Of a stretch of 64,000 bases of DNA, positions 1-64,000 are shown piece by piece. Numbering within the stretch: the first letter of the stretch is position 1; each line of letters opens with the position of its first letter. Origin of the DNA: Jiangella mangrovi (lineage in GTDB: Bacteria; Actinomycetota; Actinomycetes; Jiangellales; Jiangellaceae); the NCBI RefSeq assembly GCF_014204975.1, contig NZ_JACHMM010000001.1:1302001-1366000 (forward strand), given 5' to 3'. A program made the translations under genes and the position numbers. Below the pieces are notes generated by a model. The model did no database searches, was not told where the DNA came from, and saw only the letters and a program-made list of their open reading frames with translations.

Positions 1-769
1 CCGCGCCGAGCGGCGTCGACCACCCGGAGCTCTCGGCCTGCCCGCGGCCGCCGGTCTGCACGCCGCCGGCCGGCGACTCGGGCGTGCCGGTGCTGTCGAC
101 GACGCCGATGACGTTCAGCTCGCCGTCGACGTCGAGCACGAACAGCGTGTTGACGCTGCCGGCCGCGAGGTCGACCTCGGTGCTGCCGGTGCCCGCGTCG
201 CTGCTGATCTCCAGCGTCCAGCGCCCGCCGGCCACCTCGCTGTAGTCCGTCGCCGTGCCGAACGCGGCGTCGTCGGCCAGGACCTCGCCGGTGTCGGTGC
301 TGACGTCGACCGACGGCGACGAGACGGCCGCCGAGATGAGCCGCACCCGGGCGTTCCCCGCGGCGGGCGGGGTGAGGTCGTCGACGAGGATCCGGCCGGA
401 CAGGTCGGCGTTCATGCCGACCGCGGCCACGGTGATCGCGACGCCGTCCTGGATCTCGACGGCCGCGGTGATCACCGGGTCGGAGTCCGCGGGCGCACCG
501 GCCGGGCGCATCGCCGCGGTGTAGGTGCCCGCGGGCAGCCGCGCGTAGTTGGACACGTCGCCGTAGCCGACGTCCTCGAGCTGCAGGACCGACTCTCCGT
601 CGAGGCCGGTCAGGCTGACGTCGACCTCGGGGGTGTCGGGCGAGAGGTGGGCGAGGCGGGCCCAGCCCTCGGCCGCCGGCTCCTCGGTCCCCTGGGCGCC
701 GGTGGCGGTGCCGGCGACCAGGGCGGCGACTCCGACGGCCGTGGCCAGCGATGTGACGAGACGCTTCAT
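1..769 (-). CDS. Secreted DUF4397-domain protein (C-terminus beyond window)
   Basis: Exported protein of unknown role, with its C-terminus beyond the left window edge. The N-terminus (MKRLVTSLATAVGVAALVAG) is a clear Sec signal peptide with an Ala-rich cleavage region, so the protein acts outside the membrane. The mature part has the DUF4397 pattern: 'WARLAHLSPDTPEVDV', then 'YGDVSNYARLPAGTYTAAMRPAG', then a second similar unit ('ARVRLISAAVSSPSVDV'). DUF4397 is a beta-rich repeat domain of secreted bacterial proteins; its function is not established. The ATG (769) overlaps the stop of the upstream membrane-protein gene in an ATGA, so the two are probably translationally coupled. Confidence is high for signal and domain, low for function. 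Confidence 0.8.
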   Translation of the reverse strand, partial: MKRLVTSLATAVGVAALVAGTATGAQGTEEPAAEGWARLAHLSPDTPEVDVSLTGLDGESVLQLEDVGYGDVSNYARLPAGTYTAAMRPAGAPADSDPVITAAVEIQDGVAITVAAVGMNADLSGRILVDDLTPPAAGNARVRLISAAVSSPSVDVSTDTGEVLADDAAFGTATDYSEVAGGRWTLEISSDAGTGSTEVDLAAGSVNTLFVLDVDGELNVIGVVDSTGTPESPAGGVQTGGRGQAESSGWSTPLGA

Positions 770-2718
770 GACGATGACTCCTCAGTGGTGATGTCAGGTG
801 CTGCGGGGAGCAGGCCGCCGGGAGCGGCCAGCGAGTAGGTGGCGACGACGGTCGTCCCGTCGGTGTCGACGTTCGCCGGCGTGAACGGCGCGGGCTGCCC
901 GAGCAGCCACAGCGCCAGCCGGGCGGCCTCGTCGTCGGTCGGCAGCCCGCTCAGCACCAGCTGCCGCCGGGTGCCCGCGTCCTCGCCGGGCAGTGCCGGC
1001 AGTGCGATGTCCAGCTCGTGCGTGCCCGAGAGCTTGCCGAGGACGATCACGAGCCGCGGGTCGATCCGGCCCGCGGCCGCGATCTCCCGGGCGGCGGCGT
1101 CGAAGGTCAGGGCGTCGTTGCGCATCAGCTGGCCGGCGGCGTACTGGACCCGGCGTCTCTCGTCGGCGGCCACGGCCTCGGCGACCTCGCGGCCGAACGG
1201 GTGGATCGCGCGGATCTCGACGCGGTCGTCGCCGGTGCCGAACTCGGCGACCGGCGTCGACTCGGCCAGCGCCGCCCGGACGTCGGGCCGGTCGGTGTCG
1301 TCGGCACGCAGCGCGGCCGTCGACACCACGTAGTCGTAGTGCGTCCAGCCCGGCGGCCGCGGCTCGAACCGCTGCGCCACCGGAACGGCGGCACCGAGCG
1401 GCCGCGCCTCCGCCGGGAGCTCGGCCGTGCGGAAGCTCGTGAACGGCAGCACCCCGCCCGCGCCGAACCCGGACCGCAGCAGGTCCGCCCGCATGGTGTG
1501 GTCGACGACCAGCCGGCCGTCGCGGGGCACGTTCGCCTCGAGCCAGCGCTCGGCCTGCTCGACCGGCGCGATCGGGTTGTCGCGCAGCAGCGGGCGCAGC
1601 TCACCCGGCCAGGTCGCCGCGACGGCCACGACCAGCACGGCCGCCGCCGTCGTCGCCATGATGCCCAGCGGGGTCGCCTCGGGCCGGCCGCGCACGGCGA
1701 TCAGCCGGACCGCCAGCCGGTGCGCGCCCGCCGGGAGCAGCAGCGCCGCCAGCGGCACCGCGGCGACCGTCAGAGCGACGGGTGCCGACCCGGCCGGCAG
1801 CACGATCAGCAGCACGAGGGTGAGCAGTGCGGCGCCGAGCGGTCGCAGCGGCCGGAACAGCAGCGCGCCGATCGCGGCCACCGGCGTCAGCGCCAGCAGC
1901 ACCGGATCCAGCGCCCACAGGTCGCCGAGCGACTCCTCGCCCGGCAGCGGCTCCCGGCCGATGAGCGTGACCAGCACGTACGCGTAGCCTCCGACGGCCG
2001 CCGCGGCGCCCAGCCCGGTCAGCGCCAGCCGCCGCGCCCGCGTCCGCACCTGCTGCCACATGGTCCAGACGACGAACGGGGCGAACAGCAGGAACGTCGC
2101 CTCGGTCGCCACCGCCAGCAGCGCGGCCACGCCCGCGGCCGGGAACGCGACGAACTGGCGCCGGCGCGCCGTCGCGAGCGCGAACGCCAGCAGCGTCCAG
2201 AGCACCGCGACGTTCTCGACGTGCACCATGCGGTGGACATGCAGGGCAAGCGGCGACACGGCGAAGAGGACGACGGCGACCGCGGCGGCGGGCCGGGCCA
2301 CCCCCAGCCGCCGGGCCAGGACCCACAGCAGGACGACGCCGAGCAGCAGGACGACCAGCATCGCCTCGCGACCGGCGGCGACGGTGTGCTCCGCGCGCTC
2401 CAGCGCACCGGCCGGCTCGATCCAGGCCGCCAGCTGCGCGAGGCCGAGGTCTCCCGGCAGGGACCACGCACCGTCGGTGACCCGTGCCACCGTCCGCCCC
2501 TCGACCTCGGTGAACCCGGGCGAGCGGGTCATGCCGGCGGCGTGCACGAAGCCGGCCAGCGTCAGCAGCGGAGCCAGCCAGGCGAAATCGGGCCCGTGCC
2601 GGCGGAACCAGGTGCGCAGGGGACGAGGTCGCGGCGGCCGCGGCTGCACCGGGATGGGCAGCTGCAGCTCGTTGAGGTCCCGCGGCAACGCGGGCAGTGT
2701 GGACACAGTGTCGCGCAA
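766..2718 (-). CDS. Polytopic membrane protein, GT-C/GT39-like glycosyltransferase
   Basis: Integral membrane protein of about 650 residues with ten or more hydrophobic segments in the N-terminal two thirds and a soluble C-terminal part. The first external loop carries acidic residues ('GFTEVEGRTVARVTDG') and is followed by a 'HRMVHVENVAVLWTLLAFALA'-type helix. This is the layout of lipid-phosphosugar-dependent GT-C enzymes (family 39, ArnT/PMT-like); assignment to a substrate is not possible. I start at a TTG (2718) because GGAGG lies 8 nt upstream; an ATG at 2772 is possible but lacks a comparable ribosome site. The stop overlaps the start of the DUF4397 gene (ATGA). The C-terminal part contains no domain I recognise. 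Confidence 0.65.
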   Translation of the reverse strand: MRDTVSTLPALPRDLNELQLPIPVQPRPPRPRPLRTWFRRHGPDFAWLAPLLTLAGFVHAAGMTRSPGFTEVEGRTVARVTDGAWSLPGDLGLAQLAAWIEPAGALERAEHTVAAGREAMLVVLLLGVVLLWVLARRLGVARPAAAVAVVLFAVSPLALHVHRMVHVENVAVLWTLLAFALATARRRQFVAFPAAGVAALLAVATEATFLLFAPFVVWTMWQQVRTRARRLALTGLGAAAAVGGYAYVLVTLIGREPLPGEESLGDLWALDPVLLALTPVAAIGALLFRPLRPLGAALLTLVLLIVLPAGSAPVALTVAAVPLAALLLPAGAHRLAVRLIAVRGRPEATPLGIMATTAAAVLVVAVAATWPGELRPLLRDNPIAPVEQAERWLEANVPRDGRLVVDHTMRADLLRSGFGAGGVLPFTSFRTAELPAEARPLGAAVPVAQRFEPRPPGWTHYDYVVSTAALRADDTDRPDVRAALAESTPVAEFGTGDDRVEIRAIHPFGREVAEAVAADERRRVQYAAGQLMRNDALTFDAAAREIAAAGRIDPRLVIVLGKLSGTHELDIALPALPGEDAGTRRQLVLSGLPTDDEAARLALWLLGQPAPFTPANVDTDGTTVVATYSLAAPGGLLPAAPDITTEESSS

Positions 2719-2926
2719 CGCCGACGCCTCCCCCCGAGGTGTCGCACAGACCTGCGCGCCGGCCCATGGCACGGCGAGGCCGAGCCATGATCGCCAGGCA
2801 GGTCAGGCTCGCGGTTTCCTGACCATCAGGCGAAAACAGTGCCTGGTACGTCTTCGCGGGGAGTGTATACCGGAACGTGACCGTTTGACCCGTATTGTCA
2901 TGATCCACTTGTGACAAGCGGCATGA

Positions 2927-3667
2927 TCAGGCTGGCAAGTCGATCATCATGACGGGGTCGGTGGTGGGCTGCGGCGACCCGCCGTCGGGCTCGACGGTGA
3001 TGCCCAGACGGTCGACACCGGTCAGGCCGCGCGCCGTCACCGGGCCGACGTGGCCGTCGGGCGGGCTGCCCAGCACGCCGGCGGACACCACCGGCCCGTC
3101 CTCGTGCATGAGCCACAGCTGGTAGGTGTGCCCGGCGGGTGCCGGTGCCATGCCGTCGCCGATGAACACCGCGACGTCCAGCGACCGCGCCACCAGCACG
3201 GTCCCCCGGCTCTCGCCCTCGCCGACCCGGATCATCTGCATGTCGTCGGCCTCGACCAGCTGGCGCATCTGCGCGCCGACGGCCTGTGACTGGTCCAGCC
3301 GATCCTGCACGTCGTTCAGCCGGATCCCGAGCACGACGATGCCGGCCACCAGCGCCGCCACCAGGCCGGTCGCGACCCGCGGCCACCAGCGGCGCAGCAC
3401 CGGCGCCGGGCCGGTCGCGACCCGCGGCGGCAGCGGGCGCACCTCGGCGACCCGGGCCAGGACGTCCTCGCGCATGCGTGGCGGCGGGGTGACGGCGGTG
3501 GCCGCGCCCAGCCGGGCTGCGGTCTCGCGCAGCTCGTCGACCTCGACCCGGCAGTCGGCACACCGCTCCAGGTGCGCCTCGAACCGGCGCGCCTCGTCGT
3601 CCGGCAGCGCGTGCAGCGCGTACGGCGCCGCGAGCGTGTGGATGCCGGCATCCGCGGGCTTGGTCAT
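2927..3667 (-). CDS. rskA: Anti-sigma-K factor, RskA family
   Basis: Membrane anti-sigma factor expected to hold SigK inactive until a redox or envelope signal triggers its degradation. The 246 residues have three parts: a cytoplasmic zinc-type anti-sigma domain with H32-x3-C36-x2-C39 ('EAHLERCADC'), one transmembrane helix at about 100-118 ('VATGLVAALVAGIVVLGIRL'), and an extracytoplasmic RskA domain ('VARSLDVAVFIGDGM', 'TYQLWLMHEDGPVVSAGVL'). I start at ATG 3667 because it overlaps the sigK stop in an ATGA and gives a family-length protein; the open frame upstream of it is antisense noise. Co-transcription with sigK is the standard arrangement in mycobacteria. The 208 bp downstream, up to the next minus-strand gene, hold no gene I can support. 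Confidence 0.9.
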   Translation of the reverse strand: MTKPADAGIHTLAAPYALHALPDDEARRFEAHLERCADCRVEVDELRETAARLGAATAVTPPPRMREDVLARVAEVRPLPPRVATGPAPVLRRWWPRVATGLVAALVAGIVVLGIRLNDVQDRLDQSQAVGAQMRQLVEADDMQMIRVGEGESRGTVLVARSLDVAVFIGDGMAPAPAGHTYQLWLMHEDGPVVSAGVLGSPPDGHVGPVTARGLTGVDRLGITVEPDGGSPQPTTDPVMMIDLPA

Positions 3668-4257
3668 CGCCCCACCCCCATGCAGTCGCGCAGCCGGACC
3701 AGCCCGTCGCGCAGCCGCGTCTTGACGGTTCCGAGGGGCGCCTGCAGCAGCTGCGCGACCTCGCGATAGGTGTAACCGTCGTAGTAGGCCAGCGCGACCG
3801 ACTCGCGCTGCAGGTCCGTGAGGGAATCGAGGCAGCGGCGCACCTGCTCGCGCTCCAGCGTCATCTCCACGTCGTCGGCCACGTGGTCGTAGGGCCGCTC
3901 GTCGTCGCGCCGGCCCACCCGGTCGTCGCGGTCGCTGTCGGCCTGCTCGCGGCGGACGCGGTCGACGGCGCGGCGGTGCGCGATGGTCATGATCCAGCCG
4001 CGGGCGCTGCCGCGGCCGGCCTGGTAGCGCGACGACGTGCGCCACACCTCGACCAGGACGTCCTGCGCGACCTCTTCGGCGAGCGCGCGGTTGCGCACCA
4101 CCGTGGTCGCGATGCCCAGCACGGGTCCGGCCATCGCGTCGTAGACCTGCTCGAACGCGGCGTGGTCGCCCCGCGCGCAGCGCCCGAGCAGCCGGCCGAG
4201 CCGGTCGCCGGACTCCGGGTCCGGCTCTCCGGCCGGCACCGATCGCAACGTCACCAT
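3664..4257 (-). CDS. sigK: ECF sigma factor SigK
   Basis: RNA polymerase sigma factor of the SigK (ECF19-like) type, 197 residues. Region 2 spans about 25-95 ('DHAAFEQVYDAMAGPVL', 'EEVAQDVLVEVWRT', 'GWIMTIAHRRAVDRVRREQA'). Region 4 spans about 140-190 ('LTDLQRESVALAYYDGYTYREVAQLLQ', 'LGTVKTRLRDGLVRLRD'). The start has GGAGG 7 nt upstream. The identity rests on the paired RskA and on the adjacent gene set (FAD oxidoreductase, DUF1365, CFA synthase, DUF1295), which matches the mycobacterial sigK locus as I recall it (Rv0444c-Rv0449c). A promoter of the same form as the other sites in this window lies upstream, so the gene is probably autoregulated; unlike the other targets it has a 41-nt leader. 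Confidence 0.92.
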   Translation of the reverse strand: MVTLRSVPAGEPDPESGDRLGRLLGRCARGDHAAFEQVYDAMAGPVLGIATTVVRNRALAEEVAQDVLVEVWRTSSRYQAGRGSARGWIMTIAHRRAVDRVRREQADSDRDDRVGRRDDERPYDHVADDVEMTLEREQVRRCLDSLTDLQRESVALAYYDGYTYREVAQLLQAPLGTVKTRLRDGLVRLRDCMGVGR

Positions 4258-4298
4258 CCAGCGTCCTCCGCCGTCATCGTCCCACCTGGCTGAGAGAT

Positions 4299-4328
4299 GT
4301 TCGGGGCCGAGGCCGCCCTGGATTGGTC
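4299..4328 (-). promoter_or_regulatory. Predicted SigK promoter of sigK-rskA
   Basis: On the minus strand the order is GACCAATCC (-35, 4328-4320), 15 bp, CCGAAC (-10, 4304-4299), then a 41-nt leader to the sigK ATG. The same spacing and boxes recur at four other genes in this window. With the plus-strand box at 4337-4345 the -35 elements form a perfect 9-bp inverted repeat around 8 bp. Confidence 0.75.
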
Positions 4329-4336
4329 CGGGCGGC

Positions 4337-4366
4337 GACCAATCCGCGCCGGTCGCGGCCGCGAAC
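4337..4366 (+). promoter_or_regulatory. Predicted SigK promoter of the lipid operon
   Basis: GACCAATCC (4337-4345), 15 bp, GCGAAC (4361-4366), then 7 nt to the ATG at 4374. There is no ribosome site between the -10 and the ATG, so the transcript should be leaderless. It lies back to back with the sigK promoter. Confidence 0.75.
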
Positions 4367-4373
4367 CCCGGTC

Positions 4374-5684
4374 ATGGAGCATCGGTCCGCCTCGCGCCCG
4401 TCGGTCGCGGTGATCGGGTCCGGCGTCGCCGGACTCACCGCCGCCCACCTGCTGCAGCGCCGCTACGACGTGCACCTGTTCGAGGCCGACGACCGGCTCG
4501 GCGGCCACGCGCACACCCACGACGTCCCGGGACCGGACGGCGGCGCGCCGATCGCGGTGGACAGCGGGTTCCTGGTGCACAACGAGCGCACCTATCCGCA
4601 GCTGGTCCGGCTGTTCGGCGAACTGGGGATCGCGACCACCGAGACCGACATGTCGATGAGCGTGAGCTGCCGGTCCTGCGGGCTGGAGTACGCCGGCGCG
4701 CTGGGCCCGAACGGCGTGTTCGCCCAGCGCCGGTCCGTGGCCCGGCCCCGGTTCCTGTGGATGCTGGGCGAGATCACGGCGTTCCACCGGCGGGCGCGGG
4801 CCCTTCTGGCCGGCGCCGATGCGGGGGACGACGGGCTCACGCTCGGCGCGTTCCTGGCCCGGCACCGGCACACGCCCTACTTCACCGACCACTTCGTCGT
4901 GCCGCTGGTGTCGGCGGTCTGGTCCGCCGGCCGCGACGACGCGCTGGCCTACCCCGCGCGCTTCCTGTTCCGGTTCCTCGACAACCACGGCATGCTCGCC
5001 GTCGGCGGGTCGCCACGCTGGCGCACCGTCACCGGCGGGTCGCGCAGTTACGTGGAACGGGCGGCCAAGAACCTCACCTCGGTGCGCACGGCCACGCCGG
5101 TGCGTGGCCTGCGCCGCGGCGCCGACGGCGTGTGGCTGCGGGAGGCGTCGGACACGGTGCACCGGTTCGACCACGCCGTCGTGGCGACACACGCCGACCA
5201 GGCGCTGCGGCTGCTCGAGGACCCGACGCCGGCCGAGCGCGACGTGCTCGGGACGTTCGGGTTCTCGGTCAACGAGACCGTCCTGCACACCGACGCGACG
5301 CTGCTGCCCCGCGAGCGGCGGGCGTGGGCGTCGTGGAACCACGTGGTGCCGTCGTGCGGGGACGGCGCCGGGGCGGCCGGGGCCCAGGCGCCGGTCGCGA
5401 TCTCGTACCACCTGAACCGGCTGCACCGACTGGGGGCGGCGGGTGGGCGGGAGTACGTCGTCACGCTCGGAGCCACGGACCAGGTGGCCGCTGACGCCGT
5501 CGTCGCCCGCATGGTCTATGCGCACCCGATCCACACGGTCGAGACCGTGGCGGCGCAGCGGCGGCTGCCGGATCTCGCCACCGGCCGGACGGTGTACGCC
5601 GGCGCCTGGCACGGGTGGGGCTTCCACGAGGACGGCTGCGCGTCGGGGGTGCGGGCGGCCGCCCACCTGGGGGTCGCGTGGTGA
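4374..5684 (+). CDS. FAD-dependent oxidoreductase (COG2907 amine-oxidase fold)
   Basis: Flavoprotein of 436 residues, probably acting on fatty-acyl chains together with the downstream methyltransferases; the exact reaction is not known from sequence. A dinucleotide-binding motif sits at the N-terminus ('VAVIGSGVAGLTAAHLLQRRYDVHLFEADDRLGGHAHT'), followed by the family signature 'DSGFLVHNERTYPQLVRLFGELGI' and a C-terminal FAD loop ('TVYAGAWHGWGFHEDGCASG'). It matches the family of mycobacterial Rv0449c in the sigK locus and of the oxidoreductase in the proteobacterial RpoE-ChrR regulon. ATG 4374 is chosen because it lies 7 nt after a SigK-type -10; an upstream in-frame ATG (4323) would lie inside the promoter. 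The stop overlaps the next start in a GTGA. Confidence 0.88.
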   Translation: MEHRSASRPSVAVIGSGVAGLTAAHLLQRRYDVHLFEADDRLGGHAHTHDVPGPDGGAPIAVDSGFLVHNERTYPQLVRLFGELGIATTETDMSMSVSCRSCGLEYAGALGPNGVFAQRRSVARPRFLWMLGEITAFHRRARALLAGADAGDDGLTLGAFLARHRHTPYFTDHFVVPLVSAVWSAGRDDALAYPARFLFRFLDNHGMLAVGGSPRWRTVTGGSRSYVERAAKNLTSVRTATPVRGLRRGADGVWLREASDTVHRFDHAVVATHADQALRLLEDPTPAERDVLGTFGFSVNETVLHTDATLLPRERRAWASWNHVVPSCGDGAGAAGAQAPVAISYHLNRLHRLGAAGGREYVVTLGATDQVAADAVVARMVYAHPIHTVETVAAQRRLPDLATGRTVYAGAWHGWGFHEDGCASGVRAAAHLGVAW

Positions 5685-6409
5685 CGGCGCCGGCGCTCTA
5701 CGCGGCGCGCGTCAGGCACACCCGGTACGAGCGGGTGCGCCGCACGTTCGGCTACCGCACCTACCTGTGGCTGGTCGACGTCGACGACCTGCCGAGGCTG
5801 CCGCGGCCGCTGCGTGCCCTCGCGGCGTTCCGGGCCCGCGACCATTTCGCCGGTTCCGCTCCCACGATCCGGGCCGGGCTGGAATCGTGGCTGGCCACCC
5901 GGGGTATGACTCTGGACGGCGGTCGCGTGCTCATGCTGGCCAACGCTGCCGTGCTGGGCTACGTGTTCAACCCGATCACGGTGTTCTGGTGCCTCGGCGC
6001 CGGCGGCGAGACGGTCTGCGTCGTCACCGAGGTGCACAACACCTACGGGGGCCGGCACGCCTACGTCCTGCGACCTGACGAGCAGGACCGGGCGACGACC
6101 GCGAAGGAGCTGTACGTGTCGCCGTTCTTCCCCGTCGACGGCAGCTATGCCATGACGGTCCCCCGCCCCGGCCGGCGGCTGCGGCTGTCGGTCACGCTCA
6201 CGCGTCCCGGTCCCGACGGCGACCGGCTCGCGTTCGCCGCGTCGCTGACCGGCCGGCGCCGCCCCGCCACCGTCCCCCACCTGTTCCGGCTGCTGCTGCG
6301 CCACCCCTGGGCACCGCTGCGGGTCACCGCGCTGATCCGCTGGCAGGGCATCCGGCTCTGGCTGCGCCGCGTGCCCGTCGTGCCCCGGCCTCAGGGGGAG
6401 CCGAGATGA
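5681..6409 (+). CDS. DUF1365 family protein
   Basis: Protein of 242 residues of the DUF1365 family, the constant partner of the COG2907 oxidoreductase and CFA-type methyltransferases. Family features seen are 'YAARVRHTRYERVRRTFGYRTYLWLVDVDDLP', 'VLGYVFNPITVFWCLGAGGE', 'VVTEVHNTYGGRHAYVL' and 'KELYVSPFFPVDGSYAM'. Its biochemical role is unproven; context suggests lipid modification. The GTG start at 5681 overlaps the upstream stop (GTGA) and gives the usual N-terminus, and the stop overlaps the next ATG. Translation of the whole operon is therefore chained. Confidence 0.88.
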   Translation: MTAPALYAARVRHTRYERVRRTFGYRTYLWLVDVDDLPRLPRPLRALAAFRARDHFAGSAPTIRAGLESWLATRGMTLDGGRVLMLANAAVLGYVFNPITVFWCLGAGGETVCVVTEVHNTYGGRHAYVLRPDEQDRATTAKELYVSPFFPVDGSYAMTVPRPGRRLRLSVTLTRPGPDGDRLAFAASLTGRRRPATVPHLFRLLLRHPWAPLRVTALIRWQGIRLWLRRVPVVPRPQGEPR

Positions 6410-7653
6410 CCACGCTCACCGAGATCGACGCCGGTCTCTGGCCCGACGTCGCCCGCGTGCCGGCGGCGGGTGCGGCCCGGCTCCGCGCGGCCCGGACGGC
6501 GATCGCCCACGCCACGCGCGTGGCCGGAGTCCGGCTGCGCGAGGCGGGCGGCGCCGACGCGCCCGGTGACCGGCCGCCCGGCGACCGGCGGCCCGTGCTC
6601 GAGGTGCTGCGGCCGCACGAGTTCTACGCGCGCCTCGGCCGTGACGGGCTCATCGGCTTCGGCGAGGGCTACATGAGCGGCGCCTGGACCGCGCCGGACC
6701 TCGCGGGACTGCTGACGGCGTTCGCCGCCCGGCTCACCAGCCTGGTGCCGCCGCCGCTGCAGAAGCTGCGCCGGGCGTTCCAGCCATCGATGCCGGCCGC
6801 GGAGCTGGCCGACCGCGCGGGCGCCCGGCGCAACGTCAGCCGCCACTACGACCTCTCCAACGAGCTGTTCGCGCTGTTCCTCGACCCGACCATGACCTAC
6901 TCGTCGGCGCTGTTCGAGCCCGGCGACGACCTCGAGCGGGCCCAGCTGCGCAAGATCGACGCCGTCCTCGACGCCGCCTCCGTCCGGCCGGGCTCGCGGG
7001 TGCTCGAAATCGGCACCGGCTGGGGCGCGCTGGCGGTCCGCGCCGCCACCGAGCGCGGGGCGCGCGTCACCACCGTCACGCTGTCGGAGGAGCAGGCGCG
7101 GCTGGCCCGTTCACGCGTCGAGGCGGCAGGGGTGGCGGATCTGGTGGACATCCAGGTGCGCGACTACCGCGACGTCGAGGGCCGCTACGACGCCGTCGTC
7201 AGCGTCGAGATGATCGAGGCGGTCAGCGAGCGGCACTGGCCGGACTACTTCGCCGCGCTGGGCCGGGCGCTGGCGCCGGGCGGACGGGTCGGGCTGCAGG
7301 CCATCACCATGCCGCACGACCACCTGCTGGCCACCCGGCACTCGTGGACCTGGATCCACAAGTACGTCTTCCCCGGCGGGCTGATCCCGTCGGAGGTCGC
7401 GATCCGGGCGCACGCGCTGCGCGACGGCGGGCTGGCCGTGCTGCAGCGCCGCTCGTTCGGCGCGCACTACGCCGAGACGCTGCGGCAGTGGCGCGAGCGG
7501 TTCCTGGCCGCCGCGGACGCCGTCAGCGCGCTCGGCTTCGACCCGGTGTTCCGGCGGATGTGGGAGTTCTACCTCGCCTACTGCGAGGCCGGCTTCCGCA
7601 CCGGCCGGCTGGACGTCGAGCAGTACACGCTCGGGGCAGGAGGGGTGCGATGA
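6406..7653 (+). CDS. Cyclopropane-fatty-acyl-phospholipid synthase family methyltransferase
   Basis: SAM-dependent enzyme of 415 residues that should transfer a methylene or methyl group to an unsaturated acyl chain of membrane phospholipid. SAM motif I is 'VLEIGTGWGALAVRAATERGARV'. It is followed by 'DAVVSVEMIEAV', the CFA loop 'WIHKYVFPGGLIPS', and the C-terminal 'YLAYCEAGFRTG', which keeps the conserved Tyr and Cys of the family. Length and motifs are those of a full CFA synthase. It corresponds in position to mycobacterial ufaA1 in the sigK locus. The ATG overlaps the DUF1365 stop (ATGA). Whether it makes cyclopropane, methyl-branched or furan-type products cannot be told from sequence. 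Confidence 0.9.
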   Translation: MTTLTEIDAGLWPDVARVPAAGAARLRAARTAIAHATRVAGVRLREAGGADAPGDRPPGDRRPVLEVLRPHEFYARLGRDGLIGFGEGYMSGAWTAPDLAGLLTAFAARLTSLVPPPLQKLRRAFQPSMPAAELADRAGARRNVSRHYDLSNELFALFLDPTMTYSSALFEPGDDLERAQLRKIDAVLDAASVRPGSRVLEIGTGWGALAVRAATERGARVTTVTLSEEQARLARSRVEAAGVADLVDIQVRDYRDVEGRYDAVVSVEMIEAVSERHWPDYFAALGRALAPGGRVGLQAITMPHDHLLATRHSWTWIHKYVFPGGLIPSEVAIRAHALRDGGLAVLQRRSFGAHYAETLRQWRERFLAAADAVSALGFDPVFRRMWEFYLAYCEAGFRTGRLDVEQYTLGAGGVR

Positions 7654-8867
7654 CGACGGCGACCGCGGATCGGTTGCACGGGCTGCTCGGGGACGTCCTC
7701 GGCGCGGAGCCGCCGGTGCGGATCCGGGCCTGGGACGGCAGCCTGGCCGGCCCCGCCGATGCGCCCGTCGTGGTGCTGCGCTCGCCCATGGCGCTGCGCC
7801 GGCTGCTGTGGCGGCCCGGCGAGCTGGGCCTGGCCCGTGCGTACGTCGCCGGCGACCTGGACGTCGAGGGCGATCTCGGCGCGGCGTTCTCGCACACCCG
7901 GTCCGCGTTCGCGGCGCGGCAGACGAGACCGCGGCCGGCCGCCGTCCGGTCGGCGTGGCGGGCGGCGCGCGACTGGCGGCTCATCGGCGCACCGCCGCCG
8001 GCCCCGCCCGAGGAGGCCCGGCTGCGCGGACGGCGGCATACCCAGCGCCGCGACCGCGCGGCCATCAGCCACCACTACGACCTCGGCAACGACTTCTACG
8101 AGCTGCTGCTGGACGAGACCATGGCGTACTCGTGCGGCCTCTGGACGCCCGAGATGGGCGACGGCGACGGCGCGGCGGCGTCGCGGGCCAAGCTCGACCT
8201 CGTCTGCCGCAAGCTGGAGCTGCACCCCGGCGACCACCTGGTCGACGTCGGCTGCGGGTGGGGCTCGCTGGTGCTGCACGCGGCCGCCGAGTACGGCGCC
8301 CGGGTCACGGGCTACACGATCTCGCGGTCGCAGGCGGAGTACGTGCGCGAGCGGATCGCGCGGGCCGGACTCGGCGACCGGGCGACCGTCGAGCTGCGCG
8401 ACTACCGCGACATCGGCGACACCGCGGCCGACGCCGTCGCGTCGATCGAGATGGGCGAGCACGTCGGCCAGGAGCGCTACCCGGAGTACGCGGCGGTGCT
8501 TCACCGGATCGTCCGTCCCGACGGACGGCTGCTGCTGCAGCAGATGTCGCGAGGGCCGCAGGCGGCCGGCGGCGGGGCGTTCATCGAGTCCTACATCGCG
8601 CCGGACATGCACATGCGCCCGCTGCCCGAGACGCTGCGCATGGTCGCCGCCGCCGGGTTCGAGCTGCGCCACGTCGAGGCGCTGCGCGAGCACTACGTGC
8701 GCACGATCCGGTTCTGGGCCGGCCGCCTGGAGTCGCACTGGGACGATGTCGTCGCGCTGGCCGGCGAGCGGACCGCGCGGGTCTGGCGGCTCTACCTCGC
8801 CGGCGGCGCGGCCGCGTTCGACGAGGGCCGCATGGGCGTCGACCAGATCCTGGCGGAGCGGCGCTGA
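7650..8867 (+). CDS. Second CFA-synthase-like SAM methyltransferase, divergent
   Basis: Paralogue of the preceding gene, 405 residues, started at the ATG that overlaps its stop (ATGA). The N-terminal lipid-binding part ('FVRSPMALRRLLWRPGELGLARAYVAGDLDVEGDL'-like) and SAM motif ('DHLVDVGCGWGSLVLHAAAEYGARVTG') are intact, as is 'HHYDLGNDFYELLLDETMAYSCG'. The active-site region differs: the usual KYIFPGG loop reads 'ESYIAPDMHMRPL', and the 'YCEAGF' segment reads 'YLAGGAAAFDEG', so the family cysteine is absent. This suggests a different acyl-chain methylation from the first enzyme; two-methyltransferase sets of this kind occur in regulons that make modified fatty acids. Function beyond SAM-dependent lipid methylation is inference. 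Confidence 0.85.
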   Translation: MTTATADRLHGLLGDVLGAEPPVRIRAWDGSLAGPADAPVVVLRSPMALRRLLWRPGELGLARAYVAGDLDVEGDLGAAFSHTRSAFAARQTRPRPAAVRSAWRAARDWRLIGAPPPAPPEEARLRGRRHTQRRDRAAISHHYDLGNDFYELLLDETMAYSCGLWTPEMGDGDGAAASRAKLDLVCRKLELHPGDHLVDVGCGWGSLVLHAAAEYGARVTGYTISRSQAEYVRERIARAGLGDRATVELRDYRDIGDTAADAVASIEMGEHVGQERYPEYAAVLHRIVRPDGRLLLQQMSRGPQAAGGGAFIESYIAPDMHMRPLPETLRMVAAAGFELRHVEALREHYVRTIRFWAGRLESHWDDVVALAGERTARVWRLYLAGGAAAFDEGRMGVDQILAERR

Positions 8868-9688
8868 TGGGCGGCGTCGCCTGGGCCGGGCTCGGGCCGA
8901 ACCTCGGGCTCACCGCCGCGGCCGTCGTCGTGCTCATGGCCGGCGTCGTCCTGTGGGTGGCCCGTGGCGGCGCCGCCGTCGTCATCGACACCGTCTGGGG
9001 CGCCGGGTTCGCGCTCGTGGCCGTGGTCGGCTGGGTGGCGTCGGCCGGCGACGGCGACGACGTGCTGCGGGCGGTGGTCACCGTCCTCACCGTCGCCTGG
9101 GGCGTCCGCCTCGCCGTCCACCTGCACCGGCGCAACCACGGCAAGGGCGAGGACCCGCGCTACGAGGACCTGTTCGCCCGGCACGACGGGGGCCGGGTGC
9201 GCGTGACGGCGCTCTGGGTCTGCCTTCCGCAGGCGGTGATCCTCTGGTTCGTCTCGCTGCCGGTGCAGGTGGCGCAGTACATGACGCTGGAGCCGGCGTG
9301 GTGGCTGGTCGGGCTGGGCGTCGTGGTGTGGGCGGCCGGGCTGGTCCTCGAGGCCGTCGGCGACTGGCAACTGGCCCGGTTCAAGGCCGACCCGTCGAAC
9401 CGCGGGCGGATCATGGACCGCGGGCTCTGGCGCTACACGCGGCACCCCAACTACTTCGGCGACGCCTGCGTCTGGTGGGGCCTGTGGCTGTGCGCGTGCG
9501 TCACCTGGCCGGGCGCCGCCACCGTCGCGTCGCCGCTGCTCATGACGTTCGTGCTGGCGCGCGGGACGGGCAAGCCGCTGACCGAGAAGCGCATGGCCGA
9601 GCGGCCCGGCTACGCCGAGTACGTCCAGCGGACCAGCGGCTTCGTCCCGCTGCCACCCCGTCAGAGGTCGAGCAGGGGGTCCGGGTAG
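8867..9688 (+). CDS. DUF1295 / steroid 5-alpha-reductase-like membrane protein
   Basis: Membrane enzyme of 273 residues, last gene of the lipid operon. Six or seven hydrophobic segments are followed by the family C-terminal signature 'RGLWRYTRHPNYFGDACVWWGLW', shared with isoprenylcysteine methyltransferases and steroid reductases. Members usually reduce or modify a lipid C=C bond; here it likely finishes the acyl-chain modification begun by the flavoprotein and methyltransferases. The start overlaps the upstream stop by one base (TGATG). The 3' end overlaps the convergent photolyase by 28 bp. The mycobacterial counterpart lies next to sigK (Rv0446c, as I recall it). Confidence 0.87.
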   Translation: MGGVAWAGLGPNLGLTAAAVVVLMAGVVLWVARGGAAVVIDTVWGAGFALVAVVGWVASAGDGDDVLRAVVTVLTVAWGVRLAVHLHRRNHGKGEDPRYEDLFARHDGGRVRVTALWVCLPQAVILWFVSLPVQVAQYMTLEPAWWLVGLGVVVWAAGLVLEAVGDWQLARFKADPSNRGRIMDRGLWRYTRHPNYFGDACVWWGLWLCACVTWPGAATVASPLLMTFVLARGTGKPLTEKRMAERPGYAEYVQRTSGFVPLPPRQRSSRGSG

Positions 9689-10989
9689 TCCAGCTCCTTG
9701 CGCTCGTCATCCGGGAGCGTCCACGGCGTGTGGACGGCGGCGCCGTCGACGTCGCGCAGCTCGGGGACGTAGCGGCGGACGTAGGCGCCGTCGGAGTCGA
9801 ACCGCTTGGCCTGACGCAGCGGGTTGAGGACGCGGTTGGGCCGGGTGTCGTTGCCGGTGCCCGCCACCCACTGCCAGTTGCCAGCGTTGTTCGCGACGTC
9901 GCCGTCGACCAGCCAGCGGAAGAAGTGCGCGGCGCCGTCGCGCCAGTCGATGCGCAGGTTCTTGGTGAGGAACGAGGCCGTGACCAGCCGCGCGCGGTTG
10001 TGCATCCAGCCCTCGCGCAGCAGTTGGCGCATGCCGGCGTCGACGATCGGCACGCCCGTGCGGCCCTCCTGCCAGGCCCGCAGCGCGTCGGCGTCGTCGC
10101 GCCATTCGACGTCACGGCGCCGGTAGTCCTTCGTGGCGACGGACGGGACCGCCGCCGTCACCTGGTGGTGGAAGTCGCGCCAGGCCAGCTGCCGGACCTG
10201 CTCCGGGGCGCGGTCGACCAGCCGGTTCGCCGCCTCGAGCGGCGAGACGCAGCCGAAGTGCAGGTACGGGCTGAGCCGCGAGGTCCGGTCGCCGGCGAGG
10301 TCGTCGAGGTCCGGTTCGCCGTCGCCGGCCCGTCTGACGGCCGCGTCGAGGACGGCGCGCCCGGCGGTCTCGCCACCGTCGGGCAGGTCGGGCGACGTGT
10401 CGCCGTCGGCCAGCTCGCCGGCGAACGGGAGCCGGCCGATGCGATCGACGGCCTGACCACCGGGAATCGTCCGGGGGGCCGCGAGCTGCCGGCGCCAGTC
10501 GACGGCGTCCCAGGCCCGCCAGTACGGGGTGAAGACACGGTAGTGGTCGCCGCCGGCCGGGAGGAGCGCGCCGGGCGGCACCACCGTCACACCGGGGTAG
10601 GTCGTGAACCGTACGCCCTGCTGCGCGCACGCGCCGGCCAGCCGGCGCTCGCGGCGCTGGGCGTAGCCGCTGACATCGGCGCTGCACACGAGCGCCGTCG
10701 CCCCGGCCTCGGCGACCACCGCGATGGTCTCCTCGACCACGTCGCCGCGGCGCAGCACCAGGTCGCCGCCGCGCTGCCGCAATTGCTCGCGCAGGTCGGC
10801 CAGCGCCCGGGCGAGGAACGCGGCCCGGTTGGGCGCGGCGAACCGGCCGCCCAGGATCGCGTCGTCCAGCACGAACAACGGCACCACCCGGTCGGCGTGC
10901 TCGCAGGCCGCGGCCAGCGCCGGGTGGTCGCGCACCCGCAGGTCGCGGGTGAACAGCACCACTGCCGTCTTCTCCATCGTCGGACTCAT
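9661..10989 (-). CDS. phr: Deoxyribodipyrimidine photolyase (class I CPD type)
   Basis: Light-driven flavoenzyme of 442 residues that splits UV-induced pyrimidine dimers. The N-terminal antenna domain begins 'VVLFTRDLRVRDHPALAAACE'. The FAD/DNA domain shows 'WRDFHHQVTAAVP', 'GRTGVPIVDAGMRQLLREGW', 'HNRARLVTASFLTKNL' and 'NWQWVAGTGNDTRP', which are the FAD and lesion-binding segments of class I photolyases. I choose ATG 10989 over the in-frame ATG 10977 because it lies exactly 7 nt after a SigK-type -10 box, as in three other genes here. It is divergent from the Rossmann-fold gene, with overlapping promoters. Co-regulation of a photolyase with CFA-type genes also occurs in proteobacterial singlet-oxygen regulons. 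Confidence 0.92.
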   Translation of the reverse strand: MSPTMEKTAVVLFTRDLRVRDHPALAAACEHADRVVPLFVLDDAILGGRFAAPNRAAFLARALADLREQLRQRGGDLVLRRGDVVEETIAVVAEAGATALVCSADVSGYAQRRERRLAGACAQQGVRFTTYPGVTVVPPGALLPAGGDHYRVFTPYWRAWDAVDWRRQLAAPRTIPGGQAVDRIGRLPFAGELADGDTSPDLPDGGETAGRAVLDAAVRRAGDGEPDLDDLAGDRTSRLSPYLHFGCVSPLEAANRLVDRAPEQVRQLAWRDFHHQVTAAVPSVATKDYRRRDVEWRDDADALRAWQEGRTGVPIVDAGMRQLLREGWMHNRARLVTASFLTKNLRIDWRDGAAHFFRWLVDGDVANNAGNWQWVAGTGNDTRPNRVLNPLRQAKRFDSDGAYVRRYVPELRDVDGAAVHTPWTLPDDERKELDYPDPLLDL

Positions 10990-10996
10990 ACCCGTC

Positions 10997-11023
10997 ATTC
11001 GAGGCCCATCCGCCCCCGGATGG
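10997..11023 (-). promoter_or_regulatory. Predicted SigK promoter of the photolyase gene
   Basis: Minus strand: CCATCC (11023-11018), 15 bp, TCGAAT (11002-10997), 7 nt, then ATG at 10989. The core overlaps the plus-strand promoter at 11006-11032 by 18 bp, so the two cannot be occupied at once. Confidence 0.72.
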
Positions 11024-11032
11024 GGTACGAAT
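11006..11032 (+). promoter_or_regulatory. Predicted SigK promoter of the DUF2867 gene
   Basis: CCATCC (11006-11011), 15 bp, ACGAAT (11027-11032), 7 nt, ATG at 11040. The -35 boxes of the two divergent promoters form an inverted repeat (CCCATCC / GGATGGG) around 6 bp. Confidence 0.72.
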
Positions 11033-11039
11033 CCCCGAC

Positions 11040-12488
11040 ATGAGGGTTCTCGTCGCCGGCGCGACCGGCTACATCGGCAGCCGTCTGGTCCCGCGGCTGG
11101 TCGACGCCGGGCACACCGTCCGCTGCCTCGCCCGCGACCCCGGCAAGCTGCGCGACCAGCCGTGGGCCGGCGACGTCGAGGTCGTGCGCGGCGACGTGCT
11201 GGACCGCGCGAGCCTCGACCCTGCCATGGCCGGCGTCGACGTCGTGCACTATCTGGTGCACTCGCTGGCATCGCGCGGGTTCGCGGCGACGGACCGGCGG
11301 GCGGCGGCGACGGTGGCAGCGGCGGCCGCCGACGCGGGGGTGCGCCGGCTGGTCTATCTGGGCGGCCTGCATCCGCCGGCCACCGCCGGGCTCTCGGACC
11401 ACCTGGCGTCGCGCACCGAGGTGGGCCGGATCTTCCTCGACGGGCCGGTGCCGGCGGTCGTGCTGCAAGCCGGGGTCGTCATCGGGTCCGGCTCGGCCAG
11501 CTTCGAGATGCTGCGCTACCTCACCGAGCGGCTGCCCGTCAGCGTCACGCCGCGCTGGGTGCACACCCGCACCCAGCCGATCGCGATCCGCGACGTGCTG
11601 GCCTACCTGGTCGCGGCCACCACGCTGCCGGACGAGCCGAACCGGACCTTCGACATCGGCGGGCCGGAGGTGCTGACGTATGCGGACATGATGCGCGGCT
11701 ACGCACGGGTCGCCGGGCTGCCCCGGCGAGTGATCGCGCCGGTGCCGCTCCTGACGCCGTGGCTGTCCGCGCAGTGGGTCAACCTGGTGACGCCGGTACC
11801 GCGGTCCATCGCCGTCCCGCTGATCGAGTCGCTGGAGCACGAGGCCGTCTGCACCGAGGACGACCTGCGCGACCTGCTGCCCGGACCGGTCGACCCGACA
11901 CCGTACGAGCGGGCCGTCGAGCTCGCGCTGGCCCGCATGCGCGACGGCGAGGTCGAGAGCCACTGGTCCGCCGCCTCGCCCGCCGGCGCGCCGTCGGATC
12001 CGCTGCCCAGCGACCCGTCCTGGTCCGGCGGCTCGGTGCGGGTGGACGAGCGCTCGGTCCGGTGCGACGTGCCGCCGGAGCGGCTCTGGCGCGTGGTCGA
12101 GGGCATCGGAGGCCAGAACGGCTGGTACTCGTTCCCGCTGGCCTGGGCGGTGCGCGGCTGGGCCGACCGGCTCGCCGGCGGCGTCGGCCTGCGCCGCGGC
12201 CGCCGCGATCCCGCCCGCCTGCACCTCGGCGAGGCCCTGGACTGGTGGCGCGTCGAGGCGATCGAGCCCGGCCGGCTGCTGCGGCTGCGCGCGGAGATGA
12301 AGGTCCCGGGGAGCGCCTGGCTCGAGCTCTCCGTCACCCCCGACGGCGACGGCTCCGTCTACGGCCAGCGCGCGGTCTTCGTGCCGCGCGGCCTGACCGG
12401 GCAGGTGTACTGGTGGATGCTGTGGCCGTTCCACGGCGTCATCTTCGGCGGCATGGCTCGCAACATCATCCGCACGGCGGCCCGGTAG
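11040..12488 (+). CDS. NAD(P)-binding Rossmann / DUF2867 two-domain protein
   Basis: Protein of 482 residues with two parts. Residues 1-290 are an atypical short-chain dehydrogenase fold ('MRVLVAGATGYIGSRLVPRLVDAGHTVRCLARD', 'VVHYLVHSLASRGFAATDRRAAATV'). Residues about 330-480 are a DUF2867 domain ('RVVEGIGGQNGWYSFPLAWAVRGWADRLAGG', 'DWWRVEAIEPGRLLRLRAEMKVPGSAWLEL'). The dehydrogenase part resembles quinone/NAD(P)H-binding NmrA-like proteins. Substrate is unknown; SigK control points to an oxidative or envelope-stress role. The ATG lies 7 nt after the -10 box with no ribosome site, so the mRNA should be leaderless. Confidence 0.85.
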   Translation: MRVLVAGATGYIGSRLVPRLVDAGHTVRCLARDPGKLRDQPWAGDVEVVRGDVLDRASLDPAMAGVDVVHYLVHSLASRGFAATDRRAAATVAAAAADAGVRRLVYLGGLHPPATAGLSDHLASRTEVGRIFLDGPVPAVVLQAGVVIGSGSASFEMLRYLTERLPVSVTPRWVHTRTQPIAIRDVLAYLVAATTLPDEPNRTFDIGGPEVLTYADMMRGYARVAGLPRRVIAPVPLLTPWLSAQWVNLVTPVPRSIAVPLIESLEHEAVCTEDDLRDLLPGPVDPTPYERAVELALARMRDGEVESHWSAASPAGAPSDPLPSDPSWSGGSVRVDERSVRCDVPPERLWRVVEGIGGQNGWYSFPLAWAVRGWADRLAGGVGLRRGRRDPARLHLGEALDWWRVEAIEPGRLLRLRAEMKVPGSAWLELSVTPDGDGSVYGQRAVFVPRGLTGQVYWWMLWPFHGVIFGGMARNIIRTAAR

Positions 12489-12505
12489 GCGTGTGGTCTC
12501 GCTGC

Positions 12506-12592
12506 GAGGCGGAGGTTGCTGCGCCGGCTCCGCTACGCGGCGGTGAAGCATGCCGCGGGCGCTCTTGACGCCGGCTCCGCAACCTCCGCCTC
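12506..12592. repeat. Structured intergenic repeat, copy 1
   Basis: A 59-bp core (12522-12580) matches copy 2 (22644-22702) at 57 of 59 positions. The core starts and ends with the direct repeat CGCCGGCTCCGC and holds a hairpin CGCGGC/GCCGCG with a 10-nt loop. It is enclosed by a perfect 14-bp inverted repeat (12506-12519 with 12579-12592) whose sequence is unrelated to the arms of copy 2. It sits between the convergent ends of the DUF2867 and MMPL genes. Confidence 0.8.
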
Positions 12593-12601
12593 TCCGCTCG
12601 G

Positions 12602-14662
12602 TCAGCTCGGCTTGCGTGCCGCCGAACGGCTGCGGTTGCGGTGGTTGGGCCACCAGACCTTGTCGCCGAGGTCGTAGGCGAGGGCGGGGACGAGGAGTGA
12701 GCGGACGACGAAGGTGTCGAGCAGGACGCCGAAGGCCACGAGGAAGGCGATCTGGGCCAGGAACAAGATCGGGATCACCGCGAGCGCCGAGAACGTGGCG
12801 GCGAGCACCAGCCCGGCCGACGTGATGACGCCGCCGGTGACGGCCAGCCCGCGCAGGACGCCGGGCCGCGTGCCGATGCGCACGGACTCCTCGCGGACCC
12901 GGCTCATGAGGAAGATGTTGTAGTCGATCCCCAGCGCCACCAGGAACACGAATGCGAACAGCGGCACGCCGGGGTCGGCGCCGGGCCAGCCGAGGACGTG
13001 GTCGAAGACCACCCCTGCCACCCCGAGGGTCGCGGCGAAGCTCAGGACGACGGTGAGCACCAGCAGCACCGGCGCGAGCACGGAGCGCAGCAGCCCGATC
13101 AGCACCAGCAGGATCACCCCCAGCACCACCGGGATGATCAGCGTGCGGTCGCGGGCGGAGATGTCGTTGGTGTCCAGCAGCTCCGCCGTCCGGCCGCCCA
13201 CCAGCACGTCCGGGCCGACGTCGTCGAGGGAGGTACGCAGCTCGCGGACGGTGCTCACCGCGGCGTCGCTGTCGGCGGGCTCGGCGAGGGTCAGCTCGAG
13301 CAGCGCGCGGTCGCCGGCGATCTGCGGGTCGGGGGCGTTGGCCGCCGGGCTCACGCCGTCGACGGCCGCGGCCACCCGGGCGACGTCAGCCGCGTCGTCC
13401 GCGCCGCTCAGCACGAGTACCGGCGAGCCGGAGCCGCCCGGGAAGTGCCGGCCCAGCGCCTCCTGGCCCGCGACCGCCTCGACCCGGTCGAGGAACAGCT
13501 CGCTCTCGCTGACGCCGTCGGCACGGAAGGTGGGCACGAGCGCCGCCAGCGCCAGCAGCACCGCGCCGACCCCGGCCCACAGCGCCCGCGGACGCCGTCC
13601 CACCAGCCGGGCGACGCGATCCCACACGCCGGCGTGCTCCGGGGCCGTCGAGCCGTACCGCGGCCGGAACGGCCAGAACGCCGCCCGGCCGAGCAGCACC
13701 AGCACGGCGGGCAGGAACGTCAGCGCCACCAGCAGCGAGGCGGCGATGCCGATGGCGGCCACCGGGCCCAGGCTGCGGTTGGAGTTCAGGTTCGACAGCA
13801 GCAGGCAGAGCACGCCGGCGATGACGGTGCCGCCGGACGCCACGATGGGCCCGGCCGCCCGGCGCAGCGCCGTGGCCATCGCCTCGAACCGGCCGCGGTG
13901 CTCGCGCAGCTCCTCGCGGTAGCGGGCGACCAGCAGCAGCGCGTAGTCGGTCGCGGCGCCGACGACGAGGATCGACATGATGCCCTGGCTCTGCCCGTTC
14001 AGCGTCAGCGTGCCGGCGTCGGCCAGCAGGTACACCAGCCAGGACGCCAGCCCCAGCCCGAGCACCGACGACACCAGCACGGCGAGCGGCAGGATCGGGC
14101 TGCGGTAGACCACCAGCAGGATCACCAGCACGACCGCCAGCGCCACCACCAGGAGCACGCCGTCGATGCCGGCGAACGCCGCACCGAGGTCCGCGGCGAA
14201 CCCGGCCGGCCCGGTCAGGTGCACGGCGGCGCCCGCGGCCTCGCCGAGCTCGGCCCGGATGTCCTCGACGACGGCGTCGACCTCGGCCGAGCCGGACGTG
14301 TCGATCTGGACGACGGCGGTGAGCGCGCTGCCGTCCTCGGACGGGATGGGCGGGCTGACCGGCGGGGTGACGCCGTCGAGCCCGGCCACCCGCTCGAGCT
14401 GGGCCGCGGCCTCGTCGGCGGCGTCGGGGGCCAGTCCGTCCGGGTCCTCCCAGACCACGACCGCGGGCAGGACGTCGGCGTCCTGGAAGTCCGCCCGCGC
14501 GTCGGCGACCTCGGTGGACTCGGCGTCGGAGGGCAGGAATGCGGCGTTGTCGTTCTCGGCGACCTCGCCGAGCCGGCCGGCGTACGGTCCGCCGACGGCG
14601 CCGACGGCCAGCCAGCCGAGCAGCAGGAGGACGGGTAGCAGCCAGCGCAACCGGGTGGCCAT
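12602..14662 (-). CDS. MMPL/RND-family membrane transporter
   Basis: Membrane protein of 686 residues expected to export lipids or drugs using the proton gradient. The architecture is the MMPL duplication: one TM helix, a periplasmic loop (about 30-155), five TM helices (about 160-350), a second TM ('RALWAGVGAVLLALAALVPTF') with a second loop, and a final five-helix bundle ('VFLVALGIDYNIFLMSRVREE'). The first bundle has 'GAATDYALLLVARYREELREH', the conserved GxxxDYxxf..R element with its proton-relay Asp-Tyr. I start at ATG 14662 with AAAGG 7 nt upstream; this places the start downstream of a palindrome that is probably the operator of the adjacent marR-like gene. Confidence 0.88.
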   Translation of the reverse strand: MATRLRWLLPVLLLLGWLAVGAVGGPYAGRLGEVAENDNAAFLPSDAESTEVADARADFQDADVLPAVVVWEDPDGLAPDAADEAAAQLERVAGLDGVTPPVSPPIPSEDGSALTAVVQIDTSGSAEVDAVVEDIRAELGEAAGAAVHLTGPAGFAADLGAAFAGIDGVLLVVALAVVLVILLVVYRSPILPLAVLVSSVLGLGLASWLVYLLADAGTLTLNGQSQGIMSILVVGAATDYALLLVARYREELREHRGRFEAMATALRRAAGPIVASGGTVIAGVLCLLLSNLNSNRSLGPVAAIGIAASLLVALTFLPAVLVLLGRAAFWPFRPRYGSTAPEHAGVWDRVARLVGRRPRALWAGVGAVLLALAALVPTFRADGVSESELFLDRVEAVAGQEALGRHFPGGSGSPVLVLSGADDAADVARVAAAVDGVSPAANAPDPQIAGDRALLELTLAEPADSDAAVSTVRELRTSLDDVGPDVLVGGRTAELLDTNDISARDRTLIIPVVLGVILLVLIGLLRSVLAPVLLVLTVVLSFAATLGVAGVVFDHVLGWPGADPGVPLFAFVFLVALGIDYNIFLMSRVREESVRIGTRPGVLRGLAVTGGVITSAGLVLAATFSALAVIPILFLAQIAFLVAFGVLLDTFVVRSLLVPALAYDLGDKVWWPNHRNRSRSAARKPS

Positions 14663-14690
14663 GGAACGACCTTTCGTTCGATGGTCGAAA

Positions 14691-14707
14691 ATCTCGATCG
14701 TCGAGAT
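14691..14707. promoter_or_regulatory. Predicted MarR-family operator
   Basis: ATCTCGA-TCG-TCGAGAT, a perfect 7-bp palindrome around 3 bp, between the marR stop and the MMPL start. Short TCTCGA-type palindromes are typical of MarR operators, and the position suits repression of the exporter. Confidence 0.6.
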
Positions 14708-14708
14708 A

Positions 14709-15218
14709 TTACCCGCGAGCGGCCGCGTCACGCTCCCGGTGAGCGACGAGCGCCTCGAGCGCCGTCGCCAGGAACCGCTGCACGACGTCGAGGTCGTGCT
14801 CGTCGTAGGCCGTGAGCCGGTCCGCCATGTCGGTGGCGAGCGGCCCGAAGTACGCCGGCCCCAGCGCGGCGGCCGACGGCTCGAGCCGGACCAGCACCCG
14901 GCGCCGGTCGCGCGGGTCGGGCTCGCGGCGCAGGTGGCCCGACGCGACCAGCCGGTCGATCAGCGCCGTCACCGACGCCGACGACAGCCCCAGCTCGCGG
15001 CCGATGCTCCCGGCCGTGACGTCGCGGCCCTCGCGAGCCGCCGCCACCAGGACCAGCAGCGCGCGGGCGGCGGAGTGGTCGATGTCGTGGGCGGCGCCGA
15101 AGCGGCGAGCGAGGTCGGCCATCTCGGCGCCGAGCGTCTGGAGCTGCCGGATGACGGCGTCGGTGCGCGCGTCCCTCGCCCCCGCCTCGCCCGGCATCTC
15201 CGTCGCCATGGGGTTCAT
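14709..15218 (-). CDS. MarR-family transcriptional regulator
   Basis: Winged-helix repressor of up to 169 residues that probably controls the MMPL exporter immediately downstream. The helix-turn-helix and wing read 'TAGSIGRELGLSSASVTALIDRLVASGHLRREPDPRDRRRVLVRLEP', the MarR signature with the DxRxxR wing. Two in-frame ATGs are possible (15218 and 15209). GGGAG upstream is better spaced for the second, so the protein may be 166 residues. It is transcribed in the same direction as the exporter, so the two may form an operon with an internal operator-regulated promoter. Confidence 0.85.
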   Translation of the reverse strand: MNPMATEMPGEAGARDARTDAVIRQLQTLGAEMADLARRFGAAHDIDHSAARALLVLVAAAREGRDVTAGSIGRELGLSSASVTALIDRLVASGHLRREPDPRDRRRVLVRLEPSAAALGPAYFGPLATDMADRLTAYDEHDLDVVQRFLATALEALVAHRERDAAARG

Positions 15219-15272
15219 GCTCCCAGACGACGGGGTACGGCACGGGCACCGAGGTGAAGGGAGGGGTCCCCG

Positions 15273-15653
15273 ATGACCTGGCCCGTTCGAGTGCTGGGAG
15301 GGCTGACCGCCGGCTACGGCGTCGCCGTCGCCGTCCGCCCCGAGGTCCTCGCCCGGCCCTGCGAGCTGGTGGAGCCCGACGGCTCGCTGACGCCGTCGAC
15401 GCGGATCCTGTGCCGTGCCATCGGCCTGCGCGACGCCGCCTCCGGCACCGCAATGCTGACCGCGCCCGCCGGCGCCGCCCTGACCTGGGCGACGACCGTG
15501 CGAGTAGCGGCCGACACGGCCGACGCCGTCGGCTTCGGGCTGACCCTGCCGTCGGCCCGGGCGCGGCGCAATGCCGCGCTCGTGGCCGGCGGCTGGGCTC
15601 TGCTCACCGCCGCGGCGGGTCTCAGATCGGCGGCATCAGGACGCCGTCGATGA
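15273..15653 (+). CDS. Small hydrophobic protein of unknown function
   Basis: Protein of 126 residues with three or four hydrophobic segments ('[17 protein letters not shown]', '[37 protein letters not shown]', '[17 protein letters not shown]'), so probably in the membrane. The ribosome site is strong (GGAGGGG, 6 nt before ATG). The pattern with an early Arg/Asp pair ('[12 protein letters not shown]') resembles DUF4267-type proteins, but I am not sure. It stands alone, divergent from marR, and its 3' end overlaps the convergent fasciclin gene by 32 bp. Confidence 0.7.
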
Positions 15654-16323
15654 GGTAGACGGTGGCGTTGGCCGTCGTGACACCGCCGCAGACGACGTTG
15701 GCGTCGTTGACGGTCATCGCGTCCGGCGTGCCGGCCACGGTCACGGTCGCACCCTGGACGGTGGTCTGCTCACCGATCACCTGGTCGGGCGTCAGCTGAC
15801 CGGGCACCACGTGGTACGTCAGCACCGTCGTCAGCAGGTCGGCGTCGGTGCCCAGCGTCTGCAGCGTGGCCGGGTCGACCGCGGCGAACGCGTCGTCGAC
15901 CGGCGCGAACACGGTGAACTCGCCGCCGTTGAGGGTGTCGACGAGGTTCACCTCCGGGTTGAGCTCCCCGGACACCGCCGAGACCAGCGTGGTGAGGATC
16001 GGGTTGTTCGACGCGGCCACGGCGACCGGGTCGTCGGACATGCCCTCGACCGAGCCCTCGCCGTCGGGGACCTGGGCGGCGTAGTCGGCGCAGCCCGGGC
16101 CGACCGGACCGGCCATCGGCTCCTCGGTCATCTCGTCGGCCGGGGTGCTCTCCTCGTCCTCGGGCGTCTCCATCGCGGAGTCGTCCTCGGGAGCGGCGGA
16201 GCTGTCGCCGTTGCCGCCGGCGGTCGAGTCGTCGCCGCCGTCGTCGCCACAGGCGGACAGGGTCAGGGTCAGGGCGGCCGCCGTCGCGAGGAGGACGGGG
16301 ACTCGCCTGGTCAGGAGCTTCAT
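15622..16323 (-). CDS. Fasciclin-domain lipoprotein (MPT83/MPT70-like)
   Basis: Surface lipoprotein of 233 residues. The signal peptide ends in a lipobox ('ALTLTLSAC'), followed by an acidic, low-complexity linker (about 25-70) and one fasciclin/beta-Ig-H3 domain ('[40 protein letters not shown]', '[20 protein letters not shown]', '[12 protein letters not shown]'). Mycobacterial MPT70 and MPT83 are fasciclin proteins and the classic SigK targets, which fits this gene lying 62 bp downstream of a SigK-promoted oxidoreductase. The start has an AGAGGA site. The role is adhesion or envelope structure by family; an exact function is not known. Confidence 0.88.
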
Positions 16324-16385
16324 GAGGGGTTCCTCTCGGATCGTGTGGTCGGAAGGTGCTCGTTCGTGCTCGGTGGTGCTCTGTC

Positions 16386-17975
16386 TCAGCTCACGCGCAC
16401 CACCACCGAATGCCAGCCGCTCGATCCGTCCGGGAACGGCGGCGCCTGCTCGTCGGTCTGGACCTCGCCCGCGCCGTCGGTCGCACGGACCCGCAGGGTG
16501 TGGTTGCCCGGCTCGGCGTCCCACTCCCAGAACCACTGGCGCCAGGTGTCGACCGAGGCCTCGGCGGCCAGCTCGGCGGCCTGCCAGTCGCCGTCGTCGA
16601 CCCGCACCTCGACGGCTCGCACGCCGCGGTGCTGCGCCCAGGCGGTCCCGGCGACGACGGTGCGCCCGGCGGTCACGTCCGCGAACGAGCCGGGGACGTC
16701 GATGCGCGACGCGGTCTTGATCGGCGCCTTCGCGGCCCAGCCGCGGTCGGTCCAGTAGGCGGTGGCGCGGTCGAACCGGGTCAGCTCGAGGTCGGTGACC
16801 CACTTCGTCGCCGACACGTAGCCGTACAGGCCGGGCACCACGAGGCGGGCCGGGAAGCCGTGCTCCACCGGCAGCGGCTCGCCGTTCATGCCGATGGCCA
16901 GCATCGCGTCGCGCCCGTCGGTGATGACGTCCAAGGGCGTGCTCGCCGTGAAGCCGTCGACGCTGGTCGAGAGGAGCATGTCCGCGTCGTCGGCCGGACG
17001 CGCGCGGGCCAGCAGGTCGGCCAGCGGGTACCCGAGCCAGACGGCGTTGCCGGCCAGCTCACCGCCGACCTCGTTCGAGACGCAGGTCAGCGTGATCATC
17101 CGCTCGACCAGGTCCAGCTCGAGGACGTCGTCGAAGTCCAGCTCCAGCTCGCGCTCGACCAGCCCGTGGATGCGCAGCCGCCACTCGTCGGGGACGACCT
17201 TGGGGACGTCCAGGGCGGTGTCGACGCGGTAGAAGTCGCGGTTCGAGGTGGTGAACGGCGTCGCCCCCTCGACGTCGACGGCGGTACCGGCCGGGACCGC
17301 CGGCGCCGGGTCGGCCGGTGCCGGCAGCCGCAGCGCGTCACGGGCATCGCGGACCTCGGCCAGCGTCTGCCCGAACCGCCGCCCGCCGAGCGCCATCACC
17401 ACGGCCAGTCCCGCCACGGCCGCCGTCAACAGCAGGACCTGGCGGCGCGGCGGCTGCGGCCGCTGCGGCGGCCGTGCGGCGGATACGGACTCCCCCGAGA
17501 CCCTCGGATCCGCATCCGCCGCACGGGTCCGCAGCCGGCCCACGAGGAGGGTGAGCGCGGCGGCACCGGCGACGGCTCCCGCGGCGGTAGGGAGCGCCCA
17601 GGCCGCGTCTGCCGTCGGGCGGTTCAGGGCAGCAGCGGCGGCCACCGCACCGAGAACGGCCAGCACCGTCACGCCGGCCCAGCGGCGCCAGAGCTCCAGC
17701 AGCCCGCCCGCCGCCGACACGACCAGCAGGACGACGGCCATGCCGGCCAGCAGGACCTGCTTGTCGTTCTCGCCGAACGTGCGGATCGCGAAGCTCTTCA
17801 GCCACTCCGGCGTGAGATCGACGAACGTGTTGCCGACGGCCAGGAACGGCGCGGCGGCCGGTTCGACGACCAGGGCCGCGACCAGCTCGCCGACGCCCAG
17901 CGTCAGCCCGCCCGCCGCGATCCCGGCCAGGGCGGCCAGGCCTCGGGTGCGCCAGCGGTGCGTCGTCGCGGTCAT
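16386..17975 (-). CDS. Membrane-anchored molybdopterin-dependent oxidoreductase (sulfite-oxidase fold)
   Basis: Protein of 529 residues. The N-terminus holds five or six TM helices (about 12-185), then a linker with one more helix ('[19 protein letters not shown]'), then a sulfite-oxidase/MsrP-type Mo-cofactor domain facing outward. The Mo ligand is C298 in '[13 protein letters not shown]', with '[29 protein letters not shown]' as the second signature. A C-terminal Ig-like dimerisation domain follows ('[13 protein letters not shown]', '[22 protein letters not shown]'). It should oxidise or reduce a small sulfur or oxo substrate at the cell surface. ATG 17975 is 7 nt after a SigK-type -10. The fasciclin lipoprotein gene follows. 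Confidence 0.88.
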
Positions 17976-17982
17976 GCCCCGT

Positions 17983-18011
17983 GTTCGGCGCGGCCCGTGA
18001 CCCGGATTGGT
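17983..18011 (-). promoter_or_regulatory. Predicted SigK promoter of the oxidoreductase-fasciclin operon
   Basis: Minus strand: ACCAATCC (18011-18004), 15 bp, CCGAAC (17988-17983), 7 nt, ATG at 17975. Boxes and spacings equal those at sigK and the lipid operon, 14 kb away. Confidence 0.75.
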
Positions 18012-18175
18012 GCGGGTCTTGGAATCAACCGTTCGGCCCACGCCGTCCACAGGTGCGGCGGGTTCGCGGGGTTGTCCACATTTCGCGGTTCGCCGGTGGA
18101 ACGCGGCGCCGCTGCCAGCAAGAGTGGCGGCATGCCGAACAGCAGTGCGAAACTCTCGAGAACAGGAGAAGCCAG

Positions 18176-18757
18176 ATGGTGGTGGTCGACATGCCCGCGG
18201 TCGAACTCCCGACCGGTCCGCGATGGTGGACGTTCGACGATCTCCTCGAGCTGCCCGAATCCGACTGGCGGTTCGAGATCGTCGACGGCGGTCTGCTCAT
18301 GACCCCGGGGCCGGGCCTCTGGCACGAGTCCGTGTCGGACTTCCTGCGGGCACGGCTCCGCGCTGCGCTGCCGCCCGGCTTACGCATCCTCGGCCCGGTC
18401 ACGGTCGACATCGACCCGACCTTCCTGATCCCCGATCTCATGGTGCTGCCCCACGATGTCGTTCGCCGCGGCGGTGCGAAGGCCATGGCCGCCGAGGCGC
18501 TCCTCGTCATCGAGATCGTCTCGCCGGGGTCGGTCTCCATCGACCGCATCCTCAAGCCGGCCAAGTACGCCGAGGCGGGCATCCCGCACTTCTGGCGGGT
18601 CGAGTTCCAGCCCGAGCTCAGCCTCACGGCGTACGCGCTGCCCGAGGGCACTTCCGCCTACACCGAGGTGGGCACCTGGACGGCCGGACAGACGGCACCC
18701 ATCCGGGCGCCGTTCGAGGTCGACATCGAGATCGCGGAACTCGCTCCGGACCGTTGA
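18176..18757 (+). CDS. Uma2/DUF820 family PD-(D/E)XK nuclease-like protein
   Basis: Protein of 193 residues of the Uma2 family (restriction-endonuclease fold, function not established). Seen: 'WTFDDLLELPESDWRFEIVDGGLLMTPGPG', 'VDIDPTFLIPDLMVL' and 'ALLVIEIVSPGSVSIDRILKPAKYAEAGIPHFWRVE'. The core contains the family Asp (IPDL) and the E-x-V element, with a Lys of the 'RILKPAKY' helix. ATG 18176 has GGAG 7 nt upstream. The roughly 165 bp before it hold no gene. It is a single gene with no toxin-antitoxin or restriction partner beside it. Its stop overlaps the likely -35 of the ABC exporter. Confidence 0.8.
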   Translation: MVVVDMPAVELPTGPRWWTFDDLLELPESDWRFEIVDGGLLMTPGPGLWHESVSDFLRARLRAALPPGLRILGPVTVDIDPTFLIPDLMVLPHDVVRRGGAKAMAAEALLVIEIVSPGSVSIDRILKPAKYAEAGIPHFWRVEFQPELSLTAYALPEGTSAYTEVGTWTAGQTAPIRAPFEVDIEIAELAPDR

Positions 18758-18783
18758 TCCGCGCAACCACCCGGGCGTAGGCT
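18754..18783 (+). promoter_or_regulatory. Possible housekeeping promoter of the ABC exporter
   Basis: TTGATC (18754-18759), 18 bp, TAGGCT (18778-18783), about 58 bp before the GTG start at 18842. The -10 is a common actinobacterial form; the call rests on pattern only. Confidence 0.45.
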
Positions 18784-18841
18784 TCTCGACGGCCCCATTC
18801 GGGGTGTCCGCCAATCCGACCCGCTGCCTCGGGAGATCCCT

Positions 18842-21800
18842 GTGCCCAGCCGCACCGCGTCCGCGCGTCCCTCAGATCAGTCCTCCACCCGGCCGTCACC
18901 GCCTTCAACGCCGTCGCTGACCGTCGCGTCAGCCGAACCCTCACAGCCACCCGGCACCTTCCGCCGGCTCGCTCCCTACCTCCTCCGCCACCGCGGCACG
19001 CTGATCGTCTCGGTCGTCGTCGCGCTGGCCTGGGCGGTCGCCGTCGCCGCCGTTCCCGTCACGCAGGGCCGCGTCGTCGACGACGCGATCACCGAGCGTT
19101 CCGCCCCGCTCATGCCGATGATCGTGCTGCTCATCGGCCTGGCCGTCGCCCGCTTCGTGCTGTCGAGCTGGTGGCGCTACACCGGCGGCAAGACCGCCTT
19201 CAGCATCCAGGACGACCTGCGCCGCGACGTGTACGACACGCTGCAGCGCCTCGACTTCACCGGCCACGCACAGCTGCAGAGCGGCCAGCTGGTGTCGCGC
19301 ATCAGCGGCGACCTGCGCTACGTGCTCATGCTGCTGACCTGGATCCCGCAGGTGGCGGCCACGCTGGTGTCGTCGCTGCTCGCAGTGGTCGTGATGTTCA
19401 CCCTGTCCCCACTGGTCGCGGCCCTCGTCGTCGCGGTCATCGTCGTCGTGTTCGTGGTCACCAACCGGCAGCGCCGCCAGGTGTATGCGGCGGGCTGGGA
19501 CGCCCAGGACCGCGAGGCGGAGATGACCTCCCGCGTCGAGGAGGCCGTCACCGGCGTCCGCGTGGTGCGGGCGTTCGGCCAGCAGCCGGCCGAGACCGCG
19601 CGGCTGCACCGCTCGCTGCTCGACATGTTCGACGCGCGGGTCCGGGCCGTGCGGCTGCGCGCCCCGTTCATGGCGTCGCTGCAGGGCGCGCCGCTCTTCG
19701 GCCAGGTGCTGGTGCTGCTGGCCGGCGGGCTGCTGGTCATCGAGGGCCACCTGACCATTGGCGTGTTCCTGGCCTGCACCGGCTACCTCGCCGAGCTCAT
19801 CGGCGCCGCGCGCGTGGCCGGCATGGTGCTCACCAACGCGCCGCTGTGCCGGGCGGCCACGGAGCGGGTCGGCGAGCTGCTGGACCTGCGGGCCGAGATC
19901 ACCGAGCCGCTCCGGCCGGTCGACGTGCACGAGCGCGGCGGCGCGGTCTCGTTCCACCGGGTGCGCTTCGCCTACGCCGACGGCGACGGCCACCAGGTGC
20001 TGCGCGGCTTCACCCTCGACGTCCGGCCGGGCGAGACGGTCGCGCTGGTCGGGCCGTCCGGGTGCGGGAAGTCGACCGCGCTGTCCATGCTGCCGCGGTT
20101 CTTCGACGCCGACGCCGGCACCATCACCGTCGACGGCATCGACACGCGCCGCTGGTCGCTGCCGGAGCTGCGCCGTCGCATCGGCGTCGTGTTCGAGAAC
20201 AGCTTCCTCTTCTCCGACACCATCGCCGCGAACATCGCCTACGGGAAGCCGGACGCGAGCCTCGACGAGATCCGGGCGGCCGCCCGGGCCGCCGCGGCCG
20301 ACGAGTTCGTCGAGGCGCTGCCCGACGGCTACGACACCGTCGTCGGCGAGCAGGGCATCACGCTCTCCGGCGGGCAGCGCCAGCGGGTCGCGCTGGCCCG
20401 GGCGCTGCTGTCCGAGCCGGACATCCTGCTGCTCGACGACGCCACCTCCTCGGTCGACGTCAAGGTCGAGGAGCGCATCCACGCCAACCTCGAGCCGTTC
20501 CTGGCCGCGCGGACGGTGCTGCTGGTCGCCTACCGCGAGTCCACGCTGCGGCTGGCCGACCGCGTCGTGCTGGTCGACGACGGCCGCGTGGTGGACGAGG
20601 GCGGGCACGCCGAGCTGCTCGAGCGCAACGCCCTGTACCGCGACCTGTTCGGCGACGGTCCCGGCACGGACGCCGCCGCGGACCGGCCCGCCGACCTCAT
20701 GTCGCACGCGCGGTCCGGCCGCTTCGAGGCGACGGCGTCGGCGTGGGAGTCGCGGCAGGACGCCACCGGCTCGCTGCCGGGGCTGCAACTGGCGGTCCCG
20801 CCCGCGGTGGCGGCCCGGATCGCCGCGCTGCCGCCGCCGGCCGACCCGCCCGGCGTCGACCTCGAGCGCGAGAACGACGCCCGCGGCCCGCTGCGGCTGC
20901 CGTCGTTCCTGCGGCCGTACATCGGCGGCCTGCTGGTCGGGCTGGCGCTGGTGGTGCTCGAGGCGGCCATCACGCTGGTCAACCCCATGCTGGTGCAGCG
21001 GGCGGTCGACGACGGCATGCGGGCCGGCTCGGAGTCCGTGCTGCTCTGGATCTGCGCCGCGGCGGCGGTGCTGGTGGCGCTGCTCTGGCTCGACCAGCGC
21101 ACCGGCTACCTGTGGACGACGCGCAGCACCGAGCGACTGTTGCTGGCCATGCGGGTGCGGATCTTCGGGCAGCTGCAGCGGCTGGGCATCGACTTCTACG
21201 ACCGCACCCAGGCGGGGCGCGTCATGACCCGCATGACGTCCGACGTCGACTCGATCGCCCAGCTGTTCCAGGTCGGGCTGATCAACGCCGTCGTCAGCGT
21301 GGCGACGTTCGCCGGCATGACGCTGGTGGTCGTCGCCCTGGACCCGATGCTGGCCCTGGTGGTGCTGGGTGTCGTGCCGTTCGCGGGCGCCGTCACCTGG
21401 TGGTACCGGCGGCGCGCCTCGGTGGCCTACGACGACGCCCGTGAGCTGCTCTCCTCGCTCAACGCCGACGTGCAGGAGAGCATGGCCGGCATCCGGGTCA
21501 CGCACGCGTTCCGGCGCGAGGCCGTCAACCTCGGGCGGTTCGCCGGGCTCGGCCGCCAGTACGTCGGAGCCAGCCTGCGCGGGCTGTACGCGACGTCGGT
21601 GTACGTGGCCGCCATCGAGCTGCTCTCGGTGCTGGCCATCGCGGCGGTGCTCTGGGTGGGCGCGCAGCGCATCGAGGCCGGCACGCTGGCCCTCGGCACG
21701 CTGATCGCGTTCCTGCTGTACCTCGCCCAGGTGTTCGCGCCGGTGCAGCAGCTGTCGGCGGTGTTCGACGTGTACCAGCGGGCCCGCACCGGGCTGGTCC

Positions 21801-22579
21801 GGGTGCGCGCGCTCCTGGCGCTGGAGACGTCGACGCCGGTCCGCCCGGACGCCGCGCAGGTCGACGCCGTCGCCGGTGACCTGCGCTTCGAGCAGGTGCG
21901 GCTGCGCTATGCCAGCGCCGCCACCGATGCCCTGCGAGACGTCGACCTGCACGTGCCGGCCGGCCAGCGCGTGGCGTTCGTCGGGCGCACCGGCGCGGGC
22001 AAGTCGACGCTGTCGAAGCTGGTGGCACGGTTCTACGACCCGACCGAGGGGACGGTCCTGGTCGACGACCGACCGCTCGACGGTCTCGACGTCACCAGTT
22101 ACCGGGGGCATCTGGGCTACGTGCCGCAGGAGCCGTTCCTGTTCTCGCGCACCATCCGCGACAACATCGCCTACGCCCGTCCGGACGCCAGCGACGCCGA
22201 GGTCGAGGCGGCCGCCCGGGCCGTGGGGGCGCACGAGTTCATCACCCGGCTGCCCGGTGGGTACCACCACGTCGTGGCCGAACGGGGCCGCTCCCTCTCG
22301 GCCGGCCAGCGCCAGCTGGTCTGCCTGGCCCGGGCACTGCTCGGCGACCCGTCGATCCTCATCCTCGACGAGGCCACGTCCAACCTCGACCTCGCCAGCG
22401 AGCGCAAGGTCAACCAGGCCATGCGCGTGGCGTCGGCCGGCCGCACCACGATCGTCGTCACGCACCGGCCGCAGTCCCTGCACTGGGTCGACCGCGTCAT
22501 CGAAGTAGCGGACGGTCGCATCGCCACGGACGAGCCGGCACCGAGATATGTCGCCCGGGTCCTCACCCGAGCGAGCTGA
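18842..22579 (+). CDS. Fused ABC exporter with two TMD-NBD halves, asymmetric ATP sites
   Basis: A single 1245-residue chain containing two complete half exporters (TMD-NBD-TMD-NBD), ABCB type. NBD1 has Walker A at about 404 ('GPSGCGKST'), signature LSGGQ at 508, Walker B 'ILLLDD' where the catalytic Glu is Asp (about 533), and the switch His replaced by Tyr at 564 ('LLVAYRES'). NBD2 has Walker A at about 1048 ('GRTGAGKST'), a non-standard signature LSAGQ at 1152, intact 'LILDEAT' and switch His at 1208. Heterodimeric exporters usually split these two types into separate subunits; here they are fused. The substrate is unknown, probably a drug or lipid. GTG 18842 has GGGAG 6 nt upstream. The two halves are joined by a linker of about 60 residues near 640-700. 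Confidence 0.92.
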   Translation: MPSRTASARPSDQSSTRPSPPSTPSLTVASAEPSQPPGTFRRLAPYLLRHRGTLIVSVVVALAWAVAVAAVPVTQGRVVDDAITERSAPLMPMIVLLIGLAVARFVLSSWWRYTGGKTAFSIQDDLRRDVYDTLQRLDFTGHAQLQSGQLVSRISGDLRYVLMLLTWIPQVAATLVSSLLAVVVMFTLSPLVAALVVAVIVVVFVVTNRQRRQVYAAGWDAQDREAEMTSRVEEAVTGVRVVRAFGQQPAETARLHRSLLDMFDARVRAVRLRAPFMASLQGAPLFGQVLVLLAGGLLVIEGHLTIGVFLACTGYLAELIGAARVAGMVLTNAPLCRAATERVGELLDLRAEITEPLRPVDVHERGGAVSFHRVRFAYADGDGHQVLRGFTLDVRPGETVALVGPSGCGKSTALSMLPRFFDADAGTITVDGIDTRRWSLPELRRRIGVVFENSFLFSDTIAANIAYGKPDASLDEIRAAARAAAADEFVEALPDGYDTVVGEQGITLSGGQRQRVALARALLSEPDILLLDDATSSVDVKVEERIHANLEPFLAARTVLLVAYRESTLRLADRVVLVDDGRVVDEGGHAELLERNALYRDLFGDGPGTDAAADRPADLMSHARSGRFEATASAWESRQDATGSLPGLQLAVPPAVAARIAALPPPADPPGVDLERENDARGPLRLPSFLRPYIGGLLVGLALVVLEAAITLVNPMLVQRAVDDGMRAGSESVLLWICAAAAVLVALLWLDQRTGYLWTTRSTERLLLAMRVRIFGQLQRLGIDFYDRTQAGRVMTRMTSDVDSIAQLFQVGLINAVVSVATFAGMTLVVVALDPMLALVVLGVVPFAGAVTWWYRRRASVAYDDARELLSSLNADVQESMAGIRVTHAFRREAVNLGRFAGLGRQYVGASLRGLYATSVYVAAIELLSVLAIAAVLWVGAQRIEAGTLALGTLIAFLLYLAQVFAPVQQLSAVFDVYQRARTGLVRVRALLALETSTPVRPDAAQVDAVAGDLRFEQVRLRYASAATDALRDVDLHVPAGQRVAFVGRTGAGKSTLSKLVARFYDPTEGTVLVDDRPLDGLDVTSYRGHLGYVPQEPFLFSRTIRDNIAYARPDASDAEVEAAARAVGAHEFITRLPGGYHHVVAERGRSLSAGQRQLVCLARALLGDPSILILDEATSNLDLASERKVNQAMRVASAGRTTIVVTHRPQSLHWVDRVIEVADGRIATDEPAPRYVARVLTRAS

Positions 22580-22622
22580 GTGGCGGCCGGGTGAGGCTCG
22601 GCCGCTTGTGGTGACGTTGCGT

Positions 22623-22718
22623 GGTGGGGGGCGGTGGAGGCTACGCCGGCTCCGCTTCGCGGCGGTGAAGCATGCCGCGTGCGCTCTTGACGCCGGCTCC
22701 GCCTGCACCGCCCCCACC
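22623..22718. repeat. Structured intergenic repeat, copy 2
   Basis: Core 22644-22702 matches copy 1 at 57 of 59 positions. The flanking arms (22623-22641 and 22701-22718) pair with each other apart from one bulged G and one mismatch, but their sequence is unrelated to the arms of copy 1. It lies between the convergent ABC exporter and TIM-barrel genes. Confidence 0.8.
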
Positions 22719-22743
22719 CGACGTCGGGTTTCCGTCGCGTTCA

Positions 22744-22776
22744 CCCGGCCGGCCGAGGATCGCTCGGCCGGCCGGG
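22744..22776. terminator. Strong hairpin between convergent genes
   Basis: Perfect 14-bp stem (22744-22757 with 22763-22776) and a 5-nt GATCG loop, between the ABC exporter and the TIM-barrel gene. It has no T-run, as is usual for actinobacterial terminators. It is likely bidirectional. Confidence 0.6.
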
Positions 22777-22798
22777 GAGCCTTACTGACCGCCGAGGG

Positions 22799-24088
22799 TC
22801 AGCGCTGCATGTTGCTCATGTTGGTGCCGCTGATGACGGCGTGGCGCAGCGAGCGGCCGGGGTCACCCGCGCCGCCGGGAGCGGTGTCGTCCTCGTAGTT
22901 CGGGTTGTGGTAGCCGCGCGGACGGTGCCGGCGGAAGATCGCGTCGTAGTCGATGTCGCTGCGCGGGTCGCCGAACGGGATCATCCGGTAGCCCTCGCCG
23001 GTGCCGGGCGGCTGCTCCTCGCGGCGCTCGCCGTCCTTGGCGTGGTAGAGCGGGTAGCGCAGCGGCTGCGCCGCGATCTGGTCGATCGGGCTGAAGATGC
23101 TCTCGCGGCGCTGGCCCTCCCAGTCGTAGTACCAGCGGAACCGGTGCTGGGCCGAGTGCGCCCAGTAGATGTCGATCTCGCAGAGGCACTTGGTGCTGGG
23201 GGTGATGTCCAGGTAGTACTGCATCCGGCGGATGCCGGACTCGCCGCGCACCATCTGCGGCTGCGGCAGCGGCGCGCCGGTGACGCGGTCGACCGTCACC
23301 TGGACCATGGGGCCGTCCTGCAGGAAGCCGTAGGCGTCGGCGTGGTTGTGCGGGTACATGCGGATGCGGTGGCCGTTCCAGGAGAGGTCGTTGATCGCCT
23401 CCCACTTCTGGCCCGCGAGGTCCCACGCCTCCTTGGCGCCGCCGCCGGTGGGGTCGCCGCCGGTGCCCATGAACGGCATGCCGAGGATCGAGGCGAACTC
23501 GAGCTCGACCTGGAAGCGGTCGTAGTCGTCGGCGGTCATGCCGCCGTTGGGGCCGCCGGGCCAGCTGTTCGGGATGAAGCCGTGGTTGCCGATGGCCTCG
23601 AGGCCGGCCTCGTCGAGGAAGCCACGCAGCGTCCGCGCGTAGTTCAGGTAGGCGGGGAAGTTCTGCCGCAGCAGCGTGCTGCCCTGGGTGAGCGGCGGGA
23701 CGTTGCCGCCCTGGTTCTCGGCGTGCTGGCTGTAGCCGGCGAACTCCACCTGCTTGAAGCCGGCGTCGGCGAGGAACAGGAAGACCTCGCGGAAGCCGCC
23801 GGGCAGCGGCACTGTGGGGCCGAGGTCGTTCGGGTCGGTGGGGAAGTTGGGGCCGCCGAGCTGGCCCATGGTGGGCGCCGGGTTGTTCCAGATGCCGCGC
23901 CGCGCGGTGGCGTCGCGCTGGGTGTACAGGATGGTGCCGCGCTTGCCCGGGGGCAGCAGCGGGTTCGGCACGTTCTGCACCGCCGCTCCGGCCAGTGTCG
24001 GCACGGCCGGCGCGATGGCCGCCGCGGCCAGCGTGCCGGCGCTGATCGTGATCAGCCGGCGCCGGCTCAACCTGTGGTCCTGAGCCAT
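22799..24088 (-). CDS. Tat-exported sugar-phosphate isomerase/epimerase-like TIM-barrel protein
   Basis: Secreted protein of 429 residues. The N-terminus has a twin-arginine signal ('LSRRRLITISAGTLAAAAIAPAVPTLAGA'), so it is exported folded. The mature part follows the xylose-isomerase-like TIM-barrel pattern ('EVFLFLADAGFKQVEFAGYSQH', 'FLDEAGLEAIGNHGF', 'ELEFASILGMPFMGTGG', 'IRMYPHNHADAYGFLQDG', 'CLCEIDIYWAHSAQ'), with His, Glu and Asp residues at metal-binding positions. Substrate is unknown, likely an extracellular carbohydrate derivative. ATG 24088 has GAGGAG upstream. Nothing nearby fixes its pathway. The 223 bp upstream, to the divergent gene at 24312, show no feature I can name. Confidence 0.82.
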   Translation of the reverse strand: MAQDHRLSRRRLITISAGTLAAAAIAPAVPTLAGAAVQNVPNPLLPPGKRGTILYTQRDATARRGIWNNPAPTMGQLGGPNFPTDPNDLGPTVPLPGGFREVFLFLADAGFKQVEFAGYSQHAENQGGNVPPLTQGSTLLRQNFPAYLNYARTLRGFLDEAGLEAIGNHGFIPNSWPGGPNGGMTADDYDRFQVELEFASILGMPFMGTGGDPTGGGAKEAWDLAGQKWEAINDLSWNGHRIRMYPHNHADAYGFLQDGPMVQVTVDRVTGAPLPQPQMVRGESGIRRMQYYLDITPSTKCLCEIDIYWAHSAQHRFRWYYDWEGQRRESIFSPIDQIAAQPLRYPLYHAKDGERREEQPPGTGEGYRMIPFGDPRSDIDYDAIFRRHRPRGYHNPNYEDDTAPGGAGDPGRSLRHAVISGTNMSNMQR

Positions 24089-24311
24089 GTCGTCTCCTCG
24101 CTCCGTGGAAGTGCGGGACCGTTTGCTCGAGATCGCATCGCCCACCGGAGCCGGCTGCGGCCAGGACTTTCTACGAGAGGTGTGGAAAGCCGCCCCGATG
24201 TTGGGGAAACACTAACGCCATCCCGCCGTAACTCGACCCAGCTAGATCGAGATTGTCCGGTTTGTGCCATGTCGGCAGCATGACGCGGCCGCCGCTGTGC
24301 CAGAGTGAGGC

Positions 24312-24683
24312 ATGCCGGTACCCGGGCCCGTCCGCCGTCGGTGTCAGGAGCTCCTCGAGCCGGGCGAGCGGATCGACTACCTCGTCCCGGTGGTGCTCGC
24401 GTGGATCGGCGCGCTCCCGGCCGAGGTCGAGTGCCACATCGCCGTCACCGACCGGCGCATCGCCGTGCTCATCGGCAGCCAGTGGCGCCGGGGCGGGCCC
24501 ACCGAGGTGACGCTGCAGTACCCGCGCGCCACGCGGCTCGGCCCGGTCGACTTCCGCCCGGTGCCCACGTTCGACCTGGGCAGCCGCTCCTACGAGATCG
24601 ACGACGAGTACGTGGCCGCCGTCCACGCCGCCGACGCCGAGCTCGACGGTCTGCTCCCCGAGGACCCGTTCCCCGGCGCCTGA
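24312..24683 (+). CDS. Conserved small protein of unknown function
   Basis: Protein of 123 residues, soluble, without signal peptide. The pattern 'LLEPGERIDYLVPVVLAW', 'ECHIAVTDRRIAVLIGSQWRR', 'TEVTLQYPRATRLGPVDF' resembles bacterial PH-like (bPH) domains that begin with a GE-x-I motif and contain 'VTDRRI'. The C-terminus 'YEIDDEYVAAVHAADAEL' fits a final helix. Function unknown. The only upstream site is GAGG one base from the ATG, so translation may start differently or be leaderless. It is convergent with the GntR-type regulator 4 bp away. Confidence 0.7.
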   Translation: MPVPGPVRRRCQELLEPGERIDYLVPVVLAWIGALPAEVECHIAVTDRRIAVLIGSQWRRGGPTEVTLQYPRATRLGPVDFRPVPTFDLGSRSYEIDDEYVAAVHAADAELDGLLPEDPFPGA

Positions 24684-24687
24684 GGGC

Positions 24688-25377
24688 TCAGGCCAGGCGC
24701 GACGCGCGGTAGAAGCCCTCGATGTGCTCGGCCACCAGCTGGGCCGCGGTGTCGCCGTCGCCGCCGGTGACCGCCGCGAGCACGGCCCGGTGCTGGGCGC
24801 GCAGCCCGGCCGCGGCCGACGGCCAGTCGGGGAGGTTCGGGGCGGCCGCCATGACGTAGCCGTGGATCGCCTCGCGCAGCGACGCCATGATCGTCGACAC
24901 CAGCACGTTGCCGGCGAGCGTCGCCAGCGCGACGTGGAACTCCGCGTCGAGCAGGTGGAAGCGCTCGCGCGGCAGCTCGGGGTCGTCCATGGCATCGAGC
25001 AGCGCCCCGGCCGCGGCCAGCTGGTCCGGCTCGGCCCGGCCGGCCGCCTCGCGCACCGCCCACGACTCGAGCAGCACCCGGGTCTGGACGATGTCGCCCA
25101 TGGGCAGATGGCTGGTCGCCAGGTGCAGCCGCAGCGTCGCCGTCAGCGGGGAGGCGGGGTCGGCGACGATGACCGCACCCGCGTCGGGGCCGGAGCCGAC
25201 CGCCGTCCGGACCACCCCCATGGCCTCGAGCACGCGGATCGCCTCGCGGACCGAGGGGCGGCTGACGCCGAGCTGCCCGGCCAGGGCACGTTCGCCGGGC
25301 AGCCGGTCGCCCAGCCGCAGCTTCCCCGCGGCGAGGTCGGCCTCGACCTGGCGCAGCACGAGCTCGTGAGTTCTCAC
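24688..25377 (-). CDS. FadR-subfamily GntR transcriptional regulator
   Basis: DNA-binding repressor of 229 residues, probably of the divergent 2-hydroxy-acid oxidase operon. The winged helix at about 10-70 is 'LRLGDRLPGERALAGQLGVSRPSVREAIRVLEAMGVVRT', followed by an all-helical FCD ligand domain ('VLLESWAVREAAGR', 'FHLLDAEFHVALATLAGNVLVSTIMASLREAI', 'QHRAVLAAVTGGDGDTAAQLVAEHIEGFY') with the Asp and His residues that bind a metal or organic acid. GTG 25377 is 4 nt after GGAGG; a GTG at 25380 is too close to the site. Ligand is probably a hydroxy or sugar acid; lactate regulators (LldR) belong to this family. Confidence 0.87.
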   Translation of the reverse strand: MRTHELVLRQVEADLAAGKLRLGDRLPGERALAGQLGVSRPSVREAIRVLEAMGVVRTAVGSGPDAGAVIVADPASPLTATLRLHLATSHLPMGDIVQTRVLLESWAVREAAGRAEPDQLAAAGALLDAMDDPELPRERFHLLDAEFHVALATLAGNVLVSTIMASLREAIHGYVMAAAPNLPDWPSAAAGLRAQHRAVLAAVTGGDGDTAAQLVAEHIEGFYRASRLA

Positions 25378-25410
25378 CACTCCTCCACAGGCCGAACCTA
25401 GCTGATAGTG

Positions 25411-25425
25411 TGTGGTCTGACCACA
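25411..25425. promoter_or_regulatory. FadR-type operator between divergent genes
   Basis: TGTGGTC-T-GACCACA is a perfect 7-bp palindrome around one base and contains TGGTCTGACCA, the recognised FadR-subfamily half-site form. It lies between the regulator (25377) and the oxidase (25450) starts, just after a GATAGT -10-like sequence (25404-25409), so binding should block the oxidase promoter and possibly the regulator's own. Confidence 0.8.
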
Positions 25426-25449
25426 GGATCGACGTCCCCGGAGCCTCGC

Positions 25450-26661
25450 ATGACCGAACGGCAACTCCCCCGCTGGTCCGAGCTCAAGCCGCTGCTGCGC
25501 GCGAAGCCGCCGGTGCTCAACCCGACGGACCGGCGGCTGGCGAAGGCGCTGACCATCGCCGACCTGCGCCGCATCGCCCGGCTGCGCACGCCGCGGTCGG
25601 TCTTCGACTACACCGACGGCGCGGCCGAGGCCGAGATCAGCCTGCGCCGGGCCCGGTCGCTGTTCAGGCAGCTGGAGTTCCGGCCGTCGATCCTGCACGA
25701 CGTGTCCGAGGTCGACACCACGACGACCATGCTCGGGCAGCCGGCCGCGCAGCCCTTCGCGTTCGCCCCCACCGGCTTCACCCGGATGATGAACCACGAG
25801 GGCGAGACCGCCGTGGCCCGGGTCGCCGAGCGGATCGGCATCCCCTACTCGCTGTCGACCATGGGCACCACGTCCATCGAGGACGTCGCCGCCGCGGCGC
25901 CGCGGGCGCGCAAGTGGTTCCAGCTCTACGTGTGGAAGGACCGCTCGGCCGGCGAGGACCTGGTGAAGCGGGCCGCGAACGCCGGGTTCGAGGGGCTCAT
26001 GCTCACCGTCGACGTCCCGGTGGCCGGCGCCCGGCTGCGCGACGTCCGCAACGGGTTCACCATCCCGCCGTCGCTGACCGCGAAGACCGTGCTCGACGCC
26101 GCGGCGCACCCGGCCTGGTGGATGAACCTGCTGACGACGAAGCCGCTGCAGTTCGCCTCGCTGACGTCGTGGAAGGGCACCATCGCGGAGCTGCTGAACC
26201 TGCTCTTCGACCCGACCATGACCATCGACGACCTCGCCTGGCTGCGCTCCATCTGGTCCGGCCCGCTCATCGTCAAGGGCATCCAGACCGTCGACGACGC
26301 CAAGCGGGTGGTCGACGCCGGCGCCGACGCCATCGTGCTGTCCAACCACGGTGGCCGCCAGCTCGACCGCGCGCCGGTGCCCCTGCGCATCCTGCCCGAG
26401 GTCGCGGCCGCGGTCGGCGGGCAGACCGAGATCTACCTCGACACCGGCATCATGAGCGGCGCCGACATCGTGGCGGCCAAGGCGCTGGGCGCCGACGCCT
26501 GCCTGGTCGGGCGCGCCTACCTGTACGGGCTGATGGCCGGCGGCGAGCGCGGCGTCGCGCGGGCCGCCGAGATCCTCACCACCGAGGTGCGCCGCACCAT
26601 GGCGTTGCTCGGCGCCCGCACCGTCGACGACCTGAACCCGGATCACGTCCGGCTCCCCTGA
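25450..26661 (+). CDS. FMN-dependent alpha-hydroxy-acid oxidase/dehydrogenase (LldD-like)
   Basis: Flavoenzyme of 403 residues in the L-lactate dehydrogenase / glycolate oxidase family, oxidising a 2-hydroxy acid to the 2-keto acid. Seen: '[20 protein letters not shown]', the FMN-binding '[17 protein letters not shown]', '[15 protein letters not shown]', '[10 protein letters not shown]', '[22 protein letters not shown]', the catalytic '[18 protein letters not shown]' (active-site His) and '[34 protein letters not shown]'. It is divergent from a FadR regulator and 30 bp upstream of a fumarylacetoacetate-hydrolase-family gene. The likely substrate is L-lactate, possibly released by the hydrolase; that pairing is inference. 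Confidence 0.88.
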
Positions 26662-26691
26662 CCAGCACAAACACCTTCGAGGAGACACGAC

Positions 26692-27546
26692 ATGCAACTG
26701 ATGCGCATCGGTGAGCGAGGTGCGGAGCGCCCGGCCGTCCGCGGGGACGACGGCGTGCTCTACGACCTGTCCCCGGTCACGAGCGACATCGACGGGGCGT
26801 TCCTGGCCGGCGACGGCGTGAACCGGGCGCGGGCGGCGCTGGCGGCCGGCGAGCTTCCGGCCCTGCCCGACGGCGACGGCGTGCGGGTGGGTGCGCCGAT
26901 CGCGCGGCCCGGGAAGGTCGTGTGCATCGGCCTGAACTACCGCGACCACGCCGCCGAGACCGGCGCGGCCATCCCGGCCGAGCCGATCGTGTTCATGAAG
27001 GCCCCGAACACCGTCATCGGCCCGAACGACACCGTCCTCGTCCCCCGCGGCAGCGTGAAGACCGACTGGGAGGTCGAGCTCGGCGTGATCATCGGCGCGC
27101 AGGCCCGCTACCTCGACAGCCCCGACGACGCCGCCGGCGTGATCGCCGGCTACGCCATCAGCCACGACGTGTCCGAGCGGGAGTTCCAGCTCGAACGCGG
27201 CGGGCAGTGGGACAAGGGCAAGTCGTGCGAGACGTTCAACCCGCTCGGCCCCTGGCTGGTCCCCGCCGACGAGATCACCGACCCCGCCAAACTCGGACTG
27301 CGGTTGTGGGTGAACGGCGAGCCACGCCAGGACGGCACCACCGCCGACCTCATCTTCGGCATCGACCACGTCATCTGGTACCTGTCGCAGTTCATGGTCC
27401 TCGAACCCGGCGACCTCATCAACACCGGCACCCCCGCCGGCGTCGCCATGGGCATGCCCGGCCAGCCCTACCTGCGCGCCGGCGACACCATCGACCTCGA
27501 GATCGACGGCCTCGGCCACCAACGCCAGACCCTCCAGGACGCCTGA
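26692..27546 (+). CDS. Fumarylacetoacetate hydrolase family protein
   Basis: Metal-dependent C-C bond hydrolase of 284 residues. The catalytic domain shows 'KVVCIGLNYRDHAAETGA', 'EPIVFMKAPNTVIGPNDTV', 'DWEVELGVIIG' with the metal-binding acidic residues, 'HDVSEREFQLERGGQWDKGKSCETFNPLGPWLV' and 'NTGTPAGVAMG'. Members annotated as ureidoglycolate lyase or 2,4-diketo-3-deoxy-L-fuconate hydrolase share this form; the latter yields pyruvate and L-lactate, which would suit the upstream lactate-type oxidase. No sugar dehydratase or dehydrogenase of that pathway is in the window. GAGGAG precedes the ATG. It forms an operon with the oxidase under the FadR-type operator. Confidence 0.88.
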   Translation: MQLMRIGERGAERPAVRGDDGVLYDLSPVTSDIDGAFLAGDGVNRARAALAAGELPALPDGDGVRVGAPIARPGKVVCIGLNYRDHAAETGAAIPAEPIVFMKAPNTVIGPNDTVLVPRGSVKTDWEVELGVIIGAQARYLDSPDDAAGVIAGYAISHDVSEREFQLERGGQWDKGKSCETFNPLGPWLVPADEITDPAKLGLRLWVNGEPRQDGTTADLIFGIDHVIWYLSQFMVLEPGDLINTGTPAGVAMGMPGQPYLRAGDTIDLEIDGLGHQRQTLQDA

Positions 27547-27579
27547 CCGGCGTCCGTCACAGAGCTCCGGACACACGCG

Positions 27580-27616
27580 AGGGGCCGGCCGCCCATCGAC
27601 TGGGCGCCGGCCCCTT
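27580..27616. terminator. Bidirectional terminator between the hydrolase gene and lsr2
   Basis: Stem AGGGGCCGGC (27580-27589), one bulged C, GCCCA, loop TCGAC, TGGGC, GCCGGCCCCT (27606-27615), then TT. It is a 15-bp stem located between convergent genes. Confidence 0.8.
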
Positions 27617-27668
27617 CCGCGTCAAATCCCCCGTGCATCTCCCCGGTGATGCGTTGACGACTGCGTCA

Positions 27669-28004
27669 TCACCCGTGAGCGGTCTCGTACTTCGCCAGGA
27701 TGTCCGACGGAATGCGTCCCCGGTCGGACACCTTGAGGCCCTGGTCGCGGGCCCACTCACGGATCGCGGTGGTGTCGGTGCGGCTGGCTCGTCCGCCGGT
27801 GGCTGCTGCGCGCCCGCGTCCCCGCCGAGCCGAGGCACGACGCGCCGAGGCGACGTACGGAGCCAGGGCGTCGCGGAGTTTGCCGGCATTCTTCGCCGAC
27901 AGATCGATCTCGTACGAGGCGCCGTCCAGGGCGAAGCTCACGGTCTCGGTGGCTTCACCACCGTCGAGATCGTCGAGCAGAATCACCTGAACCTTTTGTG
28001 CCAT
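27669..28004 (-). CDS. lsr2: Lsr2 nucleoid-associated protein
   Basis: Actinobacterial xenogeneic silencer of 111 residues; it dimerises and bridges AT-rich DNA. The N-terminal dimerisation domain is 'MAQKVQVILLDDLDGGEATETVSFALDGASYEIDLSAKNA'. The middle is basic. The C-terminal domain 'IREWARDQGLKVSDRGRIPSDILAKYETAH' carries the RGR AT-hook-like motif. GGAAGGA lies 6 nt before the ATG. Position downstream of lysS is conserved across actinobacteria; here an acetyltransferase gene lies between. A promoter in an AT-rich patch directly upstream suggests it can silence itself. Confidence 0.96.
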   Translation of the reverse strand: MAQKVQVILLDDLDGGEATETVSFALDGASYEIDLSAKNAGKLRDALAPYVASARRASARRGRGRAAATGGRASRTDTTAIREWARDQGLKVSDRGRIPSDILAKYETAHG

Positions 28005-28055
28005 CGTTGATCCTTCCTGCGGGGTGCACTCGAAGATTTGGTCTTGACTACTCTA

Positions 28056-28084
28056 TTGTTACGCTCTGGAACGGGAATTTTCAA
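28056..28084 (-). promoter_or_regulatory. Predicted sigma-A-type promoter of lsr2
   Basis: Minus strand: TTGAAA (28084-28079), 17 bp, TAACAA (28061-28056), about 52 bp before the lsr2 ATG. It is unusually AT-rich for this DNA and overlaps the last bases of the acetyltransferase gene. Confidence 0.6.
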
Positions 28085-28668
28085 TTCATCTGCCGCGAGT
28101 CGTCGCGGCCGATTTGTGGCGTCCTACCCATTAGCCTGAGCATCCGGACGTTACCCAGAGTATTCGGCTTCACCCGGTCCAGGTCGAGGAACTCGGCGAC
28201 ACCTTCGTCGGCCGAGCGCAACAACTGCGCGTACACGTCGGTGTCGACCGGCGTGCCTTCCACTCGCTCGAATCCGTGCCGCTCGAAGAAGTCGACCTCG
28301 AAGGTGAGGCAGAACACCCGCGCGACGCCGAGTTCTTCGGCCACTTCCAGCAATCGGGACAGCAGGACGTGGCCGACACCGTGCCCGCGCCATTCAGGGT
28401 CGACGGCAAGGGTACGCACCTCGGCCAGATCTTCCCACATGACGTGTAACGCGCCACAGCCGATGACGGTGCCCGCACCGTGATCGCCGGCGGTTTCCAC
28501 CACCCAGAACTCCTGGATGTCCTCATATAGGGTGACCGTCTCTTTGGATAGCAGGATGCGCTGCGATGCGTATCCGTCGAGCAGGGGGCGGATGTACCGC
28601 ACATCGGCCGTGCGGGCCCGCCTCACCCGAAAGCGCTGATCCGGCTCGATTTCGGCCGGGGCCGTCAT
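28081..28668 (-). CDS. argA: GNAT N-acetyltransferase, ArgA-like (amino-acid N-acetyltransferase)
   Basis: Protein of 195 residues with the GNAT fold. It resembles the short actinobacterial ArgA type that acetylates L-glutamate or glutamine at the first step of arginine synthesis (mycobacterial Rv2747 family). Seen: 'RVRRARTADVRYIRPLLDGYASQRILLSKETVTLYEDIQEFWVVE', 'GALHVMWEDLAEVRTLAVDPEWRGHGVGHVLLSRLLEVAEELGVARVFCLTFEVDFFERHGF', including the acetyl-CoA loop RGHGVG. It starts in an ATGA overlap with the lysS stop. The C-terminal tail past about 165 is longer than usual. I am confident of the family, less so of substrate. Confidence 0.82.
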   Translation of the reverse strand: MTAPAEIEPDQRFRVRRARTADVRYIRPLLDGYASQRILLSKETVTLYEDIQEFWVVETAGDHGAGTVIGCGALHVMWEDLAEVRTLAVDPEWRGHGVGHVLLSRLLEVAEELGVARVFCLTFEVDFFERHGFERVEGTPVDTDVYAQLLRSADEGVAEFLDLDRVKPNTLGNVRMLRLMGRTPQIGRDDSRQMN

Positions 28669-30170
28669 TCCGGCTTCACCAGCGGGAACAAGATCGTCTC
28701 GCGAATCCCCGCATCGGTGAGCAGCATCATCAGCCGGTCGATTCCCAGGCCCATGCCACCGGTGGGAGGCATGCCGTATTCGAGTGCGCGCAGGAAGTCC
28801 TCGTCGAGTTGCATGGCCTCGGGGTCGCCCGCCGCGGCCCGCAGCGACTGCGCCGTCAGCCGCTCACGCTGGACGACGGGGTCGACCAGCTCGGAGTAGG
28901 CCACGCCGAGCTCGACCCCGCGGATGATGAGGTCCCACGCCTCGGTGAGCCGGGGCTCGTCGCGGTGCGGCCGGGCCAGCGGCCGGACCTCCTCCGGATA
29001 GTCGCGGATGAACGTGGGCGCCATGTAGGTGTGCTCGGCCAGCTTCTCGAACAGCTCGAGCACGACCTCGCCGTGACCCCACGTCGGGTCCAGCCCGACC
29101 TCGTGCTTCTCGGCCAGCTCGCGCAGCCGCTCGACCGGGGTGTCGATGGTGACCTCTTCGCCGACGGCGTGCGAGACGGCCTCGTGCAGGGTCACGTACT
29201 GCCACGGCGCCTCGAGGTCGATCTCGCCGCCCCGGCCGTCGGGCACGACAGTGGCGCCGATGGCGCGCGCCGCGTCGAGCACGAGGTCGCGGGTGAGCGC
29301 GGCCTGGGTGTCGTAGTCGCCGTAGGCCTCATAGGACTCGAGCATGGTGAACTCGGGACTGTGCGTGGAATCGACGCCCTCGTTCCGGAAGATGCGCCCG
29401 ATCTCGTACACCTTGTCGACGCCTCCGACGATCGCGCGCTTGAGGTACAGCTCGATCGCGATACGCAAAGTCATCGGAATGTCGAACGCATTCAGGTGCG
29501 TGTGGAAAGGCCGCGCCGAGGCACCGCCGTGCACGAGCTGCAGCACCGGCGTCTCGACCTCGATGTAGCCGTGCCGGTGCAGCGTTTCCCGCAGCGACCG
29601 CGTGACGATGGCACGAGTTCGCACCATGGAGCGCGCCGACGGATTGACGACGAGGTCGACGTAACGCTGCCGGACCCGGGTTTCCTCATTCAAATCCTTG
29701 TGCGCCACCGGCAACGGCCGCAGCGCCTTGGAAACCATGGTCCAGCGATCGGCGGAGACGGACAGCTCGCCGCGCTTACTGACGATGACCTCGCCCTCGA
29801 CGCCGACGTGATCGCCGATGTCGACCAGGTGCTTCCAGGACGCCAGACTCTCCTCGCCCACGCGATCGAGCGACAACATCACCTGGAGTTCGGCGCCGTC
29901 GCCTTCGCGCAGCCGGGCAAAACAGAGTTTGCCGGTGTTGCGCAGGAAGATCACCCGGCCGGCGACCGACGCGCGGTCACCGGTTTCGGTGCCTGGGGCC
30001 AAGTCGGGATAAGCCGCCCGCAACGCCTCGAACGTGTGGCTGCGCGGGAATCCGAGGCGATACGGGGGCTCCCCGGAGGCCAGCAACTCCGCGCGCTTCT
30101 CGCGCCGGATGCGCATCTGCTCGGGCAAATCCTGATCGTCGGTCGGCGGCAGTCCACTCATGGGGGTCAA
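28665..30170 (-). CDS. lysS: Lysyl-tRNA synthetase, class II
   Basis: Charges tRNA-Lys with lysine. The 501 residues are of usual length. The OB-fold anticodon-binding domain covers about 65-165 ('ASVAGRVIFLRNTGKLCFARLREGDGAELQVML'). The class II catalytic core follows, with motif 1 near 'GYIEVETPVLQ', motif 2 'YEIGRIFRNEGVDSTHSPEFTMLE' and motif 3 'GGMGLGIDRLMMLLTD'. The start may be ATG 30170 or ATG 30161, three codons in. The gene is translationally coupled to the acetyltransferase (ATGA). coaX normally lies just upstream in actinobacteria; here four genes intervene. Confidence 0.95.
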   Translation of the reverse strand: MTPMSGLPPTDDQDLPEQMRIRREKRAELLASGEPPYRLGFPRSHTFEALRAAYPDLAPGTETGDRASVAGRVIFLRNTGKLCFARLREGDGAELQVMLSLDRVGEESLASWKHLVDIGDHVGVEGEVIVSKRGELSVSADRWTMVSKALRPLPVAHKDLNEETRVRQRYVDLVVNPSARSMVRTRAIVTRSLRETLHRHGYIEVETPVLQLVHGGASARPFHTHLNAFDIPMTLRIAIELYLKRAIVGGVDKVYEIGRIFRNEGVDSTHSPEFTMLESYEAYGDYDTQAALTRDLVLDAARAIGATVVPDGRGGEIDLEAPWQYVTLHEAVSHAVGEEVTIDTPVERLRELAEKHEVGLDPTWGHGEVVLELFEKLAEHTYMAPTFIRDYPEEVRPLARPHRDEPRLTEAWDLIIRGVELGVAYSELVDPVVQRERLTAQSLRAAAGDPEAMQLDEDFLRALEYGMPPTGGMGLGIDRLMMLLTDAGIRETILFPLVKPE

Positions 30171-30266
30171 GCCTAGGCCGTGATGGTTCGCGACTTGTCA
30201 TGGCGGGCGGCAATTGGTTGCCGGTGGGTACGAGGACGATCACACTCATAGGAGGAGGTGAGGTCG

Positions 30267-30602
30267 ATGAGCACAGTGCAGGTCGTCGACCGCGGTGCCC
30301 GCGAGATCGTCGTGTTCCTCTCCGGTGACGTCGGCAGCGATCCCGCCGACGAGTTCGGCGCGGCCGTCGAAGAGGTCGACCGGCTCGAGCAGCTCAACGC
30401 CCTGGACCACGTGGTCGTCGACATGCATCGCGTCACCGGCATGACCGACGCCGCCATCGGCTTCCTGCGCGAGCTGTCGTCCCGCGGCCGCCGGTCCGGG
30501 TTCGAGGTGTCGTTCGCGGCGCTCAGCGGCCCGGCCCACCGGGCCGTCGAGGCGAACGGCTGGTCGTTCGTCGAGCACAGCCCCGACACTGAGCGCGCCT
30601 GA
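30267..30602 (+). CDS. STAS-domain protein (anti-anti-sigma-like)
   Basis: Small cytoplasmic protein of 111 residues with a single STAS domain ('IVVFLSGDVGSDPADEFGAAVEEVDRL', 'NALDHVVVDMHRVTGMTDAAIGFLRELSSRGRRSGFEVSFAAL', 'AHRAVEANGW'). In SpoIIAA-type anti-sigma antagonists a Ser or Thr is phosphorylated in the D-hs(S/T)-G-x-x loop; here the loop reads 'DMHRVTGMTDAA', with Thr at the usual site. A partner kinase/anti-sigma gene is absent nearby, so its target is elsewhere. GGAGGAGG precedes ATG 30267, favoured over an in-frame GTG at 30258. It is divergent from lysS. Confidence 0.8.
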   Translation: MSTVQVVDRGAREIVVFLSGDVGSDPADEFGAAVEEVDRLEQLNALDHVVVDMHRVTGMTDAAIGFLRELSSRGRRSGFEVSFAALSGPAHRAVEANGWSFVEHSPDTERA

Positions 30603-30605
30603 GGC

Positions 30606-31526
30606 TCACCGGGTCAGGAACGCCCGGGCCGCGGTGACGTAGCGGTCGTGGCCCGCCTCGGCGGCGGGCCCGTCGGCGTGCCCGGACGACAGCACGACCA
30701 GCTCCTTCGGGCCGGGCAGCGCGTTGTGGACGGCGAACTGGCCCGGCGGCGGGACGACGGCGTCGGCCAGTGCGGGCGCCACCAGCGTGGGGATGCGAAG
30801 CCGGGCGGCCGCCGTCGCGGCGTCGAAGAACCGCAGCACCTCGCGGGCCCGCGGGTGGGCGGCGACGTGCCGGCGCACGGCCTCGCCGCTGCCCTCGCAC
30901 GGGATGGCCAGCCGTACGTCGTGGTTGCCGAAGCTGGGCACGTGCAGCACGGCGGCGGCGAAGCGGTCGTCCCACGGCAGCGCCAGTGCGCCGATGCCGC
31001 CACCGAAGCTCGAGCCCACGTAGGCCAGCCGCGCGGGCGGCGACGGCAGCAGGGCGAGCAGCGCCGACGCCGCGCACCACAGGTCGGAGGCGCACCCGCC
31101 GTGCACGTAGGTCTCCACGGAGCCGATGCCGTGCAGCACGTGCTCGGCCGCGACCGCCGGGATGCCCGGGACCAGCCCGCGGTCCGGCAGCCCGCGGAAC
31201 GCCGTGAACAGCGCCGCGGCGCCGTCCGGGACCAGGTCGAGCTCGGGCCCGTCGCGGCCGCCGTAGCCGTGCCCGACCACGAGCGCCAGCTCGACCGGGC
31301 CGTCGGGCCGCACCAGCCACCCGCCCAGGCGGACGCCGTCGAGCGACGTGAACTCGATGTCCATCACCCCGCCCGGGCCGGAGCCGAGCACCACCGGCGC
31401 CGGGTCGACCGCGCGCGCCCGGGCCTGCAGCCCGGACCAGAACGCCGCGAAGCCCGGCGGCTCGGGCGGCGCGCCGACCCGCAGCAGCGCCGCCTCGTCG
31501 TAGCCGTGGGTCGCCGTCACGGTCAC
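30606..31526 (-). CDS. Acetyl-xylan-esterase-type alpha/beta hydrolase
   Basis: Serine hydrolase of 306 residues in the AXE1/cephalosporin C deacetylase family, which removes small acyl groups. Seen: 'FTSLDGVRLGGWLVRPDGPVELALVVGHGYGGRDGPELDLVPDGAAALFTAFRGLPDRG', the nucleophile elbow 'YVGSSFGGGIGALAL' (G-x-S-x-G), 'IPTLVAPALADAVVPPPGQFAVHNAL' (Asp) and 'LSSGHADGP' (His). It lacks a signal peptide. The GTG start overlaps the stop of the upstream dehydrogenase-like gene (GTGA), placing it in the same operon as an ECF41-controlled gene. The substrate is unknown. Confidence 0.83.
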   Translation of the reverse strand: MTVTATHGYDEAALLRVGAPPEPPGFAAFWSGLQARARAVDPAPVVLGSGPGGVMDIEFTSLDGVRLGGWLVRPDGPVELALVVGHGYGGRDGPELDLVPDGAAALFTAFRGLPDRGLVPGIPAVAAEHVLHGIGSVETYVHGGCASDLWCAASALLALLPSPPARLAYVGSSFGGGIGALALPWDDRFAAAVLHVPSFGNHDVRLAIPCEGSGEAVRRHVAAHPRAREVLRFFDAATAAARLRIPTLVAPALADAVVPPPGQFAVHNALPGPKELVVLSSGHADGPAAEAGHDRYVTAARAFLTR

Positions 31527-32458
31527 CGATCGTAGAAGCCCTGCCGCCAGCTCGGGTGCTCCGGCTTCCAACCCAGCTCACGCCGGGCCTTGGCGTTGGA
31601 CGAGCCGCGGAGCGTGGTCATGAACGCCACGCCGAAGTCGCCGATCAGCGGCCTGGCGAGCCAGGCCGGCAGCCGCCGGGGCGGCTTCGCGCCGAACGCC
31701 GCCGCGAGCGTGGCCAGCATCTCCGCGACCGGTGCCGGGTCGTCGTCGACGATGTTGTAGACACCGGGCGTCCCGCCCTCGATCGCCGCGAGCGTGGCCC
31801 GCGCGGCGTCGTCGATGTGGACGACCGACCACACCGCCGTCCCGCCGCCGACGATCGGGAGCCGTCGCCTGCGCACCAGATCGGCGAACGTGTCGCTGGT
31901 CAGCCCGGTGCCGTTGCCATAGAAGCTGCCGTAGCGCAGCGCGAGTCCGTCGATGCCGGGCGTGCTGGTCGCGACCCGCTCGACGTACTGGATGCCGCGC
32001 AGCGACTCGCTGCAGGCGGACTCCGGGTTCGGCTCCAGCGGGTCGTCCTCCGTCTTGACCGGGCCGCCGCTGCGAGCATTCGGCCAGCCGGTGAAGCTCT
32101 GGGCCACGAGCCGGGTCACGCCCGTCTCCCGGGCAGCCGCCAGCAGGTGGTCGGTGCCCGCGGTGCGCAGCCGGTTGGTGGTGGCGAAGTCACGGTCGAA
32201 CCGCTTGAAGTTGCCGGTCTGGTCCCTCAGCGCGCTCTGCTGGTGCACGATGACGTCGGGCCGGGCGGCGCGAACCGCGGCCATGACGCTCTCGGCGTCC
32301 AGCCCGTTCATCACGACGCCCTCGGCACCGGCGGCGCGCAGCTCGGCGAGCTTGGACTCGGAACGAGTGGTGCCGGTCACCTCGTGCCCGGCCTGGACCA
32401 GCAGCGGAGTGAGTGACCGTCCTACGGCGCCGGTGGCGCCGGCCAGGAAGACTCGCAT
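31523..32458 (-). CDS. NAD(P)-dependent epimerase/dehydratase-like protein, predicted ECF41 target
   Basis: Extended short-chain dehydrogenase of 311 residues. The N-terminal nucleotide motif is 'VFLAGATGAVGRSLTPLLVQAGHEVTGTTRS', with 'ARPDVIVHQQSAL', 'LVAQSFTGWP', 'LALRYGSFYG' and 'VWSVVHIDDAARATLAAIE'. The usual YxxxK pair is replaced around 'LRYGSFYGNGT'. Epimerase-type oxidoreductases are among the genes typically paired with ECF41 sigma factors, and the divergent gene is an ECF41. The promoter matches the ECF41 consensus exactly. Substrate unknown. Confidence 0.86.
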   Translation of the reverse strand: MRVFLAGATGAVGRSLTPLLVQAGHEVTGTTRSESKLAELRAAGAEGVVMNGLDAESVMAAVRAARPDVIVHQQSALRDQTGNFKRFDRDFATTNRLRTAGTDHLLAAARETGVTRLVAQSFTGWPNARSGGPVKTEDDPLEPNPESACSESLRGIQYVERVATSTPGIDGLALRYGSFYGNGTGLTSDTFADLVRRRRLPIVGGGTAVWSVVHIDDAARATLAAIEGGTPGVYNIVDDDPAPVAEMLATLAAAFGAKPPRRLPAWLARPLIGDFGVAFMTTLRGSSNAKARRELGWKPEHPSWRQGFYDR

Positions 32459-32494
32459 GTCCTTCTCCTCTTCTTCTCGTGTCTCGCCCCCTCC

Positions 32495-32521
32495 GACGAG
32501 GCGGTTCGCGATCCTGTGACA
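32495..32521 (-). promoter_or_regulatory. ECF41 promoter upstream of the epimerase-like gene
   Basis: Minus strand: TGTCACA (32521-32515), 16 bp, CGTC (32498-32495), about 37 nt before the ATG at 32458. TGTCACA-N16-CGTC is the ECF41 consensus as I recall it from the family. Confidence 0.8.
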
Positions 32522-32531
32522 CGATCGAGAG

Positions 32532-33446
32532 GTGACCGACGTCACGATCGCCCACGACGACCTCCGGCCGCTGATGTTCTCGGTGGCCTACCGCATGCTC
32601 GGCAGCGTCAGCGAGGCCGAGGACGTCGTGCAGGACGCGTTCCTGCGCATGCACCGCGCGTCGGAGTCGGGCACCGTCGCGGACAACCCCGAGGCCTACG
32701 CCACCACCGTCACCACGCGGCTGGCCATCGACGCATTGGGCTCGGCTCGCCTCCGGCGCGAGCGCTACGTCGGGTCCTGGCTGCCCGAGCCGCTACTCGC
32801 CGTCGACGACGACCCCGCCCGTCACGTCGAGGAGAGCGAGACGCTGTCCACGGCGTTCCTCGTGGTGCTCGAGACGCTGTCGCCGGTCGAGCGGGCGGTG
32901 TTCCTGCTGCGCGAGGTGTTCGGCTACGGCTACGACGAGATCGCCGCCGTGGTCGAGAAGAGCGAGGCGAACTGCCGCCAGCTCATGGCCCGCGCCCGCA
33001 AGCACATCGACGAACGGCGGCCGCGGTTCGAGCCGTCGCACGAGCGCCGCGACGAGCTCGCCCGCACGTTCTTCGCCGCCCTGAACGACGGCGACGTCGG
33101 GGCGCTGGAGCGACTGCTCGCCGAGGACGTCGTGTTCCACGGCGACGGCGGCGGCAAGACCGCGGCCGTGCGCCAGCCCCTGGTCGGCGCGCTTCAGGTG
33201 GCCCGGTTCCTGGCCAACCTCGGCCGCACCGGCGTCGCCATGGGCCTGCTGCTCGAGCCGGTGGCGGTGAACGGCCAGCCCGGCCTGCGGGTCTCCGGCG
33301 ACGACGGCGTCCTGGGCGTGCTCTCACTGACCATCGCCGACGACGGCCGTATCGCGGGAGTGCACAACCAGATCAACCCGGACAAGCTGCACCACCTGGG
33401 CCCGGTGGGCGACCTCAACGCGCACCTGGCGGCCGAGCGCGACTGA
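32532..33446 (+). CDS. sigJ: ECF41-family sigma factor (SigJ-like) with SnoaL-like C-terminus
   Basis: RNA polymerase sigma factor of 304 residues. Region 2 is 'DDLRPLMFSVAYRMLGSVSEAEDVVQDAFLRMHRA', region 4 is 'LSPVERAVFLLREVFGYGYDEIAAVVEKSEANCRQLMARARKHI', and a C-terminal SnoaL_2/NTF2-like domain begins near 185 ('FFAALNDGDVGALERLLAEDVVFHGDGGGK'). ECF41 members carry this fused domain instead of a separate anti-sigma factor; it both stimulates and inhibits the sigma core. The C-terminal tail has a 'NQINPDKLHHL' element, matching the family's NPDK motif. The GTG start is short of a clear ribosome site. It is divergent from its probable target operon. Confidence 0.93.
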   Translation: MTDVTIAHDDLRPLMFSVAYRMLGSVSEAEDVVQDAFLRMHRASESGTVADNPEAYATTVTTRLAIDALGSARLRRERYVGSWLPEPLLAVDDDPARHVEESETLSTAFLVVLETLSPVERAVFLLREVFGYGYDEIAAVVEKSEANCRQLMARARKHIDERRPRFEPSHERRDELARTFFAALNDGDVGALERLLAEDVVFHGDGGGKTAAVRQPLVGALQVARFLANLGRTGVAMGLLLEPVAVNGQPGLRVSGDDGVLGVLSLTIADDGRIAGVHNQINPDKLHHLGPVGDLNAHLAAERD

Positions 33447-33491
33447 GCGCGGCCGGCGAGTGCCCGCGACCGCCGGTCTTGCCCGGCCCTT

Positions 33492-34271
33492 CTAGGCCGG
33501 ATGGTTGCGGTCGAACACCAGCCGCAGGCCCATGAGCGTGAGCCAGGGCTCGTGGTGCTGGATGGTCGCCGACTCGTCCAGCACCAACGGCGCCAGCCCG
33601 CCCGTCGCGATCACCGTGACACCGTCGAGCCCTACCCCCAGCTCCGTCGCCATGCGGGTGACCACGCCGTCCACCTGGGCGCTGAAGCCGTACAGCGCGC
33701 CGGACTGCAACGCCTCGACGGTGTTCTTGGCGATGACGGACCGGGGCCGGACCAGCTCGACCCGGCGCAGCTGGGCCGCGGCGTTGCGCAGCGCCTCGAG
33801 CGACACGTCGATGCCCGGGGCGATGGCGCCGCCGATGTACTCGCCGCGCGCCGACACGACGTCGAACGTGGTGGCGGTGCCGAAGTCGACGATGATGCAC
33901 GGCCGGCCGGTGCCGTACTGGTGCATGGCGGCCAGCGCGTTGACGATGCGGTCGGTGCCGACCTCGCGGGGGTTGTCCATGAGGATCGGCACGCCGGTCT
34001 TGACACCGGGCTCGACCAGCAGCGCCGGCACGTCGGCGAAGTAGCGCTGCGCGAGCCAGCGCATCTCGCGCTGCACCACGGGCACCGTCGAGCAGATGGC
34101 GACGCCGTCGATCGGCTCGTCGGTCCCCGCGAACAGCCCTCGCAGCAGCGCCATCAGCTCGTCGGTGGTGCGCGTGGCCACGGTGGCGACCCGCCAGTGG
34201 TGGCGCACCTCGAGGCCGTCGAGCAGCCCGATGACGGTCTCGGTGTTCCCCACGTCGATCGCCAGCAACAC
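33492..34271 (-). CDS. coaX: Type III pantothenate kinase
   Basis: First step of coenzyme A synthesis from pantothenate, ATP-dependent. 259 residues with the ASKHA-fold motifs of CoaX: phosphate 1 'LLAIDVGNTETVIGLLDG', 'DRIVNALAAMHQYG', phosphate 2 'CIIVDFGTATTFDVV', 'GGAIAPGIDVSLEALRNAAAQLRRVEL', 'IAKNTVEALQSGALYGFSAQVDGV', and adenosine 'VIATGGLA'. It follows nadC by 62 bp, in the order panC-nadB-nadC-coaX. Confidence 0.95.
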   Translation of the reverse strand: MLLAIDVGNTETVIGLLDGLEVRHHWRVATVATRTTDELMALLRGLFAGTDEPIDGVAICSTVPVVQREMRWLAQRYFADVPALLVEPGVKTGVPILMDNPREVGTDRIVNALAAMHQYGTGRPCIIVDFGTATTFDVVSARGEYIGGAIAPGIDVSLEALRNAAAQLRRVELVRPRSVIAKNTVEALQSGALYGFSAQVDGVVTRMATELGVGLDGVTVIATGGLAPLVLDESATIQHHEPWLTLMGLRLVFDRNHPA

Positions 34272-34333
34272 TGGTTCCCTTTCCCTCGTGGGACTCGCTC
34301 TCTCCAGGGACCTTGCGGTCGATCTCAGCCGAG

Positions 34334-35224
34334 TCAGTGTGCCTCGACGGCCACCATGTCGAGCCCGAGGTCCAGGGCTCGGACCGAGTGGGTCAGGGCG
34401 CCGGTGGACAGGTAGTCGACGCCGGTGGCGGCGTAGGCGCCGGCCTGGGCCAGCGTCAGCCCGCCGCTGACCTCGAGGCGGGCCCGGCCGTCGACCAGCT
34501 TCACCGCCTCGAGCACGTCGTCGACGCTGAAGTTGTCGAGCAGCACCAGGTCGGCGCCGGCCTCGACCGCCTCGGCGGTGCCGTCGAGGTCGTCGACCTC
34601 GACCTCGACCGCGATGTCCGGGTAGGCCTGCCTCACCGCCTGGAAGGCCGCGGTGATGCCGCCGGCCGCCGCGATGTGGTTGTCCTTGATCAGCGCCGAC
34701 TCCGCCAGCGTGGACCGGTGGTTGACCCCGCCGCCCAGGCGCACGGCGTACTTCTCGAGCGGGCGCAGCAGCGGCGTGGTCTTGCGGGTGTCGCGGACGG
34801 CGGCGTGGGTGCCGGCCAGCGCGTCGACCCAGGAGCGGGTGGCGGTCGCGATGCCGGAGAGCCGGCAGACGAGGTTCAGCGCGGTCCGCTCGGCCAGCAG
34901 CAGCCGGCGGGTGCGGCCGTGCACCGTCAGCACCTTGGACCCGGCACGGATCTCGGCGCCGTCGGCGACGTGCCGCTCGACCTCGACCTCGGCGTCGGTG
35001 GCCGCGAACACCGCCTCGGCCACCGGCAGGCCGGCGATGACGCCGGTCTCGCGGGAGCCGAGCACGGCGACGGCGTACTGGTCGGCCGGCACGGTCGCCG
35101 TGGTGGTGACGTCCTCTCCGCCGCCGAGGTCCTCCTCGAGCGTGGCGCGCACGAGGTCCTCGACGTAGCGGGGATCGAGACCCGCCTCGCGCAGTGCGAG
35201 TGTCACGGGCTCGGGCAGACTCAT
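34334..35224 (-). CDS. nadC: Nicotinate-nucleotide pyrophosphorylase (carboxylating)
   Basis: Converts quinolinate and PRPP to nicotinate mononucleotide in de novo NAD synthesis. 296 residues. Seen: 'DLGGGEDVTTTATVPADQ', 'VLTVHGRTRRLLLAERTALNLVCRLSGIATAT', 'DTRKTTPLLRPLEKYAVRLGGGVNHRSTLAESALIKDNHI' (substrate-binding Arg/Lys/His), 'VEVEVDDLDGTAEAVEAGADLVLLDNFS' and 'LEVSGGLTLAQAGAYAATGVDYLSTGALTHSV'. The start lies 9 bp from the end of nadB, so the genes are co-transcribed. Confidence 0.95.
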   Translation of the reverse strand: MSLPEPVTLALREAGLDPRYVEDLVRATLEEDLGGGEDVTTTATVPADQYAVAVLGSRETGVIAGLPVAEAVFAATDAEVEVERHVADGAEIRAGSKVLTVHGRTRRLLLAERTALNLVCRLSGIATATRSWVDALAGTHAAVRDTRKTTPLLRPLEKYAVRLGGGVNHRSTLAESALIKDNHIAAAGGITAAFQAVRQAYPDIAVEVEVDDLDGTAEAVEAGADLVLLDNFSVDDVLEAVKLVDGRARLEVSGGLTLAQAGAYAATGVDYLSTGALTHSVRALDLGLDMVAVEAH

Positions 35225-35233
35225 CGGTACTCC

Positions 35234-36883
35234 TTACATGGGCTCATATGTCGTCGTGAGCACGCCGTCCGGGTCCACGACGCTGACCAGATGGCCGCGC
35301 CAGCGGGCGTCGTCCCGGTCCGGGAAGTCCTCACGCCAATGGCCGCCACGCGTCTCTTCGCGCATGGCGGCATGCCGACCGAGCGTAACGGCCACCGTGT
35401 GGAGATTTGTCGTCTCCCAGGAATCCGGGGTCATTCCGTCGGCGGCCGGGTCGGTGGCGAGGCTCGCCAGCCGGGCCGCGAGCGTCGTCAGCGACGACTC
35501 CGACCGCACGACGCCGGCGCCGGCCGTCATGGCCGACTGCACGAACGGGCGTGCGTCGGCGTCGAGCAGGCCGACCGGCCCGTCGCGCTCGACGGGGTCG
35601 CCCGGGTGGGCGTCGCCCAGCGACGACGCGAGGTCCTCGGCGATGCGGTGCCCCCAGACCAGCCCTTCGAGCAGCGAGTTCGAGGCCAGCCGGTTGGCGC
35701 CGTGGACGCCGGTGCACGACACCTCGCCGCATGCGTACAGGCCGGGGACGCTGGTGCGGCCGCGGCGGTCGGTGCGCACGCCGCCGCTGGCGTAGTGCTG
35801 GGCCGGCGCGACGGGGACGAGGTCCGTGGCGGGGTCGATGCCGTAGGAGCGGCAGCGCGCGACGATGGTCGGGAACCGCTCCTCGAGGAACGTCCTGCCG
35901 AGGTGCCGGGCGTCGAGCCAGACGTGCTCGGCGCCGGTCTCGGCCATGGCCGTGACGACGCCCTTGGCGACGACGTCGCGCGGTGCCAGCTCGGCCAGCT
36001 CGTGCCGGCCCTTCATGAACCGGCGGCCCTCGACGTCGCGCAGCACCGCGCCCTCGCCACGGACGGCCTCGGAGATCAGTGGCTGCTGCCCCTTGGCCGA
36101 GCGGCCGAGCCAGAGCACCGTCGGGTGGAACTGGACGAACTCGAGGTCGGCCACCTCGGCGCCGGCCCGCAGCGCGGCCGCGACGCCGTCGCCGGTGGAG
36201 ACGGGCGGGTTGGTGGTCGACGCGTAGACCTGCCCGAGCCCGCCGGTGGCCAGCACGACGGCCCGGCCGAGCGCCGCGCCGACGCCGCTCTGCCGCCCGG
36301 CCCCGATGACGTGCAGCACGACGCCGCAGGCGCGGCCCGCGGCGTCGGTGAGGATGTCGGTGACGAGGGCGTGCTCGACGACCTCGATCTGCGGATCCTC
36401 GCGGACGGCGGCCAGCGCCTCGAGCAGGGCGCGCGAGATCTCCTTGCCGGTCTGGTCGCCGCCGGAGTGCGCGATGCGGTCGCGGTGGTGACCGCCCTCG
36501 CGGGTCAGCGCGATGTCGCCGTTGGGGGTGAGCTCGAACTCCGCACCCAGCTCGACCAGCTCGCGGACCCGCCGTGGACCCTCGGTGACCAGCGTGCGGA
36601 CGGCGTCCTCGTCGCACAGGCCGACGCCCGCGACGAGGGTGTCGCGCAGGTGCTGCTCGGGGCTGTCCTCGGGTCCGAGCGCCGCGGCGATGCCGCCCTG
36701 CGCCCACGCGGTGGCGCTGTCGGAGAGCCGGGTCTTCGTCACGAGCAGGACCCGGCCGGCCTTGCGCGCCTCGAGAGCCGTGGTGAGCCCCGCGATGCCG
36801 CTGCCGACCACGACGACGTCGGCGGACACGGTCCAGCCGGGGTCCTCGGTGCGCATGCGGCGGGGGATGCGTACTCCGGTCAC
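35234..36883 (-). CDS. nadB: L-aspartate oxidase
   Basis: Flavoenzyme that oxidises L-aspartate to iminoaspartate, first step of de novo NAD synthesis. 549 residues from GTG 36883. Seen: the FAD motif 'VVVVGSGIAGLTTALEARKAGRVLLVTKTRLSDSATAWAQGGIAAA', 'LTREGGHHRDRIAHSGGDQTGKEI', 'VVLATGGLGQVYASTTNP', 'EFVQFHPTVLW', 'LVPVAPAQHYASGGVRTDRRGRTSVPGLYACGEVSCTGVHGANRLASNSLLEGLVWG' (active-site Arg/His). The start is uncertain: no strong ribosome site, and a downstream ATG (MRTEDPGW) is also plausible. nadA is not in the window. The gap to panC is about 25 bp. Confidence 0.93.
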   Translation of the reverse strand: MTGVRIPRRMRTEDPGWTVSADVVVVGSGIAGLTTALEARKAGRVLLVTKTRLSDSATAWAQGGIAAALGPEDSPEQHLRDTLVAGVGLCDEDAVRTLVTEGPRRVRELVELGAEFELTPNGDIALTREGGHHRDRIAHSGGDQTGKEISRALLEALAAVREDPQIEVVEHALVTDILTDAAGRACGVVLHVIGAGRQSGVGAALGRAVVLATGGLGQVYASTTNPPVSTGDGVAAALRAGAEVADLEFVQFHPTVLWLGRSAKGQQPLISEAVRGEGAVLRDVEGRRFMKGRHELAELAPRDVVAKGVVTAMAETGAEHVWLDARHLGRTFLEERFPTIVARCRSYGIDPATDLVPVAPAQHYASGGVRTDRRGRTSVPGLYACGEVSCTGVHGANRLASNSLLEGLVWGHRIAEDLASSLGDAHPGDPVERDGPVGLLDADARPFVQSAMTAGAGVVRSESSLTTLAARLASLATDPAADGMTPDSWETTNLHTVAVTLGRHAAMREETRGGHWREDFPDRDDARWRGHLVSVVDPDGVLTTTYEPM

Positions 36884-36908
36884 GCGCCACAAGCCTACGC
36901 CTGGGGCC

Positions 36909-37757
36909 TCAGGGCAGATCGACGGCGATGTTGTCGATGAGGCGCGTGGTGCCGACGCGGGCGGCCACGAGCAGCCGGGCCGGGCCGTGCTCCGGCCGGG
37001 GCGCCAGCTCCGCGGAGCGCAGCTCCAGATAGTCGACGGCGACGGCGTCCGCCTCGGCCGCCAGCTCGGCCCGGGCCGCGGCGACGACGGCGTCCGGCCC
37101 GGTTCCGGCCGCCGCGGCGCCCGCCCGCAGCGCCCGCGAGAGTGCCAGCGCCGCCGTCCGCTCGTCCGCCGACAGATACCGGTTGCGGCTGGAGAGCGCC
37201 AGCCCGCCGTCCTCGCGGACGGTCGGCACGCCGACGATCTCGTACGGCATCTCGAGGTCGGCCACCATGCGGCGGACCAGGGTGAGCTGCTGGTAGTCCT
37301 TCTCGCCGAAGACGGCGTAGCTGGGCACCGTGAGGTTGAGCAGCTTCGCGACGACCGTCAGCACCCCGGCGAAGTGGGTGGGCCGCACCGCGCCCTCCAG
37401 CTCCGCACCCAGCGGACCGGGCACGATGCCCACCTGCGGGTCGCCGTGCGGGTACAGCTCGTCGGCGGCGGGCGCGAACACGACGTCGACGCCCTCGTCG
37501 GCACACATGGCGAGGTCGGCCTCGAAGGTGCGCGGGTAGCGCTCGAAGTCCTCACCCGGGCCGAACTGCAGCGGGTTCACGAACACCGTCACCAGGACGG
37601 TGCCGCCACTGCCGACCAGCTCGCGGGCGGCCCGGATCAGTGCGCGATGGCCCTCGTGCAGGGCGCCGAGCGTCATGACGACGGCGCTTTCGTCTTCGCT
37701 CTGCGCCAGCGCCTCGGCGAGCTCGTCCCGGGTGCGGGCCACGATGGGGTCGGTCAC
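36909..37757 (-). CDS. panC: Pantothenate synthetase
   Basis: Joins pantoate and beta-alanine using ATP. 282 residues from GTG 37757. Seen: the first nucleotide motif '[20 protein letters not shown]' (HxGH; the usual PTMGALHEGH here reads [10 protein letters not shown]), '[22 protein letters not shown]', '[41 protein letters not shown]', and '[15 protein letters not shown]' (the KMSKS-like element). panD, its usual neighbour, lies far away in this window. It is first in the panC-nadB-nadC-coaX series and divergent from an ABC-2 permease. Confidence 0.94.
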
Positions 37758-37832
37758 GCCGTCACCGTACCGGGACGGCGACGGCGAAATTCCGATGACA
37801 CCGCCGCAGGGGCCGACTACGGTACGGCGACT

Positions 37833-38627
37833 GTGCGTCTCTTCGCCACCTTCGTCGTCCTGGGCTTCCGCCGGTGGTCGACGTACCGGCTGGCGACCGT
37901 GGCGGGCGCGTTCACGAACACCGTCTTCGGCCTGATCAAGGCGTCCATCACGGTGGGCGCCATCGGCGCGGCCGGCGGCGAGCTGGCCGGCTACGACGCC
38001 GTCACCGGGGCGACGTACGCCTGGCTGGTGCAGGCCCTCGTGGCACCGGTCAACGTGTTCCAGTGGAGCGAGCTGGCGTACCGCGTCCGCGACGGCGACG
38101 TCGCGGTCGACCTCGCCCGGCCGGCCGACCCGCAGCTGATGTACCTCGCCGGCTTCCTCGGCCGGGCCGCGTTCCAGTTCATCCCGCGCGGTGCGCCGCC
38201 GCTGCTCACCGGCGCGTTGGTCACCGGCCTGGCGCTGCCGGCCACCCCGCTGCCGTACCTGCTGGGCGCCGTCAGCATGGTGCTGGCCGTCGCGGTGTCG
38301 TTCGGCTGCTGGTGGCTGGTGAACCTCGTCGCGTTCTGGGTCATCGAGATGCGCGGCATCGCCACCCTCTACGTCGTCTCGCTGAGTGTGCTCTCGGGCC
38401 TGATCATCCCGGTGCACTGGTTCCCGCCGTGGCTGGCCACCCTGGCGGCGCTGACGCCGTTCCCGTCGCTCCTGCAGGCGCCGGTCGACGTGCTGACCGC
38501 ACGGGTCGAGGGCACGGCGGCGCTGGGCGTGCTGGGGGTGCAGGCGGCCTGGCTCGCCGGCGTCCTGCTGCTGGGCCGGCTGGTCTTCGCCCGCGGCACC
38601 CGGAAGCTGGTGGTGCAGGGTGGGTGA
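37833..38627 (+). CDS. ABC-2 type permease (DUF990-like), subunit 1
   Basis: Membrane subunit of 264 residues with about six TM helices. Typical ABC-2 features are '[60 protein letters not shown]' and '[39 protein letters not shown]'. The 'RxGDVxxDLxRP' element is characteristic of the DUF990 exporter family. Start is GTG 37833 with TACGGT (-10-like) 9 bp upstream, suggesting a very short leader. It overlaps the second permease by 8 bp; the ATPase follows. Transported substrate unknown. Confidence 0.85.
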
Positions 38628-39423
38628 GCGGCTTCGGCCGTACCGGGTGCTGGTCGGTTCGCGGATGCGGTCGCAGACGGCGTACCGGCGCTCGTTCGTG
38701 TCCGACGTGCTGGGCAGTGTGGGCATCGGGCTGATGGAGTTCGCCGAGGTCTACATCGTCTTCGCCAACGTCGACGTGCTCGGCGGGCTGGACTTCGCCG
38801 CCGCGGCGCTGCTGTTCGCACTGGCCAACCTGGGCTTCAGCCTCGCCGACATGGTGGCCGGGCACGCTGACCGGCTCCCGGTGTACCTGCGCGAGGGGAC
38901 GCTGGACGCGTTCCTGCTGCGCCCGCTGCCGGTGCTGGCGCAGCTGATCACCAGCGACGTCTCGCTGCGCCGGCTCGGCCGGTGCGCCGTCGCCGTCGCC
39001 GTGTTCGCGGTGGCACTGCCGCTCAACGACATCGACTGGACGCCGGGCCGGGTCGCCCTGGCCGTCGTCGCGCCCCTGGCGGCGGCCGCGATCTTCGCCG
39101 GGCTGTTCGTCTGTGCCGCGGCCGTGCAGTTCTGGCTGGTCGAGGGCGCGGAGTTCGCCAGCGCGTTCACCTACGGCGGCGCGTACGCGGCCGGCTATCC
39201 GGCGAGCATCTTCAGCCTGCCCATGCGGCTGCTGTTCACGTTCGTCGTGCCGGCCGCGTTCACCGCCTACCTGCCGGTCCTCGTCCTGCTGGACCTGCCC
39301 GGCCCGGCCGGGCTGCCGCAGTGGCTGGGCTGGTGCACCCCGCTGGCCGCGCTCGCCATCTGGGCCGTCGCCCTGGCCGGCTGGCGGGCCGGCCTCCGCC
39401 ACTACACCGGGACGGGATCATGA
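38620..39423 (+). CDS. ABC-2 type permease (DUF990-like), subunit 2
   Basis: Membrane subunit of 267 residues. It has six TM helices and the family stretch '[54 protein letters not shown]', plus '[55 protein letters not shown]' at the C-terminus. It is the partner of the preceding permease; two different permeases plus one ATPase is the usual form. The stop overlaps the ATPase start (ATGA). Confidence 0.85.
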
Positions 39424-40418
39424 CCGACCCGATCATCGAGGTCCGCGACCTGCGCCGCGAGTTCGTCGTCCGGTCACCAGTAGGGCGGCTGCGCCGCACG
39501 CGCACCGTCGTCGCCGCCGTCGACGGCCTGAGCTTCGGCATCGACGAGGGCGCGGCCGTCGGGTACATCGGCGCGAACGGGGCCGGCAAGTCGACCACCA
39601 TCAAGATGCTGACCGGGATCCTGGTGCCGACGGCGGGAACGGTGCGCACCTGCAGCCTCGACCCGATCCGGAGCCGCCGCGAGCTGGCCCGGCAGATCGG
39701 CGTCGTCTTCGGCCAGCGCAGCCAGCTCTGGTGGGACCTGCCGCTGCACGAGTCGTTCCGTGCGCTCGCCGCCATCCACCGGCTGCCGGACGCGAGCTGG
39801 CCGGCCCGCCGCGACGAGCTGGTCGACCGGCTCGACCTCGGCGCGTTCCTGGCCACGCCGGTGCGCCAGCTCTCGCTCGGCCAGCGCATCCGCGGCGAGA
39901 TCGCGGCGGCGCTGCTGCACTCGCCGCGGCTGCTGGTCCTCGACGAGCCGACCATCGGGCTGGACGTGCTGAGCAAGGAGCGGCTGCGGGTGTTCCTCAC
40001 CGAGCAGCGCGCCCTGCACGGCACGACCCTGCTGCTGACCACGCACGACATGGACGACGTGCAGCGCCTCACCGACCGCGTGCTCGTCGTCGACCACGGC
40101 CGGCTGGTCTACGACGGGACGCTGCCCGGCCTCGCCGGGAGGGTCGGCGCCGAGCGGGTCATGGTCGTCGACCTGGTCGAGCCGGTGCCCGACCTCGGGA
40201 CCGTCGACGGCGTCCACGGTGTCGCCGTCGAGTCCGGCGGACTGCGGCACCGGCTCGCGTTCACCCCCGAGCGCACGACGGCGGGCGCCATCCTCGAGGC
40301 CGTGGGACGACGGGGTCAGGTACGCGACCTCGCCATCGAGGAGCCCGACATCGAGGACGTCGTGCGCCGCCTCTACCTCGCCCAGGTCAGCGGCGGCGGT
40401 CCCGCAGCAGCACCATGA
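39420..40418 (+). CDS. ABC exporter ATPase for the ABC-2 permeases
   Basis: ATP-binding subunit of 332 residues that powers the two permeases. Walker A 'GYIGANGAGKSTTIKMLTGI', signature 'LSLGQRIRGEIAAALLHSP' (C-loop LSLGQ), Walker B 'LLVLDEPTIGLDV', H-loop 'LLLTTHDMDDVQRL'. A C-terminal accessory region follows ('MVVDLVEPVPDLGTVDGV', 'AIEEPDIEDVVRRLYL') as in drug/antibiotic-type exporters. The N-terminal insertion 'FVVRSPVGRLRRTRTVVAAVDGLSFG' is normal for this subfamily. The 3' end overlaps the convergent MFS gene by 32 bp. Confidence 0.9.
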   Translation: MTDPIIEVRDLRREFVVRSPVGRLRRTRTVVAAVDGLSFGIDEGAAVGYIGANGAGKSTTIKMLTGILVPTAGTVRTCSLDPIRSRRELARQIGVVFGQRSQLWWDLPLHESFRALAAIHRLPDASWPARRDELVDRLDLGAFLATPVRQLSLGQRIRGEIAAALLHSPRLLVLDEPTIGLDVLSKERLRVFLTEQRALHGTTLLLTTHDMDDVQRLTDRVLVVDHGRLVYDGTLPGLAGRVGAERVMVVDLVEPVPDLGTVDGVHGVAVESGGLRHRLAFTPERTTAGAILEAVGRRGQVRDLAIEEPDIEDVVRRLYLAQVSGGGPAAAP

Positions 40419-41769
40419 CCAGGGCGCCGACCACGGCCAGCCCCGCGCCGACGGCCAGCATGACGTCGGTGGCGCGGGCCAGGTCCGGCCCGGCCGCATC
40501 GACGACGGCGACCGCCACGGCGACGCCGACCGCCGCGCCCACGTAGCGGGCCGCGCTGTTGGCGCCGGAGCCCATGGCCGCGCTGCGCACCGGGACGCCG
40601 TCGACCGCGAGCTTGGGCAGGATGCCGTTCACCAGCCCGCTGCCGACCCCGGCGACGACCAGCCCGGGCAGCAGCCGCTGCCACGACCCGGCGTCGAGGA
40701 ACCCGATCAGCGCGGCGGTGCCGATGGCCGAGAGCCCCATGCCCACGGCGACGATCGCCCAGCCCGGCCAGCGCCGGGCCAGCCGGCGCACCTCGAGCGC
40801 GACCACGAACGCCGTCGTCGCCCACAGGCCCGAGAGCAGCGCCGTCGACAGCGGCGACAGCCCGAGGCCCTGCTGGATCAGCGTCGGGAGGTAGCTGAAG
40901 AAGCCGATGACGGCGATGCCGGTGAACAGCGCCGCGACGGTCGCCGCCACGAACTCGCGCCGGGCGAACAGGGCGAGGTCGAGCATCGGCTCGCGGCCCC
41001 GGCGCTCGACCGCGACGAACGCGCCGAGCAGGGCCACGGCCACCACCGCGAAGCCCACGCCGGTCGCCGTCACACCGTCACGCACCTGGATCAGCGCGGT
41101 GAACAGCGCCGCCAGCCCGAGCCCCAGCGTGGCGACGCCGAGGCCGTCGAACCGCCGCCGGACCGCGGCCTTCGACTCGTCCAGCACCACCGCGCCGACG
41201 ACGGCGATGACGCCGGTCACCAGCGCGAACACCCCATAGGCCGTCCGCCAGCCCCACGGAGCCGGCGCCGCGGCCACGATCGGGCCGATCGCGATGCCGC
41301 CGCTGACCATCGCGCCCCAGACGCTGGTCGCGCGCAGCCGGGCGTGGCCGTCGGGGTAGGCGTGCGCGATCAGGCCGAGGCTGCTGGCCAGGAGCGCCGC
41401 GCTGGCCGCACCCTGAACCACACGGGCGAGCACGAACACCGTCGCCGTCGGGGCGAAGGCACCCGCCACCATCGCCGCGGCCAGCACGCCGAGCCCGGCG
41501 ACGAAGACACGCTTGCGGCCGAAGTCGTCGGCGACGCTCCCGGCGGCCAGGCTCAGCGCGGCCAGCCCGAGCGGCACGCCGTTGAGCGTCCACGTCTGAG
41601 CCGCGTGGCCGAGGCTCAGGCTGGCCGTGATGTCCCAGAGCGTCGCGAGCGGAGCGGTGTAGTTCATCAGCACCAGCAGCGTCGCTGCGCTGGCCACGAG
41701 CAGGGTGGTGCGGGGCGGTCGGCCGGTCGCCGTCGCCCCGTGACCGCTGAGGGTCGCCGAGAGGGTCAT
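40387..41769 (-). CDS. MFS transporter, EmrB/QacA-type drug efflux
   Basis: Drug:proton antiporter of 460 residues. 12-14 TM helices are seen, with 'SVADDFGRKRVFVAGLGVLAAAMVAGAFAPTATVFVLARVVQGAASAALLASSLGLIAHAYP' (the GxxxDxxGRKR loop and the drug-antiporter helix 5). ATG 41769 has GGAG 4 nt upstream. It is divergent from an HxlR regulator with two operator repeats between, so it is probably inducible by a toxic aromatic or oxidised compound. Exact substrate is unknown. Confidence 0.87.
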   Translation of the reverse strand: MTLSATLSGHGATATGRPPRTTLLVASAATLLVLMNYTAPLATLWDITASLSLGHAAQTWTLNGVPLGLAALSLAAGSVADDFGRKRVFVAGLGVLAAAMVAGAFAPTATVFVLARVVQGAASAALLASSLGLIAHAYPDGHARLRATSVWGAMVSGGIAIGPIVAAAPAPWGWRTAYGVFALVTGVIAVVGAVVLDESKAAVRRRFDGLGVATLGLGLAALFTALIQVRDGVTATGVGFAVVAVALLGAFVAVERRGREPMLDLALFARREFVAATVAALFTGIAVIGFFSYLPTLIQQGLGLSPLSTALLSGLWATTAFVVALEVRRLARRWPGWAIVAVGMGLSAIGTAALIGFLDAGSWQRLLPGLVVAGVGSGLVNGILPKLAVDGVPVRSAAMGSGANSAARYVGAAVGVAVAVAVVDAAGPDLARATDVMLAVGAGLAVVGALVMVLLRDRRR

Positions 41770-41780
41770 GACACTCCGTG

Positions 41781-41839
41781 AGTTCGGTGAATGAACCGAC
41801 GATGAGCATACGCCTCGTCAGTTCAATGAACGAACCGAC
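41781..41839. promoter_or_regulatory. Paired operator repeats between MFS and HxlR genes
   Basis: Two near-identical direct repeats, AGTTCGGTGAATGAACCGAC (41781-41800) and AGTTCAATGAACGAACCGAC (41820-41839), start 39 bp apart. The first lies next to the MFS start and the second upstream of the HxlR -10 (TAGACT, 41846-41851). They probably bind the HxlR regulator and repress both genes. Confidence 0.7.
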
Positions 41840-41857
41840 GTGTCGTAGACTGGACGC

Positions 41858-42373
41858 ATGGCGCTCGGAACCGACTACGGCGGTCAGGACTGCTCGCTGG
41901 CCAGGGCGCTGGAACTGGTCGGCGAGCGGTGGACCCCGCTCATCCTGCGCGACGCCTTCCTCGGCGTGCGCCGCTACCGCGACTTCCTCGACCACCTCGA
42001 CATCCCGCGCGCCGTCCTGGCGGCCCGGCTGCAGGCGCTGGTCGACGCCGGCGTGATGGCCAAGGAGCGCTACCAGGACGCCCCGCCGCGCGACGAGTAC
42101 GTGCTCACCGCCAAGGGCCGCGAGCTCTGGCCGGCGCTGCACCTGCTCGGCCAGTGGGGCGAGCGGCACCTCAGCGACGCCGGTCCGCGCCGCGTCTACA
42201 CGCACCTGCTCTGCGGGTCGCAGCTGGTCGCCGGCAGCTGCCCGGCCTGCGGCGCGATCCGCCTCGAGGACGTCGAGGTCCGGCCCGGCCCGGGCGCCGG
42301 AACGTCCCGCACCGACCCCGTCAGCGTCGCGCTGCGCGAACCGCACCGGCTGCTCGAGCCGCTGCGGGTCTGA
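41858..42373 (+). CDS. HxlR-family transcriptional regulator
   Basis: Winged-helix regulator of 171 residues. The HxlR core is 'CSLARALELVGERWTPLILRDAFLGVRRYRDFLDHLDIPRAVLAARLQALVDAGVMAKERYQDAPPRDEYVLTAKGRELWPALHLLGQWGERHL', with the leading Cys that senses oxidants or electrophiles in several members. The C-terminal extension ('HLLCGSQLVAGSCPACGAIRLEDVEVRPGPG') has a CPACG pair that could bind a metal or form a disulfide. TAGACT lies 6 nt before the ATG, so the mRNA is probably leaderless. It regulates the divergent MFS gene. Confidence 0.86.
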   Translation: MALGTDYGGQDCSLARALELVGERWTPLILRDAFLGVRRYRDFLDHLDIPRAVLAARLQALVDAGVMAKERYQDAPPRDEYVLTAKGRELWPALHLLGQWGERHLSDAGPRRVYTHLLCGSQLVAGSCPACGAIRLEDVEVRPGPGAGTSRTDPVSVALREPHRLLEPLRV

Positions 42374-43270
42374 TCACGGGGCCGGCGGCTCCGCCAGCAC
42401 GTCGATCAGCGCCTCGGCGTCACTCGCCTTGAGCCGACCGGCCGCCAGCGCCCGCCCCGCCGTGCGCCGAGCCAGCGCCACGTAGGTGCTCACCGCCTCG
42501 GGCATGGCCGCCGCGATCTCGGTGAGGTGGCTGCCGACGGTGCCCGCGTCACCCCGGGACACCGGCCCGGTCAGGGCGTCATCGCCCTGGCCCAGCCCGT
42601 TGTCGAGGGCGGCGGAGAGCAGCGGCGCCAGCACCTTGTCCGGCTCTTCGACGCCGGTGGCACGCAGCAGGTCCATGGCGTCGTTGACCAGCGTGACCAG
42701 GTGGTTCGCGCCGTGGGTCAGGGCGGCGTGGTAGAGCGCGCGGTGCTGCTCGGCGATGCGGATCGGCTCGGACCCCATCTCGACGACCAGCGCCTCGGCC
42801 ACCGGCCAGAGCGGCTCGGGCGCCGTCACCCCGAAGGTGGCGCCGGCGAGCCGCTGCAGGTCGACCGTGGTGCCGGTGAACGTCATGGCCGGGTGCAGGG
42901 CCAGCGGCAGCGCCCCGGCGTGCGTGGCGGGGTCGAGCACGCCCACGCCGTAGCGGCCGCTGGTGTGCACGACGAGCTGTCCGGGCCGGACGGTGTTCGT
43001 GGCGGCCAGCCCCTCGACCAGGGCGGGCAGCGCGTCGTCGGGGACGGCGAGCAGCACCAGCCCCGCGCGGGCGAACACCTGCGGCACGTCGACCAGCGGC
43101 ACATCGGGCAGCAGCGCGCCCGCGCGGGTGCGGCTGGTGAGCGAGACGCCATAGCCGGCGACCACGTGGTGCCCGGCGCGCGCCAGCGCCGCACCGAGCA
43201 CCGCGCCCACCCGCCCGGTGCCGACGACGCCGACATCGAGTCGCGCCGGCCGTTCCTCCGTCACGCGCAC
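42374..43270 (-). CDS. Rossmann-fold / DUF2520 domain protein
   Basis: Protein of about 298 residues with an N-terminal NAD(P)-binding part ('LDVGVVGTGRVGAVLGAALARAGHHVVAG') and a C-terminal DUF2520 domain ('LALHPAMTFTGTTVDLQRLAGATFGVTAPEPLWPVAEALVVEMGSEPIRIAEQHRALYHAALTHGANHLVTLVNDAMDLLR'). Reaction not established. In many actinobacteria it lies just upstream of panC in the pantothenate/NAD block; here about 4.6 kb of transporter genes separate them. The start may be GTG 43270 or GTG 43264. The stop abuts the end of hxlR. Confidence 0.88.
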   Translation of the reverse strand: MRVTEERPARLDVGVVGTGRVGAVLGAALARAGHHVVAGYGVSLTSRTRAGALLPDVPLVDVPQVFARAGLVLLAVPDDALPALVEGLAATNTVRPGQLVVHTSGRYGVGVLDPATHAGALPLALHPAMTFTGTTVDLQRLAGATFGVTAPEPLWPVAEALVVEMGSEPIRIAEQHRALYHAALTHGANHLVTLVNDAMDLLRATGVEEPDKVLAPLLSAALDNGLGQGDDALTGPVSRGDAGTVGSHLTEIAAAMPEAVSTYVALARRTAGRALAAGRLKASDAEALIDVLAEPPAP

Positions 43271-43291
43271 CAGGCTAGATCATCGGCCCGC

Positions 43292-45439
43292 TCAGTCGGC
43301 CGCGAGCGCCACCACGGGAGACGTGCGCGCGGCGCGGTGTCCGGGCGCGATCGAGGCGACCACACCGAGAACCGTCGCGACCGCCGCGCTGATCGCGAGC
43401 TGCTCCCACGGCACGACGAACTCGAGCTCCGCGACGCTGGTGACCGCGGCCCAGGCGAACAGCGCCCCGGCCGCCGACCCGACGACGGCCGCCACGGCGC
43501 CCATGAGCGCCGCCTCGACGCCGAGCATGACGCGGGTCTGGCGGCGGGTCAGGCCGAGCGCCCGCAGCAGCCCGATCTCGCGGGTCCGCTCGTGCACCGA
43601 GAGCGAGAGCGTGTTCGCGATCCCGATGAACGCGATGACCAGAGCCAGCGCCAGGATCGCCAGGATCACGTTCACGGCCTCGTTGAGGTCGCGCTCGAAG
43701 TCGGCGCGGCGCTGGGCGAAGCTCTGCACGGACAGCTCCGGGTGGTCGGCCGTGGCCGCGACGATGGCCGCCCGCGCGTCGTCGCCGTCGACGCCGTCGG
43801 CCGCGTTCACCGCCAGGACGTCGCCGCCGTCGATCACGACGGAGCCGATCTCGGGCAGCTCCTCGATGGCTCGCGCGACGGCGTCCGGGATCGGCTCGGA
43901 GGTCGCGGTGTGGACGGCGAAGTCGGCCGGAACCCGACCGTCGACGACGACGCTGACGCTGGACCGCGACGACTCCACGACGGTGAGGAACCCGGCCACC
44001 GTCGTGACCCCGATGAGCAGCGCCGCGGTCGTCGCGGCCACCCGGCGCGGGTTGCGGACGGCGTTCGCGGTGGCGAGCTCCGCCGTCGACCGCGAGCCGC
44101 CGCTCAGCCGCGCCGCGATCGCGCCCAGGACCCGCACCAGCGGCGGCACCACCTTCGAGCCGAGGATCAGCAGTCCGAGGAAGCAGACCGCCGCCCCGAA
44201 CACGACGATCACCAGCCCGATGCCACCGCCCGACGTCCCGGCCGCGGCACCGCCGGCCTGCAGCAGCGCGCCGGCCACCATCGCCAGCACGCCGAGGACC
44301 AGCCGGGCCCGCCCCGCGGTCCGGCCGTCGGCGCCGTCGGGCACGGCCTGCAGCGCGGCCAGCGGCGACACCCGGGTCGCCGACCGTGCGGGCAGCAGCG
44401 CCGACCCCACGGTCATCAGCACGCCGATCACCACCGACCACGCCACCGTCGTCCCCGTGATCGTCAGCACCAGCGAGGCGTCCAGCACCGACCCGACCGC
44501 CAGCGCGGTCAGAGCGCCCGCCGCGACCCCGGCGAGGCTGCCGGCCAGCCCGACGGCGGCCGACTCCGCCAGCACCCCGCGCAGCACCTGCCGCCGGGTC
44601 GCGCCGACGGTGCGCAGCAGCGCCAGCTCGCGGGTGCGCTGGGCGACGAGGATGCGGAACGTGTTGGCGATGACGAACGCGGCCACGATCAGCGACACCG
44701 CACCGAGCACGAGCAGCGGGATCCGCAGCGCCTCCCGCTGCGACGACCCGTCCACCAGCCGCTGCGCGAGCTGGTCGCCGGTCAGCACCTCGGCGCCGTC
44801 CGGGGCCGCGGCGGTCAGGGCCGCGACGACCGCACCGGCGTCGGCGCCGCCGGCCAGCCGCAGGTCCACCCGCGTCGCTCCGGCCGGGTCGGCGAAGCGC
44901 CGCACCACGTCCCAGCCGGCCACGATCTCGGGGTCGTCGCCGGCATCGGACGTCGGCTCGGCCAGCGCGGCGATGGGCAGCGCCACCAGCTCGGCCGAGC
45001 CCTCGGCGGCGACGGTGATCTCGTCGCCCACGCCCAGCCCGAGCCGCTCGGCCGACCGCCGGTCCAGCTGGACCCCGTCGCCGTCGACCGCCGAGTCCAG
45101 CGGGGGCGCCAGTACCCGGGCGTAGCCGAACGGGTCGATCCGGCCGTCGGCGTCGACGGTGTGCACCGTCGCCTCCCGCCGGGGCGCGGCCGCCGTCACC
45201 CCGTCGACGGCACCGATGGCCGCGACCTCGTTCTGCGGCAGCGCCCCGTCCGACGGCGCCAGCACCGCGAGGTCGACCCCGTCGGCGCCGGCGGCCAGCT
45301 CACGCCGGGACCCCGCGTCCAGCGAGTCGGTGAGGATCAGCGTCGCGGCGGTGAACCCCACCGACAACACGACGACCAGGCCGGTCAGGACCAGCCGGAG
45401 CAGGTGGGCGCGCAGCCCCGCCAGCACCACGGACCGCAT
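43292..45439 (-). CDS. FtsX-family ABC transporter permease (MacB/LolC type)
   Basis: Permease of 715 residues with an N-terminal TM helix ('LRLVLTGLVVVLSVGFTAATLIL') and a large extracytoplasmic domain (about 35-260). It then has a first FtsX core ('LIVAAFVIANTFRILVAQRTRELALLRTVGATRRQVLRGVLAESAAVGLAGSLAGVAAG') and a second at the C-terminus ('LVIAFIGIANTLSLSVHERTREIGLLRALGLTRRQTRVMLGVEAALMG'). The two FtsX cores are typical of actinobacterial ABC permeases that act mechanically on envelope substrates. Substrate unknown. It lies 3 bp downstream of the ATPase gene, so the two form a complete ABC system. Confidence 0.88.
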   Translation of the reverse strand: MRSVVLAGLRAHLLRLVLTGLVVVLSVGFTAATLILTDSLDAGSRRELAAGADGVDLAVLAPSDGALPQNEVAAIGAVDGVTAAAPRREATVHTVDADGRIDPFGYARVLAPPLDSAVDGDGVQLDRRSAERLGLGVGDEITVAAEGSAELVALPIAALAEPTSDAGDDPEIVAGWDVVRRFADPAGATRVDLRLAGGADAGAVVAALTAAAPDGAEVLTGDQLAQRLVDGSSQREALRIPLLVLGAVSLIVAAFVIANTFRILVAQRTRELALLRTVGATRRQVLRGVLAESAAVGLAGSLAGVAAGALTALAVGSVLDASLVLTITGTTVAWSVVIGVLMTVGSALLPARSATRVSPLAALQAVPDGADGRTAGRARLVLGVLAMVAGALLQAGGAAAGTSGGGIGLVIVVFGAAVCFLGLLILGSKVVPPLVRVLGAIAARLSGGSRSTAELATANAVRNPRRVAATTAALLIGVTTVAGFLTVVESSRSSVSVVVDGRVPADFAVHTATSEPIPDAVARAIEELPEIGSVVIDGGDVLAVNAADGVDGDDARAAIVAATADHPELSVQSFAQRRADFERDLNEAVNVILAILALALVIAFIGIANTLSLSVHERTREIGLLRALGLTRRQTRVMLGVEAALMGAVAAVVGSAAGALFAWAAVTSVAELEFVVPWEQLAISAAVATVLGVVASIAPGHRAARTSPVVALAAD

Positions 45440-45442
45440 CGC

Positions 45443-46210
45443 TCAGCCTCCCAGCCGGCGCAGGCCGTCGATGACGGCGTCGGGCGTGGGCCGGGCGATC
45501 TCGCCCGCGACGTGGCCGTCGGCGAGCATGACGACCCGGTCCGCCGACGAGGCCGCGACCGGGTCGTGCGTCACCATGACGACGGTCCGGCCCAGCTCGC
45601 GCACGCTGGTGCGCAGGATCGCCAGCACCTCGCCGCCGGAGCGCGAGTCCAGGTTGCCGGTCGGCTCGTCGGCGAAGATCACCTCGGGCCGGTTGATCAG
45701 GGCACGGGCGACGGCGACCCGCTGCTGCTGGCCGCCGGAGAGCTCGCTCGGCCGGTGCCGCAGGCGGTCGCCGATGCCCAGCACGTCGACGATCTCGGCG
45801 AACCAGCGCCGGTCCGGGCGCCTGCCGGCCAGCTTCAGCGGCAGCAGCACGTTCGCCTCCGCGTCGAGCGTCGGCAGCAGGTTGAACGCCTGGAAGACGA
45901 AGCCGAGGCGCTCGCGGCGCAGCAGCGTCAGCTGGGTGTCCGACAGCGCCGTGAGGTCGGTGTCGCCCAGCAGCACGCGGCCCGACGTCGCCGTGTCCAG
46001 GCCGGCGAGGCAGTGCACGAGCGTCGACTTGCCGGACCCGGACGGGCCCATGATCGCGGTGAACCGGCCGGCCGCGAACGCGACGTCGACGGCGTCGAGG
46101 GCACGGACGGCGGTGTCGCCGCTGCCGTGCAGCTTGGTCAGGCCGACGGCACGGACCGCCGGCGCGAGAACGGCGCTCGAGGCGCCGGGGAAGTCGGTCT
46201 GAAGGCTCAC
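45443..46210 (-). CDS. ABC transporter ATPase, MacB/LolD family
   Basis: ATPase of 255 residues that drives the adjacent FtsX permease. Walker A 'IMGPSGSGKSTLVHCLAGLDTATSGRVLLG', Q-loop region 'LGFVFQAFNLLPTLDAEANVLLPLKLAG', signature 'ELSGGQQQRVAVARALINRPEVIFADEPTGNLD' and H-loop 'VVMVTHDP' are canonical for LolD/MacB type. Start is GTG 46210. It is divergent from the adenosine-deaminase-like gene by about 100 bp. Confidence 0.92.
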   Translation of the reverse strand: MSLQTDFPGASSAVLAPAVRAVGLTKLHGSGDTAVRALDAVDVAFAAGRFTAIMGPSGSGKSTLVHCLAGLDTATSGRVLLGDTDLTALSDTQLTLLRRERLGFVFQAFNLLPTLDAEANVLLPLKLAGRRPDRRWFAEIVDVLGIGDRLRHRPSELSGGQQQRVAVARALINRPEVIFADEPTGNLDSRSGGEVLAILRTSVRELGRTVVMVTHDPVAASSADRVVMLADGHVAGEIARPTPDAVIDGLRRLGG

Positions 46211-46313
46211 GGTCCCAGCCTCGCGAGAACCGGGCCGCAAAAGCGTCGGACCTCGGAGTGGATCAGGCGTACGACCAAGGTCGGACGCCGCAGGGCCGCT
46301 AGGGTCGGTGCTC

Positions 46314-47294
46314 GTGCCGCCCCGCCCGCTCGCGACGCTGCCGAAGGCGCAGTCGCACCTGCATCTCACCGGCGCGATGCGTCCGGCCACGCTGGACGAG
46401 CTGGCCGCCCGGCACGGCGTGGCGGTGCCGCCGCTGGCCGGGCTCGCCGGCGGGCCGCACGAGTGGGCGGTCTTCCAGGGCCGCTACGACGCCGCCCGGG
46501 CCGCCATCCGCACGGCCGAGGATGTCGCCCGCGTGGTCCGCGAGGCCGCCGAGGACGACGCCGCCGACGGCTGCGGCTGGTCGGAGCTGCAGGTCGACCC
46601 GACGTCGTACGCGCCGGTGCTCGGCGGGCTGGAGGCGGCGGTCGAGGCGGTGCTGACGGCGGCCGCCGCCGCGCCGCTGCCCATGGGTGTGGTCGTGGCG
46701 TCGAGTTGGGCCCGGTCCGGTGAGCACGCGACGACGCTGGCCCGGCTGGCCGCGCGCTACGCCGGCGACGGCGTGGCCGGCTTCGGGCTCTCCAACGACG
46801 TGCGGCGGGGACGGGCCGAGGACTTCGCGCCCGCGTTCCGGGTCGCCGCCGACGCCGGCCTGCTGCGCGTCCCGCACGGCGGCTTCTTCACCGGCGCGGC
46901 GCACGTGCGGGCCTGCGTGGAGCTGCTGGGCGCGACCCGGGTCGGGCACGGCACGGCAGCCGCCACCGACCCCGTCGTGCTGGAGCTGCTGGCCGAACGG
47001 GGCGTGGCGCTGGAGATCTGCCCCACCTCGTATCCGCCGTTCGGGGTGCACCGGCTCGACGAGATCCCGGTGCGGACGGCGCTCGAGGCCGGTGTGGCGG
47101 TGGCGATCGGCAGCGACGACCCGCTGCTGTTCGCCGTCGGGCTGGGCGGCCAGTACGCGATCTGCCGGCACACCCTCGGGCTGACCGACGAGGAGCTGGC
47201 CGCGCTCGCCCGCGGCTCGATCACGTCGTCGGCCGCACCGCCTCCGCTGCGCGCGCGGCTCCTGGCCGGCGTCGACGCCTGGCTCAGCGGCTAG
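46314..47294 (+). CDS. Adenosine deaminase-like protein with altered catalytic motif
   Basis: TIM-barrel protein of 326 residues from GTG 46314 of the ADA/AMP deaminase family. The metal site is preserved: 'KAQSHLHLTGAMRPATLDELA' (HxH), 'LLRVPHGG' (H188), 'RVGHGTAAATDPVVLELLAERGVALEICPTSYPPFGV' (RxGHG) and 'VAIGSDDPLLF' (SDDP Asp). But the proton-donating Glu that should follow HGG is Phe (F191, 'HGGFFTG'). The enzyme may therefore be inactive, use another acid, or act on another substrate. The start is placed after TAGGGT (46300-46305), a -10 followed by 8 bp, implying a leaderless mRNA. An alternative GTG is at 46308. The 3' end overlaps lacI-type gene by 11 bp. Confidence 0.82.
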   Translation: MPPRPLATLPKAQSHLHLTGAMRPATLDELAARHGVAVPPLAGLAGGPHEWAVFQGRYDAARAAIRTAEDVARVVREAAEDDAADGCGWSELQVDPTSYAPVLGGLEAAVEAVLTAAAAAPLPMGVVVASSWARSGEHATTLARLAARYAGDGVAGFGLSNDVRRGRAEDFAPAFRVAADAGLLRVPHGGFFTGAAHVRACVELLGATRVGHGTAAATDPVVLELLAERGVALEICPTSYPPFGVHRLDEIPVRTALEAGVAVAIGSDDPLLFAVGLGGQYAICRHTLGLTDEELAALARGSITSSAAPPPLRARLLAGVDAWLSG

Positions 47295-48339
47295 GCGGAG
47301 CCGACGTCGTCCCCACCCGCAGCCGCACCGGCAGGTGCACGTCGGCCGGGCGCTCCCCCGCGAGCAGCTCGGTGACCATGCGCCCGGTGACCCGGCCCTT
47401 CTCGGTGATGGGCTGCACCACGGTGGTCAGCGTCCGCGCACCCAGCCACGGGGTGTCGATGCCGTCGAAGCCGACGACGGTGAGGTCCTCGGGGACGCGC
47501 AGGCCCAGCGCCTCGGCGGCCCGGATGACACCGACGGCGAGCAGGTCGCTCTGAGCGACGATGGCCGTCGGGCGGTCCGGGCCGGACAGCAGCAGCCGGG
47601 CGGCCAGCTCGCCCTCCTCGATGACGTTGCTGGGCGCCTCGGCCACCGGGACCGGACCGAAGACGTCCTCGGTGCCGCTGAGCCGGGCCCGGCAGTCGAC
47701 GAAGCCGATGTCGGCGCGGCGTGCGTCGTCGACCAGCCCGCGCCCGCCGTCGAGGCGCAGCGGCAGCGCGACGACGGCGACCCGGTGGTGGCCGAGCGAC
47801 GCGACGTGCCGGGCCAGCTCGGCGGCGCCTCCGTAGTCGTCGATGTCGACCAGCGTGACGTCTGGGCGGTCCGGCCCGTCGACGGCGACCACCGGCACGC
47901 CCCGGCGGAGGAACAGGTCGAGCAGGGGGTCGTCGTCGCGGCCGCAGGTGGCGAAGACGACGGCGTCGACCGGCATCCGGCCGACCTGCTCGGTGGTCGG
48001 GCTGCCGTGCTGGGCGTCGCCCGAGAGCAGCAGCAGGCCGGTGCCCGACGGGCTGAGCGCCTCGGCGATGCCGTCGAGCAGCGCGACGGCGACGGGGTCG
48101 CGGAACGCGTAGAGCAGCCGCTCGCCGATGACGGCGCCGACGATGCCGGACCGGCCGCGGCGCAGCGACCGGGCCAGCGGGTCGGGCCCGGCGTACCCGA
48201 GCTCCTGGGCGGCGGCCAGCACTCGCTCGCGGGTGGCCTCGGCCACCGGCCCGGAGCCGCTGAACGCCAGGGACGCCGTGGACGGCGACACCCCGGCCCG
48301 CGCGGCCACAGCCGCCAGCGTCGCCCGATGCTCGCCCAC
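47284..48339 (-). CDS. LacI-family transcriptional regulator
   Basis: Sugar-type repressor of 351 residues. The HTH is at the N-terminus ('RATLAAVAARAGVSPSTASLAFSGSGPVAEATRERVLAAAQELGYAGPDPLARSLRRG'), followed by the periplasmic-binding-protein-like effector domain ('GIVGAVIGERLLYAFRDPVAVALLDGIAEAL', 'PTAIVAQSDLLAVGVIRAAEALGLRVPEDLTVVGFDGIDTPWLGARTLTTVVQPITEKGRV'). It is divergent from an MFS transporter, with tandem palindromes between. The likely role is to repress that transporter and itself until a small ligand binds. Confidence 0.88.
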   Translation of the reverse strand: MGEHRATLAAVAARAGVSPSTASLAFSGSGPVAEATRERVLAAAQELGYAGPDPLARSLRRGRSGIVGAVIGERLLYAFRDPVAVALLDGIAEALSPSGTGLLLLSGDAQHGSPTTEQVGRMPVDAVVFATCGRDDDPLLDLFLRRGVPVVAVDGPDRPDVTLVDIDDYGGAAELARHVASLGHHRVAVVALPLRLDGGRGLVDDARRADIGFVDCRARLSGTEDVFGPVPVAEAPSNVIEEGELAARLLLSGPDRPTAIVAQSDLLAVGVIRAAEALGLRVPEDLTVVGFDGIDTPWLGARTLTTVVQPITEKGRVTGRMVTELLAGERPADVHLPVRLRVGTTSAPPSR

Positions 48340-48394
48340 GTCACGCCCCTCGTCGATATCGCACTTGCGTCCGTTCTCCGGTCGTAGCAGAATA

Positions 48395-48422
48395 TCGAAT
48401 CGATTCGATCGAATCGATTCGA
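48395..48422. promoter_or_regulatory. Tandem LacI operator (two adjoining palindromes)
   Basis: TCGAATCGATTCGA, a perfect 14-bp palindrome, occurs twice in direct succession (48395-48408 and 48409-48422), forming a 28-bp palindrome overall. It lies between the divergent lacI-type and MFS genes. Confidence 0.8.
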
Positions 48423-48463
48423 CCGCTCAGATCGTGACACTTTCCTAGCACCCGAGGAACCCC

Positions 48464-49687
48464 GTGAGCCACTCCGCACCGGTCCAGTCGCCCGACCTCG
48501 CCCGGGTCGTTCGCGCGCGCAACGCCGTCGCCACGGTGTTCGCGCTGAACGGGCTGGCCGTCGCGAGCTGGATGGCGCGGATCCCCGAGGTCCGCGACCT
48601 GCTCGGCCTGACCCCCAGCGAGATCGGCCGCGTGCTGCTGGCCCTCGCGGCCGGCTCGCTCATCGCGCTGCCGACGTCGGGCCTGGTGGTGAGCAGGCTC
48701 GGGGCGGCCCGGACGGTGGCCGGCGGCTCGGTGCTCGTCGCCGTCGGGCTCGCGCTCGCGGGCCTGGGCAGCGACACGCTCTCCGTCGTGGCCGTCGCCG
48801 CCCTCGGCCTGGCGTTCGTCGGCTACGGGTCCGGGTCGTGGGACGTCGCCATGAACGTCGAGGGCGCGGCGGTCGAGCGGCTGCTCGGTCGCACGATCAT
48901 GCCGCGCTTTCACGCGGCGTTCAGCCTCGGCACCGTGGCCGGCGCGGGCATCGGCGCCGGCGCCACGGCGGCCGGCGTCCCGGTGGTCGTCCACCTCGGG
49001 GTCATCAGCGTCGTCGCGGTCGTCGTCACCATCACGGCCACCCGCAGCTTCCTGCCGCGCACCGTCGAGGTCGGCGACGACGGCGAGCCCGCGCAGCGCA
49101 TCTCGGTCTGGACCGCCTGGCGCGAGCCGCGCACGCTGATCATCGGCCTCATGGTCATGTGCGCCGCGCTCATCGAGGGCATCGCCAACGACTGGCTGGC
49201 GCTCGGCCTGGTCGACGGCTACGAGGTCGGCAACGCCACCGGCGCCGTCGGCTTCGCGATCTTCCTGGCCGCCATGACCGCCGGGCGGACCGCCGGCACG
49301 CAGCTGGTCGACCGGTTCGGCCGGCTCCCGGTGCTGCGCACCAGCGCCGTCCTTGCCGCGGCGGGCGTGCTGCTGGTGGTGTTCGGCGGGTCGCTGGCGG
49401 TCGCACTGGTGGGCACCGTCATCTGGGGCCTCGGCGCGGCGCTGGGCTTCCCGCTCGGCATGAGCGCCGCCTCCGACGACCCACGCCGGGCCGCCGCCCG
49501 GGTCAGCGTGGTCGCCTCCATCGGCTACACCGCGTTCCTCGCCGGCCCGCCCATCCTCGGCTACCTCGGCGACCACGAGGGCGTCCTCAACGCCCTGCTC
49601 GTCGTCGCCGCGGCCGCCGTCGTGCTCGGCCTGGTCTCGCCCGCGGCCCGCGAGCAGAAGCCGGCCGAGACCTCCGTCACGCGATGA
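48464..49687 (+). CDS. MFS transporter, LacI-regulated
   Basis: 12-TM transporter of 407 residues. Seen: 'RNAVATVFALNGLAVASWMARIPEVRDLLGLTPSEIGRVLLALAAGSLIALPTSGLVVSRLGAARTV', 'GSGSWDVAMNVEGAAVERLLGRTIMPRFHAAFSLGTVAGAGIGA' and 'LVDRFGRLPVLRTSAVLAAAGVLLVVFG'. This group (with 'DVAMN' in helix 4) is found beside LacI or GntR regulators and is often linked to sugar or nucleoside-type compounds; the substrate is unknown. GTG 48464 has GAGG 5 nt upstream. The 3' end overlaps the VOC gene by 11 bp. Confidence 0.86.
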   Translation: MSHSAPVQSPDLARVVRARNAVATVFALNGLAVASWMARIPEVRDLLGLTPSEIGRVLLALAAGSLIALPTSGLVVSRLGAARTVAGGSVLVAVGLALAGLGSDTLSVVAVAALGLAFVGYGSGSWDVAMNVEGAAVERLLGRTIMPRFHAAFSLGTVAGAGIGAGATAAGVPVVVHLGVISVVAVVVTITATRSFLPRTVEVGDDGEPAQRISVWTAWREPRTLIIGLMVMCAALIEGIANDWLALGLVDGYEVGNATGAVGFAIFLAAMTAGRTAGTQLVDRFGRLPVLRTSAVLAAAGVLLVVFGGSLAVALVGTVIWGLGAALGFPLGMSAASDDPRRAAARVSVVASIGYTAFLAGPPILGYLGDHEGVLNALLVVAAAAVVLGLVSPAAREQKPAETSVTR

Positions 49688-50084
49688 AGTCGGCGGCCGT
49701 CATGCCCGCGGGGTGGCCGGGCGGCCACTGCACCAGCTCGATCCGGTAGCCGTCGGGGTCGGTCAGCCAGGACGTCCACATGCCCTCGCCGTGGTCGTGC
49801 GGCGGCTCGGCCGCAATGCCCCGGGCCGCGAGGTCCGCGACCGTCGCGGCCAGGTCGTCGGTCTGCACGACGAGGTGGTTGACGGCGCCGGTGTCGGTGA
49901 CCGGGCGATCCGGGTCGTGGACGAGCTCGAGGCTGATGAACGGGTCGCCGGGCAGCTGGAGCATGGTGAGGCTGCCGAACCCGGTCTCCGGCACCCGGCC
50001 GGCCACCGTGTAGCCGACGGCGGTGTAGAAGGCGAGCGAACGGTCCAGGTCGGTGACCCGCAGGCCGAGGTGGAGCATGCGCAT
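49677..50084 (-). CDS. VOC-family (glyoxalase-like) metalloprotein
   Basis: Protein of 135 residues with the vicinal oxygen chelate fold: 'LHLGLRVTDLDRSLAFYTAVGYTVAGRVPE', 'TMLQLPGDPFISLELVH' (Glu ligand), 'VNHLVVQTDDLAATVADLAARGIAAEPP', 'SWLTDPDGYRIELVQWPPGHP' (terminal Glu ligand). These match lactoylglutathione lyase-like proteins; the metal residues His, Glu, His, Glu are present. The substrate is not evident. Start is ATG 50084. Confidence 0.85.
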   Translation of the reverse strand: MRMLHLGLRVTDLDRSLAFYTAVGYTVAGRVPETGFGSLTMLQLPGDPFISLELVHDPDRPVTDTGAVNHLVVQTDDLAATVADLAARGIAAEPPHDHGEGMWTSWLTDPDGYRIELVQWPPGHPAGMTAADFIA

Positions 50085-50115
50085 GCCCGGCAGGCTAGCG
50101 GCCGGCGGCACCGGC

Positions 50116-50790
50116 TCAGGACGCGCCCGGCCGCACCAGCCCGGTCTCGTAGGCGAGCACGACCAGTTGCACACGGTCGCGCAGGCCGACCTTGGCCAGC
50201 ACGCGGCCGATGTGCGTCTTCACCGTCGCCTCGGTGACGAAGAGGGCCGCGGCGATCTCGGCGTTCGAGCGGCCGCGGACCACCTCGCGGACGATCTCGT
50301 GCTCGCGCTGGGTCAGCCCGGTCCAGACGGCGCCGGGCGGGGTCGCGTCCTCGGGCAGGTGCCCGGCGAACCGATCGAGCAGCCGCTTCGTCGTGCTCGG
50401 AGCGACCACCGCGTCCCCGGAGTGCACGGAGCGGACGGCGTCGAGCAGCGTCGGCGGCGGGGCGTCCTTGAGCAGGAACCCGCTGGCGCCGGCCTTGATG
50501 GCGGCGAAGGCGTACTCGTCGAGGTCGAACGTGGTCAGCACGATCACCTTCGGCGCGTCCTCGCGGGAGCGCAGCCGCCGGGTGGCCTCGACGCCGTCGA
50601 GCACCGGCATCCGGACGTCCATGAGCACGACGTCGGCCGCGGTGACCGTCAGGGCCTGCAGCGCGGCGTCGCCGTCACCCGCCTCGCCGACCACCTCGAG
50701 GTCGGGCTGGGAGTCGATGACCATCCGGAACCCGGCCCGGACCAGCTGCTGGTCGTCCACCAGGAAGACCTTGACCGGCTGCACCCTCAC
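50116..50790 (-). CDS. Response regulator, NarL/FixJ family
   Basis: Two-component response regulator of 224 residues. The receiver ('VKVFLVDDQQLVRAGFRMVIDSQPDLEVVGEAGDGDAAL', phosphoacceptor Asp in 'DVVLMDVRMPVLDG', Thr in 'VIVLTTFDLDEY', Lys in 'GFLLKDAPPP') is joined to a LuxR-type HTH ('LTQREHEIVREVVRGRSNAEIAAALFVTEATVKTHIGRVLAKVGLRDRVQLV'). GTG 50790 overlaps the sensor kinase stop (GTGA), so they are coupled. Targets unknown. Confidence 0.93.
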   Translation of the reverse strand: MRVQPVKVFLVDDQQLVRAGFRMVIDSQPDLEVVGEAGDGDAALQALTVTAADVVLMDVRMPVLDGVEATRRLRSREDAPKVIVLTTFDLDEYAFAAIKAGASGFLLKDAPPPTLLDAVRSVHSGDAVVAPSTTKRLLDRFAGHLPEDATPPGAVWTGLTQREHEIVREVVRGRSNAEIAAALFVTEATVKTHIGRVLAKVGLRDRVQLVVLAYETGLVRPGAS

Positions 50791-51968
50791 GCCCCTTCGC
50801 CGTACGGCAGGTCGAGCTCGACCCGCCAGCCACCACCGGCCGCCGGTCCCGCCGTCACCGTGCCGCCGTACATCGTCATCCGCTCCCGCATGCCCGCCAG
50901 TCCCTGTCCCAGGCCGTCGTCGACGGCGCCGGCTCCCCTGCCGTCGTCGCTCACCCGCGCCATGAGCCGGTCGGTGGCGAACACCAGCGCCACGCGCGCC
51001 CGGGCGGCCGGCCCGGCGTGCTTGAGCGCGTTGGTCAGCGCCTCCTGGATCACCCGGTACACCGCCAGCGACGGCCCCGGCTGCAGCGGCCGCGGCGGCC
51101 CGGTGACGTCGAGCTCGACCGGCAGCCCGGCCTGGCGCACCGACGTGACCAGCTCCGGCAGGCTGCCCAGACCCGGCTGCGGGCGGATGGTGCCGCCGTC
51201 GCCGTCGTCCGTGGCGCGCAGCACCCCGAGCAGCCGGCGCATCTCGGACAGCGCTCCCCTGCCGGTGTCGCCGATGGTCTTCAGCGCGTCGAGCGCCGCC
51301 TGCGGGTCCTGGTCGCCGGCGTAGCGGCCGCCGTCGGCCTGCACGACGATGACCGAGAGGTTGTGCGCCACGACGTCGTGCATCTCGCGGGCGATACGGG
51401 CGCGCTCCTCGGCGGCGGCCAGCTGGGCCCGCTGGTCGCGCTCGCGCTCGGCCTGGTGCGCCCGCTCGACAAGCTCGGCCACGTAGGCCTGCCGAACGCG
51501 GCGCACGTCGCCCATGGCCCACGCGCCGACCACCACGGCGGACAGCGACAGCAGGCTGGCGATGAACGCCTGCGTCCCGTCGGTGGCGGGCGAGAACTCG
51601 CGCGTGACGGCCAGGACGACGCCCAGCAGGCCGGCCGCGAGCCCGGCCCGGCTGGCCCAGCGCGAGCCGTAGGCGCTGACGGCGTACAACCCGATCAGCA
51701 GGATCACGTCGGCCGGGGTCAGCGGCAGGCCGGTCGCCCACTGCACGAGTCCGCAGGCCACCAGCACCGCGAACGACTCGACCGGCCGCAGGCGCCGGAG
51801 GACCAGCGCCAGGCACATGACGGCGCCCAGGGTCAGGTGTGCCCAGGTCGGGTCGTAGGCCGCCGCGCTGAACACCACGACGGTGAGCAGCAGTCCGAGC
51901 GCGATGACGGCGTCCGGCACGACGGGATGCCGGCGCACCCACGCGTACAGCCGGTCCCTGCGCCTCAC
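50787..51968 (-). CDS. Sensor histidine kinase, HisKA_3 family
   Basis: Membrane sensor kinase of 393 residues. The N-terminal half has about five TM helices ('VVPDAVIALGLLLTVVVFSAAAYDPTWAHLTLGAVMCLALVLRRL', 'VILLIGLYAVSAYGSRW', 'AFIASLLSLSAVVVGAWAM'). A coiled coil ('ELVERAHQAERERDQRAQLAAAEER') leads to the HisKA_3 phosphoacceptor ('ARIAREMHDVVAHNLSVIVVQADGG') and a HATPase_c domain ('VIQEALTNALKHAGP', 'VSDDGRGAG', 'GLAGMRERMTMYGG'). The start is GTG 51968; a longer open frame upstream overlaps the divergent gene and I rejected it. It pairs with the response regulator. Ligand unknown. Confidence 0.9.
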   Translation of the reverse strand: MRRRDRLYAWVRRHPVVPDAVIALGLLLTVVVFSAAAYDPTWAHLTLGAVMCLALVLRRLRPVESFAVLVACGLVQWATGLPLTPADVILLIGLYAVSAYGSRWASRAGLAAGLLGVVLAVTREFSPATDGTQAFIASLLSLSAVVVGAWAMGDVRRVRQAYVAELVERAHQAERERDQRAQLAAAEERARIAREMHDVVAHNLSVIVVQADGGRYAGDQDPQAALDALKTIGDTGRGALSEMRRLLGVLRATDDGDGGTIRPQPGLGSLPELVTSVRQAGLPVELDVTGPPRPLQPGPSLAVYRVIQEALTNALKHAGPAARARVALVFATDRLMARVSDDGRGAGAVDDGLGQGLAGMRERMTMYGGTVTAGPAAGGGWRVELDLPYGEGA

Positions 51969-52046
51969 GGTGAGCAGGCTAGCCCGGAACCCGGGACCGC
52001 GTTGCGTCGTCGAGCAGGGAGAGACCCGAAGAGAGGACGTTCCACG

Positions 52047-52727
52047 ATGCTTGTCGCGGTACTCGGCACCGGCATGGTCGGCCAGGCGATCGCGGGCCGG
52101 TTCGACGAGCTGGGCCACCAGGTGTACGTCGGCACCAGGGACCCCGTCGCCACGATGATCCGCACCGAGCCCGACCACCTCGGCAACCCGCCCTTCCCGG
52201 CCTGGCACGAGCAGCACCCCGAGGCGCGGCTCGCCACGTACGCCGACGCCGCGGCCGCCGCCGAGCTCGTGGTCAACGCCACGCCCGGTGCGGTGTCCCT
52301 GCAGGTGCTCGAGGCCGCCGGCGCGGAGCACCTCGACGGCAAGGTGCTGATGGACATCTCCAACCCGCTGGTCTTCACGCCCGGCGGCCCGCCCACGCTG
52401 TTCGTCAAGGACGACGACTCCCTCGGCGAGCAGATCCAGCGCGCGTTCCCGGGCGCCCGCGTGGTCAAGGCCCTGAACACCGTCAACGCCACGCTCATGG
52501 CGCACCCCGCCCTGCTGGCCGGCGGCGACCACTCGATCTTCGTGTGCGGCGACGACGCGGCGGCGAAGGCGCAGGTCACCGAGGTCCTGACCAGCTTCGG
52601 TCACACCGACGTCATCGACCTCGGCGATATCGGCGCCTCGCGCGGGGTCGAGATGTACCTGCCGGTCTGGCTGCGGCTCATGGGCGCGCTGGGCACGTCC
52701 AGGTTCAGCATCAAGGTCGTCCGCTAG
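52047..52727 (+). CDS. NAD(P)-binding oxidoreductase, F420-dependent-type fold
   Basis: Protein of 226 residues with an N-terminal dinucleotide-binding fold ('MLVAVLGTGMVGQAIAGRFDELGHQVYVGTRDP', 'AELVVNATPGAVSLQVLEAAGAEHLDGKVLMDISNPLVF', 'VVKALNTVNATLMAHPALLAGGDHSIFVCGDD'). This is the pattern of NADPH-dependent F420 reductase-like / NADB-Rossmann oxidoreductases; actinobacteria have several of them. Function in this strain is unknown. ATG 52047 has GAGAGG upstream. It is divergent from the sensor kinase; the 3' end overlaps the next gene by 17 bp. Confidence 0.83.
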   Translation: MLVAVLGTGMVGQAIAGRFDELGHQVYVGTRDPVATMIRTEPDHLGNPPFPAWHEQHPEARLATYADAAAAAELVVNATPGAVSLQVLEAAGAEHLDGKVLMDISNPLVFTPGGPPTLFVKDDDSLGEQIQRAFPGARVVKALNTVNATLMAHPALLAGGDHSIFVCGDDAAAKAQVTEVLTSFGHTDVIDLGDIGASRGVEMYLPVWLRLMGALGTSRFSIKVVR

Positions 52728-53130
52728 CGCCCTCGGTGTCGCGGGTCCGGCGCAGCCAGAGCAGGCCGAGCACCGGGAGCACCAGCGGCACGAACCCGTA
52801 GCCGCGGCCGTACAGCGACCACACGGTGTCGTCGGGGAAGTCGCCCGGGTCGAACGCCGTGATGGTGCCGACGGTCAGCACGCCGATCAGCTCGACGGTG
52901 ACGGCGGTCAGTGCGACCCGGCGCGCCTTGGGGCCGGGCCGGGCCAGCGCGACCGTCGCGACCACGTACACCAGGGCGGCGAACGCCGACAGCAGGTACG
53001 CCAGCGGCGCCTCGTCGAAGCTGGTCGCGATCTGCACGCCGGCCCGGGCCGACGCCGAGAGCGCGAACACCGCGTAGACCGCGATGAGCAGCCGGCCCGG
53101 CCCGCTGGACCGGCGGGGCGTGTCGCTCAT
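52711..53130 (-). CDS. Small membrane protein of unknown function
   Basis: Protein of 139 residues with four predicted TM helices ('LLIAVYAVFALSASARAG', 'YLLSAFAALVYVVATVALA', 'VALTAVTVELIGVLTVGTI', 'FVPLVLPVLGLLWL') and a cytoplasmic RRTRDTEG tail. No family recognised. It is overlapped at the start by the stop of another small membrane-protein gene (ATGA at 53127-53130), so the pair probably encode interacting subunits. Confidence 0.7.
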   Translation of the reverse strand: MSDTPRRSSGPGRLLIAVYAVFALSASARAGVQIATSFDEAPLAYLLSAFAALVYVVATVALARPGPKARRVALTAVTVELIGVLTVGTITAFDPGDFPDDTVWSLYGRGYGFVPLVLPVLGLLWLRRTRDTEGASGRP

Positions 53131-53492
53131 GCCGCGCCCGCGTCCCAGATCTGCTGCATGCGCACCACCAGCACCGGCACCACCAGCGCCGCGACCACGA
53201 GCACCGACGTGCCCCAGCGCGACTTCTCGGCCAGCGCCCAGAACAGCCCGAGCGGCACGATGAGCAGGTTCATCAGCAGGTAGCCGATGAAGGTCGCGGT
53301 CTCGTCGGGCGTGCCGTCGACGATCATCAGGACGATCGCGACGACCACCTGGATGAGGATCAGCAGCTCGACCACGCCGGCGCCGATGACGTACGGCTCG
53401 CGCGGCGCCTGGTTGCGGACGACCGCCACCAGCGCCCACGCGGCGTAGGCCAGCGAGGCGACGATGACGGCCCAGTCGACGACGGCAACCAT
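53127..53492 (-). CDS. Small four-TM membrane protein
   Basis: Protein of 121 residues with four helices ('WAVIVASLAYAAWALVAVV', 'VIGAGVVELLILIQVVVAIVLMI', 'FIGYLLMNLLIVPLGLFWAL', 'GTSVLVVAALVVPVLVVRM'). No catalytic motif. Coupled to the downstream small membrane gene (ATGA) and 11 bp after the end of the DUF885 gene. Function unknown. Confidence 0.7.
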   Translation of the reverse strand: MVAVVDWAVIVASLAYAAWALVAVVRNQAPREPYVIGAGVVELLILIQVVVAIVLMIVDGTPDETATFIGYLLMNLLIVPLGLFWALAEKSRWGTSVLVVAALVVPVLVVRMQQIWDAGAA

Positions 53493-53503
53493 GCGTCAGC
53501 CCG

Positions 53504-55189
53504 TCACGGCAGCCGGGCGAGCTCGGCGGCGAGGTCGTCGAGACCGAGCGACCCCATCGAGAGCGCGGCCATGTGCCAGGCCTTGAGGTCGAAGTCCGCG
53601 CCCTGCGCCGCCTGCGCGGCGTCGCGGCCGGCCAGCCAGGCCCGCTCGCCCAGCTTGTAGCCGATGGCCTGCGCCGGCATGCCGAGGTAGCGGACGATCT
53701 CGGAGTCGAGGAAGGCGGGGTCGCGGCCGTTGAAGGCACCGAAGAACTCGCGCGCCAGTTCCGGCGTCCACACCTCGCCGGGGTGGAACGTCTCGTCGCC
53801 GGGGATGCGCAGCCGCAGGTGCATGCCGATGTCGACGATGACCCGGATGGCCCGCATGATCTGCGCGTCCAGGTAGCCGAGGCGGTAGGCCGGGTCGGTG
53901 AGGTAGCCGAGCTCGTCCATGAGCCGCTCGGCGTAGAGCGCCCAGCCCTCGGTCATGGCGCTGACCGAGCCGAGGCTGACCTGGTAGCGCGAGAGCTGGT
54001 CGGCCACGTGCACCCACTGCGCGAGCTGCAGGTGGTGGCCCGGGACGCCTTCGTGGTACCAGGTGCTGACCAGGCCCCACAACGGGAACCGGGTCTCGCC
54101 CAGCGTCGGCAGCCAGGTGCGGCCCGGGCGGCTGAAGTCGAGCGACGGGCGGGTGTAGTACGGCGCGGCGGCGCTGCCCGGCGGCGCGATCATCGCCTCG
54201 ACGTGCCTGATCGGCTCGGCGAGGTCGACATGGGTGCCGTCGAGGTCGGACATCGCCTCGTTCATGAGGTTCTGCAGCCAGTCGCGGATCGCGTCGACGC
54301 CCTCGATGGCGGCGCCGTGCTCGTCGAGGTGGCGCATGACGGCCAGCGGCGTGTGGCCGGGCAGGACGGCGTCGGCGGCCTCCTTCATCTCCGCGCCGAT
54401 GCGGTGGAACTCCGACCACCCGTAGGCGTAGGCGTCCTCGAGGTCGAGGTCGGCGCCGGTCCAGCGGCGGGCCCAGATGGTGTACCGGTCGCGCCCGACG
54501 CCGTCCGGCGTGCCCTCGCTGGCCGGGCGGTAGGTGGTGGCGAGGTAGTCGCGCAGCTCGGCCAGGCCGGCGCCGGCCTCGGCGGCCGCGGCGGTCAGCT
54601 CGGCGCGCTGCGCCTCGGGGCCCTTGCCGACGAAGGTCGTGTACCAGTCCGACTCCAGCCAGGTGTCGAGCTGCTCGACGACGGTGTCGACCTGGCGCGG
54701 CGCGGCGTACAGGCCGCGGCGGTCGCCCTCTTCGAGCGAGGCCCGGAACCCGCGGGCGGCGCCGGGGATGTTGCGCAGCCGCCGGCCGATGACGGCCCAG
54801 TCGTCGTCGGACTCCGACGGCATGATGAGGAACACCGAGCGCAGCGACTGCACCGGCGAGAACAGGTTGCTGATCTCGCGCAGCCCCTCGCCGGCGTCGT
54901 GCACCGCGAGCGACGCCGTCAGCCGCTCGCGCAGCAGCCGGGCCGCGCGCCGCTCCTGGTCCGGCAGCCCGCCGTTGCCCGCGGCGGCCGCCTCGGCGGC
55001 GTCGAGCTCGGCCAGCGTGGCGCGGGCGGCCGCCGCCTCGGCCTCCTGGCCCTCGGGCGACAGGTCGGGCATCGCGTCGACGCCGGGTCTGATGCCCAGC
55101 GCCGTGCCGACGAGCGGGTTCAGGTCGGCGATGGTCTCGACGTAGCGGTCGGCGATGGCACGAGGGGTGGCGGCGTCGTTGTCGGGCAC
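53504..55189 (-). CDS. DUF885 family zinc-metallopeptidase-like protein
   Basis: Protein of 561 residues of the DUF885 family. The metal motif is 'WYHEGVPGHHLQLAQ' (HExxxH-type, HEGVPGH), with 'TEGWALYAERLMDELGYL' and 'HPGEVWTPELAREFFGAFNGRD' as the downstream conserved blocks. Members are predicted zinc carboxypeptidases or oligopeptidases; substrate unknown. Start is GTG 55189, 7 bp from the panD stop, so the genes are probably co-transcribed. No signal peptide is present. Confidence 0.85.
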   Translation of the reverse strand: MPDNDAATPRAIADRYVETIADLNPLVGTALGIRPGVDAMPDLSPEGQEAEAAAARATLAELDAAEAAAAGNGGLPDQERRAARLLRERLTASLAVHDAGEGLREISNLFSPVQSLRSVFLIMPSESDDDWAVIGRRLRNIPGAARGFRASLEEGDRRGLYAAPRQVDTVVEQLDTWLESDWYTTFVGKGPEAQRAELTAAAAEAGAGLAELRDYLATTYRPASEGTPDGVGRDRYTIWARRWTGADLDLEDAYAYGWSEFHRIGAEMKEAADAVLPGHTPLAVMRHLDEHGAAIEGVDAIRDWLQNLMNEAMSDLDGTHVDLAEPIRHVEAMIAPPGSAAAPYYTRPSLDFSRPGRTWLPTLGETRFPLWGLVSTWYHEGVPGHHLQLAQWVHVADQLSRYQVSLGSVSAMTEGWALYAERLMDELGYLTDPAYRLGYLDAQIMRAIRVIVDIGMHLRLRIPGDETFHPGEVWTPELAREFFGAFNGRDPAFLDSEIVRYLGMPAQAIGYKLGERAWLAGRDAAQAAQGADFDLKAWHMAALSMGSLGLDDLAAELARLP

Positions 55190-55196
55190 CGGCCCA

Positions 55197-55616
55197 TCAT
55201 GCCCTGACGGTGTCCCCACGCAGCAGGGCGGTGTCGCCGGGCACCGGCTCGGCGGCGTCGTGGCCGGCGCCGACGATGCGGTTGGCGGCGTCGACGTGCA
55301 CCACCCGCGGCTTCAGGTCACGCGCCTCGGCGTCGCCGACCAGCGCGTAGCTGATGAGGATGACGAGGTCGCCGGGCTGGACCAGCCGGGCGGCGGCGCC
55401 GTTGATGCCGATGACGCCGGACCCGCGCGGGCCGGCGATGGCGTAGGTGGTGAGCCGGGCGCCGTTGGTGATGTCGACGATGTCGACCTGCTCGCCGGGG
55501 AGGAGGTCGGCGGCGTCGAGGAGGTCCTCGTCGACCGTGACCGATCCCACGTAGTGCAGGTCGGCCTGCGTCACGGTGGCGCGGTGGATCTTGCCCTTCA
55601 TCATGGTGCGGAACAC
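55197..55616 (-). CDS. panD: Aspartate 1-decarboxylase, precursor (self-cleaving)
   Basis: Makes beta-alanine from L-aspartate for pantothenate synthesis. 139 residues. The pyruvoyl group is made by self-cleavage at the conserved Gly24-Ser25 in '[16 protein letters not shown]'. Other conserved blocks are '[14 protein letters not shown]', '[20 protein letters not shown]', '[27 protein letters not shown]'. GTG 55616 ([11 protein letters not shown]) has GGAG 7 nt upstream; the usual actinobacterial N-terminus has the same layout. It is about 17 kb from panC. Confidence 0.93.
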
Positions 55617-55620
55617 GCGT

Positions 55621-57066
55621 CTACTCCTGGTCTCGCTCGCTCGATGCGGCCGGTGGGCCGTCACCGTCGGCGTCGCCTGCGGGTGGGGGTGCCGACTGCT
55701 GCCGGTACCTCGCCATCCATTGTTCTGGAACATCGGCCTTGCGTGCCAGTCGAGCCCGTTCGGCCTGCTCTTCGACGATGGTGCGGGCCTCGGCGGCGAA
55801 CCGGTGCCGGATGACGGCGTCGACCGGGCCGGGCGTGGTGTCGACATGCACCGAGGCCAGCCCGAGCCGGCGCTGCAGCGGTCCCTGCACCACCCGCACA
55901 CTCTGGGTCTTCGCGTGCGGGACGGTGGTGACGGCGCGGCTCAGCACCCCCTCGCGCACGACGACCACATGCTCGTCGGTGCCGTACGCCAGCCGCTTCC
56001 AGCCGAACGGACGCAGCCAGCGGGCCGGCCGCGGGGCGTAGCTCAGCGGCACCGACAGCGGGTCGGAGCCCGGCAGCACCTGCCGCAGCACCTCGGCCGC
56101 CTCGTCGTACGTCGCCACCGGCAGCAGCGTCGACGTGCGCTGGCTGTCGTCGCCCGACTCGCCGCTGTAGCCTGCCACGTCCACGTCCAGTCGCACCCAG
56201 CCCTTCCCCCTCCACAACAACGGCTGGCGCATGGCTACTCCCTGCACGCGGCCGGGCGGGACGGTCTGGTGCTGGGTCTCGAGCAGGCCCTTGCGGATGC
56301 GGTAGCCGTCGGGCGACTCCGCCAGGACGAAGGCGAAGTTGCGGCCGAGCTGGGCCCAGAGCGCGGCGCCGATGGCGATGATGCCGGGCACCATCGACGA
56401 CAGCACCCCGATGGTGACGTCGCTGTCGCGGAAGAAGGCGAACGCGATGCCGATGCCGACGATGAAGACCAGGCCGACGATGAACGTGCCGGACAGCACC
56501 GTCGACCACACCAGCCGGTCCAGCGGCACCTCGTGGACCAGCCGCTCCGGCGCCTCGGGTGTGTCGGCGTCGATGCCGGCGGCGCGGGCCAGCAGCTCGG
56601 CCCGCAGCCGGACCGCGTCGTCGACGGCAAGGTACTGCAACGGCGCCTCGGCCTTGCCCCCGCCGGCCACCTCGAGCCGCAGCTCCGAGAGGCCGAGCAG
56701 CCGGCCGGCCAGCGGGCGGTTGATGTCGACGGCCTGCAGGCGGTCCAGCCGGACCCGCCGGGACCGCCGGTTCAGCAGGCCGGAGTCGATGCGCAGGGCG
56801 TCGCCGTCGAAGCCGTAGCGGGTGGTCCACCACGACAGCAGCCCGGCGAGCATGCCGATGACCGCAACCACCAGCACGGTGATCCCGAGCCGGCCCATCT
56901 CGCCGGAACGCAGCGCGTCCTGGCCGCCGAAGGCGATGAGCGCGGCCAGCACCGTCCAGCCCCGCAGCAGCGGAGTCAGCGGATGCAGCCGGCGGAAGTG
57001 CTCCGGGGTGGGATCGACCCGGGTGGCCTTGGCGTCACCCGCCTCGCTGCCGGGCGCGCTGGTCAC
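55621..57066 (-). CDS. Bacterial-PH (bPH2) membrane protein, YdbT-like
   Basis: Protein of 481 residues with three bPH2 units between TM pairs. The first is after helices at about 30-85 ('[13 protein letters not shown]', '[19 protein letters not shown]') with '[52 protein letters not shown]'. The second follows '[19 protein letters not shown]' and contains '[26 protein letters not shown]'. The third is '[45 protein letters not shown]'. Function is poorly known; such proteins influence envelope stress responses. It overlaps the smaller partner's end (ATGA) and abuts panD. Confidence 0.85.
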
Positions 57067-57557
57067 AGACCGGCCGCCTGAGCCTCACCCAGCGCCGACA
57101 GGCGGTCGCGCAGCCGCGCGGCCTCGGCGGCCGGCAGGCCGGGGATCTTCGCGTCGGTGGCCGGCGAGGCCGTGTGCAGCTGGACGGTCGCCAGCCCGTA
57201 CCGCCGCTCGAGCGGCCCGGAGGCGACGTCAACGAACTGCATGCGGCCGTACGGCACCACCGTCAGCCGCCGGTACATGACGCCGTGGGTGACCAGGAGG
57301 TCGTCGAGCCGCTCGGCGTAACCCCAGGCCCGCCAGTTGCGCGGGATGAGCCAGAGTCCCCACACCAGCACGACCAGCCCGGCGCCGACGGTGATGAACA
57401 CCGCCACCGGACCGGCGACCAGCCCGAGCACGACGGCGACCGCCGCGGTGCACAGCACCACCGAGACCAGCAGCACCAGCCGGCGCAGGTCGACGAGCTT
57501 GTGCGACACCTGCTGCCAGGCCTCGCCGGGCGGCGCGAAGAGCTGGTCCTGGTCCAC
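57063..57557 (-). CDS. Small bPH2-domain membrane protein, YdbS-like
   Basis: Protein of 164 residues: two TM helices ('LVLLVSVVLCTAAVAVVLGLVA', 'VAVFITVGAGLVVLVWGLWLI') followed by one bPH2 domain ('LLVTHGVMYRRLTVVPYGRMQFVDVASGPLERRYGLATVQLHTASP', 'AARLRDRLSA'). It precedes and overlaps the YdbT-like gene by ATGA, the standard paired arrangement. Role unknown, envelope-associated. Confidence 0.85.
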   Translation of the reverse strand: MDQDQLFAPPGEAWQQVSHKLVDLRRLVLLVSVVLCTAAVAVVLGLVAGPVAVFITVGAGLVVLVWGLWLIPRNWRAWGYAERLDDLLVTHGVMYRRLTVVPYGRMQFVDVASGPLERRYGLATVQLHTASPATDAKIPGLPAAEAARLRDRLSALGEAQAAGL

Positions 57558-57599
57558 GGCGTCGAGGCTACCCCGCGGCCGGTCGCCCGGCCGCGAGGC

Positions 57600-58643
57600 T
57601 CAGCGGATGACGACGGTCTGGACCTCGGCGACCGGCAGGTCGACGGACGTCGCCGGCGAGACGACGGTGCCCAGGCCGCCGCCGGGGACCGGGGTGCCGC
57701 CCTCCTGGCCGGACCAGGACGCGACGTACGCGCCGGTAGCCGTGACGGTGTAGGCGAGTCCCGGCGCCCGGGCCGACGAGCGCGGGTGCGTGAGGCTGCA
57801 GCCGGCGGACTCGGGCGTCCCGGAGGCGTAGGACGTGCGCGCCTGCTCGGCCGAGCAGCCCACCGACGGGCCGCCGGACGAGCGCACCGACAGGCGGTCC
57901 GGGTCGGCGACGACGGTGGCGGAGTTCTCGCCCGCCGTGGCCGTGACCTCGAGCCGGACGAAGCCGTCGCGGGGGCCGTCGCCCGGCGCCACCCAGAACC
58001 AGGTGGGCAGATTGACGTAGGAGTCGGCGACCGGGCTGCGGGCGGTGTCGGGCGCCGGGATGTCGAGGTGCTCGTAGGCGACCTCGGCCAGCATCTCCGG
58101 CGGCACCGGCGGGGGCGGCGGCTGCGGCGGCGTGGTGCCCTCGGCCACCCAGATGGTGTGGGCACCACCGTTGGCCGCGACCAGTTGGTCGAAGCAGGCG
58201 CTGGCGGCGTCGAAGCCGCCGTCGACGTTGAGCAGCGTGCCGAACGCCCAGGCGCCTGGCTCGTCGCGGTGCGCCTCGATCTCTTCCAGCGGCGGATACA
58301 CGAAGGTCTGGTCGTAGCCCGGCCCGACCGGGTCGTCGAGGTCGTCGTAGTTCAGCGCCCAGTTCTCGTAGGCCCACTCGCCGGTGATGTTCTCGTGCAC
58401 GTCCCAGTAACAGGGCGACGGCACCTGGACACTGACCGAGACGCCGCCCCCGCCGCCGTCGGAGCCGTCGCCGCCGCCCAGGCCGTTGCCGCTGAGGGAG
58501 ACCGCCACCGCGGTCAGCTGGCCGTCGCCGGCGTCGCCACCCACCTGGTCGTCGCCGACACCGGCGTGCGCGGGAAGGGTGACCAGAACGGTCAGGGAAC
58601 CGGCGGCCAGGCCGGTGAGCAGGGGCATACGTACGCGTCGCAC
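57600..58643 (-). CDS. Secreted protein of unknown function
   Basis: Exported protein of 347 residues. The signal peptide is 'MPLLTGLAAGSLTVLVTLPAHA', ending in AHA. The mature part has a Gly/Ser-rich linker ('NGLGGGDGSDGGGGG'), aromatic-rich 'CYWDVHENITGEWAYENWALNYDDLDD', a Pro run before 'EMLAEVAYEHLDIPAPDTARSPVADSYVNLPTWFWV', and a beta-rich C-terminus ('EVTATAGENSATVVADPDRLSV', 'YTVTATGAYVASWSG'). Four Cys are present after the signal, so disulfides are likely. No family is recognised with confidence. No operon partner is evident. Confidence 0.7.
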   Translation of the reverse strand: MRRVRMPLLTGLAAGSLTVLVTLPAHAGVGDDQVGGDAGDGQLTAVAVSLSGNGLGGGDGSDGGGGGVSVSVQVPSPCYWDVHENITGEWAYENWALNYDDLDDPVGPGYDQTFVYPPLEEIEAHRDEPGAWAFGTLLNVDGGFDAASACFDQLVAANGGAHTIWVAEGTTPPQPPPPPVPPEMLAEVAYEHLDIPAPDTARSPVADSYVNLPTWFWVAPGDGPRDGFVRLEVTATAGENSATVVADPDRLSVRSSGGPSVGCSAEQARTSYASGTPESAGCSLTHPRSSARAPGLAYTVTATGAYVASWSGQEGGTPVPGGGLGTVVSPATSVDLPVAEVQTVVIR

Positions 58644-58718
58644 CGTCGTCTCCTGAGGTGAATCGCTCGTGTGCCCGTTGCTGAGTCGAGTCTACCGTGA
58701 CCGGTCGAAGCGCCCCTG

Positions 58719-59342
58719 TCAACCACAGTCGTGGTCGGCCCGCTGGACGTCGGCAACCACCCACCGGTCACCGGCCTGTGCCAGTTGCACCAGCACCGGG
58801 ATCAGGTCGCCACGGCTGTCGGGCACCTCGGCGCCCGCGGCGTCGACGTCATAGGTGTCGCGGCCGTCCATGCAGTCCTGGACGGCGGCGGTGGGGCCGC
58901 TGACCGAGACCACGAACGGCTCGACCCGCAGGGTGCCGATGGTGCGGTGGTCCTGAGCGAGCAGCTGCTCGGCCACCGACACCACGCGCTCGCGCTGCGG
59001 GTCGACGGCGGCGTCGAGGAACGGCTGGTGGGCGGGGTCGGGGATGCTCAGCGCCTCGAGGTCGGCCCGCCAGTAGCCGAGGTAGGCCTCGTAGACGTCG
59101 AGGTCGGCCGGGGCCTCGGGCGGCTCGCCGCCGACCTCGACGGACCAGTCCTCGCCGGCCGGCAAGTCGGACGGCTCCGGCGTGCCGGAGGCATCGTCGG
59201 CCGGCGCCGTGCCGGTCGAGGTGTCCGTGGACGAGTCCGCCGGGTCGTCGAGTCCGGCGGGCTCGTCGCCGCCGCCCGCCTCGCAACCCGACAGCACCAC
59301 GACCGTCACCGCCACACCGGCGGCGAGTGCTCGCACCCGCAT
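58719..59342 (-). CDS. Lipoprotein of unknown function
   Basis: Membrane-anchored protein of 207 residues. The signal ends in a lipobox ('VAVTVVVLSGC'), followed by a Thr/Ser/Asp-rich stretch. The folded part ('APADLDVYEAYLGYWRADLEALSIPDPAHQPFLDAAVDPQRERVVSVAEQLLAQ', 'VSVSGPTAAVQDCMDGRDTYDVDAAGAEVPDSRGDLIPVLVQLAQAGDRWVVADVQRADHDC') resembles small NTF2-like lipoproteins whose final strands hold a conserved Cys. GAGG precedes the ATG. Role unknown. Confidence 0.7.
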   Translation of the reverse strand: MRVRALAAGVAVTVVVLSGCEAGGGDEPAGLDDPADSSTDTSTGTAPADDASGTPEPSDLPAGEDWSVEVGGEPPEAPADLDVYEAYLGYWRADLEALSIPDPAHQPFLDAAVDPQRERVVSVAEQLLAQDHRTIGTLRVEPFVVSVSGPTAAVQDCMDGRDTYDVDAAGAEVPDSRGDLIPVLVQLAQAGDRWVVADVQRADHDCG

Positions 59343-59404
59343 TCCGCCCACCTCGCCAACGAACCCTTGCGCCCGCGACGGCGAGCGTACCGGGCCGGTC
59401 CCGG

Positions 59405-60034
59405 TCAGTCCCCGGAATACCCGGGCGGCACGAACTCGCCGGCCACCACCTCGAGGCCCAGCGTGTTGCCGGGCGGCGCGAGTGGGCAGGTCCAGGCGGG
59501 GTCGTAGGCGCAGGACGGGTTGTAGGAGAAGTTGAGGTCGACGACCAGGGCGTCGTGCACCGAGCCGCCGAGGTCGGCGCCCTTGACGGTGTCGAGCAGG
59601 TAACGCCCGCCGCCGTACGTGGCCCGGCCGGCGGAGGCGTCCTTGATCGGCACGAAGACCCCCCCGCCGTAGGAGTCGAGCCACCACACGTCGAGGTCGC
59701 CCAGCGGCAGGTGCAGCCGCCCGGCCAGCTCGAACGGGACGATGCCGTCGGTGGCCGTGGGGACCTCGAGCCGCTGCGGCTCGACGTCGGGGTCGACCGG
59801 CAGCTCGAACCGCAGGCCGGGGTCGTAGGGCGCGTGTCGCAGCCCCGCCCACCCGTCGCGCCGCTCGGGCGGGACGGGTGAGGCGGGATGGCTGCGGACC
59901 AGCTCGTCGCGGCCGGCGACCCACCCCTGGTGGGCTTGCGCCGGGTCCGTCGCGCTCTCGGCCCGCACCTGGGCGTAGAGCTCGTGGACCCGGCGCCGCC
60001 AGTCGAGGACGTCGAGTGCGCTGATCGAGGTCAG
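59405..60034 (-). CDS. DUF1684 protein, probable CTG start
   Basis: Soluble protein of about 209 residues of the DUF1684 family: 'FELPVDPDVEPQRLEVPTATDGI', 'WWLDSYGGGVFVPIKDASAGRATYGGGRYLLDTVKGADLG', 'DLNFSYNPSCAYDPAWTCPLAPPGNTLGLEVVAGEF'. Function not established. A GTG start at 59968 would give 187 residues but removes an N-terminal segment ('ALDVLDWRRRVHELYAQ') that looks conserved and in frame. The upstream frame is open to a CTG at 60034, which overlaps the solute-binding-protein stop (CTGA), analogous to the ATGA overlaps elsewhere. Start is therefore a proposal. Confidence 0.75.
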   Translation of the reverse strand: MTSISALDVLDWRRRVHELYAQVRAESATDPAQAHQGWVAGRDELVRSHPASPVPPERRDGWAGLRHAPYDPGLRFELPVDPDVEPQRLEVPTATDGIVPFELAGRLHLPLGDLDVWWLDSYGGGVFVPIKDASAGRATYGGGRYLLDTVKGADLGGSVHDALVVDLNFSYNPSCAYDPAWTCPLAPPGNTLGLEVVAGEFVPPGYSGD

Positions 60035-61032
60035 AGCAGGCCCTTCTCCTCGAGGTACGCCTGCGCGACGTCGGCGGCCTGCTGCCGCTCGGCGTCGACC
60101 TGGGCGTTCATGGTCGCGAGGTCCTCAGTGGTGAGCACCTCGGCGAGCTGGTTCAGCACGTCGGCGATGGCGGGGTCGCCCGCGCTCTCGGTGTTGACGA
60201 CCGGCACGAGGTTGTCGGCGGCCTGCAGGCCCTTGTCGTCCTCGAGGGTCACGAGGTCGAACTGGCCGAGCGTGCCGTCGGTGGTGCCGACCAGGCCGAG
60301 CTGCGCGTCGCCGCGCTGGACCGCCTGCTTGGTCTCGCTGGTGCTGAACCCCGTGGCCAGCGGCGGGTCGACGATGTCGAGGCCGTAGACCGACTCGAGG
60401 CCCGGCTCGCAGAACGGGCGGTCGGGGCACTCCTCGACCGCGGCCAGCGTGATGGGCTGGCCCAGCGCCGCGAGGTCGGACAGCGTGGTGAGGCCGTTCT
60501 CGTCGGCGAACTGCTGGGTGACGGCGAACGCGTTCTGGCTGGCCGCCTCGGCGGGGTCGAGGATGGTGAGCCCGCGCTCCTCGGCCAGCGGACGGGCGGC
60601 GTCGACCGTCTCCTGCGCGTCGGAGGTGGCGATGGGCGCGCTGGACGGCGCGTCGGGGCCGTTGATGGCGCCGTTGAGGAACTCGGCGAACGTGGCGAGG
60701 TACTCGGGGACGACGTCGATCTCGCCGCTCTCGAGGGCCGGCTCGTAGATCTCGCGCGCGTCGACGGACTGGATGTCGACGGTGTACCCGGCGTTCTGGA
60801 GCAGCGCCGCGTACATCTCCTGCATGATCACCATCTCGGTGAAGTTGGCGCCGCCGACGGTGAGCTCGCCGCCGCCACCGCTGCCGGTGGTCTCGCTGCC
60901 CCCGGTGGCGGTGGCGTCGCCGTCACCCTCCTCGAACGGGTCGTCGTCGCCGCCGCACGCCGTCAGCGACAGCGCCAGGCCGGCCGCGGCCGCCAGCACG
61001 GCCGCTCGTCTGCTCATGGTCATGACATTCAC
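60031..61032 (-). CDS. Osmoprotectant ABC transporter, substrate-binding lipoprotein
   Basis: Binds a quaternary amine such as glycine betaine or choline for import. About 333 residues. The lipobox is 'ALSLTACGG'. Conserved solute-binding (OpuAC-type) segments are 'LTVGGANFTEMVIMQEMYAALLQNAGYTVDIQSVDAREIYEPALESGEIDVVPEYLATFAEFLNG', 'ITLAAVEECPDRPFCEPGLESVYGLDI' and 'GDAQLGLVGTTDGTLGQFDLVTLEDDKG'. The start may be GTG 61032 (AAGG 8 nt upstream) or ATG 61023/61017. Together with two permeases and a divergent ATPase it forms a complete system. Confidence 0.88.
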   Translation of the reverse strand: MNVMTMSRRAAVLAAAAGLALSLTACGGDDDPFEEGDGDATATGGSETTGSGGGGELTVGGANFTEMVIMQEMYAALLQNAGYTVDIQSVDAREIYEPALESGEIDVVPEYLATFAEFLNGAINGPDAPSSAPIATSDAQETVDAARPLAEERGLTILDPAEAASQNAFAVTQQFADENGLTTLSDLAALGQPITLAAVEECPDRPFCEPGLESVYGLDIVDPPLATGFSTSETKQAVQRGDAQLGLVGTTDGTLGQFDLVTLEDDKGLQAADNLVPVVNTESAGDPAIADVLNQLAEVLTTEDLATMNAQVDAERQQAADVAQAYLEEKGLL

Positions 61033-61121
61033 CGGTGTCACCTTCTGTGTCCCGTGCCGGGCGCCTTGCCCCGCACGCGTGTCCGGCGAGCACCTGGACA
61101 GCGCCCGCGTTGGATAGTCAA

Positions 61122-61859
61122 CTACCCGGCACTGACAACCTCGTCGGCCATCAGCGGCATTCCTTGGTCACGATCGGATCTCGAACGGCGGCGGCGCCGG
61201 GCCCCGCGCATGGGGTCGACGGCTCGCTGCAGCCAGGCCATCAGGCCCTCGACCACGAGCGCGAGCAGGCAGACGATGATCGCGCCGCCGATGATCTGCG
61301 GCACGTCCTGGCGGCCGAAGCCGCTGGTGATGATGCGACCCAGGCCGGGCCCGGAGATGACCGCCGCCAGCGTCGCCGTGGCCACGATCTGCACCGTCGC
61401 CAGCCGGATGCCACCCATGATCAGCGGCGTGGCCAGCGGCAGCTCGACGCGGCGCAGCAGCTGGGTCCCGCTCATCCCCATGCCGCGGGCGGCCTCGACG
61501 GCGTCGCGGTCGACCTCGCGCATGCCCACATAGGTGTTGGTGAGGATGGGCGGGATGCCGAACAGCACCAGCGCGATGATGGTCGTCCAGTTCGACAGCC
61601 CCAGCACGGTCATGTACAGCAGGGCCAGGATCGCGAACGTGGGCACCGCCCGGCCGACGTTGCTGATGTTGATGGCCAGCGTGCCGCCCCGGCCCAGGTG
61701 CCCGAGCCACAGGCCGATGGGCAGCGCGACCGCACAGGCCAGCAGGACGGCCACGCCGCTGATCCACACGTGCTCGACCAGCCGGGTGGCCACGCCCGTG
61801 GGGCCGGACCAGTTCGCCGGGTCGAACAGCCAGCCGAGGCCGTCGAGCAGCCCGTTCAT
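61122..61859 (-). CDS. Osmoprotectant ABC transporter permease 1
   Basis: Membrane subunit of 245 residues. Five TM helices with the permease loop 'VDRDAVEAARGMGMSGTQLLRRVELPLATPLIMGGIRLATVQIVATATLAAVISGPGLGRIITSGF' (EAA motif), typical of OpuB/ProW-type binding-protein-dependent permeases. Its ATG overlaps the stop of the second permease (ATGA). The C-terminal 'RGARRRRRSRSDRDQG' is a basic tail. Confidence 0.9.
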   Translation of the reverse strand: MNGLLDGLGWLFDPANWSGPTGVATRLVEHVWISGVAVLLACAVALPIGLWLGHLGRGGTLAINISNVGRAVPTFAILALLYMTVLGLSNWTTIIALVLFGIPPILTNTYVGMREVDRDAVEAARGMGMSGTQLLRRVELPLATPLIMGGIRLATVQIVATATLAAVISGPGLGRIITSGFGRQDVPQIIGGAIIVCLLALVVEGLMAWLQRAVDPMRGARRRRRSRSDRDQGMPLMADEVVSAG

Positions 61860-62560
61860 GCGCTCACCGTCCGTCGCCAGGGCGTGAGCCATCGTTGCAG
61901 GCCGAGCAGCAGCGCGTCGGCGATCAGCGCCAGCACCACGCAGAGCACCGACGCCGTCAGCACCTCGGCGTGGAAGTTGCTGCTCAGCCCGCGGTTGATG
62001 AGGTTGCCCAGGCCGCCGTGGTTGACGATCATGCCGACCGTCGTCAGCGCCACGGTCGACACGGTCGCGACCCGCAACGCCGCGAAGATCGTCGGCATGG
62101 CCAGCGGCAGTTCGACCTTGCGCAGCAGCCGGAAGCCGTCGTAGCCCATGCCGACCGCGGCCTCGCGCACGTCGTCGGGGACGGCGTCGAGTCCGGCCAG
62201 GATGCCGCGGACCAGGATGGTCAGCGAGTACAGCACCAGGCCGACGACGACCGTGGTGGCCGTGATGCCGGTGAACGGCAGCAGGATCGAGAACATCGCC
62301 AGCGACGGCAGCGTGTAGAGCGCCGTCGACGTGCCGAGGATCGCGCCGCGCAGCCAGCCGACGCGCCGCGCGACGACGGCCAGCACCAGCGCCACCGCGA
62401 AGCCGATGACGATCGAGATCACGGTGATGGTGACGTGCTGGCCGAGGGCCTCGGTGATGTCCTCGCGGCGGGTGCGGATGTACTCGCCGCACACCCAGTC
62501 GTTGCGCACGAGGCAGTTGTCGGCGAGGGTTGCGTCATGAGCGGGCCCGAAGAGCGCCAT
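61856..62560 (-). CDS. Osmoprotectant ABC transporter permease 2
   Basis: Membrane subunit of 234 residues with an N-terminal extracytoplasmic segment holding two Cys ('NCLVRNDWVCGEYIRTRREDITEALGQHVTITV'). Five TM helices follow, with the EAA loop 'PDDVREAAVGMGYDGFRLLRKVELPLAMPTIFAALRVATVSTVALTTVGMIVNHGGLGNLI'. It pairs with the preceding permease. ATG 62560 is 24 bp from the divergent ATPase start, so the two promoters must overlap. Confidence 0.88.
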   Translation of the reverse strand: MALFGPAHDATLADNCLVRNDWVCGEYIRTRREDITEALGQHVTITVISIVIGFAVALVLAVVARRVGWLRGAILGTSTALYTLPSLAMFSILLPFTGITATTVVVGLVLYSLTILVRGILAGLDAVPDDVREAAVGMGYDGFRLLRKVELPLAMPTIFAALRVATVSTVALTTVGMIVNHGGLGNLINRGLSSNFHAEVLTASVLCVVLALIADALLLGLQRWLTPWRRTVSA

Positions 62561-62584
62561 TCCAGTGACGCTACCGAACAACCG

Positions 62585-63739
62585 ATGATTCGTCTCGACG
62601 GCGTCTCCAAGAGGTACCCCGACGGCACCGTCGCGGTGCAGGAACTCACCCTCGAAGTACGCCGCGGCGAGCTGGTCGTCCTGGTCGGGCCCTCGGGCTG
62701 TGGCAAGACCACCACCATGAAGATGGTCAACCGCCTGGTCGAGCCGACGGGCGGGCGCATCATCGTCGACGGCACCGACGTCACCGACGCCGACCCCGTC
62801 GCCCTGCGCCGCGGCATCGGCTACGTCATCCAGAACGTCGGGCTCTTCCCGCACCGGACCATCGAACAGAACATCGCCGTCGTCCCGGAGCTGACCGGCT
62901 GGCCCAAGGCGCGCCGCGCCGAGCGGGCCCGCGAGCTCATGGAGCTGGTCGGCCTCGACCCCGCGGTGCACGGCAAGCGGTACCCGCACGAGCTCTCCGG
63001 CGGCCAGCGCCAGCGCGTCGGCGTGGCCCGCGCGCTCGCCGTCGACCCGCCCGTGCTGCTCATGGACGAGCCGTTCAGCGCCGTCGACCCCGTCGTCCGG
63101 TCGCAGCTGCAGGACGAGTTCCTGCGCCTGCAGGACGACGTCCGCAAGACCATCCTCTTCGTCACGCACGACATCGAAGAGGCGGTCCGGCTGGGCGATC
63201 GCATCGCGGTGTTCAAGCAGGGCGGCCGGCTCGAGCAGTTCGACACCCCGGCGGCCATCCTCGGCGCGCCGGCCACGGAGTTCGTGGCCGACTTCGTGGG
63301 CGCCGACCGCGGACTCAAGCGGCTCTCCGTCACGTCCATCACCCCCGCCGACCTCGAGCACCCGCCGGTCGTCCACGAGACCGACGACGTCCGGACGGCC
63401 GGCGCCACGCTGGGCACCGAGCGGTGGGCGGTGGTCCTCGACACTGCCGGCGGCCTGGCCGGCTGGGTGGGCCACGACATGCTCACCGGCACCGGGTCGG
63501 TGCGCGAGCGGGCCCGGCGCATGGAGGCCTGGGTGCAGCTCGACGACACCCTCAAGGTGGCGTTCGCCGAGATGCTGCAGTGGAACGCCGGCTGGATCGC
63601 CGTTCTGGACGACGACGACCGCTACGTGGGGGTGCTGACGCCGTCGACACTGCATGCGGCGCTGCGCCGGTCGGTCGAGGCCGAGGCGAACGACGTCGCA
63701 CGGGCCGAGGTCGTGCTCGAGTCGGTGCAGAACGCCTGA
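62585..63739 (+). CDS. Osmoprotectant ABC transporter ATPase with CBS domains
   Basis: ATP-binding subunit of 384 residues. Walker A 'VGPSGCGKTTTMKMVNRLVEPTGGRI', Q-loop 'GYVIQNVGLFPHRTIEQNIAVVPEL', signature 'ELSGGQRQRVGVARALAVDPPVLLMDEPFSAVDPVVR', H-loop 'ILFVTHDIEEAVRLGD'. A C-terminal CBS pair ('VLDTAGGLAGWVGHDML', 'MLQWNAGWIAVLDDDDRYVGVLTPSTL') would sense ionic strength or nucleotides, as in osmosensing OpuA. ATG 62585 is chosen; an in-frame ATG at 62537 would overlap the divergent permease gene by 24 bp. TACCGA lies 7 bp upstream of the chosen ATG. Confidence 0.9.
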   Translation: MIRLDGVSKRYPDGTVAVQELTLEVRRGELVVLVGPSGCGKTTTMKMVNRLVEPTGGRIIVDGTDVTDADPVALRRGIGYVIQNVGLFPHRTIEQNIAVVPELTGWPKARRAERARELMELVGLDPAVHGKRYPHELSGGQRQRVGVARALAVDPPVLLMDEPFSAVDPVVRSQLQDEFLRLQDDVRKTILFVTHDIEEAVRLGDRIAVFKQGGRLEQFDTPAAILGAPATEFVADFVGADRGLKRLSVTSITPADLEHPPVVHETDDVRTAGATLGTERWAVVLDTAGGLAGWVGHDMLTGTGSVRERARRMEAWVQLDDTLKVAFAEMLQWNAGWIAVLDDDDRYVGVLTPSTLHAALRRSVEAEANDVARAEVVLESVQNA

Positions 63740-63769
63740 GGGGCCTCCGTCAGGCGGATGCTGCGACCG

Positions 63770-64000
63770 TCAGGCGCTGCGCTCCTGGCGCTCGACCGGA
63801 GCGGACTTCTTCTTGCGGTCCACCTCGGGGAGCAGCTCGGTGTTCTTGTCCTCCCACTTGATGAGGTCGACCACGGTCGGCGCCTCGGAGAGGTCGGGCC
63901 AGAGGTCGTTCCACTCCGCGCCCTCGGCCAGCCGGGCCAGCTCGACACTGGGCGTCGAGGCGCCGGGACGGGCGCTGCGGGCGGCCGCGATCTCGGCCTC
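63770..64000 (-). CDS. C-terminus of an unrecognised protein (5' end beyond window)
   Basis: The last 76 residues of a minus-strand gene whose start is past the right edge. Visible sequence reads 'EAEIAAARSARPGASTPSVELARLAEGAEWNDLWPDLSEAPTVVDLIKWEDKNTELLPEVDRKKKSAP', with a basic, hydrophilic tail ending in RSA-stop. I do not recognise the family. It is convergent with the ATPase gene, 30 bp apart. Confidence 0.6.
   Translation of the reverse strand, partial: EAEIAAARSARPGASTPSVELARLAEGAEWNDLWPDLSEAPTVVDLIKWEDKNTELLPEVDRKKKSAPVERQERSA

Follow-up and report, generated by a model that had tools for sequence, protein, structure and literature searches.

A predicted SigK-dependent gene pair encoding a membrane-anchored molybdopterin oxidoreductase and an MPT83-like fasciclin lipoprotein in Jiangella mangrovi

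Among the closest described counterparts of the locus reported here is the SigK–RskA regulon of Mycobacterium, in which SigK promoters precede mpt83, dipZ and mpt70 and whose stimuli 'remain obscure', according to the available part of PMC9861118. An mpt83-sigK-rskA minimal cassette, in which a fasciclin gene adjoins sigK-rskA as it does in several of the homologous loci, is named in PMC7509140, whose main text, as available, has 0 matches for 'molybd' and 'oxidoreductase' and names no molybdo-enzyme. In Rhodobacter sphaeroides, the RpoE–ChrR system brings a photolyase, a cyclopropane-type methyltransferase, UfaD, UfaO and a fasciclin into one ECF regulon. The accessible portion of PMC7074977 lists cfaS, phrA, RSP_1091, RSP_1090 and a fasciclin as members, its RpoE regulon table containing no sulfite-oxidase-fold enzyme, unlike the Jiangella locus, and RSP_1091 and RSP_1090 are given as ufaD and ufaO, the product of the latter containing DUF1365, in the excerpts of PMC7380195. 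No explanation for the role of the SigK-controlled fasciclin antigens was found in the available parts of the cited papers, and the accessible parts of the open-licence literature yielded neither a link between SigK and a molybdo-enzyme nor a SigK-dependent photo-oxidative regulon.

In Jiangella mangrovi, the window (the whole stretch of 64,000 nucleotides that was analysed) carries members of the SigK and RskA families and an MPT83-like fasciclin gene behind a SigK site, as in Mycobacterium, but a molybdo-oxidoreductase takes the place of DipZ as the partner of the fasciclin. The gene of the molybdopterin oxidoreductase (16386..17975, minus strand), whose membrane anchoring was recognised from hydropathy and an AlphaFold model, comes first and is followed after a gap of 62 bp by the fasciclin gene (15622..16323, minus strand), just where the preliminary description had placed a sulfite-oxidase-fold enzyme with a transmembrane (TM) domain and a fasciclin lipoprotein. 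Within the 529 aa of the oxidoreductase, PF00174 spans residues 255–404 (Pfam, E 7.3e-44), and the fasciclin of 233 aa matches PF02469 (Pfam, E 2e-26). The latter belongs with the MPT83/MPT70 lipoproteins on account of homology across the mature domain, MPT70 (1nyo) being the top PDB match of residues 74–232 (E 8.7e-60), and of a signal peptide in which a lipobox-like LSAC was recognised by eye. Neither a terminator-like nor a sigma70-like site was detected in a scan of positions 15200–18200, and a separate SigK site for the fasciclin in Jiangella was ruled out by eye, the 62-bp gap containing none.

The fasciclin stop lies 11.4 kb from the start of sigK (3664..4257, minus strand), the product of which scores 260.3 bits against the NCBIfam SigK model (NF007228; cut-off 226). 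Directly downstream is rskA (2927..3667, minus strand; PF10099 and PF22618), encoding an RskA-domain anti-sigma factor in which RskA_C (E 3.7e-27) and RskA_N both exceed their cut-offs, and this arrangement together with the model score assigns the two products to the SigK and RskA families. Divergently from sigK-rskA, the plus strand carries genes for an FAD amine oxidoreductase (4374..5684; PF01593), putatively UfaD in view of its FAD domain and operon position, a DUF1365 protein with the UfaO domain (5681..6409; PF07103), two CMAS-type fatty-acyl methyltransferases (6406..7653 and 7650..8867; both PF02353), the first of which is probably UfaM-like, and a DUF1295 membrane protein (8867..9688; PF06966), an operon that looks like a furan-fatty-acid pathway. 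Beyond it lie genes for a DNA photolyase (9661..10989, minus strand; PF03441 and PF00875), with the start codon placed according to its leaderless promoter, and an NAD(P)-binding/DUF2867 dehydrogenase (11040..12488, plus strand; PF11066 and PF13460). FAD enzyme, DUF1365, CMAS and DUF1295 genes presumably stand beside sigK in the M. tuberculosis locus Rv0449c–Rv0444c as well; Jiangella differs from Mycobacterium in the divergent orientation of the ufaD operon relative to sigK-rskA and in having a photolyase and a DUF2867 dehydrogenase with a SigK-type promoter.

The motif CCAATCC-N16-CGAA, found in genome pattern searches, stands upstream of the oxidoreductase gene (17984..18010, minus strand), as expected of a SigK-regulon member, and also upstream of sigK (4300..4326, minus strand) and the divergent UfaD-like gene (4339..4365, plus strand), bearing out the earlier claim of a promoter common to the pair and sigK. 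The 7.16-Mb genome holds the exact motif four times, with three copies in the window; a backwards-read control gave 0. Its leaderless form (8 bp to RTG; 0–1 mismatch) occurs at four places genome-wide, all in the window, preceding the enzyme–fasciclin pair, the UfaD-like operon, the photolyase and the DUF2867 dehydrogenase. The last two sites, of the CCCATCC form (10998..11024, minus strand, and 11005..11031, plus strand), overlap each other, and the sigK promoter is a fifth, non-leaderless site. In each of the four leaderless cases the start codon is ATG, and the CGAA end lies so close to that of the oxidoreductase that the mRNA of the oxidoreductase–fasciclin operon is probably leaderless. 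Exact CCATCC-N16-CGAA numbers 13 in the same genome (control, 2), with 2 in the window and 11 outside, and at up to two mismatches the leaderless form occurs at 36 places against 17 in the control, indicating that this looser level is largely chance; as the source of the common promoter itself, chance was ruled out by reversed or shuffled controls. Read from these motifs, the enzyme and fasciclin genes would form one SigK-dependent operon and the recognised members of the SigK–RskA regulon would lie almost wholly inside 16 kb, both as parts of a best explanation that we consider, taken whole, to be evenly balanced.

The promoter, like the pair, recurs in genomes from many actinobacterial families. 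Within 300 bp upstream of the enzyme, fasciclin and sigK genes of 139 loci, with start codons estimated by script, 54 sites were found, 48 of them with a spacer of exactly 16, and loci L006–L084 held 71 SigK-type sites against 5 in the reversed control. An exact site stood at the enzyme in 6/13 fasciclin-linked versus 0/47 unlinked loci from a draw of 198 genomes, represented by the 60 best enzyme matches besides the window's own, and in 15/34 versus 3/45 loci of a homologue-picked set. When sites at either the enzyme or its fasciclin were counted, the linked loci with an exact site numbered 7/13 and 29/34, respectively, the other 6/13 in the draw having one at neither gene. A pattern search of the 198 genomes returned 24 sites outside the Jiangella genome (reversed control, 3), and the 13 that could be assigned to genes precede the enzyme (4), the fasciclin (2), sigK-rskA (1), DUF1365-sigK (2, in G038 and G074), DipZ (1) and cupredoxins (3). 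Genome G150 has sites before a fasciclin gene, DipZ and a further fasciclin gene, likewise the pattern of mpt83, dipZ and mpt70.

Among the sampled Actinomycetota, the fasciclin was found in 25/198 genomes, the enzyme in 90/198 and both in 24 (Fisher p 1.4e-8 for their linkage, with genomes treated as independent of kinship). The enzyme gene directly adjoins the fasciclin gene, comes first and lies on the same strand in 13 of the 25 fasciclin-bearing genomes, spread over ten families (adjacency judged by eye), which rules out a peculiarity of Jiangella; the rarity in other genera that the preliminary description had counted as adverse was not observed. It had counted separate promoters likewise, and these did not appear in Jiangella, which has one SigK-type site for both genes; at three Arthrobacter loci, however, the fasciclin has a SigK-type site of its own, and in Gordonia and Dietzia the two genes are divergent. 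The statement in the preliminary description that the SigK-controlled fasciclin antigens of mycobacteria have no such enzyme holds for adjacency, which was seen in 0/4 fasciclin-bearing genomes of family f4, inferred to be Mycobacteriaceae; a Mycobacterium metagenome contig (L019), however, has a SigK-type site 54 bp upstream of its enzyme copy. On an enzyme tree of the window row and 138/139 loci (the remaining locus, whose protein has <350 aa, was excluded; L056 and L091, of identical protein, were placed in different sets), linkage to the fasciclin is scattered, with 17 changes and at least 13 gains or losses forced, and one ancestral origin is therefore not established.

These distributions also bear on whether the two proteins act together. 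The fasciclin may instead be an adhesin or matrix protein that shares only the regulon, with no functional or physical partnership with the enzyme, a reading to which we give somewhat less than an even chance. Fdp of R. sphaeroides is described as adherence-associated in the available part of PMC7561615. The gene order varies, as the divergent pairs illustrate; of the 90 genomes with the enzyme, 66 have no fasciclin at the threshold used, so that the partnership is not obligatory; and in one f4 genome (G150) the redox gene adjoining the fasciclin is DipZ, the fasciclin otherwise standing in f4 with neither enzyme nor DipZ. The direct adjacency in one order and on one strand across ten families speaks against this reading and for a partnership.

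The genes expected of a photo-oxidative regulon are present in Jiangella, namely the photolyase, the furan-fatty-acid-type genes and the fasciclin, with sigma control read from promoters. By analogy, this putatively SigK-driven set resembles the singlet-oxygen regulon of Rhodobacter, which differs in its ChrR-type sigma/anti-sigma pair and in that induction was measured there. According to the parts of the sources available, singlet oxygen induces RpoE and ChrR of R. capsulatus, which share 34% and 25% identity with M. tuberculosis SigK and RskA, respectively (PMC7074977), mpk83 and mpk70 of M. kansasii are induced by light (PMC9861118), and RskA is lowered under UV in strain Act20 (PMC8965627). 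A photo-oxidative signal may, by the same analogy, act on SigK in Jiangella. A role in binding carotenoids may be conceivable for the fasciclin, which weakly matches AstaP (8c18; E 5.1e-5), a protein termed neofunctionalised in the accessible text of PMC10147662.

In three genomes of family f3, the fasciclin gene occurs with both ufaD-DUF1365-methyltransferase-DUF1295 and sigK-rskA, and two of these genomes also have a photolyase there; among the 25 fasciclin regions a photolyase occurs in 4 and ufaD in 3. In 19 further sigK-rskA neighbourhoods (SigK >140 bits), photolyase was found in 1, the ufaD operon in 1 and DUF1365 in 3, counts that are raised by G091 and G188, which were chosen for a known site among 40 RskA neighbourhoods otherwise taken mostly by rank, about one per genome, with those already fetched excluded. 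Photolyase or furan-fatty-acid genes are thus beside sigK in only some lineages. None of the families exceeded 60 bits in 20 control stretches at chosen round coordinates in 11 genomes, two of which had a weak SigK-like match (>40 bits). A Streptomyces plasmid carries a ufaD-DUF1365-CMAS-DUF1295 run adjoined by a MerR gene, with no sigK and no fasciclin in 27 kb of an incomplete gene table; the same table includes one molybdopterin protein adjoining an FAD-binding protein. We tentatively suggest that SigK–RskA could correspond, in actinobacteria, to the singlet-oxygen sigma system, with a photo-oxidative surface-defence core from whose surface-repair or quencher protein MPT83 and MPT70 would descend. 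In its old form, this core would have comprised photolyase, furan fatty acids, the exported molybdo-repair enzyme or DipZ, and the fasciclin.

It is unlikely, in our judgement, that SigK senses a general thiol/redox imbalance of the envelope and not light, the enzyme, DipZ and cupredoxins being interchangeable redox carriers and the photolyase and lipid genes having been added in some lineages only. Such sensing would fit the recurrence of enzyme, DipZ and cupredoxin genes among the targets of the 24 sites and the single photolyase in the 19 neighbourhoods. It would also fit SigK Cys142 and Cys192, each present in 23/28 aligned SigK sequences, which we take to be equivalent to the redox pair in the M. 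tuberculosis protein. Moreover, a title cited in the available part of PMC9861118 names redox sensitivity of the SigK–RskA complex. The SigK sites that precede photolyase and UfaD/DUF1365 genes in Jiangella, the clustering of such genes in the three f3 genomes, the light induction of mpk83/mpk70 and the singlet-oxygen response of the SigK-like RpoE of R. capsulatus argue against it and for a photo-oxidative signal.

The oxidoreductase has five TM helices, according to hydropathy segments and the helices of the AlphaFold model, and a Tat-like RR at 177–178 ahead of TM5, with the sulfite-oxidase-fold domain at the C-terminus. The RR and Cys298 are conserved in its family, and the PF00174 domain, the Mo-binding Cys and the fold assign it to the sulfite oxidase superfamily. 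The Sco3746 family, described as dual Sec/Tat polytopic molybdo-proteins in the available part of PMC5449189, resembles it in the five TM helices, the twin arginine before TM5 and the C-terminal molybdopterin domain but has conserved His in TM2–TM4 for two hemes. His6 is the sole His in residues 1–230 of the enzyme, and the alignment of this region contains no column with His in at least 25 aligned rows; since its TM helices contain no His, the enzyme lacks the pair of b hemes predicted for the Sco3746 family. MsrP (YedY) shares the superfamily, twin-arginine export, Val after the Mo-Cys and the lack of Arg at Cys +5 with the enzyme; it is soluble, is without a C-terminal domain and uses MsrQ. 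Membership of the MsrP family was rejected at 55.4 bits (NCBIfam cut-off 207).

The closest folds of the enzyme are those of chicken sulfite oxidase and bacterial sulfite or sulfane dehydrogenases (Z ~29 over ~300 residues, against Z 17 with 24–25% identity for MsrP), and SoxC and SorA are its top sequence matches. At Mo-Cys +5, the SorA rows have an Arg (CSGNSR), which has a role in sulfite binding, whereas the enzyme has Val303, with Val in 94% of the family, and is in this respect not SorA-type; the SoxC row is also without Arg there, so that Val303 is compatible with a SoxC-like activity. In the alignment, a Tyr within AYWTDRGW falls opposite a catalytic Tyr of SorA. Despite this Tyr, the folds, the top matches and the SoxC row, we consider it rather improbable that the enzyme detoxifies sulfur species at the surface by acting as a dehydrogenase of sulfite, sulfane or thiosulfate, with the fasciclin docking it or retaining it at the wall: Val303 stands in place of the Arg, and the scores of 105.5 (SoxC), 103.1 (SorA) and 79.4 bits (SorT) lie far under the NCBIfam cut-offs of 420, 600 and 570, which excludes the enzyme from these sulfite dehydrogenase families. 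Methionine-sulfoxide repair is our guess for its substrate.

Considering these results, we propose the following scenario, in which SigK–RskA drives an envelope redox-defence module that includes the enzyme–fasciclin pair, and which, with its proposed signal and enzyme action, may equally well prove right or wrong. RskA would free SigK in response to an envelope oxidant, for which singlet oxygen and other products of light or UV are the likeliest candidates, and a redox-sensitive cysteine pair in SigK would perhaps aid this release. SigK would then increase DNA photorepair, have membrane lipids rebuilt with methylated or furan fatty acids, and have the molybdo-enzyme made, which the Tat system would export and the five helices would anchor. 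The enzyme may reduce or repair oxidised groups outside the membrane, methionine sulfoxide being the first guess, and the quinone pool or small carriers, cupredoxins for example, may supply the electrons. At the surface, the MPT83-like lipoprotein may act with the enzyme as a partner or as a client, and it might carry hydrophobic quenchers or substrates; at mycobacterial loci of the mpt83-dipZ-mpt70 type DipZ would fill the redox place beside the fasciclins.

The surface-redox theme of the preliminary description is supported alongside the SigK-type promoter and the operon, and the photolyase and DUF2867 dehydrogenase promoter, the furan-fatty-acid-like operon and the resemblance to a singlet-oxygen regulon go beyond it. 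The compact SigK regulon of Jiangella, a soil actinobacterium, supplies named partners, an exported molybdo-enzyme, a photolyase and furan-fatty-acid-type genes, together with a fixed promoter grammar that is searchable in any genome. The joint SigK control of enzyme, fasciclin, photorepair and membrane-lipid genes, as predicted from these promoters, suggests a surface defence against damage by light or oxidants.

The oxidoreductase-fasciclin pair of Jiangella mangrovi lies in a 64-kb window out of a 7.16-Mb single-contig genome. Gene inspection and domain search identified a molybdopterin oxidoreductase domain protein of 529 amino acids (17975-16386, minus strand), followed 62 bp downstream by a fasciclin lipoprotein of 233 amino acids (16323-15622, minus strand). 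The preliminary description placed the pair behind a SigK-type promoter, and this was borne out by a CCAATCC-N16-CGAA site ahead of the two genes. Among named organisms, the oxidoreductase has its nearest relatives in Jiangella ureilytica (92% identity) and J. muralis (90%), and the fasciclin matched the MPT70 structure 1nyo (E 8.7e-60) and is, by sequence, a true MPT70/MPT83 relative. A small plus-strand ORF (15273-15653), assigned to no Pfam family, shares its last 32 bp (15622-15653) with the 3' end of the fasciclin gene.

The oxidoreductase has five hydrophobic helices (residues 19-37, 74-92, 99-117, 127-145 and 180-198), with a twin arginine (residues 177-178) directly ahead of the fifth. 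Among 139 aligned rows, one of them the window protein, and not counting gaps, both arginines were each 99% conserved and the Mo-binding Cys298 was 100% conserved. The AlphaFold model (mean pLDDT 85.8) predicts the helices followed by a two-domain sulfite-oxidase fold, with Z scores of about 29 against both SorA and chicken sulfite oxidase and of 17 against MsrP. This anatomy matches that of the dual Sec/Tat protein Sco3746 (PMC5449189), although the heme histidines given there for Sco3746 are missing from the window enzyme. The same genome encodes a second, 55% identical paralogue (L087, G000:C1:3557779-3559293), with no fasciclin neighbour within 5 kb and no exact SigK-type site.

Exact CCAATCC-N16-CGAA occurred four times genome-wide, three times inside the window, where it precedes the oxidoreductase gene, sigK (4257-3664, minus strand) and the divergent flavoenzyme gene (4374-5684, plus strand); the backward control gave none. 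Because the sites of the oxidoreductase and flavoenzyme genes end 8 bp ahead of the start codon, they point to leaderless transcripts. When the site, 8 bp and RTG were searched together with at most one mismatch, the whole genome yielded four places, all in the window: the oxidoreductase, the flavoenzyme, and a photolyase and a DUF2867 dehydrogenase, whose divergent and overlapping sites were located by pattern search at 10998-11031 on both strands. The earlier observation was right, and the set is larger than it had stated. At up to two mismatches, 36 leaderless places were found genome-wide versus 17 in the control, and the exact CCATCC form, searched with no distance rule, gave 13 (control 2), 11 of them outside the window. 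The only exact CCAATCC site outside the window, at 5.297 Mb (G000:C1:5297387; L193:3388-5012), lies ahead of a gene for a secreted protein, CHRD-like but under the Pfam cut-off, and of one for a sortase. A SigK-type site beside the Haloactinopolyspora SigK cluster (L008:13841) is also followed by a gene that by eye resembles the CHRD-like gene.

The preliminary description had proposed checking whether enzyme, fasciclin and sigK co-occur across actinobacteria. Enzyme, MPT83-like fasciclin, sigK and rskA were found together inside 10-kb flanks in 23 of 79 loci with enzyme relatives, from Jiangella, Haloactinopolyspora, Phytoactinopolyspora, Arthrobacter, Nocardia, Dietzia, Actinomadura and Smaragdicoccus. 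Since these loci were picked by homology to the enzyme, a 198-genome Actinomycetota draw was used for counts (MPT83-like fasciclin E ≤1e-15; enzyme E ≤1e-40). The fasciclin was present in 25 of the 198 genomes, the enzyme in 90 and both in 24 (Fisher p 1.4e-8, without correction for kinship); judged by eye from coordinates, 13/25 fasciclin genomes have the enzyme gene immediately before the fasciclin gene in the same orientation, and these come from ten families including that of Jiangella. Fasciclin linkage required 17 changes on the enzyme tree, at least 13 of them forced, versus a shuffled mean of 40.1 (0/500 as low), so linkage is clustered but, as far as shown, not of single origin. One Nocardia jejuensis locus (L011:434-9877) holds two sigK-rskA pairs, one behind a ufaD-type operon and the other between fasciclin and oxidoreductase.

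SigK-type sites numbered 71 in loci L006-L084 versus 5 on reversed sequence, and the spacer was exactly 16 in 48/54 sites upstream of enzyme, fasciclin or sigK. Among 60 best-hit enzyme loci of the 198-genome draw, the exact site stood at the enzyme in 6/13 fasciclin-linked versus 0/47 unlinked loci, and at enzyme or fasciclin in 7/13 linked loci; the homology-picked set gave 15/34 linked versus 3/45 unlinked and 29/34 linked, respectively. With at most one mismatch, a site near the enzyme start was found in 25/47 linked and 23/92 fasciclin-free cases (shuffled sequence, 0.3% and 0.6%). Of the 23, which include a Mycobacterium metagenome contig (L019), 18 had it exactly 8 bp from the start, 16 of these in Micrococcaceae. 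Because fasciclin-free enzymes also carry sites, the more constant SigK target may be the enzyme and not the pair.

A leaderless-form search of the 198 genomes returned 28 sites in 24 genomes, four of them those of the Jiangella genome (control 3). The next downstream gene allowed assignment of 13 of the 24 other sites and not of the remaining 11: oxidoreductase (4), cupredoxin lipoprotein (3), fasciclin (2, one about 0.5 kb from the gene), DUF1365 then sigK (2), sigK-rskA (1) and DipZ (1). In one genome (G150), sites precede fasciclin, DipZ and fasciclin, as they are known to do at mpt83-dipZ-mpt70 in mycobacteria (PMC9861118), which serves as a positive control. Exported redox proteins are, judging from these predicted sites, a recurring theme. 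The cupredoxin lipoproteins with leaderless sites are in three genomes (L246, L255, L262), one divergent from sigK-rskA. In three genomes of family f3 (L266, L267, L270), a secreted protein with the motif SASSHREAPLI, which we take to be DUF4331-like, is divergent from sigK and has its own SigK-type site.

Domain search showed that the operon beside sigK encodes an FAD enzyme, a DUF1365 protein and two CMAS-type methyltransferases. Furan fatty acids are made by UfaO, a DUF1365-containing protein, and an NAD-FAD-binding domain is predicted in UfaD (PMC7380195). The Rhodobacter sphaeroides RpoE singlet-oxygen regulon holds cfaS, phrA, ufaD, ufaO and a fasciclin gene, and the singlet-oxygen-induced RpoE and ChrR of R. 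capsulatus resemble SigK and RskA more closely than they do the R. sphaeroides proteins of the same names (PMC7074977). Published work also reports light induction of the M. kansasii homologues of MPT83 and MPT70 (PMC9861118) and lowering of RskA by UV in actinobacterium Act20 (PMC8965627). Fasciclin, ufa-type operon and sigK-rskA occur together in three f3 genomes, with photolyase in two and the DUF2867 gene in two; in 20 control stretches, no member of these families exceeded 60 bits and two weak SigK-like hits exceeded 40 bits. Photolyase and the ufaD operon were each found in 1/19 further neighbourhoods with a good SigK, and photolyase in 4/25 and ufaD in 3/25 fasciclin regions; by gene content, then, Jiangella and those three f3 genomes show a strong light link, which is thin elsewhere. 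Two f4 genomes (L203, L205) have a photolyase-family gene no more than about 3 kb away from MPT83-like fasciclin genes. MarR and MMPL transporter genes (12602-15218) lie between the fasciclin and DUF2867 genes of the window, and light-induced loci of M. kansasii likewise include MmpL genes and crtR, which encodes a MarR regulator (PMC9861118). A local G+C dip (66% in 28001-30000) coincides with genes that by eye are lsr2- and lysyl-tRNA-synthetase-like (27669-30170) and is ordinary.

SorA rows carry Arg at position +5 from the Mo-binding Cys, where the window enzyme has Val. Since the SoxC row also lacks this Arg, and the models for sulfite dehydrogenases and MsrP all scored below cut-off with the window enzyme, sulfur oxidation is a possible activity. 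As a guess from the regulon, the enzyme might repair oxidised surface groups, methionine sulfoxide first. We found no description of this partner enzyme for SigK-RskA in the searchable literature. By its predicted promoter and neighbours, the pair is part of a regulon type already known, that of SigK-RskA, and its gene setting makes the SigK signal testable in this system.
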